Source: a virus
Virus record (IMG/VR): IMGVR_UViG_3300021964_008748
Span: 1-47,063 of that record
Reading direction: 5' to 3' (one strand)
DNA length: 47,063 nucleotides
Shown piece by piece: positions 1 through 47,063 of this stretch (positions are counted from its first letter, which is position 1; every line of letters begins with the position of its first letter). A model generated the notes under the pieces. It searched no databases, had not been told where the DNA came from, and saw only the letters and a list, made by a program, of their open reading frames with translations. Made by a program: the position numbers and the translations under genes.

Positions 1-336
1 ATACATAATACAGGCATGAGATCTCGAGCGTGAACCAGAGCCTGGGCACAGGTCAGCAGGATCCCGGGAGAAGCCTGGAATATTGCAGGGAACAGGCCCA
101 TGATCTCGGAACCTGAGCAAATGATCCTGTAAACTTCGGGGGCTGGGCGAAAAGAAACGGGTTTTTGTATTAGTGCGGGTAGGTAGAAATAGTAATGCAA
201 CCCATAACCCCTATATATCTAATAAAAAATGTGACATTAGGTAGTTATATATAATAGTAGCAGGCTATTGTCGCGCTGTATATATGTAAAAACGGTAAAA
301 AGTGTGTAAATATGCCTAATATAGAAAATATTTAGT
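1..336. other. Non-coding leader region with G+C-rich inverted-repeat island
   Basis: No convincing gene is seen here on either strand; the longest ATG-started frames are about ten codons. The first 180 bases are about 52% G+C and then composition drops to about 30%, like the rest of the window. Between 11 and 129 the tetramers CCTG and CAGG occur nine times and pair into several possible short hairpins (for example CCTG-ggca-CAGG at 41-52 and CCTG-gaatattg-CAGG at 74-89). The AT-rich part (200-336) leads straight into the first gene of the long + strand operon, so a late promoter probably lies here. I could not match a Bacteroidota TTTG/TAnnTTTG promoter with confidence. Confidence 0.5.
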
Positions 337-615
337 ATGGCTAAGCAAAAATTAAGTAAATCAGCTGCTGCTGCTAAAGCTAAACGGGACCTCCGTTATG
401 CAAATTCAGCAGATCGCAAGAAAAAAAGAGCCGATAGCCAGAAAAAACGCCGCGCTGCGGCAAAGAAGCATGGTTCTAACTGGTTAGTTGGTAAAGACTA
501 TGACCATAACACAGGTAAATTCGTTTCCTCCTCACACAACAGAGGCGGCACGCAATCAAAAAAGAAAAAAGACGGTACTAAGGCCGAAAAAAAACAATCT
601 AGAAAAAGAAAATAA
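337..615 (+). CDS. Small, very basic Lys/Arg-rich protein
   Basis: This is a 92-residue protein with over a third Lys and Arg and no predicted membrane segment. Residues 1-46 are a charged Ala/Lys/Arg helix-like stretch. A more ordered core with GKDYDHNTGKFVS (residues 52-64) is followed by a Lys-rich tail. Small proteins with a KD-[VY]-x-H core and basic tails recur in marine phages, which is from memory of such genomes and not a named family. The charge suggests nucleic-acid binding or packing in the head, but that is inference. It is the first gene of the + strand operon, six bases ahead of the first fibre gene. The start is the only ATG near the 5' end of the frame. Confidence 0.7.
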   Translation: MAKQKLSKSAAAAKAKRDLRYANSADRKKKRADSQKKRRAAAKKHGSNWLVGKDYDHNTGKFVSSSHNRGGTQSKKKKDGTKAEKKQSRKRK

Positions 616-621
616 CAACAA

Positions 622-2652
622 ATGGCTATAATTTACACATATCCACAAATAAGTGAGTTAGCCGCGGACGATACCTTGGTTATATCTGATGTTAGTAAGG
701 GTAATAAAACAAGATCTGTAACTGTTGGGCAACTATTGGCAGGCCTGGCTACAACAACGCAAGTGGATGACAGAGTAGTAACAGGTGCATCGTTTAACAC
801 TAACACTGGGTTACTAACGTTGACAAGAAACGGTGGTGACATACCATCAGTGACAACTAATTTAGATGGCAGATACTATTTATCTAGCAACCCTAACGGT
901 TATACTTCTAATCTAGGCGTAGTACAATCGCTAACAACTAATAACTCGTCAGGTGCTGCAACTTTAATTGAGGGTGTTTTAAACATACCACAATATTCTG
1001 GAGGCGGAGGCGGAGGTACAGGTACTGTAACAAATATAGCTACTACAGCACCTATAACAGGCGGCACAATAACTGAAACAGGCACTATAGGTATAACACT
1101 CGCAACTGCTTCAGTAGATGGTTATTTAAGTTCTACAGACTGGAATACGTTTAACAACAAGCAAAGTACTTCGGAAAAGGGACAAGCTGATGGTTATGCC
1201 CCGCTAAATGAAAACAACAAGGTTCCAACTGTTCATTTACCAGATAGCTTGGTTGGGGCAGTTATTTACCAAGGCACATGGGACGCGAACAACAACATTC
1301 CCGAACTCCCAACACCGGCTGCTGACAACAATGGTCATTACTATATAGTAAGCGACGCAGGTACATATTCAGGAATAACATACGCGGTGGGTGATTGGAT
1401 TATATCTAATGGTATTGCCTGGGAAAAAGTGGATAACACCCAGGATGTTAATAGCGTGTTTGGTCGTCAAGGTAACATAGTAGCAGTTTCGAGCGACTAC
1501 GCTGAATTTTACGATGCTAACGTACAGAGTGATTGGAGCGTTGTCGACACTACCAGTGACGCGTTTATATTAAATAAGCCAGCTACTATAACGCAAGAGC
1601 AAGCAAACGAAATAGCAGCTAATACGATAAAAACATCATTTCCAGGTTTTGGAACTACAGAAGGCACAGCCCTAGAAGGGAATACAGTTATACCGGCGGC
1701 GTATACTAACGCAGATGTTGACGCACATTTAAACACAACTGCGGCAGGCGATAATGAAGTATTATCATGGACAGGTGCTGATTACGCTTGGGTAGCTCAA
1801 TCTGGCGGCGGCGGTGGTATTGGCGGAAGTGGGGTAGATACTCAGATGGCTATATTTGACTCTACGTCAACAATAACTTCCACACAAGCTTTAGCGGTGA
1901 ATAGCTCTAGCCAAATAATAATGGATGTGTTACGAGGCAGTGATTCTTACGCAGATGACACAGCTGCTTTAGCCGGTGGTGTTCCATACGGCGGGTTATA
2001 CAGAACAGATAGTATTGTAAAAATAAACCTACTTGGCAATCCTCCTGGTCCAGATCCTGAGGAAGTAGAAATATGTGGTTTAATTTGGACCACTGAAAAC
2101 TCTATCGAAACAGAGTTGATTGCGGGTGGAAATATACCAATCGTTACAACCGCAGCTGAAATGCGTCTAAAATACCTGCAAAACGCACCAGCAGCAGCGT
2201 ATTGGCAGTATGATGAAAACGAAAGCAGCAGAGGTTTGTATTACAATCTTTACGCAAGAAGCGTTGTAAAGCCTCCGAGTGGGTTTAGGTTACCTACTCT
2301 GTCGGACTATCAATATATTTCGGCTCAAGCATGTAACCCTGACCAACCAAACCAAAACAGGCACGGAGCTCCACTGCCTAACGGCTACGACCCAGGTCTT
2401 TTGACTAACACTGATTTTCTTGGAGATTCAGGGTTCAACGCTTACGGTTATGGAGGAGCATTAGTGCTTTCTTCTAATACGACTTCTTGGCAATACGACG
2501 GGGCAAGGGCTATCTTTTGGACATCAGGTTCACCCACTGTTAATGGATCAAGATTTGACTTCAATTGCCAAATAACTCCCTACCTCAGAACTGGCAGCTG
2601 GTCGGATTCAACTTATGAACTTGCCAATATAAGATTCGTTAAAGACGCATAA
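622..2652 (+). CDS. Tail fibre with N-terminal virion anchor and C-terminal FISUMP-like domain
   Basis: This is a 676-residue putative receptor-binding fibre. Residues 1-40 (MAIIYTYP...) closely resemble the start of the next gene, so they are probably the shared virion-attachment module. Then come Gly/Thr-rich fibre segments, the GYLSSTDWNTFNNK motif often seen in fibres of Bacteroidota phages, and Gly-rich linkers. Residues about 465-676 (CGLIWTTEN, SGFRLPT, FWTSG, IRFVKD at the end) have the look of the FISUMP domain (Fibrobacter succinogenes major paralogous domain), which is common on Bacteroidota and Fibrobacter surface proteins. I infer that this domain is the host-contacting tip. The leader before the ATG is A-rich (acaacaa), with no Shine-Dalgarno. 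Confidence 0.8.
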   Translation: MAIIYTYPQISELAADDTLVISDVSKGNKTRSVTVGQLLAGLATTTQVDDRVVTGASFNTNTGLLTLTRNGGDIPSVTTNLDGRYYLSSNPNGYTSNLGVVQSLTTNNSSGAATLIEGVLNIPQYSGGGGGGTGTVTNIATTAPITGGTITETGTIGITLATASVDGYLSSTDWNTFNNKQSTSEKGQADGYAPLNENNKVPTVHLPDSLVGAVIYQGTWDANNNIPELPTPAADNNGHYYIVSDAGTYSGITYAVGDWIISNGIAWEKVDNTQDVNSVFGRQGNIVAVSSDYAEFYDANVQSDWSVVDTTSDAFILNKPATITQEQANEIAANTIKTSFPGFGTTEGTALEGNTVIPAAYTNADVDAHLNTTAAGDNEVLSWTGADYAWVAQSGGGGGIGGSGVDTQMAIFDSTSTITSTQALAVNSSSQIIMDVLRGSDSYADDTAALAGGVPYGGLYRTDSIVKINLLGNPPGPDPEEVEICGLIWTTENSIETELIAGGNIPIVTTAAEMRLKYLQNAPAAAYWQYDENESSRGLYYNLYARSVVKPPSGFRLPTLSDYQYISAQACNPDQPNQNRHGAPLPNGYDPGLLTNTDFLGDSGFNAYGYGGALVLSSNTTSWQYDGARAIFWTSGSPTVNGSRFDFNCQITPYLRTGSWSDSTYELANIRFVKDA

Positions 2653-2672
2653 AATAAAATAAAAAAAAACAA

Positions 2673-5030
2673 ATGGCAATAATTTATACATACCCCAATA
2701 TAGGCACTCCTGAGGATGCAGATATAATGCTAATAAGCGATGTAAGCTTGGATAGTAACGCGACTAGAAATATTACATTGTCAAACCTTGGGCAGTTTAT
2801 AAATAGCAAGGTTGAATTGGTTATTATAGGCGATGTAGGTACAGGCGTTATAAACCTATCTACACAAGCGCTATCAGTGATAGGTACCGCAAACCAAATA
2901 CAAACAGCAGCGACAGATCAAACTATACAGATTGGGTTGCCTAGCGCGCTTATAGTTCCAGGCACCATGAATGTTGTTGGGTCAACGGAGCTACTAGGTG
3001 CTTTAACAGTAGAAGGAGTGTCTTCATTTAATGATGACGTTACTTTTGAAGCCGGGGCAAACTTTCAAAATGCTGTTTACGATCAGTATAGTAACCAAGG
3101 AACTGCCGGCCAGGTATTAAGTTCAACTGGAACCAATGTACAATGGATAGACAATCCGACTGCTGGAACAGTTACGGGGACTGGTACAACAAATACATTG
3201 CCTTTATGGACTGATGGACCTAATAGTGTACTTGGAGATTCAATGGCTACACAAGATCCAACAGCTGTTTCTTCTGTATTTGAAATAAACGCTATTAAAG
3301 GTACTGATGAATACACTACGCCAACAGGAAGTACTGTATATAAAATAAAGTCAGGTAACGCTCATAAATTTTCAATTACACAAGAGGGGGGCGGTGGCGT
3401 TGTATTGCCTTCAGGCGATATACTGAACAATGGGCCATCGTTTAATATGGGGGGCACGGCTTTTGCCAATGGCGAAAACGCATTATCGGTAGGGGCGTCT
3501 ACTACAGCCTTTGGTAATGGTTCTTTTGCGGCTAACTTTATAACGCTAGCATCAGGAGGAGGAGCTTCTGCTTTTGGTTTATTAACTGAAGCATCGGGAC
3601 TAGCGTCCGCGGTTTTTGGTAACAAGTCAATTGCTTCGGGTATTTACAGTATTGCCTCAGGCCAAGATTCAGTCGCGTCAGGTCAATCATCTGTAGCTAT
3701 TGGTGAAAAAGGAGAAGCAAACGGAAAAAATTCTTTTGTACAAGGATTTGGCGGTACAGCAGCAGGAAACAACGCTGCTAAATTCGGTTACGCTGGAAGC
3801 GCTGGCGGAAACAATGCTGTTAAATTCGGGTATGAGTCTATAGCGTCTGGTAACAATTCATTTGCTTCAGGGTGGCAAACAACAGCTTCTGGTTTATATT
3901 CATTTACAGCAGGTGATGGCAACATAGCTTCTGGAGAAAGAACAACCGCTTTCGGCGTTGACAATAATGTTTCAGGTAAAGGAAGTTTTGCTATTGGCGC
4001 TAGAAACACGGTGCCATCTGAAAATTCTTTTGTTGGCGGTGCTAACAACACTTTAACAGGAGCTAGTGGCGGTGTGCCAGGGTCTCAAACTTCTTTTGTT
4101 TTTGGCTATCAAAATACAGCAGAAGGAATTTACAGTACCGTATTAGGAACTAATAATAATACAGGCGAATCAACCAGCGCAAACCCTAGTGACTATATTA
4201 CTCTAATAGGGCACACTAACCTTCTCTTGAGCAGCAATAGGTCCACGATGCTTGGCTTTTCTAACCAAAACTACAGTGCGTCAAATGGATATATTGTTGG
4301 AGAAGCCAACCTGAACGTATTTGGTAGTAACAATTATATTTTTGGGCGTGTTAATGATATAGATAGCTGTAGCAACTCTGTAACAATTGGGACAGGAAAT
4401 GAAACGGTAGGGACTGGAAACATACCTAGTATCACTTTAGTTGGTGTTGGGTTAAAGTTTGATTCAAGCGGGCCGAATACCGGCTATGGAAGAGCTACGT
4501 ATGTTGGTTATTATAATGACGATCAAGATCAATTTTCTCAGTTTCAAATAGGTAATGGAACTGACACAAATAGGAAAAATGCATTAAGTATAAATAAAGA
4601 AAGTGAGATTAAAATATCTGAGTACGGATCTGGCACAGTAACTGGAACAGCAACTTATAATTTATCTGTTGCAGCTGACGGTAAAATAATAGAAACAGAG
4701 AATCCATACAAGCCAGACTATTTAAGTTTTGTTTGTTTACTTAGTCAATCAGCGGCGGCAAATCCACAGCCTAATATAGTATTAGAAAACTCTTTAAATA
4801 TTGGAAGTCCATTTACCGCTTTTACAAGGGTTGCTAGTGGAGAATATAACTTATATGCACCAGGTAAATTTAAACTATTAAAAACAATAGTATTTTTAAA
4901 TGGAGGATCATCTGAAAATAATCATGATGTTGCATGGGAGGTGATTGATGCTGATAATTTAAGAATACGTACACATAATAGCGATGGCAAGCTTACAAAA
5001 GCCTCATTAGAAATAAGAACTTATAATTAA
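2673..5030 (+). CDS. Tail fibre with YadA-like beta-roll repeats
   Basis: This is a 785-residue fibre whose first 40 residues (MAIIYTYP..., LISDVS) match the anchor of the preceding fibre. Residues 305-458 are eleven tandem 14-residue repeats with the pattern xxASGxxSxAxGxx, as in the left-handed beta-roll head of YadA-type trimeric adhesins. A probable trimerisation and tip region follows. The last 100 residues, ending RTHNSDGKLTKASLEIRTYN, look like a small C-terminal beta domain found in other Bacteroidota phage fibres (from memory). The fold suggests a homotrimeric stalk or head that binds the host surface. The two fibres may be used together or as alternatives. The start ATG follows an A-run leader (aaaaacaa). 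Confidence 0.8.
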   Translation: MAIIYTYPNIGTPEDADIMLISDVSLDSNATRNITLSNLGQFINSKVELVIIGDVGTGVINLSTQALSVIGTANQIQTAATDQTIQIGLPSALIVPGTMNVVGSTELLGALTVEGVSSFNDDVTFEAGANFQNAVYDQYSNQGTAGQVLSSTGTNVQWIDNPTAGTVTGTGTTNTLPLWTDGPNSVLGDSMATQDPTAVSSVFEINAIKGTDEYTTPTGSTVYKIKSGNAHKFSITQEGGGGVVLPSGDILNNGPSFNMGGTAFANGENALSVGASTTAFGNGSFAANFITLASGGGASAFGLLTEASGLASAVFGNKSIASGIYSIASGQDSVASGQSSVAIGEKGEANGKNSFVQGFGGTAAGNNAAKFGYAGSAGGNNAVKFGYESIASGNNSFASGWQTTASGLYSFTAGDGNIASGERTTAFGVDNNVSGKGSFAIGARNTVPSENSFVGGANNTLTGASGGVPGSQTSFVFGYQNTAEGIYSTVLGTNNNTGESTSANPSDYITLIGHTNLLLSSNRSTMLGFSNQNYSASNGYIVGEANLNVFGSNNYIFGRVNDIDSCSNSVTIGTGNETVGTGNIPSITLVGVGLKFDSSGPNTGYGRATYVGYYNDDQDQFSQFQIGNGTDTNRKNALSINKESEIKISEYGSGTVTGTATYNLSVAADGKIIETENPYKPDYLSFVCLLSQSAAANPQPNIVLENSLNIGSPFTAFTRVASGEYNLYAPGKFKLLKTIVFLNGGSSENNHDVAWEVIDADNLRIRTHNSDGKLTKASLEIRTYN
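3585..4046 (+). repeat. Eleven tandem 42-nt (14-residue) coding repeats, YadA-head type
   Basis: The repeats are degenerate at the DNA level but regular at the protein level. Units such as SIASGIYSIASGQD, SVASGQSSVAIGEK and SIASGNNSFASGWQ follow one another with no change of spacing. Two neighbouring units (GTAAGNNAAKFGYA and GSAGGNNAVKFGYE) are near identical, which points to recent unit duplication. Confidence 0.85.
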
Positions 5031-5038
5031 AAACAAAT

Positions 5039-5359
5039 ATGGCAACTTGGACAATTTTATCAATGGAATATGAAAACAACGCTAGCGAAGACAAACTAGT
5101 AGTAATATCTGCAGCGCAAGGGCAAGATGGTGTTGGTTATGCTAGAAAAGTATTTACTAATACTTTATCTGGCGTTGTAGGACCTGCTCCACTTACGCCT
5201 TATGATCAACTAACAGAATCTCAAGTTATAGGTTTAGTGCAAGCGGATCTAGGGCCAACTGTTGTAACAGACGCTGAAACTTACGTAGACGCGCAGGCAA
5301 CTATTAAAAAAGAACAAATAGAAGATCTACCGACAAATACAGGTCTTCCTTGGCAATAA
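5039..5359 (+). CDS. Small conserved phage protein downstream of fibres (possibly DUF7936-like)
   Basis: This is a 106-residue soluble protein. It opens with MATWTIL and carries PYDQLTESQVIGLVQADLG (residues 59-77) and a C-terminal GLPW. This pattern (beta-rich start, Leu/Thr-E helix, basic stretch, terminal G-x-PW) is common in small proteins encoded next to tail genes of many phages. I believe it is the family Pfam lists as DUF7936, but I cannot check. Function is unknown; a tail-associated or fibre-assembly role is a guess from position. It starts eight bases after the fibre stop behind an AAAACAAAT leader. Confidence 0.65.
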   Translation: MATWTILSMEYENNASEDKLVVISAAQGQDGVGYARKVFTNTLSGVVGPAPLTPYDQLTESQVIGLVQADLGPTVVTDAETYVDAQATIKKEQIEDLPTNTGLPWQ

Positions 5360-5399
5360 GTAAAAACCGCTAAAACCAGGTAATATATATGATATACCC

Positions 5400-5415
5400 T
5401 GCTCGGGTTAGAGCA
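5400..5415 (+). promoter_or_regulatory. Small hairpin in the 86-nt gap between 5359 and 5446
   Basis: TGCTC-gggtta-GAGCA forms a five-pair stem with a six-base loop, preceded by the near-palindrome ggtaatatatatgatatacc (5379-5398). It is followed by an A-rich stretch, not a T-run, so it is a poor intrinsic terminator on the + strand. It may be an operator, promoter spacer or processing site ahead of the chaperonin segment. Confidence 0.35.
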
Positions 5416-5445
5416 AACCAATTAATAACATAAAAACCAAAACCA

Positions 5446-5727
5446 ATGACACTATTTTATTCGACTAGCACGTGGAGTAGTCAACCACAAGTATCTGATG
5501 AGACCAAAGCTTTATGGGAAAAAGCAATTCAAAAAACAAATTGGCGTATTGTACAATTACCAAACGGTTATTATCAAACTGAGTTTAACAAGGATAACCA
5601 ATGGGTTGATATAACAAGACGCGAAACAATTGAAGGTGCTGAACAGGCAATTGATGCTTCTATTGAGCATTACAATAAAAAGCTTGGATTTTTAAAAGGT
5701 CCAAAAGTAGTAAAAACTTTTGAATAG
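5446..5727 (+). CDS. Hypothetical small protein upstream of groEL
   Basis: This is a 93-residue soluble protein with the core WRIVQLPNGYYQTEF (residues 33-47), then WVDITRRETIEGAEQAIDASIEHY (residues about 53-76) and a basic end KGPKVVKTF. It has no signal peptide or membrane segment. A beta-hairpin followed by a long helix is suggested. I recall similar proteins in marine Bacteroidota phages, but with no assigned function. It is followed after 31 AT-rich bases by groEL, and the hairpin upstream suggests it may head the chaperonin transcript. Confidence 0.7.
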   Translation: MTLFYSTSTWSSQPQVSDETKALWEKAIQKTNWRIVQLPNGYYQTEFNKDNQWVDITRRETIEGAEQAIDASIEHYNKKLGFLKGPKVVKTFE

Positions 5728-5758
5728 TATTTACAATCAAATTAAATTTAATTAAATT

Positions 5759-7315
5759 ATGACTGACAAAATAGTTAAGAATTTAAACTTTGGAAATGAA
5801 GCCAAAGATAAAGTCTTTGCAGGAATTGAAAAACTCACAAAAGCTGTTAGCTCCACTTTAGGGGCTAGCGGCAAGTGCGTAATACTTGAAGACAATACAG
5901 GAAGCCCCGTTATAACAAAAGACGGGGTGACTGTAGCAAATACAATAACACTGTTAGATCCGGTTGAAAATATAGGTGCTACACTTATAAAACAAGCGGC
6001 TCAAAGAACGGTTAGCGAGGCAGGCGATGGAACTACCACAGCAACGGTGTTGGCGCATGCAATTTTAAAAGAAGCATACGAAGCGCTAAAGTCGCACGGA
6101 ACTCGCGAAATTAAAGAAGGAATAACCCTAGCGGTTGAAAAGGTATGTGCGGCGTTAGAAAAATCAGCCATACCTGTAACCGGTAAAATGTTAAATCAAG
6201 TTGCAACAATCTCAGCAAACAACGATGCTGAGCTGGGTAACTTAATTGCTGACGCTTTTAAAGCTGTTGACAGAACAGGTGTTGTTATAATGGAAACTTC
6301 AAATGAAACCACAACAACTACAGAGGTGGTTGACGGGGTTCAATACGAAAAAGGATTAAAGAATTTTCATTTTGTAACAAATAAAGAAACTGGCGTTTCT
6401 GAATTAGACAATCCTTTAGTTTTAATTGTTGAATCAGAAGTTCCTAACATAAGAAAAATACAAAGCGTATTAGAATACGTTATAAAAAATAAAAGAAGTC
6501 TTCTAATAATTGCCGATGTTGGACTTGAGGTGTTAAACGCTCTTGCCATGAATCACGTTAAGGGTAATATAAAAGTAAATGTTATTGACGCTCCTACTTA
6601 TGGAGTAACCAAAAAAGAAGTGATGCAGGATTTAGCGCTGTTGACAGGTGCAACTGTAATAAATGAAAATTTGGGAGATGATATGGATTTAATAGAACCT
6701 GAATATTTGGGAGAATGCTTAAAATCTGTAACAAACAATGAAGAAACGATTTTGCAAATTAGTGAACCCAGTGAAGAAGTTGAAAAACTGGTGGAGCAAG
6801 TTAAAAAACAGCTTGATGAAGCTACACTTACGGGTCACAAAATTCGATTTGAAAAAAGACTTGCTCGTCTCTCCGCTAAAGTGGCTATTGTCAAAGTTGG
6901 AGCAAACTCCGAAGTAGAGTTAAAAGAAAAAACAGATAGGGTTGAAGATGCTATCTGCGCTACTAAAGCCGCAATAAAAGAGGGTATAGTTCCAGGTGGA
7001 GGTATAGCTTTGCTAAATGCGTCTGTCCTTACAACAGCTAAAAGTGAAGGCGAGAAAGTATTGTTAAAGGCAATTAAAGCGCCTTACGAGACAATTCTTA
7101 CAAACGCAGGTTTTGAAATAGTTTACCCCCAAACAAAAAACAAAGGGTTAAACGTGGTTACAGGAAAAGAAGTAAATATGGTACGAGCAGGGATTATAGA
7201 TCCGCTACTAGTAACTAAAAGCGCTCTTAAAAATGCGGCTTCAGTAGCTACAACAATAATTTCAACCGATTGTGTAATCAATAACTTAAGAGTAGGAGAT
7301 GAAAGCAATAGGTAG
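5759..7315 (+). CDS. groEL: GroEL-type group I chaperonin, phage-encoded
   Basis: This is a 518-residue ATP-driven folding chaperone, near full length for GroEL (about 540). The ATP-binding GDGTTTAT is at residues 89-96 with Asp90 in the place of E. coli Asp87. The catalytic Asp of RVEDA is Asp397 (E. coli Asp398). GIVPGGGIAL (409-418) and GIIDPLLVTKSAL near the end are canonical. The Gly-Gly-Met tail is missing. The apical region is divergent and includes an unusual Thr-rich stretch (SNETTTTTEVVDG, about 180-192). groES overlaps its 3' end by 17 bases, the reverse of the bacterial groES-groEL order. It probably folds capsid or other virion proteins. The AT leader caatcaaattaaatttaatt precedes the ATG, with no Shine-Dalgarno. 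Confidence 0.93.
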   Translation: MTDKIVKNLNFGNEAKDKVFAGIEKLTKAVSSTLGASGKCVILEDNTGSPVITKDGVTVANTITLLDPVENIGATLIKQAAQRTVSEAGDGTTTATVLAHAILKEAYEALKSHGTREIKEGITLAVEKVCAALEKSAIPVTGKMLNQVATISANNDAELGNLIADAFKAVDRTGVVIMETSNETTTTTEVVDGVQYEKGLKNFHFVTNKETGVSELDNPLVLIVESEVPNIRKIQSVLEYVIKNKRSLLIIADVGLEVLNALAMNHVKGNIKVNVIDAPTYGVTKKEVMQDLALLTGATVINENLGDDMDLIEPEYLGECLKSVTNNEETILQISEPSEEVEKLVEQVKKQLDEATLTGHKIRFEKRLARLSAKVAIVKVGANSEVELKEKTDRVEDAICATKAAIKEGIVPGGGIALLNASVLTTAKSEGEKVLLKAIKAPYETILTNAGFEIVYPQTKNKGLNVVTGKEVNMVRAGIIDPLLVTKSALKNAASVATTIISTDCVINNLRVGDESNR

Positions 7316-7559
7316 AAATTTAATAGTATTAAAAGAAAAGCAAGGCGCAAAAGAAACAAAAGGCGGCTTACTTTTGGCGGAAAAGCAAAGAGAAGATATT
7401 AGATACGCGAAAGCAAAAGTAATATCAGCCGGCGAAGATGTGCAAGCTATAAAAGATAATGATGTTATATATTATGACCGCCACGCGGGCCACAAAATAG
7501 AATTTGAAGGTACCATGTATAATGTTATAAAAGCACAAGATGTAGTAATAGTAGTATGA
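7299..7559 (+). CDS. groES: GroES-type co-chaperonin (single domain)
   Basis: This is an 86-residue GroES-like lid protein. The N-terminal strand IGRNLIVLKEK is followed by a mobile loop (about 15-32) with GGLLL in place of the usual GGI(V/I)L. Then come YAKAKVISAG, the turn DNDVIYYD and a C-terminal strand VVIVV. It is slightly shorter than bacterial GroES (about 97), mainly through loss of part of the roof segment. Overlap with groEL (17 bases) and with the next gene (4 bases, ATGA) indicates translational coupling. It is expected to cap the phage GroEL and perhaps host GroEL; partner choice is unknown. Confidence 0.88.
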   Translation: MKAIGRNLIVLKEKQGAKETKGGLLLAEKQREDIRYAKAKVISAGEDVQAIKDNDVIYYDRHAGHKIEFEGTMYNVIKAQDVVIVV

Positions 7560-7981
7560 GGCATTTAGAGGCATCTGATTTGCGTTCTTTAAATATTTTA
7601 AAGCATTACCGCGTAATTAGAAAATGGACCGCTAAAACACACGGTTTGCAAGAAGCGGACTTAGAGCTTTTAATATACTTTGACTGCTTAGACCATTTTA
7701 CTAAAAACGATTATAAGACCGGAGTGCTTGCATACAGTTGGGATAATAAAAGATGGAATAGACTTTTAAAAGAAGACTGGGTGAGCGTGTGGCGCAAAAG
7801 AAATCATACAACACAAAAGTATCACATATACAAAACTTCATTCAGATGTAGGCAAATGATTACACGTATGTATAAAATGCTTTTAAATGAAGAAGAAATA
7901 CCATTAATAAAAAATCCTAAAACGTATTCAGATCGTGCTTTAGGATTAGCTATAAAAAAAATAAACTATGGCAGCATCTAA
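7556..7981 (+). CDS. Winged-helix-like DNA-binding protein
   Basis: This is a 141-residue soluble protein with the helix pattern of a MarR-like winged helix: HYRVIRKWTAKTHGLQEADLELLIYFD (residues about 17-43), then NRLLKEDWVSVWRKRNHTT with a probable wing, and a final helix rich in Arg and Met. Proteins of this type occur near structural genes of marine Bacteroidota phages (memory). The fold call is by pattern only. It could be a late-gene regulator or a DNA-packing virion protein. It overlaps groES by 4 bases and the next gene by 14, so it is translated from the same message. Confidence 0.6.
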   Translation: MRHLEASDLRSLNILKHYRVIRKWTAKTHGLQEADLELLIYFDCLDHFTKNDYKTGVLAYSWDNKRWNRLLKEDWVSVWRKRNHTTQKYHIYKTSFRCRQMITRMYKMLLNEEEIPLIKNPKTYSDRALGLAIKKINYGSI

Positions 7982-8513
7982 TATGTTTGAAACTCCTAGC
8001 ATTAAGGCTAAGACTATACAAATACCAGCTGTAAACGCCTCTAGTATTGGGCAGACTGGTGATTGGACAAATACAGTCCAAAGAATAGACCTAGGGCTCT
8101 CGAACCATCAAAGAACTATGGAACAGTTAAAGGGAGGAGAAGGTAAAGACCAGACTAAGCTTGAAGCGCGTATTGAAAAAGCTAAAGCAGAGGGCAAAGA
8201 CGCGAAAGCAGCTAGGCTTGAGGGTAGAAAAGAAAGGGGAGATATTCGAGACGCAAATAAGGCATCACGAATTACAGCTAGAAATATAGACAAAAAAAAT
8301 AAGCTTACTAAAAAAGAGTTTTTTAAAGGGCAAAAATTTAATGAAAAACAAAAAGAAAAAGGAGGCGCAACTTCTGATTCTCATTTGTTTAAACCACTAG
8401 CACTTTCTTTGCAACCTGAGGGAATAACCGAGACGAAACCAGAATTTTCACTAGTGTCGCCTTTTAACATGAAGACATTTGATAAATTTTCTAAAATAGC
8501 AAAAGATATATAA
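7968..8513 (+). CDS. Hypothetical Lys-rich protein
   Basis: This is a 181-residue protein, not recognised. Residues about 50-125 are a long charged helix-like region rich in Lys, Glu and Ala (AKAEGKDAKAARLEGRKERG), likely coiled coil. The C-terminal part carries hydrophobic strands (FKPLALSLQPEG) and ends FDKFSKIAKDI. It has no signal peptide. Its position among small genes between chaperonin and lysis functions gives no firm role. It starts inside the previous gene, 14 bases before that stop. Confidence 0.6.
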   Translation: MAASNMFETPSIKAKTIQIPAVNASSIGQTGDWTNTVQRIDLGLSNHQRTMEQLKGGEGKDQTKLEARIEKAKAEGKDAKAARLEGRKERGDIRDANKASRITARNIDKKNKLTKKEFFKGQKFNEKQKEKGGATSDSHLFKPLALSLQPEGITETKPEFSLVSPFNMKTFDKFSKIAKDI

Positions 8514-8514
8514 T

Positions 8515-8976
8515 ATGGCAGCAGGAACAGCAATGGCAGCAGCCGGGCGAGTAGCCTCAGGCGGCGGAATAACCGGTGCAATTGGCGGGTTGCTTGGCCG
8601 AAAAAGGGGCAGCAAAGGGAGTCGAATAAAAAGTTTAGAGTCAAGGGTAGAAGCCTTAGAGGGCGCCAACTCTGAAATGGAAGCTGAAGCACCAGTAGCG
8701 GGAGCTGTTGGAAATGCAGCTCAAGCAGCAGAAACAGCCGCGACAGCTCAAGTTATGGGCGGCGATGCAACGAGCAGCATGGGCGGTGTAATGGCGGATA
8801 AAAGTTCGTTAATACCTACTGGTAGATTTTCTGAGCAAGCCCAAAATACGGCAAATTCTGTTTTTGGAACAGAAGAAGCAAGGAATGCAAGTATTAGTCA
8901 GATACCAGCAGGCGTTGCTTCCGACAACCAAGAAACAGTTGGAGCTATAGCAGATTTAATGAATGAAAACGTATAA
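8515..8976 (+). CDS. Hypothetical Ala/Gly-rich protein with short coiled coil
   Basis: This is a 153-residue protein, not recognised. The N-terminus is Ala/Gly-rich (GGGITGAIGGLLGRK, residues 16-30), compatible with a membrane-active or packing helix. A heptad-like segment SRIKSLESRVEALEGANSEMEAEA (about 35-58) follows, then a low-complexity Ala/Thr/Ser region. Such composition is common in minor virion or ejection-associated proteins, but nothing specific shows it. It follows the previous stop after one base. Confidence 0.55.
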   Translation: MAAGTAMAAAGRVASGGGITGAIGGLLGRKRGSKGSRIKSLESRVEALEGANSEMEAEAPVAGAVGNAAQAAETAATAQVMGGDATSSMGGVMADKSSLIPTGRFSEQAQNTANSVFGTEEARNASISQIPAGVASDNQETVGAIADLMNENV

Positions 8977-8986
8977 ATAAACAATT

Positions 8987-9199
8987 ATGGATCATAGAGG
9001 AAAAACAATAATAGCAAAGCCGTCTTTAGAGGGAACGGTAGGGGAATCTCATATTTGGGATGGACCATTGGATACTAGTGATTTCCCAATGGGAAAAGGT
9101 AGTAGCTCAGGAAAAGCGGGGATGGAAGTAAAAAAATACCCTTGCAAGTCGTATGAATTACAAGGGCCTATTACTCAACGAGCTAAAGGTACAATGTAA
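8987..9199 (+). CDS. Hypothetical small protein
   Basis: This is a 70-residue soluble protein, not recognised. It contains DHRGKTIIAKPSLEG near the start and MEVKKYPCKSYEL (residues about 46-58) with a single Cys. Its stop codon overlaps the next start as TAATG, the first of three such couplings in a row (9199, 9354, 9674), so it belongs to a tightly coupled mini-operon of tiny proteins. Confidence 0.5.
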   Translation: MDHRGKTIIAKPSLEGTVGESHIWDGPLDTSDFPMGKGSSSGKAGMEVKKYPCKSYELQGPITQRAKGTM

Positions 9200-9354
9200 T
9201 GAGCCCGCAGGATATTAAACTTTACGCTATAAACTCCTTAACATTAGGTGTAACTACATTTACTAAAATAGAAATGGGCTTAAAACTTTTACTACTAGTA
9301 GTAACCATAGGATATACGATACACAAATGGATGGAGCTTAAAAAGAAAAAATAA
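9199..9354 (+). CDS. Tiny single-pass membrane protein
   Basis: This is a 51-residue protein that begins MSPQDIKLYAINS and ends in a basic WMELKKKK. One clear membrane segment (about residues 28-44, GLKLLLLVVTIGYTIHKW) has a Lys-rich cytoplasmic-type tail. It starts on the A of the previous TAA and its own TAA overlaps the next ATG. Similar tiny proteins (a short helix, then one TM, then a basic end) occur in other marine phages as I recall. It could be a small holin, antiholin or spanin-like factor, as a lysis group lies downstream, but it could also be a minor virion component. The perfect coupling on both sides supports it being real. Confidence 0.65.
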   Translation: MSPQDIKLYAINSLTLGVTTFTKIEMGLKLLLLVVTIGYTIHKWMELKKKK

Positions 9355-9674
9355 TGCCTTACGAACAATCTAATTCTCCTTTTTTAAAAAAGAAAAAACC
9401 ACCGGCTCCTTCTAAAAAGAAGTCAAAGGGCTATTATAATAAAGCCAATAAAACCGGTACAGGTGCAGCAGCAGGTGGCGGTATGTCTGAAAAAGGTGTA
9501 AAAAAATACAAAAGAGACAACCCAGGAAGTAAGCTGCAGACAGCTGTAACAAAAGATCCTAAGAAATTAAAAAAAGGTAGTAAAGCCTGGAAGCGAAGAA
9601 AATCTTTTTGCGCAAGATCAAAAGGTTGGAAATCCGAAAGAGGTAGAGCAGCAAGAAGAAGATGGAATTGCTAA
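9354..9674 (+). CDS. Small basic protein with Cys-containing C-terminal motif (DUF6321-like?)
   Basis: This is a 106-residue highly basic protein. The N-terminal 40 residues are Lys/Pro-rich and low complexity. The conserved-looking part is GGMSEKGVKKYKRDNPGSKL (residues about 42-61), then KRRKSFCARSKGW and a terminal RRWNC. The arrangement GG[ML]-x-[EK]-x-x-x-KY followed by a basic RKSFCAR box resembles small proteins annotated DUF6321 or similar in marine phages; I am not certain of the family. Two Cys, one at the very C-terminus, could bind metal or form a disulfide. It probably binds nucleic acid. It is coupled to its neighbours on both sides through TAATG overlaps. Confidence 0.65.
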   Translation: MPYEQSNSPFLKKKKPPAPSKKKSKGYYNKANKTGTGAAAGGGMSEKGVKKYKRDNPGSKLQTAVTKDPKKLKKGSKAWKRRKSFCARSKGWKSERGRAARRRWNC

Positions 9675-9820
9675 TGAAAGATAGAGGTGTAGGAGATACT
9701 ATAGCTAGATTTACAAAAGCTACAGGTATAAAGAAACTAGCGGATAAGATTCCAGGGGGCTGCGGGTGCGAAGCAAGACAATCTGCTTTGAATAAAATGT
9801 TACCATATAAAAATAAGTAA
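9674..9820 (+). CDS. Tiny Cys-pair protein
   Basis: This is a 48-residue protein with a helix-like start GVGDTIARFTKATGIKKLADKI, then GGCGCEARQSALNKMLPY. The Cys-Gly-Cys pair and the pattern GDTI...TGIKK...CxC...R...LN...PY recur in small proteins of marine phages (memory only). The Cys pair suggests a metal site or redox role. It starts on the last base of the previous stop and ends exactly one codon before the next ATG. It is too well placed and too patterned to be chance. Function is unknown. Confidence 0.6.
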   Translation: MKDRGVGDTIARFTKATGIKKLADKIPGGCGCEARQSALNKMLPYKNK

Positions 9821-10129
9821 ATGGCTTTTAAAATGAACAGCACACCTTACAAGGTGGACAATACTCCCATATACAATGTAAGTATGGAGGATGGGGTTCT
9901 TGGAAAAGCAAACAATAATGGTACAATAATAATTGATGAAAACTTAAGCGCTGCACAAATGCAAAGCGTTATTGATCATGAGAAAATTCACATTAAACAA
10001 ATAAAACGTGGCGACCTTGATTATGACGATAAATATGTTTACTGGAAAGGTAAAAAATATTTAAGATCAGAAATGCAGGAAGGAAATAAAAAATTGCCTT
10101 GGGAGGCAGAAGCATATAGTAACACATAA
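9821..10129 (+). CDS. Minimal HExxH metallopeptidase-like protein
   Basis: This is a 102-residue protein with HEKIH at residues 53-57 preceded by a helix (SAAQMQSVID), the active-site helix of a zincin. A downstream LPWEAEAY (residues 92-99) supplies Glu95 or Glu97 as a candidate third zinc ligand, as in minigluzincins. There is no signal peptide. It is only the catalytic core, so it may act inside the cell, perhaps on a virion precursor, or be carried in the particle. It starts directly after the previous stop. The zincin call is from the motif and its context; activity is inferred. Confidence 0.65.
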   Translation: MAFKMNSTPYKVDNTPIYNVSMEDGVLGKANNNGTIIIDENLSAAQMQSVIDHEKIHIKQIKRGDLDYDDKYVYWKGKKYLRSEMQEGNKKLPWEAEAYSNT

Positions 10130-10140
10130 AATAAAAAAAA

Positions 10141-10938
10141 ATGGCATATACGCAAAAACCAGGACGCGGTAATGGAGACCCTATTATGAAGCTGTCCGAC
10201 AGATTAAAAGAAGGCAGTGGCTTACAGCCGCTCGCAACAATGTACGGCGCTCCCGTAGAAATGAAAGCAAATAATGGGCCGCTGCCACAGTCAGGTTTAA
10301 ATTACGGGGCTCCTTTACAATTTCACGGTGAAGAGCACAATTCAGGCGATAGCCTACCCTCTTACGATACTACTACTTATAATGCTAGTGCGTCAAGTTC
10401 TGGGGGTGGATCTAGTTCACAAAATCTTTCAACTAGCAATTTGTCGGATTATAAATCAACATTAAAAGACTTGGGTTCTGGCTTTACGCCAACAAAAGAG
10501 CAAACAGCAGCCGCTAATGCTAAGGTTGCTAAATTAAAAGCATTAGATAGATCAAATGCCGCGGCAAATGCTGCTTCAAAAACAAACTCATCTCAGTCAA
10601 GCAGCGAATCGACAAGTACTTCAACTACTACTTTGGGTGACCAAACTTTAAATCAAATTAAAAAAGGTGGTAATATTGAAGTACAAAATAGAGCAAGTAG
10701 AGTTAACGCTACCCGAGAAGCAGCGAGGAATCAAGCCGTTATTGATAGCACTAATACCGCTAACAAATTTATAAACTCAAAACCCATTTCAATGCAAGAC
10801 AACCCCAGTTTAATTAATGTTGCACAGAGACGCGGAAACTTAGCGGCAAAAAAATCACTATTAAGAAGCGGAACCTATAACACCTCTACGGTTAGCAAAA
10901 TGGTAAAAAAGGGAGAAAATTATTTAGGTACAGAGTAA
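10141..10938 (+). CDS. Hypothetical Ser/Thr/Ala-rich protein
   Basis: This is a 265-residue protein, not recognised. The N-terminal third has two YGAP motifs (MYGAPVEM and NYGAPLQF), a type of repeat seen in small virion-associated proteins of Bacteroidota phages (memory). The middle is a Ser/Gly/Thr low-complexity linker (about 80-170). The last 80 residues are Asn/Ala/Arg-rich and helix-like. It has no membrane segment. It may be a structural or scaffolding accessory, but this is a guess. Confidence 0.55.
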   Translation: MAYTQKPGRGNGDPIMKLSDRLKEGSGLQPLATMYGAPVEMKANNGPLPQSGLNYGAPLQFHGEEHNSGDSLPSYDTTTYNASASSSGGGSSSQNLSTSNLSDYKSTLKDLGSGFTPTKEQTAAANAKVAKLKALDRSNAAANAASKTNSSQSSSESTSTSTTTLGDQTLNQIKKGGNIEVQNRASRVNATREAARNQAVIDSTNTANKFINSKPISMQDNPSLINVAQRRGNLAAKKSLLRSGTYNTSTVSKMVKKGENYLGTE

Positions 10939-10987
10939 TAGCTGTAAACATAGCTGTTAGCGCGCAATAATATAGATATAATTTTAT

Positions 10988-11872
10988 ATGGCCTTTAAAC
11001 TTAACGACCCAACAGATCCACCCTCTGGCAGCAGCAATGCCACAGCCGAGGAGTTACGTCAAAAACGCATAGACGCAAAAAAAGCATTAGAAGCTGAACG
11101 TAAAAGAGTTGAAAATATTCGGGCTAGAATAGATGAAGTAGCGGAGAGCGCGGCCGGTGGAGCTTATACTATAGATTACGGTATGAATGACGGAAGGGCA
11201 CAGGTTACTGGCGCAGGGGTTGTTCCGCAAAAAACATATGAATGGCTGGAAGGGATGGGTGGCGCAGGTTGCTCAACTTATGCCTGTGGTATAATGAGAG
11301 AAGCGGGTGTTACAGTGCCTAATTCTGTTGGTGAAGAAGGAATAACTATAAACAATGTTACATATAAACCTGGCGACAAAATGCCAATTATACCCGGCAA
11401 CGAACAATTTGACGCGGTAGCGCCTCAACTCGGCTTTGAGCTAAGGGCTCCTGGTAGTTTACCAGAAGAAGGTGATGTTACTAGAGTTGGCTACGGATAT
11501 GGAACAACAAGTCACTCCACAATTCAAGTAGGCGATGGCTTAAGTGTTTATAACCCAGGAACACCATCAGAGGGACTAAAGACCTCCGGCTATTACTCAG
11601 ATCCAGGGAATTTCACTACCTATATGACCGAACAAGACACAGCTCAATGGGGTTTTGAAGGACCTGACGAAGATGAAAAAATATACAGCGATAGATTAAT
11701 GCAATATGTGGGAGATTTACCGGCATTGCGAAAACAATATAGACAAGCCGCGGAAGCTGAAGGGCCAGCAAAACCCTTAAATTTAAAACCAAAAGGGATC
11801 GACCTAAGTTCTTTACGACCAACAGCGCAGTTACCAGCTAATATGCTAAAGTTTTTTAATAGAAATAAATAA
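10988..11872 (+). CDS. Putative Cys/His peptidase (NlpC/P60- or CHAP-like)
   Basis: This is a 294-residue protein. Residues 20-55 form a charged coiled coil. The region 60-205 looks like a papain-fold cell-wall peptidase: candidate nucleophile Cys95 at the start of a helix (GAGCSTYACGIMREAG), the EEGDVTRVG strand (160-168) and candidate His176 in TTSHSTIQVGDG. It has no signal peptide. It sits just upstream of a secreted DUF4846 protein and a holin, so a role as endolysin or virion-associated wall hydrolase is plausible. A second wall hydrolase is encoded at 43687. The C-terminal 70 residues are unassigned. The fold is inferred from motif spacing only. Confidence 0.55.
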   Translation: MAFKLNDPTDPPSGSSNATAEELRQKRIDAKKALEAERKRVENIRARIDEVAESAAGGAYTIDYGMNDGRAQVTGAGVVPQKTYEWLEGMGGAGCSTYACGIMREAGVTVPNSVGEEGITINNVTYKPGDKMPIIPGNEQFDAVAPQLGFELRAPGSLPEEGDVTRVGYGYGTTSHSTIQVGDGLSVYNPGTPSEGLKTSGYYSDPGNFTTYMTEQDTAQWGFEGPDEDEKIYSDRLMQYVGDLPALRKQYRQAAEAEGPAKPLNLKPKGIDLSSLRPTAQLPANMLKFFNRNK

Positions 11873-11886
11873 TTTAATTTAATAAA

Positions 11887-12618
11887 ATGAAAAAGCTACT
11901 ATATATTTTAGCTTTTCTTTTTTTGAGCGTTACTAATGCTCAAGACAAACTTTCTATATCTAATTATTTTAAAATACCAGAAAGTTATAAAAGAATAGCC
12001 AAAACCGATTACCATAAATGGTTAATTAATAAAGAAATAAAAGTAGAAGAAGTAAAAACTTATGACGGATATACTATATACGGACTAGGGGATTATTATG
12101 CCGCAAAATTTGATTACGATATTGGCAAAAGAGATTTGCACCAATGCGCAGATGCCGCTATGTATTTTAGGGCTTGGTATCATTTTAACGAAGGCAATAT
12201 AAATAAAATCGCTTTTACATTTACAGATGGCACAAAGTACAGCTATAGTGAATTTTTAAAACAAAAAAACCTTAGCAATACGTTCAAAAGCTTAAATAAG
12301 TATATGGTTATTATATGGTCTTACGCTGGAACTTGGTCAATAGAAAAGTACGACACAACACCTGTTAGCATAAATAATATATCTGCTGGCGATATATTTG
12401 TTGTAGGTGGATTTCCAGGTCACGCGGTGACTGTTGTAGATATAATAGAAAACGAATGTGGTGATAAAAAAATAATGCTATCACAAAGTTTTATGCCAGC
12501 ACAAGATCATCATATATTATTAAACCCAAAAAGCAATACTGTTTGGTTTGATATAAACGAGGTGCACAATACGGGATTTGGCTTTACAGAAGACAATTTA
12601 AAAAGATTTAAAATATAA
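11887..12618 (+). CDS. Secreted DUF4846-family protein
   Basis: This is a 243-residue protein with a clear signal peptide (MKKLLYILAFLFLSVTNA, cut before Gln19 as is usual in Bacteroidota). The mature part matches the DUF4846 pattern: DIGKRDLHQCADA (78-90), a YAGTWS strand, GDIFVVGGFPGHA (168-180) and SQSFMPAQDHHI (199-210). DUF4846 is a family of unknown function mainly from Bacteroidota genomes. Cys87 and His179 together with a GD-x-F...GHA strand recall papain-like or NlpC-like folds, so a periplasmic wall-modifying role is possible. It lies next to a holin, with an overlap of one base (TAATG). It was probably acquired from a host; it is unusual in a phage lysis region. Confidence 0.85.
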   Translation: MKKLLYILAFLFLSVTNAQDKLSISNYFKIPESYKRIAKTDYHKWLINKEIKVEEVKTYDGYTIYGLGDYYAAKFDYDIGKRDLHQCADAAMYFRAWYHFNEGNINKIAFTFTDGTKYSYSEFLKQKNLSNTFKSLNKYMVIIWSYAGTWSIEKYDTTPVSINNISAGDIFVVGGFPGHAVTVVDIIENECGDKKIMLSQSFMPAQDHHILLNPKSNTVWFDINEVHNTGFGFTEDNLKRFKI

Positions 12619-13022
12619 TGAAAAAAATTTGGGAGTGGCTAACTGGCAACGTAATAAAAGAAGTTGGCCAAGTTTTAGACAACCTTACAACCACTAAGGA
12701 AGAAAAGCTAGAAGCTCAGCGGTTAATAACTGAGATACTAGAAAAAGCCGACAAGGAAGCCCAAGAGCAGGTTACAGCGAGGTGGGAAGCAGATATGAAG
12801 TCTGATTCTTTCTTATCTAAAAATATACGCCCAATGGTGCTTATATACTTAACAGTCATATTTACTGTGTGCGCGTTTTTTGATGGTAACATCGGGGAAT
12901 TTAAAATAGCAGAAGAGTACATCCCAATATTCCAAACTCTTCTTGTTACAGTATATGGAGCTTACTTTGTAGGTAGAACTTGGGAAAAAGGTAAAAGTAT
13001 GAGTAATAATAAAGATCAATAA
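12618..13022 (+). CDS. Holin of the 3TM / GTA-holin type
   Basis: This is a 134-residue protein. A charged N-terminal helix carries KEEKLEAQRLITEIL, then ARWEADMKSDSFLSKNIRP (54-72), the signature ahead of the membrane domain in the holin_3TMs / GTA_holin_3TM family. Clear membrane segments are at about 72-88 and 102-119, followed by GRTWEKGKS and a basic tail. It would form the membrane lesion that ends infection, in the inner membrane. It is coupled to the DUF4846 gene upstream by TAATG. Only two TM segments are obvious; the third may be the amphipathic N-terminal helix. Confidence 0.8.
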   Translation: MKKIWEWLTGNVIKEVGQVLDNLTTTKEEKLEAQRLITEILEKADKEAQEQVTARWEADMKSDSFLSKNIRPMVLIYLTVIFTVCAFFDGNIGEFKIAEEYIPIFQTLLVTVYGAYFVGRTWEKGKSMSNNKDQ

Positions 13023-13042
13023 ATTAACTTAAATTAAATAAA

Positions 13043-13276
13043 ATGGCAAAAATTACAGAAGAACAACTAAAAACAATACGTGAATCGCAAACTAAACTTA
13101 GTGATTTACTAAATAAAGTAGGTTATGCAGAAGCAACAAAGCACGGGTTGCTGCATGAGTTTGCAAAAGTAAACAAAGAGGTTGAAGACTTTAAAGCAGA
13201 ATTAGAGGAGCAATATGGTCCAATAAATATTGATGTTGAAACCGGAGAATACACAGAGCTAAAAGAGAATGAGTAA
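13043..13276 (+). CDS. Small coiled-coil protein
   Basis: This is a 77-residue acidic protein that is almost entirely helical: EEQLKTIRESQTKLSDLLNKVGYAEA and KVNKEVEDFKAELEEQYG, with a short C-terminal strand DVETGEYTEL. It has no membrane segment. Its location next to the holin and just ahead of packaging genes matches similar short coiled-coil proteins of marine phages. It may be a virion or lysis accessory; the role is unknown. The AT leader taacttaaattaaataaa precedes its ATG, and the next gene starts 8 bases before its stop. Confidence 0.65.
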   Translation: MAKITEEQLKTIRESQTKLSDLLNKVGYAEATKHGLLHEFAKVNKEVEDFKAELEEQYGPINIDVETGEYTELKENE

Positions 13277-13496
13277 TAATGTAAGAAAAATTAGCATAGG
13301 CTCTGATTATAAAAATGATGCAATGCACTACTCAGTAGGGCAACAGGTTTATGGAGGCCATGAAATATCAAATATATTATTTGACGAAGCTGATCATTCT
13401 TACAATATATTTATTAAAAAAAATAGCGAGGTATTGCCATGGAAAAAGTTTAATAAAAACATGGCAATATCCGTTGAGTATGACTTAGAGTATTAA
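13269..13496 (+). CDS. Hypothetical small beta-rich protein
   Basis: This is a 75-residue protein with the pattern RKISIGSDYKNDAMHYSVGQ (about 6-25), a central EISNIL strand and VLPWKKFNKNMAISVEYDL at the end. I recall this same arrangement (IG-x-DYK-x-x-M, VGQ, LPWK-x-F-N-x-N-M, SVEYD) from other marine phage packaging regions, without function. It overlaps both neighbours (8 bases upstream; one base downstream as TAATG), so it is translated with the tandem-GroES gene. Confidence 0.65.
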   Translation: MSNNVRKISIGSDYKNDAMHYSVGQQVYGGHEISNILFDEADHSYNIFIKKNSEVLPWKKFNKNMAISVEYDLEY

Positions 13497-14101
13497 TGAA
13501 AAGCCTTTACCAATTTATTGTTAAACCCGCTAATAAGCGTTACAATAATGAAAAGAAAATAGGTGACAGTAGCCTCTTACTAAATAATAATATAGAAAGC
13601 TTTCGTCACGTTAGCAAAGAAGCAATTGTGGTTGAAACACCAAAAGCTTTTAAAACAAATATAAAACCTGGTGATAAAGTTATAATTCATCATAACATAT
13701 TTAGAAGGTTTTATGACATAAGAGGGAAAGAAAAAAATAGTGGCACTTACTTTAAAGATGATTTATATTTTGTTAATATAGATCAAGTTTATATGTATAA
13801 TCAAAATAATAAATGGATACCTCATTTAGATTATTGTTTTGTTAGCCCTATTAAAGAAGATGCTATGTTTTCAATTAATTTTGAGAAGCCCTTAGTTGGT
13901 ATATTAAAATATGGAAATAACGCGTTAGAAGCGCTTAAAATAAGCCCAGGAGACTTAATTGGCTTTACGCCGTACAGTGAGTTTGAGTTTATAATAGATA
14001 ACAAGCGTTTATATTGTATGAAATCAAATGATATTGTAATTAAGTATGAGTGTAAAGGAAACGAAAAAGAATATAATCCAAGCTGGGCGCAAAGCGGTTG
14101 A
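13496..14101 (+). CDS. Tandem two-domain GroES-like co-chaperonin
   Basis: This is a 201-residue protein that reads as two GroES folds in a row. Domain 1 (about 1-102): strand LYQFIVKP, a long mobile loop (15-33), ESFRHVSKEAIVVETP, IKPGDKVIIHHN (56-67) and NIDQVYMY. Domain 2 (about 108-186): DYCFVSPIK, a short loop, PLVGILKYGN, ISPGDLIGFTP (149-159) and MKSNDIVIKYE. The roof and loop of domain 2 are reduced. A tandem arrangement is known from plastid Cpn20, while T4 Gp31 is a single domain. The gene lies just before terminase and far from groEL. A role in folding capsid protein, perhaps with host GroEL, is inferred. Its last 56 bases also encode the start of the next gene. Confidence 0.72.
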   Translation: MKSLYQFIVKPANKRYNNEKKIGDSSLLLNNNIESFRHVSKEAIVVETPKAFKTNIKPGDKVIIHHNIFRRFYDIRGKEKNSGTYFKDDLYFVNIDQVYMYNQNNKWIPHLDYCFVSPIKEDAMFSINFEKPLVGILKYGNNALEALKISPGDLIGFTPYSEFEFIIDNKRLYCMKSNDIVIKYECKGNEKEYNPSWAQSG

Positions 14102-14318
14102 GGAGTTAATTAAGGTGGCTAAAGAAGCGATTGTTGATTCAGATGACGATATATCAGCTGATAGATTAAAAAACGCCGCTGCTACTAAGAAGCTAGCTAT
14201 ATTTGACGCGTTTGAAATACTTAATAGAATTGAAGAGGAGCAAGCATTGCTTGATGGCGCTAATAAAGAAACGCGAGCAAAATCCTTTAAAGGTTTTGCA
14301 GAAGGTAGATCTAAATAA
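14046..14318 (+). CDS. Putative terminase small subunit
   Basis: This is a 90-residue helical protein: KKNIIQAGRKAVEELIKVAKEAI, then DISADRLKNAAATKKLAIFDAFEILNRIEEEQ and a basic end. The helical pattern and its place immediately before the large terminase subunit fit a small terminase that recognises phage DNA. There is no clear match to a named TerS family. Its first 56 bases overlap the tandem-GroES gene in another frame; the ATG used gives the pattern MSVKETKK, which looks natural. Its stop overlaps the TerL start (TAATG). Confidence 0.6.
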   Translation: MSVKETKKNIIQAGRKAVEELIKVAKEAIVDSDDDISADRLKNAAATKKLAIFDAFEILNRIEEEQALLDGANKETRAKSFKGFAEGRSK

Positions 14319-16528
14319 TGTACGAGCAAAGTTTATATAAAATTTTACCGGACTATATTAAGCCGAGCGTAATTAAAAAAAATAACCGTTACAAAAAATG
14401 GCAGTATGGCTATAACAAAGAGTATGATGTTATAGTTATAAGCAAGACGGGGCAAATAGGCGAAGTATACGAAATACAAAATTTAAAAATTGCACTGCCA
14501 AAAGAAGATAGTGTTTACGTTTCTAAAAAGAATAAATGGGAGAAGCTTGAGTACCCTAAAGAGCTTAGTAAAATAAAAAGCGTATTTGAGTGGAACACAA
14601 AGCCCGAGTATTTTAAAGATAAATACTATGATTACATTGATCAAGAATTTAATCGCAGATCGCAGGGATTTTGGTTCAATAATAAAGGCTTAGCTACTTA
14701 CATTACTGGTACTCACTATATGTACTTGCAGCACTCAAAGATTGACGTTGGGGCAGCAGAGTTTAGAGAGTCAAACAGATTATTCTTTATATTCTGGGAA
14801 GCTTGTAAAGCTGATTCACGGTGCTACGGAATGTGCTATCTTAAAAACCGTCGTTCCGGATTTTCTTTTATGTCTTCGGCAGAAACCGTTAATTTGGCAA
14901 CAATTACATCAGATGCACGATACGGTATCCTGTCTAAGTCTGGAGCCGATGCTAAGAAAATGTTTACAGATAAGGTCGTACCAATATCGGTCCACTACCC
15001 ATTCTTTTTCAAACCGATACAGGATGGTATGGACAGGCCAAAGACGGAGCTTGCGTACAGAATCCCAGCATCTAAGCTCACCAGAAGAAAACTTGACAGT
15101 GGAGAAAACCCAGAAGAGCTCGAGGGATTAGATACAACTATTGACTGGAAAAACACGGGAGACAACAGCTATGACGGGGAAAAACTGAAACTGCTGGTAC
15201 ATGACGAATCAGGTAAATGGGAAAGACCAGATAATATATTAAATAACTGGAGAGTTACTAAAACCTGTTTAAGGTTAGGAGCAAGAATTGTTGGAAAGTG
15301 TATGATGGGTTCAACAAGCAACTCACTGGATAAAGGAGGCGCTAATTTTAAAAAATTATACTATGCCTCAGATGTTACAAAAAGAAACCGCAACGGACAG
15401 ACTAGCTCGGGATTATATAGTTTGTTCATACCTATGGAATGGAACTACGAGGGATTTATTGATTCTCATGGCATACCTGTATTCGATACACCAAAAGAAG
15501 AAATTGAAGGACCCCACGGCGACATAATAGATCAAGGGGTAATACAGCATTGGCAAAACGAGGTTGATGGTTTAAAAGATGACCAGGACGGTTTAAATGA
15601 ATACTATAGGCAATTTCCTAGAACGGAGCAACACGCTTTTCGAGATGAAGCCAAGGAATCTTTATTTAATCTCACTAAAATATATCAACAGGTTGATTAC
15701 AATGAAGATTTAAAAAATTCTAGTGTAGTAACACGCGGGAGCTTTTATTGGGAAAACGGTATTAAAGACACAAGAGTGATGTTCGCTCCAAATAAAGATG
15801 GTAGGTTTTTAATATCTTGGATACCGAATAAAAACCAACAAAACCGCGTAATATTAAAAAATGGCATTAAATACCCAGGTAATGAACACATGGGCGCGTT
15901 TGGGTGTGATAGCTATGATATATCAGGAACAACCGACGGGAAAGGATCAAAAGGGGCGCTTCACGGTTTAACAAAGTTCAGTATGGAAGATGCTCCAGCT
16001 AACTCATTTTTCTTAGAATATATATCAAGACCTCAAACGGCAGATATATTTTTTGAGGACGTGTTAATGGCATGTGTATTTTACGGTATGCCTATATTAG
16101 CTGAAAACAATAAACCTCGATTGCTTTATTATTTTAAAAGAAGAGGGTACAGGGGTTTTTCAATGAACCGTCCTGATAAGCTTTTAAATAAACTTTCAGT
16201 TACAGAAAGAGAAATAGGTGGCATGCCTAACTCAAGTGAAGATATTAAGCAAGCACATGCGGCTGCTATTGAATCTTATATAGAAGACCATGTTGGTTTA
16301 ATGAAAGATGGATCTTATGGCACAATGTATTTTCAAAAGACCCTAGAAGATTGGGGTAAATTTAATATAAATAATAGAACTAAGTTTGATGCTTCTATTA
16401 GCTCAGGCTTAGCTATAATGGCTTGTAATAAAAACAAATATAGCCCAAGGGCTGAAAGAATATTAACATCACATACTTTAAGTTTTAAAAAGTACAATAA
16501 TAAAGGACATAGTTCAAAAATAATATAA
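14318..16528 (+). CDS. terL: Terminase large subunit (packaging ATPase-nuclease)
   Basis: This is a 736-residue motor that cuts and pumps DNA into the head. The ATPase half has a deviant P-loop LKNRRSGFSF (175-184) in which the expected GK[ST] is replaced by GFS, and a Walker B LLVHDE (292-297). The RNase H-like nuclease half starts at about 520 with GAFGCDSYDISG (526-537), where Asp531 is a likely metal ligand. Further acidic residues lie in DIFFEDVLMA and IESYIEDHVG. The length is at the high end for TerL. It acts with TerS upstream and portal downstream, whose start follows its stop directly. Confidence 0.88.
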   Translation: MYEQSLYKILPDYIKPSVIKKNNRYKKWQYGYNKEYDVIVISKTGQIGEVYEIQNLKIALPKEDSVYVSKKNKWEKLEYPKELSKIKSVFEWNTKPEYFKDKYYDYIDQEFNRRSQGFWFNNKGLATYITGTHYMYLQHSKIDVGAAEFRESNRLFFIFWEACKADSRCYGMCYLKNRRSGFSFMSSAETVNLATITSDARYGILSKSGADAKKMFTDKVVPISVHYPFFFKPIQDGMDRPKTELAYRIPASKLTRRKLDSGENPEELEGLDTTIDWKNTGDNSYDGEKLKLLVHDESGKWERPDNILNNWRVTKTCLRLGARIVGKCMMGSTSNSLDKGGANFKKLYYASDVTKRNRNGQTSSGLYSLFIPMEWNYEGFIDSHGIPVFDTPKEEIEGPHGDIIDQGVIQHWQNEVDGLKDDQDGLNEYYRQFPRTEQHAFRDEAKESLFNLTKIYQQVDYNEDLKNSSVVTRGSFYWENGIKDTRVMFAPNKDGRFLISWIPNKNQQNRVILKNGIKYPGNEHMGAFGCDSYDISGTTDGKGSKGALHGLTKFSMEDAPANSFFLEYISRPQTADIFFEDVLMACVFYGMPILAENNKPRLLYYFKRRGYRGFSMNRPDKLLNKLSVTEREIGGMPNSSEDIKQAHAAAIESYIEDHVGLMKDGSYGTMYFQKTLEDWGKFNINNRTKFDASISSGLAIMACNKNKYSPRAERILTSHTLSFKKYNNKGHSSKII

Positions 16529-18937
16529 ATGGTATATACTAACTACAATAGTTCATTTCCTGACCAGGTGGTACCTGCTGCAGAAAAGCTAAGCTTAGAG
16601 TATGGGGAAGCCGTAGGTAGAGCTATCGAAAACGAATGGTTTAGAAATACACGTTCGGGTGGAGATAGATTTATGGCAAACTACCAAAATTTTCATAGAT
16701 TAAAGTTATACGCTAGAGGTGAGCAGTCTATACAAAAGTACAAAGACGAGTTAGCTATCAACGGGGACTTGTCTTATTTAAACTTAGATTGGAAACCAAT
16801 TCCGGTAATATCTAAATTTGTAGATATTGTTGTTAATGGAATGTCGCAAAGATCTTACGAAATAAAAGCATTTGCACAAGACCCGGAATCTTTAAAGAAA
16901 AGAACAAATTACGCTGAAAGAATAATGCGTGACATGATGGCTAAAGATTTTTTAGACAATGTTCAAAGTACCTTAGGAGTTAATATGTACTCTACTGACC
17001 CTGAGTCTTTGCCTAATGATGTTAAAGAGTTGGGTCTTAAAATGCAGCTAGAATTTAAAGAGTCTGTTGAAATAGCTGAAGAGCAAGCGATAGATACTAT
17101 ATTAGATAAAAATAAATACGACCAATCTAGAAAAAGAGTTCTATACGATTTGGTTGTATTAGGAATTGGCGCAACGAAAACAAATTTCAATCCAACAGAA
17201 GGTATTACGGTTGATTATGTTGATCCTGCTAGCTTAGTGTATTCTTATACAGAAGATCCAAATTTTGAGGATTTATATTATGTTGGTGAAGTTAAAACTT
17301 TATCATTGTCAGAAACCAAAAAACAATTTCCTTATTTAAGCGATCAAGACTTACAGGAAATACAAAAGTTTGGTAATTCGCCAGGTAACTACCTAAGAAA
17401 TTATGCGGGAGATAATACGGATGATCAAGTTAATATATTGTATTTTGAATACAAAACCTACAATGATCAGGTTTTTAAAATAAAAAGAACGGATACAGGC
17501 TTAGAAAAAGCTTTAGAAAAACCCGACACTTTTGCTCCACCTCCAAACGATAATTTTGAAAGAGTGGGTAGGACTATAGAAGTTTTATTTAGTGGCGCTA
17601 AAATTCTTGGGCAAAACAAGATGCTAAAATGGGAGTTGGCTGAAAATATGACTAGACCATTTGCGGACACCACTAAAGTTAAAATGAATTATTCTATTTG
17701 CGCTCCTAGAATGTACAAAGGGCGAATAGATTCTTTAGTTAGCAGAGTAACTGGCTTTGCTGATATGATACAGCTAACACATTTAAAAATGCAACAAGTA
17801 ATGTCCCGTATGGTTCCCGATGGGGTTTACGTGGATGTTGACGGTTTAGCTGAAGTAGATCTCGGTAATGGTACAAACTACAATCCAGCGGAGGCATTAA
17901 ATATGTATTTCCAAACAGGTTCTATTGTAGGTAGGTCTTTAACACAAGACGGAGATATTAACAGAGGCAAGGTGCCTATACAAGAACTACAGTCTTCCAA
18001 TGGGATGGCAAAGTTATCAGCATTGATACAAACATATCAATACTATTTGCAAATGATTAGAGACGTGACCGGATTGAATGAGGCACGTGATGGAAGTACA
18101 CCTGATAAAAACGCTCTTGTTGGTTTGCAAAAAATAGCGGCTGCAAATTCTAACACAGCTACAAGGCATATATTGCAGGCTCAGTTGTATATTACACTAT
18201 CCACTTGTGAAAACATAGCTTTACGACTAGCCGACGCATTAGCGTATCCTTTAACAGCTCAATCATTAAAGCAGTCAATTAGCACCTATAATGTAGGTAC
18301 ACTAGAAGAGTTGGCTACATTGCAAATACATGACTTTGGTATATTTTTAGACTTAATGCCAGACGAAGAAGAAAGAGCAAAGTTAGAAAACAATATACAG
18401 ACTGCGCTATCCGCGGGTTTAATTGGCTTGGACGATGCTATTGATATTAGGAATATATCAAACATTAAAACGGCTAATGAATTTTTAAAGGTTAGGCAAG
18501 CTGAAAAAGCAAAGCGTGATCAAGAAGCACAGCAAGCTAACATTGCAGCTCAAGCTCAGGCTAACGCTCAGTTAGCGCAGCAAACAGCATTAGCAGAAAC
18601 ACAAAAACAACAAGTTCTTACAGAGCAAAAAATACAGTTAGAACAGGCTAAAATGCAATTTAGCATACAACAGTTACAGCAAGAGGCTAATATTAAAAAG
18701 CAATTAATGGGTGAGGAGTTCAATTACAATATGCAATTAGCAGAAATGAACACAAGATCTCAAATGGGTAAAGAAAATAATAAAGAAGATCGTAAAGACG
18801 ATAGGGCTAAGTTAGTAGCTACACAACAAAGTGAGCTAATTAACCAACGCCAAAATAACGCGCCGCCTAAAAACTTTGAATCATCTGGAATGGATGTTCT
18901 TGGCGGGTTTGGTTTAGAACAATTTGAACCAAAGTAA
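16529..18937 (+). CDS. Portal protein
   Basis: This is an 802-residue dodecameric DNA-entry ring. It follows TerL with no gap, the usual order. The core has KPIPVISKFVDIVVNGMSQR (about 89-108), the wing and stem region, and a helical crown: LIQTYQYYLQMIRDVTGLNEARDGS (about 495-519), a motif typical of podophage portals. Residues about 650-755 are a Gln/Ala-rich coiled coil (AQANIAAQAQANAQLAQQ-type), longer than in T7, that would project into the head as a barrel. It is followed by the scaffold-like gene. Confidence rests on order, length and motif style. Confidence 0.85.
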   Translation: MVYTNYNSSFPDQVVPAAEKLSLEYGEAVGRAIENEWFRNTRSGGDRFMANYQNFHRLKLYARGEQSIQKYKDELAINGDLSYLNLDWKPIPVISKFVDIVVNGMSQRSYEIKAFAQDPESLKKRTNYAERIMRDMMAKDFLDNVQSTLGVNMYSTDPESLPNDVKELGLKMQLEFKESVEIAEEQAIDTILDKNKYDQSRKRVLYDLVVLGIGATKTNFNPTEGITVDYVDPASLVYSYTEDPNFEDLYYVGEVKTLSLSETKKQFPYLSDQDLQEIQKFGNSPGNYLRNYAGDNTDDQVNILYFEYKTYNDQVFKIKRTDTGLEKALEKPDTFAPPPNDNFERVGRTIEVLFSGAKILGQNKMLKWELAENMTRPFADTTKVKMNYSICAPRMYKGRIDSLVSRVTGFADMIQLTHLKMQQVMSRMVPDGVYVDVDGLAEVDLGNGTNYNPAEALNMYFQTGSIVGRSLTQDGDINRGKVPIQELQSSNGMAKLSALIQTYQYYLQMIRDVTGLNEARDGSTPDKNALVGLQKIAAANSNTATRHILQAQLYITLSTCENIALRLADALAYPLTAQSLKQSISTYNVGTLEELATLQIHDFGIFLDLMPDEEERAKLENNIQTALSAGLIGLDDAIDIRNISNIKTANEFLKVRQAEKAKRDQEAQQANIAAQAQANAQLAQQTALAETQKQQVLTEQKIQLEQAKMQFSIQQLQQEANIKKQLMGEEFNYNMQLAEMNTRSQMGKENNKEDRKDDRAKLVATQQSELINQRQNNAPPKNFESSGMDVLGGFGLEQFEPK

Positions 18938-18970
18938 AGTAAATTTTTAATTATTTAATTATATTATATT

Positions 18971-20167
18971 ATGTCAGAAGTAAAACAAGAAGGGGAATTT
19001 AAAATTAAAAAAAGAAAAACCCCAAAAAAACTGGTTAAAAACGACGAAGTAGTTAAAGTCGATTTATCCAAACCAAAAGAAGAAGAAGTTACCAAAGTGG
19101 TAATTGACGAACAACCAAAAGAGGAAAAAGATGCCGTTCAAGAACAAAGCTCAGATGCAAGCAATGATACTGTCGGACAATCCGAAAACGAAAGCAACAG
19201 CAAAGAAGTGGTTGAAGAAGTACGGGACACCCCTGCAGAAGCGGATGACAGCGTACTCCAAGAAATAACAGACGAAGAGGTAAAAGAAGAAGCTGAAGCT
19301 CCGCAGGAATTGGTTGAAGAAACCGTTGCGGAACATAGGCAAGAACATAACTTACCTGAAAACATTCAGAAGGTTGTAGAATTTATGAATGAAACAGGCG
19401 GAACATTACAAGATTATGTGCGCTTAAACGCTGATTACTCTAATGTAGATAATGTTACATTACTAAGAGAGTATTATAGAAAAACAAAGCCCTATTTAGA
19501 AGGCGAAGATATTAACCTTTTACTTGAAGACTTTTCATACGATGAAGAGCTTGATGAAGAAAGGGATGTGCGCAAAAAGAAAATTGCGTACAAGGAAGAA
19601 GTTGCAAAAGCCAAAAACTATTTGGAAGGTTTAAAGAGCAAATATTACGAGGAAATCAAGTTGAGACCCGGCGTAACTCAAGACCAACAGAAAGCTATGG
19701 ATTTTTTCAATAGATACAACGAAGAGCAGCAGGCAAACAAGCAAGTGCGCGATGTGTTTTTAAAAAGTACAGAAAATTACTTTAACAATGATTTCAAAGG
19801 TTTTGATTTTAACGTGGGTGAAAAAAAATACAGGTACTCAATAAAAGACACTAGCTCAGTTATGAATGAACAAAGTGATTTAACAAGCGTTGTCGGAAAG
19901 TTTCTAGACAAAAACGGCCAAGTTAAAAATTACTCTCAATATCATAAAGCTATATATGCGGCCAGAAATGCCGACACAATTGCCCAACATTTTTATGAAC
20001 AAGGCAAGGCCGACGCAGTGCGTGATATAACAGCTAAATCTAACAACGTTTCAGCTGATGTAAGACAATCTGTTCCAGGTAATGTTTTTGTTAACGGGTT
20101 AAAAGTGAAGGCTGTTAATGGTGTTGATTCTTCAAGGTTAAAAATTAAAACACGAACTAAAAACTAA
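18971..20167 (+). CDS. Scaffold-like head assembly protein
   Basis: This is a 398-residue protein placed between portal and major capsid. The first 135 residues are Glu/Lys/Val-rich and low complexity (an extended acidic arm). The region 135-260 is helical and charged, and residues 260-398 carry basic helices with YSIKDTSSVMNEQSDL and a basic C-terminus KIKTRTKN, as scaffold proteins often have for capsid contact. It has no protease motif. It is preceded by a 33-base AT leader (taattatttaattatattat), the kind seen ahead of highly translated genes here. Confidence 0.75.
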   Translation: MSEVKQEGEFKIKKRKTPKKLVKNDEVVKVDLSKPKEEEVTKVVIDEQPKEEKDAVQEQSSDASNDTVGQSENESNSKEVVEEVRDTPAEADDSVLQEITDEEVKEEAEAPQELVEETVAEHRQEHNLPENIQKVVEFMNETGGTLQDYVRLNADYSNVDNVTLLREYYRKTKPYLEGEDINLLLEDFSYDEELDEERDVRKKKIAYKEEVAKAKNYLEGLKSKYYEEIKLRPGVTQDQQKAMDFFNRYNEEQQANKQVRDVFLKSTENYFNNDFKGFDFNVGEKKYRYSIKDTSSVMNEQSDLTSVVGKFLDKNGQVKNYSQYHKAIYAARNADTIAQHFYEQGKADAVRDITAKSNNVSADVRQSVPGNVFVNGLKVKAVNGVDSSRLKIKTRTKN

Positions 20168-20184
20168 TTTTAAAACATTTTATT

Positions 20185-21630
20185 ATGGCAGGAAATTTTG
20201 TAAACGGTGGTGCTTTTCCAGCGTCCACGTTGCCTTCACAAAAGCAGCAAGCGCTTAGCACAAACTATTTAAACTTTACTGACGGATCAGGAAATGATTT
20301 TGCACAGCAATATCTACCTGAAATCTACGAGGCAGAAATAGAAAGATACGGAAATCGTACTATCTCTGGCTTCTTACGTATGGTAGGAGCAGAAATGCCT
20401 CTACAATCTGACCAAGTTGTTTGGTCTGAACAAAACAGACTACACGTATCTTACCAAGATGTGACTAGTGACCAACTCACCACATTAACTTTGCCAGCTG
20501 GCCACGTTATTGTACCAAACATGACTTTAGTAGTCGGTGACAATAAAACAGTAGGTGGATCACCAAAAACTGAAAAAGTTATTGTAGGTGCTGTAACTGA
20601 TACAACTGCAACTGTATATCCTTATCAAGCTGCTGACTTGAGCGGTTTGGGAACTGTTGTTAATGTATTTGTATATGGTTCTGAATTTGCTAAAGGTACA
20701 GTAGGATCTACGGCAAACATCACTCCATCTTTTACGCAGTTTTCTAACTCGCCAATCATTATCAAAGATAAATATTCTATCTCTGGTTCTGACACAGCTC
20801 AGATTGGTTGGGTAGAAGTTGCTACTGAAGCTGGAACTTCTGGATTTTTATGGTACTTAAAAGCTGAAGGCGAAACTCGCTTACGCTTTGAAGATTACCT
20901 AGAAATGTCTGTAGTTGAAGGTGAACTTGCCGATGCTGCAGGTGGTTTTGCTACTAACCAAGCTTTAGTGCCTGGATTTAGTGCTACAATCAACGGTAAA
21001 GGTACTGAAGGTTTATTCGCGGCTATTGAAGATCGTGGTAACGTATATACTAACGCTGATTTTGCTGGAACTGGAGCTGGCTCTGGTATTGCTGAATTTG
21101 ACGTTATTCTTAAGCAATTAGATACGCAGGGAGCTATTGAAGAAAACATGCTTTTCTTAGATAGAGACACGAATCTAGCTTTTGACGATATGCTAGCTAA
21201 TATCTCTTCCGGTGGCCAAGGCGGTACAGCTTATGGATTGTTTGAAAACTCAGAAGAAATGGCATTGAACCTAGGGTTCAGCGGTTTCCGAAGAGGTTCT
21301 TACGATTTTTATAAGACTGACTGGAAATACTTAAATGACATCTCCACTCGTGGTGGTATGGATGACATTGATGGTGTGCTTATTCCAGCGGGAACTTCAA
21401 CTGTATACGATCAAATTCTTGGATCTAACATCCGTCGACCATTCTTGCATGTACGTTACCGTGCTTCGCAAGCTGATGACAGACGTATGAAATCTTGGAT
21501 TACTGGTTCTGTAGGTGGAGCTGCTACATCTGATCTTGATGCTATGGAAGTACACTTCCTATCTGAAAGATGCTTATGTGTGCAAGCTGCAAATAACTTT
21601 GTGTTATTTACATCTTCTCCAGTAGTATAA
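20185..21630 (+). CDS. Major capsid protein, HK97-fold expected
   Basis: This is a 481-residue protein, the head shell subunit by position (after scaffold) and composition. The N-arm NGGAFPASTLPSQKQQALSTNYLN leads into FAQQYLPEIYEAEIERYGNRTISGFLRMV (about 31-60). A beta-rich middle with an insertion follows (about 95-200), then a C-terminal part with SNIRRPFLHVRYRASQADDRRMKSW and FLSERCLCVQAANNFV. The gene favours GCT, GGT, ACT and GTA codons and is followed by a strong hairpin, both signs of high expression. The fold assignment is by context; I see no cleavage site. Confidence 0.82.
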   Translation: MAGNFVNGGAFPASTLPSQKQQALSTNYLNFTDGSGNDFAQQYLPEIYEAEIERYGNRTISGFLRMVGAEMPLQSDQVVWSEQNRLHVSYQDVTSDQLTTLTLPAGHVIVPNMTLVVGDNKTVGGSPKTEKVIVGAVTDTTATVYPYQAADLSGLGTVVNVFVYGSEFAKGTVGSTANITPSFTQFSNSPIIIKDKYSISGSDTAQIGWVEVATEAGTSGFLWYLKAEGETRLRFEDYLEMSVVEGELADAAGGFATNQALVPGFSATINGKGTEGLFAAIEDRGNVYTNADFAGTGAGSGIAEFDVILKQLDTQGAIEENMLFLDRDTNLAFDDMLANISSGGQGGTAYGLFENSEEMALNLGFSGFRRGSYDFYKTDWKYLNDISTRGGMDDIDGVLIPAGTSTVYDQILGSNIRRPFLHVRYRASQADDRRMKSWITGSVGGAATSDLDAMEVHFLSERCLCVQAANNFVLFTSSPVV

Positions 21631-21640
21631 TTATTCTGTA

Positions 21641-21690
21641 GTAATTACCCTCGTTGAACTGACGAGGGTAGTTATTACTTTTATTAACAT
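21641..21690 (+). terminator. Intrinsic terminator after major capsid gene
   Basis: TACCCTCGT (21646-21654), a seven-base loop and ACGAGGGTA (21662-21670) form a nine-pair stem. It can be extended by GTAAT (21641-21645) with ATTAC (21674-21678). T-rich sequence follows (ttttatt, then tttttatttta). It is a probable partial terminator or 3' stabiliser that separates capsid mRNA from the genes downstream. Confidence 0.85.
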
Positions 21691-21707
21691 TTTTATTTTA
21701 TTATATT

Positions 21708-22538
21708 ATGGCTAAAGAAGCTAAAGCAGTAGAAAAAACTGAGGTTGCACCTCAACCAACTGTAGAAAAAAAACAAACAGTTAAACCAGAACAAACGGTA
21801 CCAGAGTGGGAAATTAAAGATAGAACTTATTATTTAATAGGAAAACGCAACCCATTAACCCACATAATTCCGTCGAAGCATAGTAGAAGGTATCCTTTAT
21901 TATGGTTTGATGAAAAAGCGGGTAAGCAAAGAGAATTGCGATACGCGACTAATCAAAGCTCTCCTTTGGTAGACGAACAGAAAGGTGAATCAACAATGGC
22001 CCACATTATATTTAAAGAGGGCACTTTGTTTGTTCCAAAACAAAAACAAAATCTCCAAAAACTTTTGTCTTTATATCACCCAATGAAGGGGCGGATATAC
22101 AATGAGTTTGATAAAGTTAGCAATGCTAAAGATGAAATTGTAGAAATTGAAATGCAAATTGAAGCATTAAATGCGGCCAGAGAAATGAATGTTGATCAAG
22201 GCGAAGCAATTTTAAGAGTAGAGCTTGGATCTAAGGTGACGGAAATGTCATCTAAAGAAATAAAAAGAGATTTATTAATATTTGCAAAAAATAATCCAGA
22301 TTTATTTATTGAGCTTGCTACAGATGAAAATGTTCAACTTAGAAACATAGCAATTGTCGCAACAGAAACAAATATAATTAAACTATCGGGTGATAACAGA
22401 ACATTTACTTGGGCTTCTAATAATAGAAAGCTTATGACAGTTCCGTTTGATGAAAACCCATACTCTGCTATGGCTGCGTTCTTTAAAACCGATGAAGGTA
22501 TTGAAGTTTTAAGGTCAATAGAGAAAAAGTTACAATAA
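21708..22538 (+). CDS. Hypothetical head-associated protein next to capsid gene
   Basis: This is a 276-residue protein. The first 32 residues are a Lys/Glu/Thr/Val arm. A beta-rich part follows (DRTYYLIGKRNPLTHIIPSKHSRRYPLLWFD, about 38-68), then MAHIIFKEGTLFVPKQKQNLQKLLSLYHP and a helical C-terminal half with VTEMSSKEIKRDLLIFAKNNPDLF. Its place, flanked by two terminator hairpins right after the capsid gene, suggests an abundant virion or decoration protein or a head completion factor. No family was recognised. Confidence 0.65.
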   Translation: MAKEAKAVEKTEVAPQPTVEKKQTVKPEQTVPEWEIKDRTYYLIGKRNPLTHIIPSKHSRRYPLLWFDEKAGKQRELRYATNQSSPLVDEQKGESTMAHIIFKEGTLFVPKQKQNLQKLLSLYHPMKGRIYNEFDKVSNAKDEIVEIEMQIEALNAAREMNVDQGEAILRVELGSKVTEMSSKEIKRDLLIFAKNNPDLFIELATDENVQLRNIAIVATETNIIKLSGDNRTFTWASNNRKLMTVPFDENPYSAMAAFFKTDEGIEVLRSIEKKLQ

Positions 22539-22549
22539 CGTGTAATAAT

Positions 22550-22590
22550 AATGCAAGCGGTAGTTTATTCTGCCGCTTAGTATTATAATA
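22550..22590 (+). terminator. Hairpin after the capsid-adjacent gene
   Basis: AAGCGGTA (22555-22562) and TGCCGCTT (22571-22578) form an eight-pair stem with one G-T pair around an eight-base loop. AT-rich flanks (gtaataataatg and gtattataa) can extend it. The T-run is weak, so it is either a leaky terminator or an mRNA-stabilising element. Confidence 0.65.
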
Positions 22591-22600
22591 AATAAAACAA

Positions 22601-23521
22601 ATGGCAGTAAGCGTAGATACAGTATATAGAACTGTTTTGTTGATATTAAACAAAGAAAGCAGGGGTTATTTAACGCCTGATGAATATAACAAAATTGGTG
22701 CACAAGTACAACTTGAAATGTTCAACGAATATTTTGAAGACTTAAATCAACAGCTACGTATTCCTGAAAATGACAGTGAGTACTCTAATAGGGTAAAAAA
22801 CATAGAGGAAAAGTTAGCTCCATTTAAAACAATACCCACCACGGCAAACTACAACCCGGGTGGATATTTTAATTTGCCCACACCATCTTCTCAAGTGGCG
22901 CAAGAAACAATAACTACCGTAATAGGACAATCTGCATATGCTTTTCAAGTATTGCAAGCAGCTCAAGTTTCAGAAGGAACGCTACAAGTATTTTTTGATG
23001 GTGTTTTGCAAACAGAAAATATTGAATATACTTTATCTGCGAGCGGAGGATTTATAACTGTAAACTCAATTCCAACAACTGTTTTTTCAATAAATGTAGT
23101 TCTTTATCAAAATGATTTTTATAAAATAGGAACAGTTATATACGACGACGAGCTCGAGGTTGAAAGAATAAACCGAAATGACTTTTTGTATGTTAACATG
23201 TCACCTTTGACAAAGCCTACAACAGAATATCCTGTATATATTTTTGAAGAAAATAAATTATACGTATACCCGAAAAGTATACAAAGTAATATAACCGCAA
23301 GTTATTTAAAAAAGCCTATTGCACCTGTTTGGGCATTCACGACAAGCGGAGGGTACATATACGATCCAGCAAATAGTGTAAATTTTGAATTACAACCAAC
23401 AGAGCAGACTTCATTAGTAATAAGGATATTGGCATACGCGGGAGTAGTTATAAGAGATCCTCAAATAGTTCAAGCTGCTGCTGGGAAAATACAAGAAGAA
23501 AAAGTAAACGAAAAAAGCTAA
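22601..23521 (+). CDS. Head-tail connector / tail tubular protein A-like
   Basis: This is a 306-residue protein: an N-terminal helical part (VDTVYRTVLLILNKESRGYLTPDEYNKIGAQVQLEMFNEYFEDL) and a beta-rich remainder with TYPVYIFEENKLYVYPKSI-type strands. In position it matches the adaptor ring (T7 gp11-like), after capsid and before the nozzle protein. It starts behind an AAAACAA leader. Similarity to gp11 is by gene order and general shape, not by sequence. Confidence 0.65.
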   Translation: MAVSVDTVYRTVLLILNKESRGYLTPDEYNKIGAQVQLEMFNEYFEDLNQQLRIPENDSEYSNRVKNIEEKLAPFKTIPTTANYNPGGYFNLPTPSSQVAQETITTVIGQSAYAFQVLQAAQVSEGTLQVFFDGVLQTENIEYTLSASGGFITVNSIPTTVFSINVVLYQNDFYKIGTVIYDDELEVERINRNDFLYVNMSPLTKPTTEYPVYIFEENKLYVYPKSIQSNITASYLKKPIAPVWAFTTSGGYIYDPANSVNFELQPTEQTSLVIRILAYAGVVIRDPQIVQAAAGKIQEEKVNEKS

Positions 23522-23524
23522 TAG

Positions 23525-24694
23525 ATGGGATTAATAAACGAAACAAATCAACAATATTACGCGGCTTCGCAGGTAATACATCAGACACTTTTAGGTGTAT
23601 CTTCGTTGCAATATACGTTTGACGAAAAAATGGAACTGTACAATAGCACGTCATGGAGCCCAACTGATGTAAACTATTGGAAAAATAATTTTGTATTAGA
23701 GTATAGCCAATCTGGATTGGATCCTTACGCACCGGTTAGCGTTGAATACACATTATCAAAAAACTTAATAGCATTAACCACAGGTGATTTTGCCGTAGGC
23801 TTTTATAGAGTTCGTTTAAAGGAAACTAATTATGGGGATTACGCGGGAGTGAGCCTCAAGGACATTGTTAATAATTTTATTGTGGCGTATGTAGGAGAAG
23901 GTAAGATTATACCAAGCGTCAAAAGAACAGAGGTAGTTTTCCATGCAAAAAGAGGTGTTCAAGAATTTAGCTACGACACTTTAAAGAGTGTTAAGCAACA
24001 AGAATTAAGTATACCGAATAATCTTTCAGTTATACTTCCTCAGGATTATGTAAATTATGTTAAGCTATCTTGGGTTGATAAGATGGGAGTTAAGCATGTT
24101 ATATATCCAACCCGCCTTACTTCTAACCCCACTGAGATGCCAATCCAGCAAACTGATAACGGTGTTCCTATACAGGATGAATATGCGGAAAATTTGCAAG
24201 GCACGCCACTTATAGACGAAAGATGGAGTAATGCTAATACGAATAGAATTACGGGTACTTGGGATAGTGAATTTTATAACAGTTATGACGCGGAAATAGA
24301 CGCTTATACATGGAGAGGTAGCACGCTCGGTCAGAGATACGGCTTAAATCCAGAAACAACAAATGTTAATGGATTTTTTACAATAAATGAAAGAGAAGGT
24401 AAAATTTCTTTTTCAAGTAATCTTGTGGGAAGGCTTATAATATTTGAGTACATATCAGATGGGCTTGCGTATGATAAAGACATGTACGTCCCTAAGCTAG
24501 CCGAGGAGGCTATGTACGCACATATAGCATACTCTATCTTGTCTGTTCGCATGAATATGCCCGAATACCTTGTACAAAGATTTAAACGCGATAGAAGCGC
24601 TAAATTACGTAATACGAAAATAAGACTTTCAAATCTAAAGCTAGAAGAAATTACGCAGGTATTTAGAAATAAATCTAAAATAATTAAACACTAA
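23525..24694 (+). CDS. Second connector / tail ring protein
   Basis: This is a 389-residue soluble beta-rich protein. It includes SLKDIVNNFIVAYVGEGKIIPSVKR (about 118-142), LSVILPQDYVNYVKLSWVDKMGVKHVIYP and a C-terminal helix (AEEAMYAHIAYSILSVRMNMPEYLVQRFKRDRSAKLRNTK). Ring proteins with this layout occur between the adaptor and nozzle genes of Bacteroidota short-tailed phages, including crAss-like ones, as I recall. It is probably part of the collar that carries fibres or joins portal and nozzle. The start is three bases after the previous stop. Confidence 0.6.
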   Translation: MGLINETNQQYYAASQVIHQTLLGVSSLQYTFDEKMELYNSTSWSPTDVNYWKNNFVLEYSQSGLDPYAPVSVEYTLSKNLIALTTGDFAVGFYRVRLKETNYGDYAGVSLKDIVNNFIVAYVGEGKIIPSVKRTEVVFHAKRGVQEFSYDTLKSVKQQELSIPNNLSVILPQDYVNYVKLSWVDKMGVKHVIYPTRLTSNPTEMPIQQTDNGVPIQDEYAENLQGTPLIDERWSNANTNRITGTWDSEFYNSYDAEIDAYTWRGSTLGQRYGLNPETTNVNGFFTINEREGKISFSSNLVGRLIIFEYISDGLAYDKDMYVPKLAEEAMYAHIAYSILSVRMNMPEYLVQRFKRDRSAKLRNTKIRLSNLKLEEITQVFRNKSKIIKH

Positions 24695-24695
24695 T

Positions 24696-27600
24696 ATGGC
24701 TGAAGCTAAAAACAGTTTCCTTAAGGCAAAAATGAATCAAGACCTGGACGACAGGTTATTGCCCAATGGAGAGTATAGAACCGCTCAGAATGTGCTTGTT
24801 GGTAAATCTGAAGAAGATAGCGTTGGGACACTGCAAAATATTAAAGGTAATACAATTGTATCAGGAACGCAGCTTGGAGTTGGTGCTTATGGTCAAATAG
24901 AAATTATAGGGTACTACATGGACCCAACAAGTAACCGTATTATAACATTCACAACAGACTGGAGCGGTTCCGCTGTTGCTCCCGCGGACGCTAGCTGCGC
25001 CGTAAGATCTTATAATTTAAATAATGGATCTTACAATGTTTTAGTAGAGGGTAGTTTTTTAAACTTTTCTCAGAACAACACGATAATAGCTGTTAATCTT
25101 TTGGAAGATTTACTTTTTTGGACAGACAATAGAAATCAGCCTAGAAAAATAAATATAGAAACCGCTTTAAGAGAAGGTGTTTCTCATTACTACAAAGAAA
25201 ATCATATATCAGTATCTAAATACAACCCGTATCAAGCAATACTTCTTATAAATAAACAAGAAGAATCTGTAATATCTGTTACTTCAGAAACAGAAATAGA
25301 AGTTGCGGAAAATGCAAATATAACAGTAGGAATGACTGTTTTAGCATATAGAAATGGGGTTGAAATATTGTTTCCTTACGATTATGTAACTGTAACAGCG
25401 GTAGAGCCTTCCTCAGTTGCAGGGCAGATAATAATAACAACAACACAACCCCCAGCTGCATTTCTTGGTTACGAGGTTGGAGACGAAGTATGCTTTCTAA
25501 TTTCTACAATGACCGACAAAGCTGAGGACCCTACTTGGCCAGGGGATCCGGATTATTTAGAAAATAAATTTGTTAGATTTGCTTATAGATTTAAATTTGA
25601 GGATAACGAATATTCTATATATTCTCCTTTTACACAAATAGCATTTATTCCTAAGCAAAAAGGCTATTTTATTAATGGAGATGAAAATAAAGCAATTGGT
25701 AGCACTATATTAGATTGGTTTGAAAATAACGTTAACAACATTGAATTAATTATACCGCTTCCTGATAAGGGTATAAATATAGCTAATAGTTATAAAATAT
25801 CTGAAATAGATATATTATACAAAGAGTCGGATTCGTTGGCGGTAAAAGTTTTAGATACAGTTAACGTAAGCGTTATTAATAATGAAGAAAATTATTATTC
25901 ATATTCTTATCAATCGCGTAAGCCTATTAGAACACTTCCAGAAGAGCAGACCATTAGGGTTTTTGACAAGGTCCCATCAAAAGCTTTTTCCCAAGAAATA
26001 ATTAGTAATCGCGTTGTGTATGGTAATTTTTTAACTAAACCTTCACCCCCTAGCTCAATTAGCTATACTGTTAATTTTCAGCCAAAAATAGCTTCTTGCG
26101 ACTATCCTTCGTTTATAGAATATCCAAATCATAATATTAAACAAAACAGAAACTACCAAGTTGGGTTTGTTTTATCTGATAAGTTTGGTAGGCAATCTTC
26201 AGTTATATTGTCGCCTGTTTTGTCTAGAACTATTGGTACAGCAGATTTTGGAGGATCAACAATATACGCGGAATATATGTCTGACGATCCAGTTGGTTCA
26301 GGGGATATTGACCCTGGCTTTATGCCTCAAGGTGTTAAAGATTGGTTTGGCAACTCGCTGGTTGTTCAAATAAATGACCCTATTAACGGGGGTTCTACGG
26401 GTCTTTACGCTACTCCATCTGAAGACGGCAGTGGGTTTGCTTTAGACAATAGCCAACCGGTAACAATTACGGACACTGAATATATTTTTACATTAGATAC
26501 AACAGCCACTGAAAACACGGCTATTCCAAAAGAGAATGAATATCTTAGAGGGCAATATATTGATTATGTAAAAATAACCAACGTAGATGCCTCAAATGCA
26601 CCTGTTTATACGATAACTACAGAAAGCAAGGTTAATGAATCATATAAATCAACCCCTGGTTTGCCTGTAGGTTTGAAAGATATTAAGTATGCTTATATTT
26701 TAAATCCCAACGGATGGTATTCTTATAAAATGGTAGTTAAGCAAATAGAACAAGAATACTACAATGTTTATTTACCTAGTGCTTTTAGCGCTGCTGGCCT
26801 TGTTACTGGTTCTACAGATACGGATGCCAACGTAAGTTATGTAACATTGATAAATGACAATATAAATAAAATCCCAAGAGATTTAGCGGAAGTTGGACCT
26901 GACCAAAAACAATATAGAAGTAGTGTAAAACTATACGGAAGAGTAGCTCCGAGTTTTGATGCTAATACATCAATTTACAAGAACAAGCAATACTTTCCAT
27001 TAAGATCATCTGATACGTCTACGGTTGTAGGAAACGCAAGTGACCTTATAGGAGCCACTACTGCGGCTCAACAATTTTCCGCTATATCCAATACCACACA
27101 AACAACAGATACAATAATTGTAAAAAATCTTTACCCTGGAAACGTAATTCCTAGAGGAGCTAAAATAAATAATAGTTCCCTTACAAGTGTAAGCCCAGGA
27201 ACGTATGTGGAAAGCTGTTCAATACTTGGATTTAGATATAATGGAGCCCCCTCTGAGGACGGGGTTTGGGCTGAAATTAAGTTAAGTAATACTGTTGGCG
27301 CTGCAGTGGGCAACTTTATTAATTTTATTACAGAACCTGGAGCTTATATATTTCAAGGTGAAACCGATCCAATACTTGCTAGAGTCTCTACAACAAAGCA
27401 ATTCGGTATAAACTACAACGACTTTGCTCTTACAAATGCAAATGCACCTGAGGACAGATTTCAACTATCGGTTTATGAAACAGATCCTTTTATATCAGCG
27501 CTAGATATATATTGGGAAAGCTCTGAAAGTGGATTAATTTCTGATATAAACGAAGATGTAGCTGTTGGGTATGACGGGCCAACCTCTTTGCAACCACCAG

Positions 27601-29444
27601 AATTTGAACTTTGGGAAGACGATCCAATAGGACACATATTAACACAAACTTTTTACCCAGTAGATCAATTTGGTGTAGCAATACCACAAACATCTTTAAA
27701 TTCTTTTTCTGTTGAAGATGGAGCAGGGAATGTTACACAAAACGGCGCTTTATTTTCAATAAATCAAATTACTAGCGGTCCGGATCAGGGTGCTTACCAA
27801 ATCCAGTCAGCTGCGGAATTTGCTTATTTATGGAACAGCTATCAAAACAATGTATATACCTTTTCTATAGAAGTGCAAAACACAAATCCTTCAACAGAGT
27901 GGGAATTCCAAACTTTAACTTTTACTGGAAGTCTTAAAAATAGACCTCCTGATTTTACTTTACCATCGCCCCCTAACTACGTTTTTAACAATACCTTTGG
28001 GTTAAACACCCCAATTGCAGATTTTGGATTGTTTTACAATCCAGCTAACCCAACTAATCCTGTGAATGGCACTATTGACGCAAACTTAAAAACAGAAGAT
28101 TTAGTTTGGGATATAGAATATGGTAATGATGACGGCTTTTTTGAAATGGACCCTAACGGTTTTATAACAATAACACTAGCTGGATCGCAGGCTCCTAACG
28201 CTGTATATCCAGTTGGAGTCAGGTTATCTGATGCCACAGAGCTTAATCAATTCCAAGACCCCGGTCGATTAAGTGTTACAAAAGTGGTAAATTTAATAAA
28301 AGGATTTGAGCCTACAAATTTTAACAATCCTGTACAAGGTTCTGAATCGTATGTTAATTGGTGTCAATACACAAGTCCATTTGAAGTTAACACAATTTAT
28401 TACATGTCTGACTTCAATTATGCTCAATTACCTCCTAATGATGTTTTTGATTTTTTACCAGCAACTTTACCGCCAAATTTTAATGTTAACTTTCAGCCGA
28501 CTACACCAGCTCTAAAAAGGGGTGAGTTTGCTTTTGGATTAGAAAACTGGTATGCTTATCCTTACGATTGCAATGGCGATGGGGCAACAGCACATAGTTT
28601 TGTTGAAGTAGAAGCTTATAAAAGGCCAATTGACAGTTCAACTGGTATACCAATAGGTGGTGCTAATGCAGCATGGACTCCAGCTCCGGATTTAAATGGT
28701 ATTGTGGTGCAGAATGTTAATTATCATTTTATAGATGTTTACGATAAGGCAGGAGAGACTGCGGCTCAAGGAAGCCAAGGAATGAGTTCTTGGTTAGCTT
28801 TTGGAGACACCATGCATGAATATGCTTTTTTAGTAACTATAAAAAATGGCTCTGGTTTTACGCGGACCTCAACCTCTGGCTACATTAGGATTAGAGATTT
28901 GCACTACCCTGGACCAAATTTTACTCAAATACCTTATGAATTTACAAATGGTTCTGGCGACTACTACTATGCGGACAGCCCCTTTTTCCAATATAATTTA
29001 AGGTACTTTCAGACTTCTGATCTTATTGATCAAGTTGCCGTAAATCCACCGGGGTTTGACGGTAATAGTCTTACCACATATGTAACAAAAAGATATACAT
29101 CTCCAACGACTAGTGTTCCAGTGATGGACGCTCAATTTAATTGGTGGGACTTTAGCGTAGGAGTTGTGATGAATAACCCGGAGATTTGGTATTGCAGAGG
29201 TACCGGCACGTATGATGCTCAAAATGATGTTGACAAAACAGGGACTCCTCCGTTTGTGGTAACTAAAAAAGTTACAACGACTAATAATAGTTATCCGCCT
29301 TCACCAACCGCAAACTGGCAAACCCGTGGACCTAACTATCCTGGGGAGTTTCCATGGAATAGATCTCAGCGATTAAGCGGTGGTACCGGTGTACCAACTC
29401 CTCCAGGAGGTGGATTTTGGTCTCAGTTTTTTCCTGACATGTAG
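24696..29444 (+). CDS. Tail nozzle protein with added Ig/cadherin-like domains
   Basis: This is a 1582-residue protein, about twice the length of T7 gp12. The N-terminus (LDDRLLPNGEYRTAQNVLVGKSEEDSVGTLQNIKGN, about 15-50) has the feel of the nozzle or tail-stabilisation fold, where a short tail tube opens to a beta-propeller. Residues 180-800 are beta-rich. Residues about 1080-1185 read like an Ig or cadherin module: NRPPDF at the start, then WDIEYGNDDGFFEMDPNGFITI and YPVGVRLSDAT. The last 400 residues (Asn/Pro/Gly/Tyr-rich, ending GGTGVPTPPGGGFWSQFF) form a further exposed part. I infer added host-surface contact. No enzyme motif was seen. Confidence 0.7.
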   Translation: MAEAKNSFLKAKMNQDLDDRLLPNGEYRTAQNVLVGKSEEDSVGTLQNIKGNTIVSGTQLGVGAYGQIEIIGYYMDPTSNRIITFTTDWSGSAVAPADASCAVRSYNLNNGSYNVLVEGSFLNFSQNNTIIAVNLLEDLLFWTDNRNQPRKINIETALREGVSHYYKENHISVSKYNPYQAILLINKQEESVISVTSETEIEVAENANITVGMTVLAYRNGVEILFPYDYVTVTAVEPSSVAGQIIITTTQPPAAFLGYEVGDEVCFLISTMTDKAEDPTWPGDPDYLENKFVRFAYRFKFEDNEYSIYSPFTQIAFIPKQKGYFINGDENKAIGSTILDWFENNVNNIELIIPLPDKGINIANSYKISEIDILYKESDSLAVKVLDTVNVSVINNEENYYSYSYQSRKPIRTLPEEQTIRVFDKVPSKAFSQEIISNRVVYGNFLTKPSPPSSISYTVNFQPKIASCDYPSFIEYPNHNIKQNRNYQVGFVLSDKFGRQSSVILSPVLSRTIGTADFGGSTIYAEYMSDDPVGSGDIDPGFMPQGVKDWFGNSLVVQINDPINGGSTGLYATPSEDGSGFALDNSQPVTITDTEYIFTLDTTATENTAIPKENEYLRGQYIDYVKITNVDASNAPVYTITTESKVNESYKSTPGLPVGLKDIKYAYILNPNGWYSYKMVVKQIEQEYYNVYLPSAFSAAGLVTGSTDTDANVSYVTLINDNINKIPRDLAEVGPDQKQYRSSVKLYGRVAPSFDANTSIYKNKQYFPLRSSDTSTVVGNASDLIGATTAAQQFSAISNTTQTTDTIIVKNLYPGNVIPRGAKINNSSLTSVSPGTYVESCSILGFRYNGAPSEDGVWAEIKLSNTVGAAVGNFINFITEPGAYIFQGETDPILARVSTTKQFGINYNDFALTNANAPEDRFQLSVYETDPFISALDIYWESSESGLISDINEDVAVGYDGPTSLQPPEFELWEDDPIGHILTQTFYPVDQFGVAIPQTSLNSFSVEDGAGNVTQNGALFSINQITSGPDQGAYQIQSAAEFAYLWNSYQNNVYTFSIEVQNTNPSTEWEFQTLTFTGSLKNRPPDFTLPSPPNYVFNNTFGLNTPIADFGLFYNPANPTNPVNGTIDANLKTEDLVWDIEYGNDDGFFEMDPNGFITITLAGSQAPNAVYPVGVRLSDATELNQFQDPGRLSVTKVVNLIKGFEPTNFNNPVQGSESYVNWCQYTSPFEVNTIYYMSDFNYAQLPPNDVFDFLPATLPPNFNVNFQPTTPALKRGEFAFGLENWYAYPYDCNGDGATAHSFVEVEAYKRPIDSSTGIPIGGANAAWTPAPDLNGIVVQNVNYHFIDVYDKAGETAAQGSQGMSSWLAFGDTMHEYAFLVTIKNGSGFTRTSTSGYIRIRDLHYPGPNFTQIPYEFTNGSGDYYYADSPFFQYNLRYFQTSDLIDQVAVNPPGFDGNSLTTYVTKRYTSPTTSVPVMDAQFNWWDFSVGVVMNNPEIWYCRGTGTYDAQNDVDKTGTPPFVVTKKVTTTNNSYPPSPTANWQTRGPNYPGEFPWNRSQRLSGGTGVPTPPGGGFWSQFFPDM

Positions 29445-29485
29445 TTTATAAGGTAATAAATTTAAAAAACAAGTAATTAAATAAT

Positions 29486-31078
29486 ATGGCAGCTATACTA
29501 GAAGTAAAGTATTATAATTCCTTTTGGTTGAAAAAAATTAAAGAGGTCACAGATCAAGGTAGCGAGCCTTTAGAGCAGACTATTAATATTAATTTTCAAG
29601 ACCCATTAAACAAAGCTTTAGTTGGAATAAATCCACAAATCAATATTTTGCAAGGAGACGTAGGGTCACAAATAATTATACAAAACCCAGACGGGCAGCA
29701 ATTTAGCGGATATATATTAGAAAAACCTTTTCCTAATAGAATATTATTAAATAAAGACCCTGGATTTGATCTTAATACTGATCCTGGAGCCGTGGTAACT
29801 ATTGGTAAAATTATAAACTTTGATCAAGTTCCGCAGTATTATACAGAGTCTGAGGACGATTGGTATATTGAAGAAGCCAGGATACGTGGAGGCTATAACA
29901 ATACCTCGGTTGATTTTGGCGTAAAAGCTTATGCTGTTGACGAAAATCCAAATGGTGAGGTAAGAAATAATGCTTTAATATACTCTGGAATATATAATTC
30001 AAAAACTGGAACTAACAACACAAATCAATTTCCGATTGGGTCAGAAATAACAAAAGCGGTAGACCCAGCGAATGGTTCAATACAAAAATTATATGCCGAG
30101 GATTCTAACTTAATTATATTTCAAGAAGATAAAGTTAGTAGAGCTCTGATAGATAAAGACGCTATTTACTCTGCAGAAGGTGGTGGAACTGTTACAACAA
30201 GCAACTTAGTAATTGGCACAATACAGCCGTATGGTGGCGAATATGGTATATCAACCGAACCTGAAAGCTTCGCTGTGTATGGCTACAGAAAATATTTTAC
30301 TGATAGAAAAAGAAACGCTGTGCTTAGATTATCAATGGATGGCATTGAAGAAATATCTAGATATGGCATGACTGATTTCTTTAGAGACAACTTGTCTAGT
30401 TTAATTTCAATTTCCAAAGTTATTGGCGGGTATGATTTGCATACTAAAAAATACGACGTTTCTTTATCGCTACAAGGTCAATTTTTAGAAGTTGGTAATC
30501 CAAAGCAAAGCTACAGCACTCTTTCTTTTGATGAAAGCGTTAAAGGGTGGACAAGTTTTTATACTTATGACCCTGATTTTGTGGCTAGTTTAAAAAATAA
30601 ATTTTACTCATTTAGAGCAGGGGGAATTTGGGAACATTACAGAAACAATGGAGGCTATAGTACATTTTATAATGTGCCTAATAATTCTAGTGTTACTTTT
30701 ATATTTAACCCAAATGTTTCGATGGTTAAGGCATTTAAAACTGTTAACTACGAAGGGTCTGCTGGTTGGGAAGCTACAGCTATTAACACCGACCAAGATA
30801 CAGGTGTCCCAATTGGACAATATGTTTCTACAAACAGCTTAGCGTCTTTAGAAAATCAACTATTTGTAAACCAATTTATAAACAAAGAAGGTAAATATTT
30901 TGCAAATATAAACAACAATACATTACAACAAACCGGTGCTGTTATTTACGGTAATTCAATGACAGGAGTTAAAGGGTTTTTTAATACAGTAACCATGTCC
31001 TTGGTTGGGACGAATGCAACAGCTAGCCAAAAGGAATTGTTTGCGGTATCAACAGAATATGTTGAATCATCTTATTAA
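29486..31078 (+). CDS. Tail structural protein, nozzle partner
   Basis: This is a 530-residue beta-rich protein. The middle carries EEARIRGGYNNTSVDFGVKAYAVDE, KLYAEDSNLIIFQEDKVSRALID and YGGEYGISTEPESFAVYGYRKYFTDRKRNAVLRLS. I associate this run with tail-hub or 'muzzle'-type virion proteins of Bacteroidota phages, including crAss-like ones (memory, not checked). Blades of the type x-YAVYG-x-R suggest a beta-propeller. It may be the second half of the nozzle, split from the 1582-residue gene. A 41-base AT leader precedes the start. Confidence 0.68.
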   Translation: MAAILEVKYYNSFWLKKIKEVTDQGSEPLEQTININFQDPLNKALVGINPQINILQGDVGSQIIIQNPDGQQFSGYILEKPFPNRILLNKDPGFDLNTDPGAVVTIGKIINFDQVPQYYTESEDDWYIEEARIRGGYNNTSVDFGVKAYAVDENPNGEVRNNALIYSGIYNSKTGTNNTNQFPIGSEITKAVDPANGSIQKLYAEDSNLIIFQEDKVSRALIDKDAIYSAEGGGTVTTSNLVIGTIQPYGGEYGISTEPESFAVYGYRKYFTDRKRNAVLRLSMDGIEEISRYGMTDFFRDNLSSLISISKVIGGYDLHTKKYDVSLSLQGQFLEVGNPKQSYSTLSFDESVKGWTSFYTYDPDFVASLKNKFYSFRAGGIWEHYRNNGGYSTFYNVPNNSSVTFIFNPNVSMVKAFKTVNYEGSAGWEATAINTDQDTGVPIGQYVSTNSLASLENQLFVNQFINKEGKYFANINNNTLQQTGAVIYGNSMTGVKGFFNTVTMSLVGTNATASQKELFAVSTEYVESSY

Positions 31079-31086
31079 ATTAAATT

Positions 31087-31497
31087 ATGAATAAATTAAA
31101 TGTACGTAACCTTAAAGAAAGTGATTGGGATACACTTTGCAAATGGTGGGAAGCTTGGCCCAAGTGGGTCAACCCGCCTAAAAGCTTTTTGCCAGAAAAT
31201 GGTACTGGAGGATTAATGGTCTATAAGGAAGACAAGCCTATATGCGCTGGATTTCTTTATTTCACCAACTCTGATGCTGTTTTATTAGAATGGATAGTAT
31301 CAGACCCGGAATATAGGGACAAAGACCGTAAAGAAGCTTTAGAGCTCCTTATAACAGCAGCAGAAAAAGCATGTAAAGACGTAGGCATTGTGCATATGTT
31401 TAGTATTGGGCGCAATAAGCACTTAATAAACACACATAAAAAATTAGGCTGGACCGTTGACGAAAGCGCGTCCCATGAATTAATAAAAAATATATAA
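31087..31497 (+). CDS. GNAT acetyltransferase-like protein
   Basis: This is a 136-residue protein with the GNAT fold order: VRNLKESDW start, AGFLYFTNSDAVLLEWIVSDPEYRDKDRKEALELLI (54-89; the acetyl-CoA loop would be RDKDRKEA, lacking the usual Gly) and a C-terminal NKHLINTHKKLGW (110-122). The weak pyrophosphate loop raises the chance that it is a structural relic. It sits between tail and ejection genes, where T7 has gp13 and many marine podophages have a GNAT gene, so it may assist assembly of the ejection proteins and need not acetylate a host target. Confidence 0.7.
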   Translation: MNKLNVRNLKESDWDTLCKWWEAWPKWVNPPKSFLPENGTGGLMVYKEDKPICAGFLYFTNSDAVLLEWIVSDPEYRDKDRKEALELLITAAEKACKDVGIVHMFSIGRNKHLINTHKKLGWTVDESASHELIKNI

Positions 31498-31499
31498 CT

Positions 31500-32216
31500 A
31501 TGGCAGCAATAGCAGCAGGGGCAGCTCTATCTATAGGGGGCAGTTTGATAGCGGGCGGTAAAGCTCGAAGCGCGGCACGTGCGGCAGCTAGGCAAGCAGC
31601 AGCGGCACAAAGAAAAATAGACGCAATTGAAAATAGCAGAGCAACAATTATAAACCCATACGATGAAATGGAAAGCGTAACTGGCCTTGCTGAAGATTTA
31701 AGTGGAACCATGAGCAACCCATATGCCACTTTAGGTGTTGCAACTCAAGCGGCCAAAATGCAAGCAGAAGAAGCAGACATTGCTCTTGCTAACACTTTAG
31801 ACACTATGCTAGCCACAGGAGCTGGAGCTGGAGGCGCCACTGCGTTAGCTCAAGCAGCTTTAAAATCAAAACAAGGAGTAGCGTCCAGCATTGAAGGCCA
31901 AGAGGCAGCTAATGAAAAATTAAGAGCGCAAGGCGAGCAAGATTTACAAAAACGTCAAACAGCAGAAGCTCAAAGAATGCAAAATATTGCGCTACAAGAT
32001 GAGCTTAGGTTACAGTCTGCAGAAGCGCAAGGCAAGGCTTATATGTTTGAATCAAAAGAACAAAGGGATGAAAACAGATTAGCTAGGCTTTCTGGCGTAC
32101 AAGCAGGTGCTCAAGCAAGACAATCATCTGCTCAAGCAGGCGAAGCCGCTGCATTTGGCGGTATAGCCTCAATGGGTGGACAAATATTAGGCGCTGGCCT
32201 AGGTGGAAAATTATAA
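31500..32216 (+). CDS. Internal virion (ejection) protein, gp14-like
   Basis: This is a 238-residue Ala/Gln/Gly-rich helical protein. The N-terminus AAIAAGAALSIGGSLIAGG could insert in a membrane. Long helices follow (AARQAAAAQRKIDAIENSRA; AALKSKQGVASSIEGQEAANEKLRAQGEQD) and the C-terminus is Gly-rich (GGIASMGGQILGAGLGGKL). This fits the small ejection protein of T7-like phages, which enters the outer membrane on infection. The position just before two larger internal proteins supports it. Confidence 0.7.
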   Translation: MAAIAAGAALSIGGSLIAGGKARSAARAAARQAAAAQRKIDAIENSRATIINPYDEMESVTGLAEDLSGTMSNPYATLGVATQAAKMQAEEADIALANTLDTMLATGAGAGGATALAQAALKSKQGVASSIEGQEAANEKLRAQGEQDLQKRQTAEAQRMQNIALQDELRLQSAEAQGKAYMFESKEQRDENRLARLSGVQAGAQARQSSAQAGEAAAFGGIASMGGQILGAGLGGKL

Positions 32217-32230
32217 CTTATAAAGTAAAT

Positions 32231-33805
32231 ATGGCTACAGATACAATAAATTTTAATCCGCCAACTATAAAGGCAGCAAAAATATCCGGAAGAGGAGGGT
32301 CTTCAGGCTCAGGTGCTACGGGCGGTGCAAATTGGACTAGCATAGGCAATAGTATTGCTTCTATAGGGACAAGTGTTGCCGCAGGAATAGCAACGCGCCA
32401 GGCAAACATTAGGCACGAAAAAGAACAGCAATTACAACTTTTAAAAAATAGAGAAGATCTGCGGGTTTTGCAATATGATAAAGTTGCATTGATAGACAAA
32501 ATGCCCAATACCGGATTTGAAGACAGTAAAAATAAAATGCTTTACGGGTTAATGGACGATTTTGTGGAAATTAAAACTGCTATGGATGATCCTAATAGCG
32601 GATTGGACATGGCTGTAGCGCAAAAAGCCCTGATAGAAATTCAACAAACTGTAGCCAAGTACAAACAACAAGCCCCAGCTGTAATGGCCGCTGCAGGACA
32701 TTTAAAAGAATCTTTACAAAAAAAGTTTGGAACCGCAGGTGCAATTGCAGGGGGTGTTCCAACTGAGCAGCAGCAAATATTATTAGACCTTGTTGAGGGC
32801 GGTAATGTTCAAATTGGCGCAAAAGATGGATCAATGTATTTATACAGAGTAGGAGAGGGTAACAAAGTTACAGGTGTTTTTAATATAGACGAGTACATGC
32901 AGGTTACTGATAACGGCGCAAATCCTGATGCTTATTTTAGGACCATAATTGATATAACTGACGATTCTAAAAACGCTGTTGCTGGTATACTTGGCGATGC
33001 GTCAAAACCTATGGATACTTATTATGACATAAAAAGAGCAACTAACAGCAGCGGCGAATCTGTTATTACTAGCGTGCAATGGAAGTCTGGTAATGGATTA
33101 ACGACGCAACAGGCTAAAAACAGAGCCATACAAAATGTAGGGCAATTGTCCTTTTCTCACTTAACAGATGATCCTAAGTATTTGCAAGAAATGGAAGACT
33201 TATGGAATGACACAATTGGCGCTGACAGCAAAGGTATATCAGGACAAGATATGGTGTGGAATCCAAACGACGAAACTAAAAGAACATACCTAGTAAAGGG
33301 ATATGTAGACAGCGCTACAGGCGAATTTATATTTGATCCAGCTGGAAATAAAACTCAAACATATAAGGATCCTATGGGTAATGAGTTAAAGCTCACTCAA
33401 AAAGAATTTGCTGAAAGATGGTTTGCTGAACAAGCAATACAAAGGTTTGGACCAAAGGTTGACAGAATTGAGAGCAGCTCAAAAGCCAGCGCTGATGGTG
33501 AAGGATCTTATTATGATATTGATTCAGCTGTTTCGCAGTTAAAACCTTTAATTAGCACGGGGTATTTTAAAGGAAATCAAGCTAGTTTCCAATTAGTAGA
33601 CGAAGGGGATCCATCAACTTGGTACTACGCACCAATTGTTACAGTTCCTGGGCAAGCAGGTGTTTATGCACCAAGTCAAAAGTTTAAAATTAACGTCTAT
33701 AAAACTGATAAAGATGGCAATTTGCAAAAAGATAAAAAAGGTAACCCTATAATTGATTATACAGGGCTGCGCTCCGGGATGGGTTCAAAAAGAAAATCAC
33801 AATAA
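32231..33805 (+). CDS. Internal virion (ejection) protein, gp15-like by position
   Basis: This is a 524-residue protein. A Gly/Ser-rich start with a hydrophobic patch (NWTSIGNSIASIGTSVAAGIA, about 35-55) is followed by long charged helices and then a mixed region. The latter half has DPMGNELKLTQKEFAERWFAEQAIQRFG and a beta-rich end. It has no enzyme motif. It stands where T7 has gp15, between a small Ala-rich and a giant protein, so it should belong to the injected internal core. Sequence support is weak. Confidence 0.62.
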   Translation: MATDTINFNPPTIKAAKISGRGGSSGSGATGGANWTSIGNSIASIGTSVAAGIATRQANIRHEKEQQLQLLKNREDLRVLQYDKVALIDKMPNTGFEDSKNKMLYGLMDDFVEIKTAMDDPNSGLDMAVAQKALIEIQQTVAKYKQQAPAVMAAAGHLKESLQKKFGTAGAIAGGVPTEQQQILLDLVEGGNVQIGAKDGSMYLYRVGEGNKVTGVFNIDEYMQVTDNGANPDAYFRTIIDITDDSKNAVAGILGDASKPMDTYYDIKRATNSSGESVITSVQWKSGNGLTTQQAKNRAIQNVGQLSFSHLTDDPKYLQEMEDLWNDTIGADSKGISGQDMVWNPNDETKRTYLVKGYVDSATGEFIFDPAGNKTQTYKDPMGNELKLTQKEFAERWFAEQAIQRFGPKVDRIESSSKASADGEGSYYDIDSAVSQLKPLISTGYFKGNQASFQLVDEGDPSTWYYAPIVTVPGQAGVYAPSQKFKINVYKTDKDGNLQKDKKGNPIIDYTGLRSGMGSKRKSQ

Positions 33806-33821
33806 TAAAATATAATTAAGT

Positions 33822-36800
33822 ATGTATAAAAATGCTTCAGGTAGAACAGTAAGTATTGAACAAATGAAGTCTTGGGCGGACTCGGAAGGCGTAAGTGTTG
33901 AAGAGTACGCTTCTATGAGTGGCTTTACTTTAATTCAAGAAGAAATAGAAATTCCCAGCGATGAGGGAAAGCTAAAGGGTGCGGCAACAACGGATGCGGA
34001 TGCAGCACCTGTAATAATACCGGAAAACGTATCCGAGGTTGTAACTGTGGAAAAGGAGGAGCCTGTAGAAGTAAAAGCACCGAAGTCGGAAAATCTTATC
34101 GATATGGAGTCCAGATTGGAAGAGCTTTTATTGGAGCAGAAATCCGCAAGAAGTAAACCAGGAAGCAGCGGAAGAGTGATTGGTAGAAAAATATCAACAC
34201 TAAAAAGCGAAATACAACGAGAAAAAGAAGCTGTTTTTTCACCTAATAAAGGGCCGAATTTGGAAGATCCATTTAGCTTAGTTATGGAAACAGAAGAAAC
34301 GGTTGAGTCTATTTTAGAAAAAGAATACCCTATTCAAATAGTACAAACAGACGTTAGAAACGCTGTTAAGTACAAAGATCCAAGAACAGGGGAAAATAAA
34401 TATATAAATTTAAGACCTTCTTCATACGAAGAAAAATTAAATACAGCCAATCAAATTAATCAATTAAAAAATTCATTTGAAACGCTTACGGCTGAAGAGT
34501 ACGGATCTCAAGTTGTGGATACTTTTATAGACAGATTTGAGCAAGGCACAGAAAAAGCGGATATTGAGCAATTGAACTATGGTCTTAACGGTACCGGTTA
34601 TGAAATAAAAACAGTTGCACAAACCGAGCAGTCAGTAAATCCTCTTGGAGCACCTGTTATGTCTACAGCATTTTTCCAGGTTTATAAAGACGGGAAGCTT
34701 GTAGATACTTTAGGCAAAGAAGAATTGGCTGATTTTTTTAATAACAACCTAACTCCTGAAGACGAGGATATTCTTAAAAACAATTCTTTTAAAGCTTACG
34801 AAGCTTTTGAAAGTAAAATTTCAAAAAGAAAAGAAGCAGAAGGGAAAAAAGTAGATGAGTTAGATATGACCAGAGCCTACTTAGATTCTGGTAAATTTTC
34901 GGAAAGATTGGCTTTTACGTTAAGTGACCCAAAATTAGGTTTAGGATTTACAAATGAAGAGGCTCAGGTTGTTAAAAATTATATAGACAACAGAAAAGAC
35001 AAACGTAAAATAAAATATACCACATATGGGGCTGCAACCTCCTCATATACCATGTCCCCTCAAGACTACGTTCAATATAAAACCGACCTTAGTGATTTAC
35101 CTGAAGAAATTAAAGCTAAGCTTACGCCTGAACTGCTAGAATCTATATTTAGTCAAGGCTACGAAAACTATAAAACATCAGAATTAGATTCGCGTATGGT
35201 TACCATACAGGAGGCTATGATGAAAGAATCAGGAAAAGCTAACTTGCTTAAACTTGCCTATCGTTTTGACAAAGAGGACGTTGATCTATACAAAAAGGGT
35301 AAGAAAGAATATAAGGAAGAGTTAATTAAAACTCGTGACCATATTGCTAAAACTATTGTTGGAGAAGCTGAAAGAATATCAAAATCTACTCCAAATGTTG
35401 AATTTAAAGTAGACAATGTTGACGGTCAATACGTATTTACAGCAACCCAAACAAAAAAGGGTTTATCTGAAAAAGAGCAAAAACAAGTGAATTTAGCAAT
35501 GGGACAATGGTATAAACTCCAAAGGTCTACCATGTTAGCTCAAGCTGATTACAATCAAAGCGCGCAAAATTACGTACAAGACATTGCCCAATTCCAACAA
35601 AAAAGACAAGACAGAGAGTTAACGCCAGGAGAGCTTTTTGATCTTAGCATGAAAGAATATGATACAGGGGCATTGCTAGCTAAGGATCTTAATGATGCTT
35701 TCGCCGGGCTAGCGTTAGCTGTGCCAACTGTATTAGGGGGATCTGAATATGCCGTTAAAGAACAAGAAAGACTGCAAAGAAAAAATCAGCAATTTGAAAC
35801 TATGCTTACTTATGACCAAGCATTGGCGCAAGGTAGAGCTGGTTTATTTGGCTTAAGGACACTAGGTCAACAAGCACCTAATATTATATTAGCCATAGGA
35901 ACATCCGGAGCTGGAACAGCGTTGGGCATGAGCAAAATAGCTACTCAGCTAGCTGTTGGTACTCAATTTGGAGTATCCTCAGGAGCTCAAAAATATAGAG
36001 ACTTAGTAATGGCTCAAAAACTTGGGGAAGACGCTAAGAATCAAAAAGAATTAAACCGCGTTGCTTATGAGTCTGGCTTAATAGACTACAATACTTACGC
36101 GTCAAATGAACTCGATCTTAATAAAACAATAGCAATGGGTGATCTTACAGATCAACAAATTGTGAATGCCGCATGGGCAACTGGTTTTATTGAAGGTGGA
36201 GTAACATCATTTATAGGTACTGCGCCTAACTCGTTAAAAGCCATTAAAGACTTTTCAAAAAGCGGTGTAAATGTATCAAACTTTTTATACAAAAGTAATT
36301 TACGAAAGCTTGGCATGGCGGGTCTTGAACTTGGTAAAAGGTTAGGTGGCGAAATACTTGAAGAAGAACTTATTTACTTTGGAGATACAGCATTAAGCGA
36401 GGGCCTCATATTAGGCAGGGATATGGACTTTAGCCAATGGGATGATACAGCTGTTTCTGCTTTGATTACATCAGGCACAATGTCTACACCAGGTGTTGCG
36501 TACTCTGCATTAATGAATAATGCAGCTACCGTAGAGTTTCAAAAAGATATTAATGGTTTAACCCAAGATATACAAGACTTAAGTATAAGTATACAAGAAT
36601 CTACAGACGCTAGTTCAAGAGATATACTTATTGCGCAATTGGCTACTAAAATGAAAGAGCAAGGCTTTGCTGTTACAGGTTTGGAAGTTGACGCAATAGC
36701 ATTGGGTGGTGATAATCAAAAGAAACTGCTCGGCCTTGGTAGACTAGAAAAAGAGTTAATGTCTGAAGCTGGTGTAAGACCAGAAGACACCCCAACAATT

Positions 36801-39800
36801 GCTGAAGAAAAAGTAAACAACTATAAAGCCAAACTAAACAAAGAAGGTAAAAACCAACAGGCTGAAAATTTTGACATTAGAAGAGCTACCATTAAGAAGC
36901 AGCAAGATCAGCTTAAAAAAGATGTTAATTACGATCGCGTTGAAAACTCGCTAGGTCCATCTGGTAAAAGAATAAAACAAAAGCTTGAAACAACCGATAC
37001 TAATAAAGCAAATGAATATCGTTCTTTAAATAGAAAAGACAAGCTTGCTTTTATTATTAACGAAATTAGGAATGAGCAAAGGTTAAGCCACGTTAGGCTA
37101 GCCAAGGAATCACCTGCAATCGTTAAAAAGGTAGAAAGCTTAGTAGATGCAAACGGCAAGCCTTTGTCTAAAACAGCAAAAGAAAAAGCATACGCTAACG
37201 CGGGGGCCAACCTTATGTTCAATAAAGGTAGAGCAATAACTTTGAGTACAACCGCAAAGGCTTCTTCTGAAATAGTTAATGCTGCTGATTTAACAATACT
37301 TGAGGTTTCTAATAAGAAAGAAGCTCAAAAGCTATTAGAAGACACAGACTTAGACGACGACGCTAAAAATGAGATATACGCATCGTTAGAAAAAGAGGGC
37401 AGTAATGGTTTTATATATAATAACAAGTATATTACTTTTAACAAAGATCGCGCAGAAGCCGCAATAAAAGAGGGTAACATACTGCAATCAACCGCTATAG
37501 TGCACGAAGTAGCACACGCTATTGATGATCGTGTTTTTGATACGCCTGAAAAACAAAAACAATACGCGGACAATCTTCATGCTAGGCTATCTCAGCCTGA
37601 TTTAGCTGGTGTTGATGAACAGGTTAAAAACGTATTAGCAAACAGAGATGACCTTGCTGATGATGCTGGTAAAGAATGGAAAGACACAAGCGCTGCATAC
37701 AAAGATGAGTACACGAAGGTTGCTCAAGAAACTTTTTATGCTTTTGACGCTGAGCTTAATCAAGAAGCTAAAAGATCTAAGGAAAGTTTTTTCAATGGCA
37801 TTAACACTGCCACTCCTGACGGTGCTTTAAATTACATGCTAAACCGTAACGCTGACTTTAGAGAAGGTAAGATTGGCAAGCGTATACAAAAGAAAGTTAA
37901 AAAAGGGCCCAAAAAGTCTTCGCTAAAAGGTAAACCATCATTTAGCGCGCCAAGCAGTTTTAATACTGATGACAAAAACAGAATGTTTCAAAAAGGTAAT
38001 GAAGCATTTAACACGGGGGCAGAATCTTATGGATTAGATTTAAGAATAAATGAAGACGGTAAACCAAATTTTACAAAAGAACAATGGGATGCTGTTCCTG
38101 ATGATACTAAATTAGTATTAGGTTATTTTGTAGGGCAGGAATATGAAAGCTATGTAGCATACAGAATGCGATCAAGAGATCAAGTCCCTAGGTATGATGA
38201 GTTTAAAGATGAAATAATAAATAAAACCGCAACAGGTATTCAAAAAGGAGATGATGGTATACCTTTCTTAATAAAATCATACAATCCCGAAGGCGGAACA
38301 AAGCTTAGTAGTTACATATTTGGTCAAATAGACAATAGATTACAAGGCGTAATTAATAAAACAAAAGGCTTTGGTGAACTTACCGTAGAAGCCGCCCCTT
38401 CTGAACCAGGAAGAAGAGAACTTGTTGGTAAAGAAAAAGCTGACGATACTTTAAAAAGAGCAGAGCGCGAGGCTAAAGAAGTTAAAAAAGAATTTCCACA
38501 GATAACCGATGAGGTTATTGTTCTTGATAAAGAAGGAAACCCAGTATCAATATCTAATCAAGTTCAAAAGAAAGTAAAAGACAGTGTTAAAGTAGCATAT
38601 GCTACAACTAAGTTTACCGCTCCTATTGGTAGTAAAAAATTCAGAACTGAGCTTGCTAATGCAATGCGTAATAAATTAGGTAACTTATTCAAAAGTATTA
38701 TGGATCGCGGCGCTAACTTCGATAATACTGAGAAAGTTGGTAATAAAGAAAAAAGAGCCAATTACGATTCGTTCGTGGATAGAAACTTTCAGAATGTGTA
38801 TAGCATAATGCCTAAGTCTACCATTTCAGACAGATTTCCATTTTTAATGGAGGAGATCACGAATGAAGATGGTTCTCCAGATTACATGTCAGTTGCCGAG
38901 GTTGAGGCTTACAACGACGCTATTGATCGCGGCGCTATAAGAGGTAAGCGTATTGCAAATAAGTATGCAAACAATCGTAAGTTTAAGAAAAGAAAATATG
39001 ATGGCCAAGTTAAAAAAGAAGGTACTGAATATTTAAAGGCTAACGATAAAGCAACCAACGTACGAAATGCACGTAAAACTTCGTTTGCAGATGTTATTGC
39101 TGAAGAGGCTGCTTTTGATATATTGCCAGAAGTACTAAGAGAAAATGGTTTAGCTAAAGAAGCTGAAATTGTTGAAATTGAAAAACAAACAGGTAGAGGT
39201 AAATTTTCTGTTGGTAGAATGGATCCTACAGAAAGATTTAAATTTGATCTAAATAAAGATTTGTTTTTTGATCGTGTAATGAGCCTTAAAAATCTTAGTA
39301 AGGGTAATATTAAGAAAGTATTTTTAACAACGTATGGAGCGCTTGATTTTGATCCTAAGATAATAGACGGCGTAGCTGAACAGTTTGCAAACAGACTTAA
39401 ACCCGTTAACAAAGCGGTAGAAAGCGTGCCAGTTCCATTGTTTAAAGAAATATTAATTGATATATCAAATCAAGCAGACGAGGCTTTAGCTTTACAAAAA
39501 TTAGTTGGGGCAGCAATGAACGCTTCTGAAGTTTTTAGAGATAAAGATAACATTATACTCACTAGGGCGGCAGCAATTGAGAACATGCAGATGATAATTG
39601 ACAAGTACGGTGTTGATGAAGGTCTACAGATGATTGTAGCTTTTGCAAATAGCTCGTTTAGTTCATCAGCTTCAATAGGGTTATTTAAGTTTGATTTAAA
39701 AACTCAAAAACTAGTACCAGGCATTAGAAAAGACGGAAGACCCATAACAAAACCAGGAGCCGATTTGTTTAGTGGAGCAGAGGATTTACTGCAAAGCCTG

Positions 39801-42800
39801 TACAATAAATTAAATTTAGATGGCAAAAAGATTGATAAAATAACAAACAAAAAATTATTTTTTACAGACGGAACCTCGGTTGATAGAAAGTATAGCCCTG
39901 TAACTAACGTGTCAAAAGGCATGCTAAGGGAAAACTATAAGCCTGATGAAATAAACTACAAAGCTGCCCAAGAGTTTGTTACTTCGTTTTTTGAAAACTT
40001 TGCAAAGCAAGATTTAGATCCTAATGTAGCGCTAACATTGCTTTCTACCATGAACAATGGTACAAGTAATGCGCTAAGAGCATCAGCTAGAGTTTGGGGT
40101 AAATCTACTGTTATAAAATCAGACAATCCATCAGACTTTAGATTTGAGCACGCAATTCCAGCAAGGGTTGTTTTAGCTTATATGTATGATTACTATGTAA
40201 ACGGAAATACCGAGCATAATATGGAAGCGCTGTGGAATGACTACAGGGTAACCATTATTCCAGTTAAAGAAATGGACAAGGTATTAGACGCCGCGGGATT
40301 TGGAGCTATAACTACATCCAATTATGTTCCAGGTGAAACAGCTTGGCACAATAGATATTATAATTTATTCACAAAAGGACGCATGCCATACGCCATGGTT
40401 AGCTATGACGGCACGGAAACTGTAGGAGAACAGTATGAACAATACTTTAACGAAAAGGGTAAAAACCCTGTAATTAAAGCAGACGCTACACAAGAAACTG
40501 AAGAAAAAAGAACAGTTGATAAAGCAATGGCTAATGCACGTGAGGGAAAGTATTCAATTACACCTAAAGGTATTAGCGTATATGATTTTGACGACACACT
40601 AGCATTCAGTAAAAGTCAGGTTATAGTAACTAAAGATGGTAAGACTTATAGAATAACACCTGCAGAATTTGCTAAACAAGGCGAAACGTTAGCAAATGAA
40701 GGCGCTGAATTTAATTTTAGCGAGTTTAGCAAAGTTGTTAAAGGAACGCCAGGACCACTAGCACCAAGACTTAAAAAAGCAATAGAAAAGTTTGGTAATA
40801 AAAATATATTCGTATTAACAGCAAGGCCGGCTGACTCAGCTCCGGCTATATATCAATTTTTAAAAGGTATAGGTTTAGAAATTCCGCTTGAAAATATAAC
40901 TGGATTAGCCAACGGAGCACCCGCGGCTAAAGCCGCTTGGATGGTTGGCAAAGTTGCCGATGGATATAACGACTTCTACTTTGTAGATGATCACATGGGT
41001 AATGTTAAAGCTGTCAAAGATGTGCTTAATGTTTTTGATGTTAAAGGCAAAGTTCAGCAAGCTAGAGTTAAACACAGCATTAGCTTAGACGTAGACTTTA
41101 ATAAAATGATAGAACGCCAAAAGGGTGTTGAAGACTTTAAGGAATTTTCTTCAGCGGTTGCTAGAAGAAGAGGCAAAACAAAGGGTAGATTTAAATTCTT
41201 TATTCCTCCAAGTGCAGAAGATTTTAGAGGTTTAACACAATATGTATTTGCCGGCAAAGGAAAGCAAGGTGAAGCTGACCAAGCATTTTTTGAGCAAAAT
41301 TTAATGGATCCTTATTTTCAAGGTGTTGCAGCAATGGAAAGAGCTCGTCAAACAATTAAGAATGACACTAGGGCTTTAAATAAAATGTTTAAACCAGTTA
41401 GAAGAATTATTAATAAACTTGTACCGGAAGGAGATTATACATATGATTCCGCTATTAGAGTTTATCTTTGGGATAAAGCTGGTTACGAAATACCTGGTAT
41501 ATCTAAAAGAGATCAAGCTAGACTAGTAAAACTTGTAAGGAATGACGCAGACCTATCGGGTTATGCAGATGGATTATTAGCTGTGTCAAAGAAAGATAAA
41601 TGGACTGAGCCAGGCGAATTTTGGGATGCTAAGACTGTACTTAGTGATTTGCAGAGTTTAACAGAAAAAGTAAATAGAAAAGAATATCTAGCGGAGTTTA
41701 TTGAAAACGCCGAAACTATATTTAGCGAAAAGAATTTAAATAAAATAGAAGCTGTATATGGTACAAACCTAAGAGAGGCTATTGAGGATTCTTTATTTGC
41801 AATGAAAAATGGCACAAACCGTACTTCAGGCGCCAACAAGATTACTAATGCGTGGAACAATTGGGTTAACAATTCTGTTGGTACTATAATGTTTTTTAAC
41901 AGAAGATCAGCCTTGCTGCAAACTATATCTTCAATTAACTTTATTAATTGGAGTGACAATAATCCTTTAAAAGCAGGTTTAGCGTTTGCTAATCAACCTC
42001 AATACTGGAAAGACTTTGCTATGCTGTTTAATTCCGATAAATTAAAGCAACGTAGGGGAGGTTTAAAATCTGACGTACAGGAGCAAGAGATTGCTAATGC
42101 TGCTAAAAATGCGAAGGACAAGGCTAGCGCTGCTGTTTCTTATTTATTAAAAATAGGATTTACGCCAACGCAAATTGCGGATAGTTTTGCAATTGCAGCA
42201 GGTGGTGCTACATTTTATCGCAACAGAGTTAATACTTATTTAAAAGAAGGTATGTCTCAAGAAGACGCCGAAGCAAAAGCGTTTTTGGACTTTAGCAAAA
42301 TATCAGATGAGTCACAGCAATCAGGTGATCCGGCTTTAGTATCTCAACAACAGCGAAGCGTTGCAGGACGTCTTATATTGTCTTTTCAAAACACGCCTAT
42401 GCAATATACTAGATTGATGAAAAAAGCTGCCCAGGACCTTGTAAATGGCCGTGGGGACGCTAAGTCAAATATATCTAAGATTGTTTATTATGGTGCCGTG
42501 CAAAATATAATATTCTCAGCTTTACAAAACGCGGCGTTTGCTTTAATACCCGGGTTTGATGATGAAGAGGAAACAGAAGAACAAAGAGAGGCTACACAAG
42601 ATAAGAAGCTTGCGCGTATGTTAAACGGTATGACCGATACAATATTGCGTGGTACTGGTATATATGGAGCTGTAGTGTCTACTGTAAAAAATACTATATT
42701 AAAGTTCTTAGAGCAAGATAAAAAAGGATACACGGCAGATCATACATATACCATCATAGAAGCCGCAAACATAGCACCTCCAATAGGATCTAAGCTTAGA

Positions 42801-43298
42801 AAAATATACTCTGGTATTCAAACGTATAAATTTGACAAAGATGTTATAGCTAAGCATCCTTGGGACGTTACGATGGACGGTAAGTTTAATCTTTCACCAA
42901 CATATAGTATTATTGGTAATGTTGCATCAGCTACATTAAATGTACCGCTTGATAGAGCAATAATGGAAACCCAGGCTATTACCGAGGCTTTTGATAAAAG
43001 AAATACCGCATTTCAAAGAATGGCGCTAGGCTTAGGCTGGAGAACATGGGATGTTAACGCTAAAAACGAAGAGTTTGATTTAATTAAAACAGGAGCTAAA
43101 AGTGTTAGGAAAGAACAAGGAAAGGTAAAAGCTAAGGAAACAAGACGTAAAAATACACAAAAGAAAGCTACATTTAGGGCTCAAGTTTACGATAGCCTTA
43201 GTAACGCTGAAAAATTAAAATTAGAAAATTTAGGAAGAGGAGAAATAAATCAATTTTATATTGATATGGGTAAAAAATATAACATTAAAAAAGATTAA
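33822..43298 (+). CDS. Giant multidomain ejection/internal virion protein (zincin, sigma-like, HAD)
   Basis: This is a 3158-residue protein, over twice T7 gp16, and would be injected ahead of DNA. Visible parts, in order: an acidic N-terminal arm; helical regions; a hydrophobic segment near 690-720; a zincin helix HEVAHAID (1228-1235); a sigma-region-2-like stretch (about 1480-1512, IPFLIKSYNPEGGTKLSSYI); a HAD-like domain with DFDDT (2255-2259), Thr2333 in VLTARPADS and Asp2389/Asp2390 in FVDDHMGN; and a conserved-looking C-terminal module (about 2440-2960, FAGKGKQGEADQ, FQNTPMQ) with a hydrophobic VQNIIFSALQNAAFALIPGF. The C-terminal module resembles giant proteins of uncultured marine podophages (memory). 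No transglycosylase motif was seen. Zincin and HAD calls are from motifs; roles are inferred. Confidence 0.78.
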   Translation: MYKNASGRTVSIEQMKSWADSEGVSVEEYASMSGFTLIQEEIEIPSDEGKLKGAATTDADAAPVIIPENVSEVVTVEKEEPVEVKAPKSENLIDMESRLEELLLEQKSARSKPGSSGRVIGRKISTLKSEIQREKEAVFSPNKGPNLEDPFSLVMETEETVESILEKEYPIQIVQTDVRNAVKYKDPRTGENKYINLRPSSYEEKLNTANQINQLKNSFETLTAEEYGSQVVDTFIDRFEQGTEKADIEQLNYGLNGTGYEIKTVAQTEQSVNPLGAPVMSTAFFQVYKDGKLVDTLGKEELADFFNNNLTPEDEDILKNNSFKAYEAFESKISKRKEAEGKKVDELDMTRAYLDSGKFSERLAFTLSDPKLGLGFTNEEAQVVKNYIDNRKDKRKIKYTTYGAATSSYTMSPQDYVQYKTDLSDLPEEIKAKLTPELLESIFSQGYENYKTSELDSRMVTIQEAMMKESGKANLLKLAYRFDKEDVDLYKKGKKEYKEELIKTRDHIAKTIVGEAERISKSTPNVEFKVDNVDGQYVFTATQTKKGLSEKEQKQVNLAMGQWYKLQRSTMLAQADYNQSAQNYVQDIAQFQQKRQDRELTPGELFDLSMKEYDTGALLAKDLNDAFAGLALAVPTVLGGSEYAVKEQERLQRKNQQFETMLTYDQALAQGRAGLFGLRTLGQQAPNIILAIGTSGAGTALGMSKIATQLAVGTQFGVSSGAQKYRDLVMAQKLGEDAKNQKELNRVAYESGLIDYNTYASNELDLNKTIAMGDLTDQQIVNAAWATGFIEGGVTSFIGTAPNSLKAIKDFSKSGVNVSNFLYKSNLRKLGMAGLELGKRLGGEILEEELIYFGDTALSEGLILGRDMDFSQWDDTAVSALITSGTMSTPGVAYSALMNNAATVEFQKDINGLTQDIQDLSISIQESTDASSRDILIAQLATKMKEQGFAVTGLEVDAIALGGDNQKKLLGLGRLEKELMSEAGVRPEDTPTIAEEKVNNYKAKLNKEGKNQQAENFDIRRATIKKQQDQLKKDVNYDRVENSLGPSGKRIKQKLETTDTNKANEYRSLNRKDKLAFIINEIRNEQRLSHVRLAKESPAIVKKVESLVDANGKPLSKTAKEKAYANAGANLMFNKGRAITLSTTAKASSEIVNAADLTILEVSNKKEAQKLLEDTDLDDDAKNEIYASLEKEGSNGFIYNNKYITFNKDRAEAAIKEGNILQSTAIVHEVAHAIDDRVFDTPEKQKQYADNLHARLSQPDLAGVDEQVKNVLANRDDLADDAGKEWKDTSAAYKDEYTKVAQETFYAFDAELNQEAKRSKESFFNGINTATPDGALNYMLNRNADFREGKIGKRIQKKVKKGPKKSSLKGKPSFSAPSSFNTDDKNRMFQKGNEAFNTGAESYGLDLRINEDGKPNFTKEQWDAVPDDTKLVLGYFVGQEYESYVAYRMRSRDQVPRYDEFKDEIINKTATGIQKGDDGIPFLIKSYNPEGGTKLSSYIFGQIDNRLQGVINKTKGFGELTVEAAPSEPGRRELVGKEKADDTLKRAEREAKEVKKEFPQITDEVIVLDKEGNPVSISNQVQKKVKDSVKVAYATTKFTAPIGSKKFRTELANAMRNKLGNLFKSIMDRGANFDNTEKVGNKEKRANYDSFVDRNFQNVYSIMPKSTISDRFPFLMEEITNEDGSPDYMSVAEVEAYNDAIDRGAIRGKRIANKYANNRKFKKRKYDGQVKKEGTEYLKANDKATNVRNARKTSFADVIAEEAAFDILPEVLRENGLAKEAEIVEIEKQTGRGKFSVGRMDPTERFKFDLNKDLFFDRVMSLKNLSKGNIKKVFLTTYGALDFDPKIIDGVAEQFANRLKPVNKAVESVPVPLFKEILIDISNQADEALALQKLVGAAMNASEVFRDKDNIILTRAAAIENMQMIIDKYGVDEGLQMIVAFANSSFSSSASIGLFKFDLKTQKLVPGIRKDGRPITKPGADLFSGAEDLLQSLYNKLNLDGKKIDKITNKKLFFTDGTSVDRKYSPVTNVSKGMLRENYKPDEINYKAAQEFVTSFFENFAKQDLDPNVALTLLSTMNNGTSNALRASARVWGKSTVIKSDNPSDFRFEHAIPARVVLAYMYDYYVNGNTEHNMEALWNDYRVTIIPVKEMDKVLDAAGFGAITTSNYVPGETAWHNRYYNLFTKGRMPYAMVSYDGTETVGEQYEQYFNEKGKNPVIKADATQETEEKRTVDKAMANAREGKYSITPKGISVYDFDDTLAFSKSQVIVTKDGKTYRITPAEFAKQGETLANEGAEFNFSEFSKVVKGTPGPLAPRLKKAIEKFGNKNIFVLTARPADSAPAIYQFLKGIGLEIPLENITGLANGAPAAKAAWMVGKVADGYNDFYFVDDHMGNVKAVKDVLNVFDVKGKVQQARVKHSISLDVDFNKMIERQKGVEDFKEFSSAVARRRGKTKGRFKFFIPPSAEDFRGLTQYVFAGKGKQGEADQAFFEQNLMDPYFQGVAAMERARQTIKNDTRALNKMFKPVRRIINKLVPEGDYTYDSAIRVYLWDKAGYEIPGISKRDQARLVKLVRNDADLSGYADGLLAVSKKDKWTEPGEFWDAKTVLSDLQSLTEKVNRKEYLAEFIENAETIFSEKNLNKIEAVYGTNLREAIEDSLFAMKNGTNRTSGANKITNAWNNWVNNSVGTIMFFNRRSALLQTISSINFINWSDNNPLKAGLAFANQPQYWKDFAMLFNSDKLKQRRGGLKSDVQEQEIANAAKNAKDKASAAVSYLLKIGFTPTQIADSFAIAAGGATFYRNRVNTYLKEGMSQEDAEAKAFLDFSKISDESQQSGDPALVSQQQRSVAGRLILSFQNTPMQYTRLMKKAAQDLVNGRGDAKSNISKIVYYGAVQNIIFSALQNAAFALIPGFDDEEETEEQREATQDKKLARMLNGMTDTILRGTGIYGAVVSTVKNTILKFLEQDKKGYTADHTYTIIEAANIAPPIGSKLRKIYSGIQTYKFDKDVIAKHPWDVTMDGKFNLSPTYSIIGNVASATLNVPLDRAIMETQAITEAFDKRNTAFQRMALGLGWRTWDVNAKNEEFDLIKTGAKSVRKEQGKVKAKETRRKNTQKKATFRAQVYDSLSNAEKLKLENLGRGEINQFYIDMGKKYNIKKD

Positions 43299-43299
43299 T

Positions 43300-43440
43300 A
43301 TGAAATCATCAACTTCACCATTTGAACTGAAAGATGCATGTTATCATAAAGTAAAGAAGCAATACAAAGTATTTCCATCGGCTTATGCAAGCGGCGCAAT
43401 AGCAAAATGCAGAAAAGCAAAAGGCAAAAATAAAAAGTAA
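43300..43440 (+). CDS. Tiny basic Cys-pair protein
   Basis: This is a 46-residue protein with the core KDACYHKVKKQYKVFPSAYASGAIAKCRK. The spaced Cys residues with KVFPSAYASG between them form a compact pattern shared with small marine phage and algal virus proteins (memory). The start ATG is two bases after the giant gene's stop, and its TAA overlaps the next ATG (TAATG at 43438). The two Cys and the basic nature suggest a virion-packed nucleic-acid binder or metal site; function is unknown. Confidence 0.68.
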   Translation: MKSSTSPFELKDACYHKVKKQYKVFPSAYASGAIAKCRKAKGKNKK

Positions 43441-43694
43441 TGGCTGTTCGTAAAACTCAAAAAGGAGCTAATCTTAAACGCTGGTTTAAAGAAAAATGGA
43501 CCGATGAAAAAGGCAATCCTTGTGGATCTACTAAAAATAAAAAAACAAAAAAGTGTAGACCAAGCAAAAGGATAAATAGTAAGACTGTAAAAACCTGGAG
43601 CGAGATGTCCCCGTCAGAAAAGAAAAAAGCTGTTGCTGAAAAGAAAAGAGTTGGAATGGGCAAAAGAACATCTAATATAAAAAGAAATGCGTAA
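43440..43694 (+). CDS. Small basic protein with GNPCG...KCRPSKR motif (DUF5872-like?)
   Basis: This is an 84-residue Lys-rich protein: LKRWFKEKWTDEKGNPCGS (about 12-30), KKCRPSKRI (37-45, two Cys in all), TWSEMSPSEKKKAVAEKKRVG at the end. This layout (W-F-x-E-K-W, NPCG, KCRPS, W-x-EMS-x-x-EK) matches a family of small viral proteins that I think Pfam calls DUF5872; I am not sure of the name. It is probably DNA- or RNA-binding. It is coupled on both sides: TAATG upstream and an 8-base overlap with the amidase gene. Confidence 0.68.
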   Translation: MAVRKTQKGANLKRWFKEKWTDEKGNPCGSTKNKKTKKCRPSKRINSKTVKTWSEMSPSEKKKAVAEKKRVGMGKRTSNIKRNA

Positions 43695-44094
43695 TATAGA
43701 TAAAATAATTATACATTGCTCTGCCACAAAAGAGAATAATAATGTTACCGCATCAACTATTGATCAGTGGCATAAAGACCGCGGTTGGATAGGTATAGGG
43801 TATCATTATGTAGTATTGCTAGACGGTACAATAGAATACGGGCGAAGTATTTACGAAACAGGAGCTCACGTGAAAAATCATAATAAAGGCTCTATAGGTA
43901 TTTGTTATATTGGAGGCTTAGGATCATCTATGGAAGCTAAAGATACTAGAACACCTGAGCAAAAAGAAAGCTTGTTACTTTTGCTTAAAACATTAAAGAA
44001 AATGCATCCTGATGCTACAATACATGGGCATAACGAGTTTTCAGCGAAAAGCTGCCCGTGTTTTGATGCTTATAATGAATATTGTAATATATAA
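43687..44094 (+). CDS. N-acetylmuramoyl-L-alanine amidase, T7 lysozyme type
   Basis: This is a 135-residue endolysin-like amidase (Amidase_2/PGRP fold; T7 lysozyme is 151). Zinc ligands are His10 (IIIHCSAT), His115 (HGHNEFS) and Cys123 (SAKSCPCFD), with Tyr39 (GYHYVV) and Lys121 as the catalytic pair. The core SIGICYIGG is intact. It cuts the amide between MurNAc and L-Ala in peptidoglycan. It has no signal peptide, so it needs the holin at 12618. T7 lysozyme also inhibits phage RNA polymerase; the N-terminal segment that does so there is almost absent here. Confidence 0.92.
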   Translation: MRNIDKIIIHCSATKENNNVTASTIDQWHKDRGWIGIGYHYVVLLDGTIEYGRSIYETGAHVKNHNKGSIGICYIGGLGSSMEAKDTRTPEQKESLLLLLKTLKKMHPDATIHGHNEFSAKSCPCFDAYNEYCNI

Positions 44095-44145
44095 AAAAGG
44101 AACAAGATAAATAGGCGTACCATACCTAACAGTTCCTGTAACCAG

Positions 44146-44175
44146 AAAGGGCCCTCATAACGAGAGCCCTTTTTT
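44146..44175. terminator. Strong terminator between converging operons
   Basis: AAAGGGC (44146-44152) with GCCCTTT (44166-44172), plus CTC (44154-44156) with GAG (44162-44164), one mismatch and a five-base loop, then a run of T to 44175. It is a classical intrinsic terminator for the + strand operon. The opposite strand lacks a good T-run, but the hairpin may still protect or end the nrdA message, whose stop is five bases away. Confidence 0.9.
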
Positions 44176-44179
44176 GATT

Positions 44180-45898
44180 TTACCCATCACAAGCCAAACA
44201 ATCTTCATTCATTGCTGCGGCTGCAATATCACCTCGCAGAACACTTTCCGTTCGAGTATAGTACAAGGTTTTAACACCTTTCTTCCAAGCTTCAAAGTGA
44301 ACTTTATTAAGCCATTTAGGTGTTGCTTCACTAGGAAAAGCTAGGTTCAGACTAACTGATTGATCTATATACTGTTGTCTAAGTCCAGCTTGACTAACTA
44401 GCTCTAGTTGATTAATCTCCTTAAAAGTCTTAAATACCTCTTTTGCGGGGGTGTCGTGCCCCATAGTAATATCATCAAGCTCAGCAATATCTTGAACACT
44501 ACCACCATCAGCAAGGATTTTATCCCATATTTCATTTGTATTCAGTTTATGTTTTCTTAATAACTTTAGAAGCGTAGGGTTTTTTCTAATAAAAGTTCCT
44601 TTAGCCGATTGCTCTGTAAATACATTAGCAGCCCAAGGTTCTATTCCTGCTGAAACATTTCCCGACAACTTACTATTACTAACAGTGGGAGCAACAGCAC
44701 GGAGGTGAGTGTTGCGATAACCAGTGCCAGCGCACCACAGAGGCTCACCATAAATTTCAGCAAGAGCCCTGGAAGCCCTCTCGCTTTCAATCTTAATTTG
44801 TGAAAATATTTTCCTAGTTTCAAACTGAGATAATAAACCTTCGAAAGGAATACCTTTTTCCTGGAGATATGTATGCCATCCGAGGACCCCCAAGCCCAAG
44901 GCCCTTCCTTTTTGAGCTGAACGTATAGCATTTTCGAATCCTCTAAGTCCCTTCGCTCTTTGTATAAATTCTTCCATAACGCCATCAAGAAACCAGATAG
45001 AGTCATATATAAGATTAGTGTCTTTCCATTCTTCATATTTTGCTAAGTTTAATGATGATAAACAACAAACAAAGCTGTGGTTCTCATCTGTGTGTAACGC
45101 AATTTCTGAACATATGTTTGTCATATGTACTTTTAAACCGTTTTCTTTATATGCTCTTGGATTTGCTTTGTTAACATTTCCTTTAAACATAATGTACGGC
45201 TCTCCAGTTGCTTTTCGTTTTCTAAGAAGTTTACTCCATCTATTTCTAGCATCCGCATCTCCTTGTTCAAGCTTTCGCATAAACTTATCGCCAACAATTG
45301 CGCACTGATGTAAATTAAGCGATTGTCTGTTAACGTCTCCTTTAGGTTCTCGTATTTCAAGCCACTCTTCAAAATCGTCGTGTTCAATGTTGATATTGAC
45401 GCTTGCAGCTCCACGTCTAACCGATCCTTGATTTGTTGCAAGAATTGTTGAATCGTAGATCTTGCAGAAGGGTACGACTCCGTCTGATGTTCCATTGCCT
45501 GTTATTTTAGCGCCGGCGGGTCTTATTTGATTAATACCGATACCAACTCCACCGCCATGCTTAGCGAGCAGCATCATCTCTAAGTTCTTTTGTCCTATGT
45601 CCTGTATACTATCAGCAACATCGATACCAAAGCAGCTAATAGGCAAACCACGATCAGTGCCGGTATTAGATAATACTGGGCTCGCGAGACAAAGCCATCC
45701 GTTCCAAATATATTCGAAGAAAGTTTCTGCCATTTCCGGCTTATATAATCTACGAGCAACCGTTTTACTGACGCGCATGTATGCCTCTCTAGGTGACTCT
45801 CCGTCAAATAAATATCCCCCGGATATTGTCTTCTTGTATACGTCTGTATTACCCCACGTAGGGTAATCCTCTCCTTTTTTCCAATTTTCATTCCACAT
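44180..45898 (-). CDS. nrdA: Class I ribonucleotide reductase large (alpha) subunit, no ATP cone
   Basis: This 572-residue enzyme reduces ribonucleotides to deoxyribonucleotides. It lacks the N-terminal ATP-cone, so overall activity should not be shut off by dATP; E. coli NrdA has about 760 residues. Active-site residues are present: Cys89 (PISCFG) and Cys278 (FVCCLSS) as the redox pair, the radical Cys263 in NICSE with Asn261 and Glu265, and Tyr546-Tyr547 (LYYTRT) for radical transfer. The C-terminal CLACDG carries the Cys567/Cys570 pair. GGGVGIG at 115-121 follows the usual layout. It needs a beta subunit, probably encoded at 46905 and beyond. The ATG directly follows the upstream stop. Confidence 0.95.
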   Translation of the reverse strand: MWNENWKKGEDYPTWGNTDVYKKTISGGYLFDGESPREAYMRVSKTVARRLYKPEMAETFFEYIWNGWLCLASPVLSNTGTDRGLPISCFGIDVADSIQDIGQKNLEMMLLAKHGGGVGIGINQIRPAGAKITGNGTSDGVVPFCKIYDSTILATNQGSVRRGAASVNINIEHDDFEEWLEIREPKGDVNRQSLNLHQCAIVGDKFMRKLEQGDADARNRWSKLLRKRKATGEPYIMFKGNVNKANPRAYKENGLKVHMTNICSEIALHTDENHSFVCCLSSLNLAKYEEWKDTNLIYDSIWFLDGVMEEFIQRAKGLRGFENAIRSAQKGRALGLGVLGWHTYLQEKGIPFEGLLSQFETRKIFSQIKIESERASRALAEIYGEPLWCAGTGYRNTHLRAVAPTVSNSKLSGNVSAGIEPWAANVFTEQSAKGTFIRKNPTLLKLLRKHKLNTNEIWDKILADGGSVQDIAELDDITMGHDTPAKEVFKTFKEINQLELVSQAGLRQQYIDQSVSLNLAFPSEATPKWLNKVHFEAWKKGVKTLYYTRTESVLRGDIAAAAMNEDCLACDG

Positions 45899-46105
45899 TT
45901 ATGATAAATATAATATTGCGTAGGCTATTGCTACGTTTAAATTTACTAATACTAAGTTCCATTGCTTTGCTACAAACACTTGAGGTATTGATATAACGCC
46001 TGCTATAATGTATGTAACCATTCCTATTTGATCCGGTAGTAAATGGGGAGACATCATCATAAATGCCGTTCCCATATATCCTAACCTATTTGATAATCTT
46101 TCCAC
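45899..46105 (-). CDS. Small membrane protein
   Basis: It has about 69 residues from the GTG start at 46105; an ATG at 46177 would give 92 residues but a 92-base overlap, and an ATG at 46075 would give 58 residues just after the previous stop. The body has two to three hydrophobic stretches (LGYMGTAFMMMSPHLL, GMVTYIIAGVISIPQVFVA and LVNLNVAIAYAILYL), with the second like a SemiSWEET/PQ-loop style helix (IPQVFVAKQWN). The function is unknown. Its stop is directly followed by the nrdA start, so the two are likely co-translated. Confidence 0.55.
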   Translation of the reverse strand: MERLSNRLGYMGTAFMMMSPHLLPDQIGMVTYIIAGVISIPQVFVAKQWNLVLVNLNVAIAYAILYLS

Positions 46106-46325
46106 CGGCGTCAGCTTCCTTTGCTTCACCAGTTTTTTCAACCATTTTTTCTTTAAGCTTTTCGATAGCTTGTTCATAATCAGGCATTTGTTTAATTGTT
46201 TCTAATGTACCTACTGCTAAATCTTTAATATAAGACAGCTCATTCATCATATGCTGCAGGACGTTTGTTGTCGCAGCCATTCTTTTTTCTAAACTATCTA
46301 CTCTACTTTGCTTTTGTGTCTTCAT
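46086..46325 (-). CDS. Small coiled-coil protein
   Basis: This is a 79-residue charged protein: RVDSLEKRMAATTNVLQHMMNELSYIKDLAVGTLETIKQMPDY (about 8-50) with heptad-like spacing, then a Lys/Glu/Ala tail. It has no membrane segment. It overlaps the upstream oxygenase by 23 bases and the following gene near its end. Short coiled-coil proteins with a later membrane gene are common in phage operons, but no family was recognised. The name would be a guess, so none is given. Confidence 0.6.
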   Translation of the reverse strand: MKTQKQSRVDSLEKRMAATTNVLQHMMNELSYIKDLAVGTLETIKQMPDYEQAIEKLKEKMVEKTGEAKEADAGGKIIK

Positions 46326-46875
46326 ATTTATAAAACATTACTAATACTATTCTTTGATTTTTATATTCATTTGGGTATTTGCTATGGAAGTATTCACATG
46401 GATACGACAATAGCCTGTTATCTTTATATCCTACAACGGAATTTAATTTCCATTTAGATCTATCGTTTGCGTCCTCTATTAGCATTCGATTAAATTCTTC
46501 TTTTTCTGTTTTTATATAAGTGTGGCCATAATTTTTGTGCTCCCAAAAAGCCGTACCGCTTAGCTTATCTTCACTGCTTTTAATGTATAGCACAATCGCT
46601 CTATCTGGTTGTTGCCCTTCTATTATAGTGTCGTTATGTATACGCCATTGGTTGTCTTGTCCTTGCTTTGCTTCACGTAAAAAACATAATATATTTTTAA
46701 TTTTTCTACCTTCTAATAACTCTAACCTTTTTGTTATATAACTTGAAAATTCTCCAGGTAATTCTTTTATCCAAAAAGATTTACCCGGAGTCTTAACTTG
46801 TTTAAATTCGTCACTATAATTTAATAATTCATTATACAAATTTTTAGGTAAAAAATTATCTTTTATATAAATCAT
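46303..46875 (-). CDS. 2-oxoglutarate/Fe(II)-dependent oxygenase-like protein
   Basis: This is a 190-residue protein with the order of a double-stranded beta-helix dioxygenase: HND (80-82, the HxD iron site) in WRIHNDTII, the distal His164 in CEYFHSKYP, and Arg175 in QRIVLVMFYK for 2-oxoglutarate. The N-terminal part (YIKDNFLPKNLYNELLNY) matches the usual start of phage hydroxylases. The substrate is unknown; protein or nucleic-acid hydroxylation and host signalling are possible. The neighbours, nrdA and a probable nrdB, hint at a link to nucleotide metabolism, but the context cannot decide. The start ATG is 29 bases after the upstream stop. Confidence 0.75.
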   Translation of the reverse strand: MIYIKDNFLPKNLYNELLNYSDEFKQVKTPGKSFWIKELPGEFSSYITKRLELLEGRKIKNILCFLREAKQGQDNQWRIHNDTIIEGQQPDRAIVLYIKSSEDKLSGTAFWEHKNYGHTYIKTEKEEFNRMLIEDANDRSKWKLNSVVGYKDNRLLSYPCEYFHSKYPNEYKNQRIVLVMFYKYEDTKAK

Positions 46876-46904
46876 CTATATCTTCTTGCGTTATACCTAT
46901 CCAA

Positions 46905-47063
46905 TTACCAGATGTTTTCGAAATCTTCGCCTTCGCCAGCTTTCGAATAATCCGTCGGCCGAACCGCGAAAAAATCAGTATGAGTGACCCCGCCGGTAAG
47001 ATGATAGAACCAATCAAGATTAGCCGCTGCATCTTTGTCATACGGGAAGTACGAGCCAAGGTC
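46905..47063 (-). CDS. nrdB: C-terminal fragment, probably ribonucleotide reductase small subunit
   Basis: This is an open frame of 52 residues that runs off the window edge; its start lies outside. The visible end reads HTDFFAVRPTDYSKAGEG (residues 28-45) and closes EDFENIW. The pattern NFF-x-x-R-x-T-[ED]Y-SKA...W, an aromatic-rich tail, is like the C-terminus of class I beta subunits that binds the alpha subunit. nrdA on the same strand downstream supports this. G+C is about 48%, clearly above most of the window. A different frame over the same bases (47059-46856) looks less natural. It remains tentative: the iron-binding core is not in the window. Confidence 0.5.
   Translation of the reverse strand, partial: DLGSYFPYDKDAAANLDWFYHLTGGVTHTDFFAVRPTDYSKAGEGEDFENIW

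What the first reader, a model, noticed from the sequence alone, without database searches (positions are those of the whole stretch)
38259..38355. Sigma-factor-region-2-like stretch in a virion protein
Residues about 1480-1512 (FLIKSYNPEGGTKLSSYIFGQIDNRL) resemble the sigma70 region 2 pattern of an RNA polymerase-binding helix: a KF-x-P-x-x-G-x-x-F-x-x-Y core. In an injected protein this could help take over host transcription at the very start of infection. The likeness is by eye.
Basis: inference. Interest (0 to 1): 0.62.

Follow-up and report, generated by a model that had tools for sequence, protein, structure and literature searches.

The report
Sigma-factor-like domain in giant phage protein
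A giant protein of an uncultured marine phage, probably injected with its DNA, carries a domain that is a distant look-alike of the part of bacterial sigma factors that grips RNA polymerase, and the same domain recurs at the same place in dozens of related giant proteins; whether it really binds the host polymerase is untested.

Summary
Residues 1480-1512 of the 3158-aa protein lie in the core of a ~105-residue helical domain (1418-1522, nt 38073-38387) related to sigma70 region 2. The window protein alone hits no Pfam, NCBIfam or PDB sigma entry, but the family does. It was found in 52 of 245 long ORFs, at a fixed place after an HExxH motif. A sigma-only profile run against 316,756 residues put its 17 best hits inside this domain, which is 1% of them. 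HMM-HMM comparison with 12 sigma factors gives 94% probability (score 46.9; best of 200 shuffles 20.7). The trimmed domain is predicted confidently (pLDDT 91); 9-10 of 13 PDB fold matches are sigma chains, none individually significant. It is a degenerate, region-2-only version: the glycines, YNP-G turn, Leu427 and Tyr430 positions persist, while Trp433/434, Gln437 and Thr440 are lost, with no region 4. Most of 25 related contigs also carry an ordinary ~250-aa sigma gene; none shows a multisubunit RNA polymerase. Best reading: a sigma2-derived domain in a probable ejection protein, most likely docking on host RNA polymerase. Homology is well supported; docking and takeover are inference. I found no report of it in the papers searched.

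The parts
33822..43298 (+). giant protein gene, 3158 aa, last large gene of the structural module; host protein of the domain
   Evidence: open reading frame; synteny with Flavobacterium elemo and Cellulophaga/Tenacibaculum phages whose last giant gene is annotated structural protein; C-terminal homology to the Gundel_1 structural protein E 9e-10
38073..38387 (+). sigma70-region-2-like domain, residues 1418-1522
   Evidence: AlphaFold2 model pLDDT 91, pTM 0.82; Foldseek PDB best hit 8b3z_C SigE N-terminal domain, 9-10 of 13 hits sigma; hhalign vs sigma 94% with alignment A5, 91% with the deeper A10
38100..38177 (+). helices 1427-1440 and 1442-1452, counterpart of sigma region 2.1 helix
   Evidence: AlphaFold2 secondary structure; aligned to RpoD region 2.1 in hhalign
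38193..38276 (+). helices 1458-1471 and 1480-1485, counterpart of sigma region 2.2 (GIQKGDDGIPFLIKSY); 4-residue insertion KTAT relative to other families
   Evidence: alignments A5, A8, A10 and residue map
38259..38355 (+). the reported stretch: end of 2.2, YNPEGG turn, start of 2.3-2.4 helix
   Evidence: sequence; gapless register with RpoD 412-443
38304..38360 (+). helix 1495-1513, counterpart of sigma region 2.3-2.4 helix, without the Trp dyad
37503..37517 (+). HEVAH (HExxH) metallopeptidase-like motif, residues 1228-1232, about 200 aa before the domain
   Evidence: motif scan; nearly all of the related giants have it at similar spacing; no Pfam hit
40578..40598 (+). HAD-like phosphatase motif (VYDFDDTLAF region), residues 2253-2259, upstream of the most conserved block 2281-2430
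   Evidence: motif scan and conservation; no Pfam hit
42120..42572 (+). conserved C-terminal domain used to find the 80 distant giants
   Evidence: alignment A4 and viral-contig search

Best explanation
The stretch is the core of a divergent sigma70-region-2 (sigma2) domain embedded in a giant, probably virion-packaged and injected protein of Bacteroidota-type podoviruses. SHOWN by computation: a family of such domains at one fixed place (after an HExxH motif) in dozens of giant proteins, remotely homologous in sequence and predicted fold to sigma2. INFERRED: the giant protein enters the cell with the DNA, and there the domain docks on the host RNA polymerase (the beta-prime clamp helices, which sigma2 grips). 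It thereby occupies the housekeeping sigma site and/or tethers polymerase to the incoming genome before any phage gene is expressed. The phage's own ordinary sigma factor, present in most related contigs, would take over later for promoter recognition. Because the promoter-melting residues are gone and there is no region 4, it is more likely a docking or competing module than a complete sigma factor. Rough odds: sigma2 homology 0.85; RNA-polymerase docking given homology 0.5.
For: Sigma-only HMM: top 17 hits of 316,756 residues all in the domain. PDB profile search: sigma factors are the top two hits. hhalign 94%, far above shuffles; separate subfamilies give 60-87% in the same register. NCBIfam scan of 71 members: SigI in 35, SigK in 19, most of the listed families sigma. 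Pfam Sigma70_r2 hits two giants directly within single virus records, E 1e-5 and 0.0013. AlphaFold2 pLDDT 91 and Foldseek lists dominated by sigma chains in PDB and prominent in the viral library. The related phages depend on host polymerase as far as seen: no RNA_pol_Rpb1_2 in 26 records with working control. Most of 25 related contigs carry a stand-alone sigma with regions 2-4, so sigma-directed control of host polymerase is part of this lineage's biology. The giant domain also aligns to that phage sigma in the same register, 65-67%.
Against: Foldseek E-values are individually not significant (best 1.4) and TM-scores 0.41-0.53. The window sequence alone hits no sigma model, and no giant reaches Pfam's gathering score. 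Promoter-contact residues are lost; the Glu407 position is Lys and the Asn409 and Met413 positions differ in the window clade, so the conserved positions are mainly those expected to hold the fold rather than the known binding surfaces. Some subfamilies (e.g. L023/L027, L035/L039, L022/L036) show no significant sigma match of their own. The A10 profile also hits an archaeal Piwi protein, E 1e-4, which I take as chance because that fold is not among the Foldseek matches. Virion location and injection were not demonstrated.
Confidence: 0.5

Rival explanations
1. The domain descends from sigma2 but has been reused as a structural or DNA/protein-binding helical module of the giant protein (for example a spacer or substrate adaptor next to the HExxH peptidase-like domain) and has no dealings with RNA polymerase.
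For: Conserved positions are mainly fold-determining (glycines, turn, hydrophobics); RNA polymerase- and promoter-contact residues differ. Fixed spacing of about 200 aa to the HExxH motif across the family.
Against: Tyr430 and the Gly408/Gly411 positions stay nearly invariant over very diverged families, and the motif block is more conserved than most of the giant protein. The lineage invests in sigma-type control.
Confidence: 0.37
2. The likeness is convergence on a helix-turn-helix-capping pattern (aromatic-[DN]-P-x-x-G-x-x-hydrophobic-x-x-Tyr) without common descent from sigma.
For: Individually weak Foldseek E-values; a Piwi protein scores as well as sigma with one profile; several subfamilies have no sigma signal of their own.
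Against: The similarity extends beyond the motif over about 68 aligned columns including the region 2.1 helix, recurs independently in several subfamilies, and sigma is the overwhelmingly most frequent family in the NCBIfam and PDB fold results.
Confidence: 0.12
3. The domain is part of an anti-host module in which the HExxH peptidase-like domain is brought to RNA polymerase, or to sigma/anti-sigma partners, by the sigma2 mimic and cleaves them.
For: HExxH motif directly upstream in nearly all giants examined; metallopeptidases are common in polyvalent proteins (recalled; the paper is PMC5512222, which I searched for other terms only).
Against: No protease family was recognised, no substrate is known, and such motifs may serve self-processing.
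Confidence: 0.08

Closest known systems
Sigma-70 region 2 (Pfam PF04542); nearest solved examples SigE N-terminal domain 8b3z, SigK 8vjl, RpoS 5ipl
   Same: three-helix region 2.1-2.4 arrangement, I-[QE]-x-G-x-x-G, aromatic-[DN]-P-x-x-G, Leu/Phe427 and Tyr430 positions, same register
   Different: inside a >2000-aa protein, no region 3/4, no Trp433/Trp434, Gln437, Thr440, below Pfam's gathering score
Stand-alone ~250-aa sigma factor of the same phage lineage (L281-L300)
   Same: region 2 aligns in register, 65-67% hhalign probability
   Different: the stand-alone gene keeps regions 2, 3 and 4 and is a free protein; the giant domain has region 2 only
GafA, activator of gene transfer agents (PMC6363796)
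   Same: a sigma-like domain fused to other domains in a phage-derived protein
   Different: GafA carries a DnaA-like DNA-binding domain and is a cytoplasmic regulator, not a virion protein
Virion-delivered host-takeover proteins: T4 Alt, N4 virion RNA polymerase, polyvalent proteins (PMC5512222, PMC12633501)
   Same: large proteins delivered with the genome that act on transcription or host defence at entry; multidomain architecture
   Different: a whole-word search for 'sigma' found none in the 2017 polyvalent protein paper; here no polymerase or ADP-ribosyltransferase was found

Membership tests
Sigma-70 family, region 2 (PF04542) | reaches the curated Pfam gathering score | tested here: not met
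   window protein no hit; best giant 21.6 bits against cut-off 24
Sigma-70 family, region 2 (PF04542) | remote sequence homology to sigma region 2 | tested here: met
Sigma-70 family, region 2 (PF04542) | sigma2 helical fold | tested here: inconclusive
   pLDDT 91 model; sigma chains dominate Foldseek lists, but best E 1.4 and TM-score at most 0.53
Sigma-70 family, region 2 (PF04542) | -10 recognition and melting residues (Trp433, Trp434, Gln437, Thr440) | tested here: not met
   Gly, Gln, Asn, Gln at these positions in the window
Sigma-70 family, region 2 (PF04542) | binding to the beta-prime clamp helices of core RNA polymerase | not testable with these tools
   Gln406 position kept (Q/E), Glu407 position Lys in the window clade
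Complete sigma factor | region 4 for -35 recognition | tested here: not met
   no convincing region 4 match in any giant
Ejected or polyvalent virion protein | present in virions and injected | tested here: inconclusive
   gene position and C-terminal homology to a protein annotated structural in Gundel_1; no proteomics available
Ejected or polyvalent virion protein | several enzymatic or binding domains in one polypeptide | tested here: inconclusive
   HExxH and HAD-like motifs plus the sigma2-like domain at fixed order, but Pfam recognises none of them

The most novel reading that the evidence does not exclude
A widespread group of marine phages packages a sigma2 mimic inside its giant injected protein, so that host RNA polymerase is captured or stripped of its own sigma at the moment of DNA entry, before the phage's own sigma factor is made: a virion-delivered sigma or sigma competitor.
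Probability: 0.35. Interest if true: 0.85.

Novelty: new variant of a known kind. Interest (0 to 1): 0.6.

Why it matters
These phages seem to lack a multisubunit RNA polymerase of their own, so how they seize the host enzyme at entry is open. A sigma2-like domain in an injected protein gives a concrete, testable answer and puts a name on part of a protein of over 3000 residues for which the Pfam and PHROG scans gave no recognised function. It would also add transcription capture to the known repertoire of virion-delivered effectors.

Tried and rejected
Single-sequence searches (Pfam, PHROGs, PDB) gave nothing. tblastn of the domain against named phages gave only a Synechococcus phage sigma factor at E 1 and an unrelated hypothetical protein; the L085 domain found no named phage, and the A9 subfamily found nothing in bacterial genomes. 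No domain was detected in the elemo, Gundel, Calle (part of the gene only), Fpv3 or phi19:3 giants by profile. A sigma query in viral contigs returned only near-identical RpoD copies. Considered a chance motif: rejected by the sigma-only scan and shuffles. Considered a complete sigma factor: rejected, no region 4 and no melting residues. Considered the Piwi AF1318 match: set aside, one family, and absent from Foldseek results. The T7-type polymerase search had no working control, so its absence is not claimed. The stand-alone sigma gene is not found in the window; the contig ends 3.8 kb after the giant gene, whereas in relative G005 the sigma gene lies about 11.5 kb beyond it, so it may simply be cut off.

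Full report
WHAT WAS CLAIMED AND WHETHER IT IS THERE. The window is a 47,063-base virus record (G000). ORF 33822-43298 encodes 3158 residues. Residues 1482-1507 read FLIKSYNPEGGTKLSSYIFGQIDNRL, as reported. The pattern is Tyr-Asn-Pro-x-x-Gly-x-Lys-Leu-x-x-Tyr, close to the sigma pattern but with Tyr and Leu for the two Phe.

WHOSE GENOME. ORF 29486-31078 matches structural proteins of Flavobacterium elemo, Cellulophaga Calle_1 and phi19:3, and Tenacibaculum Gundel_1. The gene order GroES, terminase, portal, capsid-region proteins, large structural protein, small proteins, giant protein resembles Calle_1 and elemo. Gundel and Calle are short-tailed (podoviral) phages of Flavobacteriia (PMC8776804). 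A host in Bacteroidota is therefore likely (inference). The C-terminal part of the giant protein is homologous to the 2482-aa Gundel_1 protein annotated structural (E 9e-10). That it is a virion and ejection protein is inference from this and from position.

SINGLE-SEQUENCE TESTS WERE NEGATIVE. Pfam, PHROGs and PDB by phmmer gave no sigma hit for the window protein, and the seven-sequence close family gave none in PDB, Pfam or NCBIfam.

THE FAMILY. A search of viral contigs with the conserved C-terminal domain returned 80 giant proteins. An HMM of the reported region, iterated only on these, converged on 52 of 245 ORFs with the domain, about 4 kb before the C-terminal domain. An HExxH motif lies about 170-300 residues upstream of the domain in nearly all of them, and a HAD-like motif further on in about half. 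Members read, for example, FDIIEAYKPLTTKLTNKYRNVPGFEFELLQSEIEIGKRGLLDLINAYDPSKGATLNTYVQGQL. A later search with one subfamily found 188 matching viral stretches.

IS IT SIGMA? Six tests, partly independent. (1) Profile of 18 members against PDB: best hits 8b3z sigma factor (E 0.0018) and SigK (0.003), then RpoS and RpoH in the same register. (2) hhalign against a region 2 alignment made from 12 sigma factors (E. coli RpoD and RpoS and ten phage sigmas): 94%, score 46.9; 200 column-shuffled versions at most 20.7; reversed 9.2. (3) The reverse search, an HMM of those 12 sigmas only, against 316,756 residues: its 17 best hits (E <= 0.15) lie in the domain, which makes up 1% of the sequence, and the next ones include further variants (YDPKKGKFSTHVYNNI) in other giants. 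(4) Splitting the giants into subfamilies, several give 60-87% alone and others weaker matches in the same register, while some give none. (5) NCBIfam scan of 71 members: SigI 35, SigK 19, FliA/WhiG 7, and most other listed families are sigma; Pfam Sigma70_r2 hits giants in two records at E 1e-5 and 0.0013, below the gathering score. (6) AlphaFold2 of residues 1418-1522: pLDDT 91, pTM 0.82. Foldseek in PDB: best match the SigE N-terminal domain (TM 0.53 by its length), 9-10 of 13 sigma chains; in the viral library named sigma or RNA polymerase subunit proteins are prominent among the better-scoring matches. Single Foldseek E-values are not significant. Homology to sigma2 is my reading at about 0.85.

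WHAT IS KEPT AND LOST. Placing Gly1476 on RpoD Gly408 gives a gapless register to Lys1513. Kept: Ile405, Gln406 (Q/E), Gly408, Gly411, Leu412 (Ile), Phe419 (Tyr), Asp/Asn-Pro turn, Gly424, Phe427 (Leu), Tyr430, Ile435. Lost: Arg423, Tyr425, Trp433, Trp434, Gln437, Thr440; Glu407 is Lys in the window clade. The roles of these RpoD residues in polymerase binding and -10 melting are from general knowledge, not tested here. No region 4 follows. So it is not a complete sigma factor.

CONTEXT THAT BEARS ON FUNCTION. Of 26 whole virus records (the window and 25 related giant-protein contigs) none encodes a multisubunit RNA polymerase detectable by PF00623, with a working control; the T7-type search had no working control and is not used. 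Nineteen of 26 have a Sigma70_r2 match. Nearly all are ~250-aa stand-alone genes with the conserved start MKxYNxxNYxRxKxD; the alignment of the stand-alone genes matches sigma region 2 and the full sigma alignment through region 4. The giant domain aligns with this phage sigma in register (65-67%). The window lacks the gene, but it ends 3.8 kb after the giant gene, while in the closest long relative G005 it lies about 11.5 kb beyond.

MECHANISM. Best reading: a sigma2-derived docking module delivered with the genome that engages host RNA polymerase at entry, by competition with host sigma or by tethering, before the stand-alone phage sigma is made. Shown: the domain family, its sigma2 likeness, its fixed architecture, the accompanying sigma genes. 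Inferred: injection, binding, effect. The main rival is a sigma2 fold reused without polymerase binding; the residue pattern leaves this open. Pure convergence is less likely.

KNOWN OR NEW. Phage sigma factors, virion-delivered polymerases and Alt-type effectors are known. Whole-word searching for 'sigma' in the 2017 polyvalent protein paper (PMC5512222) found none, and the literature searches here turned up no sigma2 domain in an ejected giant protein; the nearest is the sigma-like part of GafA (PMC6363796). The library is not complete. I rate it a new variant of a known kind.

Noticed in passing
L281-L300 (related viral contigs); none in the window: Most related contigs encode a stand-alone ~250-aa sigma factor (MKKYNVQNYIRYKED...DLIQEG...) with regions 2-4 but without the Trp dyad; one contig (G016) has in addition a second, RpoD-like sigma (L291).
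   Followed up: partly
window 37503-37517 and 40578-40598: HExxH (HEVAH) and HAD-like (VYDFDDT) motifs in the giant protein; the block 2281-2430 after the HAD motif is the most conserved part (over 90% identity). Neither domain is recognised by Pfam.
   Followed up: partly
window 24696-29444 and 29486-31078: Two ORFs (1582 and 530 aa) match the N-terminal and C-terminal parts of one PHROG (phrog_14478), which is a single structural protein in Calle_1 and elemo: the gene seems split here.
   Followed up: no
window 5759-7315 and 13496-14101: The phage encodes both a GroEL-like chaperonin and a GroES-like co-chaperonin.
   Followed up: no
window 44180-45898 (-): Ribonucleotide reductase large subunit on the opposite strand just after the giant gene.
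   Followed up: no
alignment A10 against PDB: The deeper domain profile also matches the N-terminal part of the archaeal Piwi protein AF1318 (E 1e-4); probably chance, not seen by Foldseek.
   Followed up: partly
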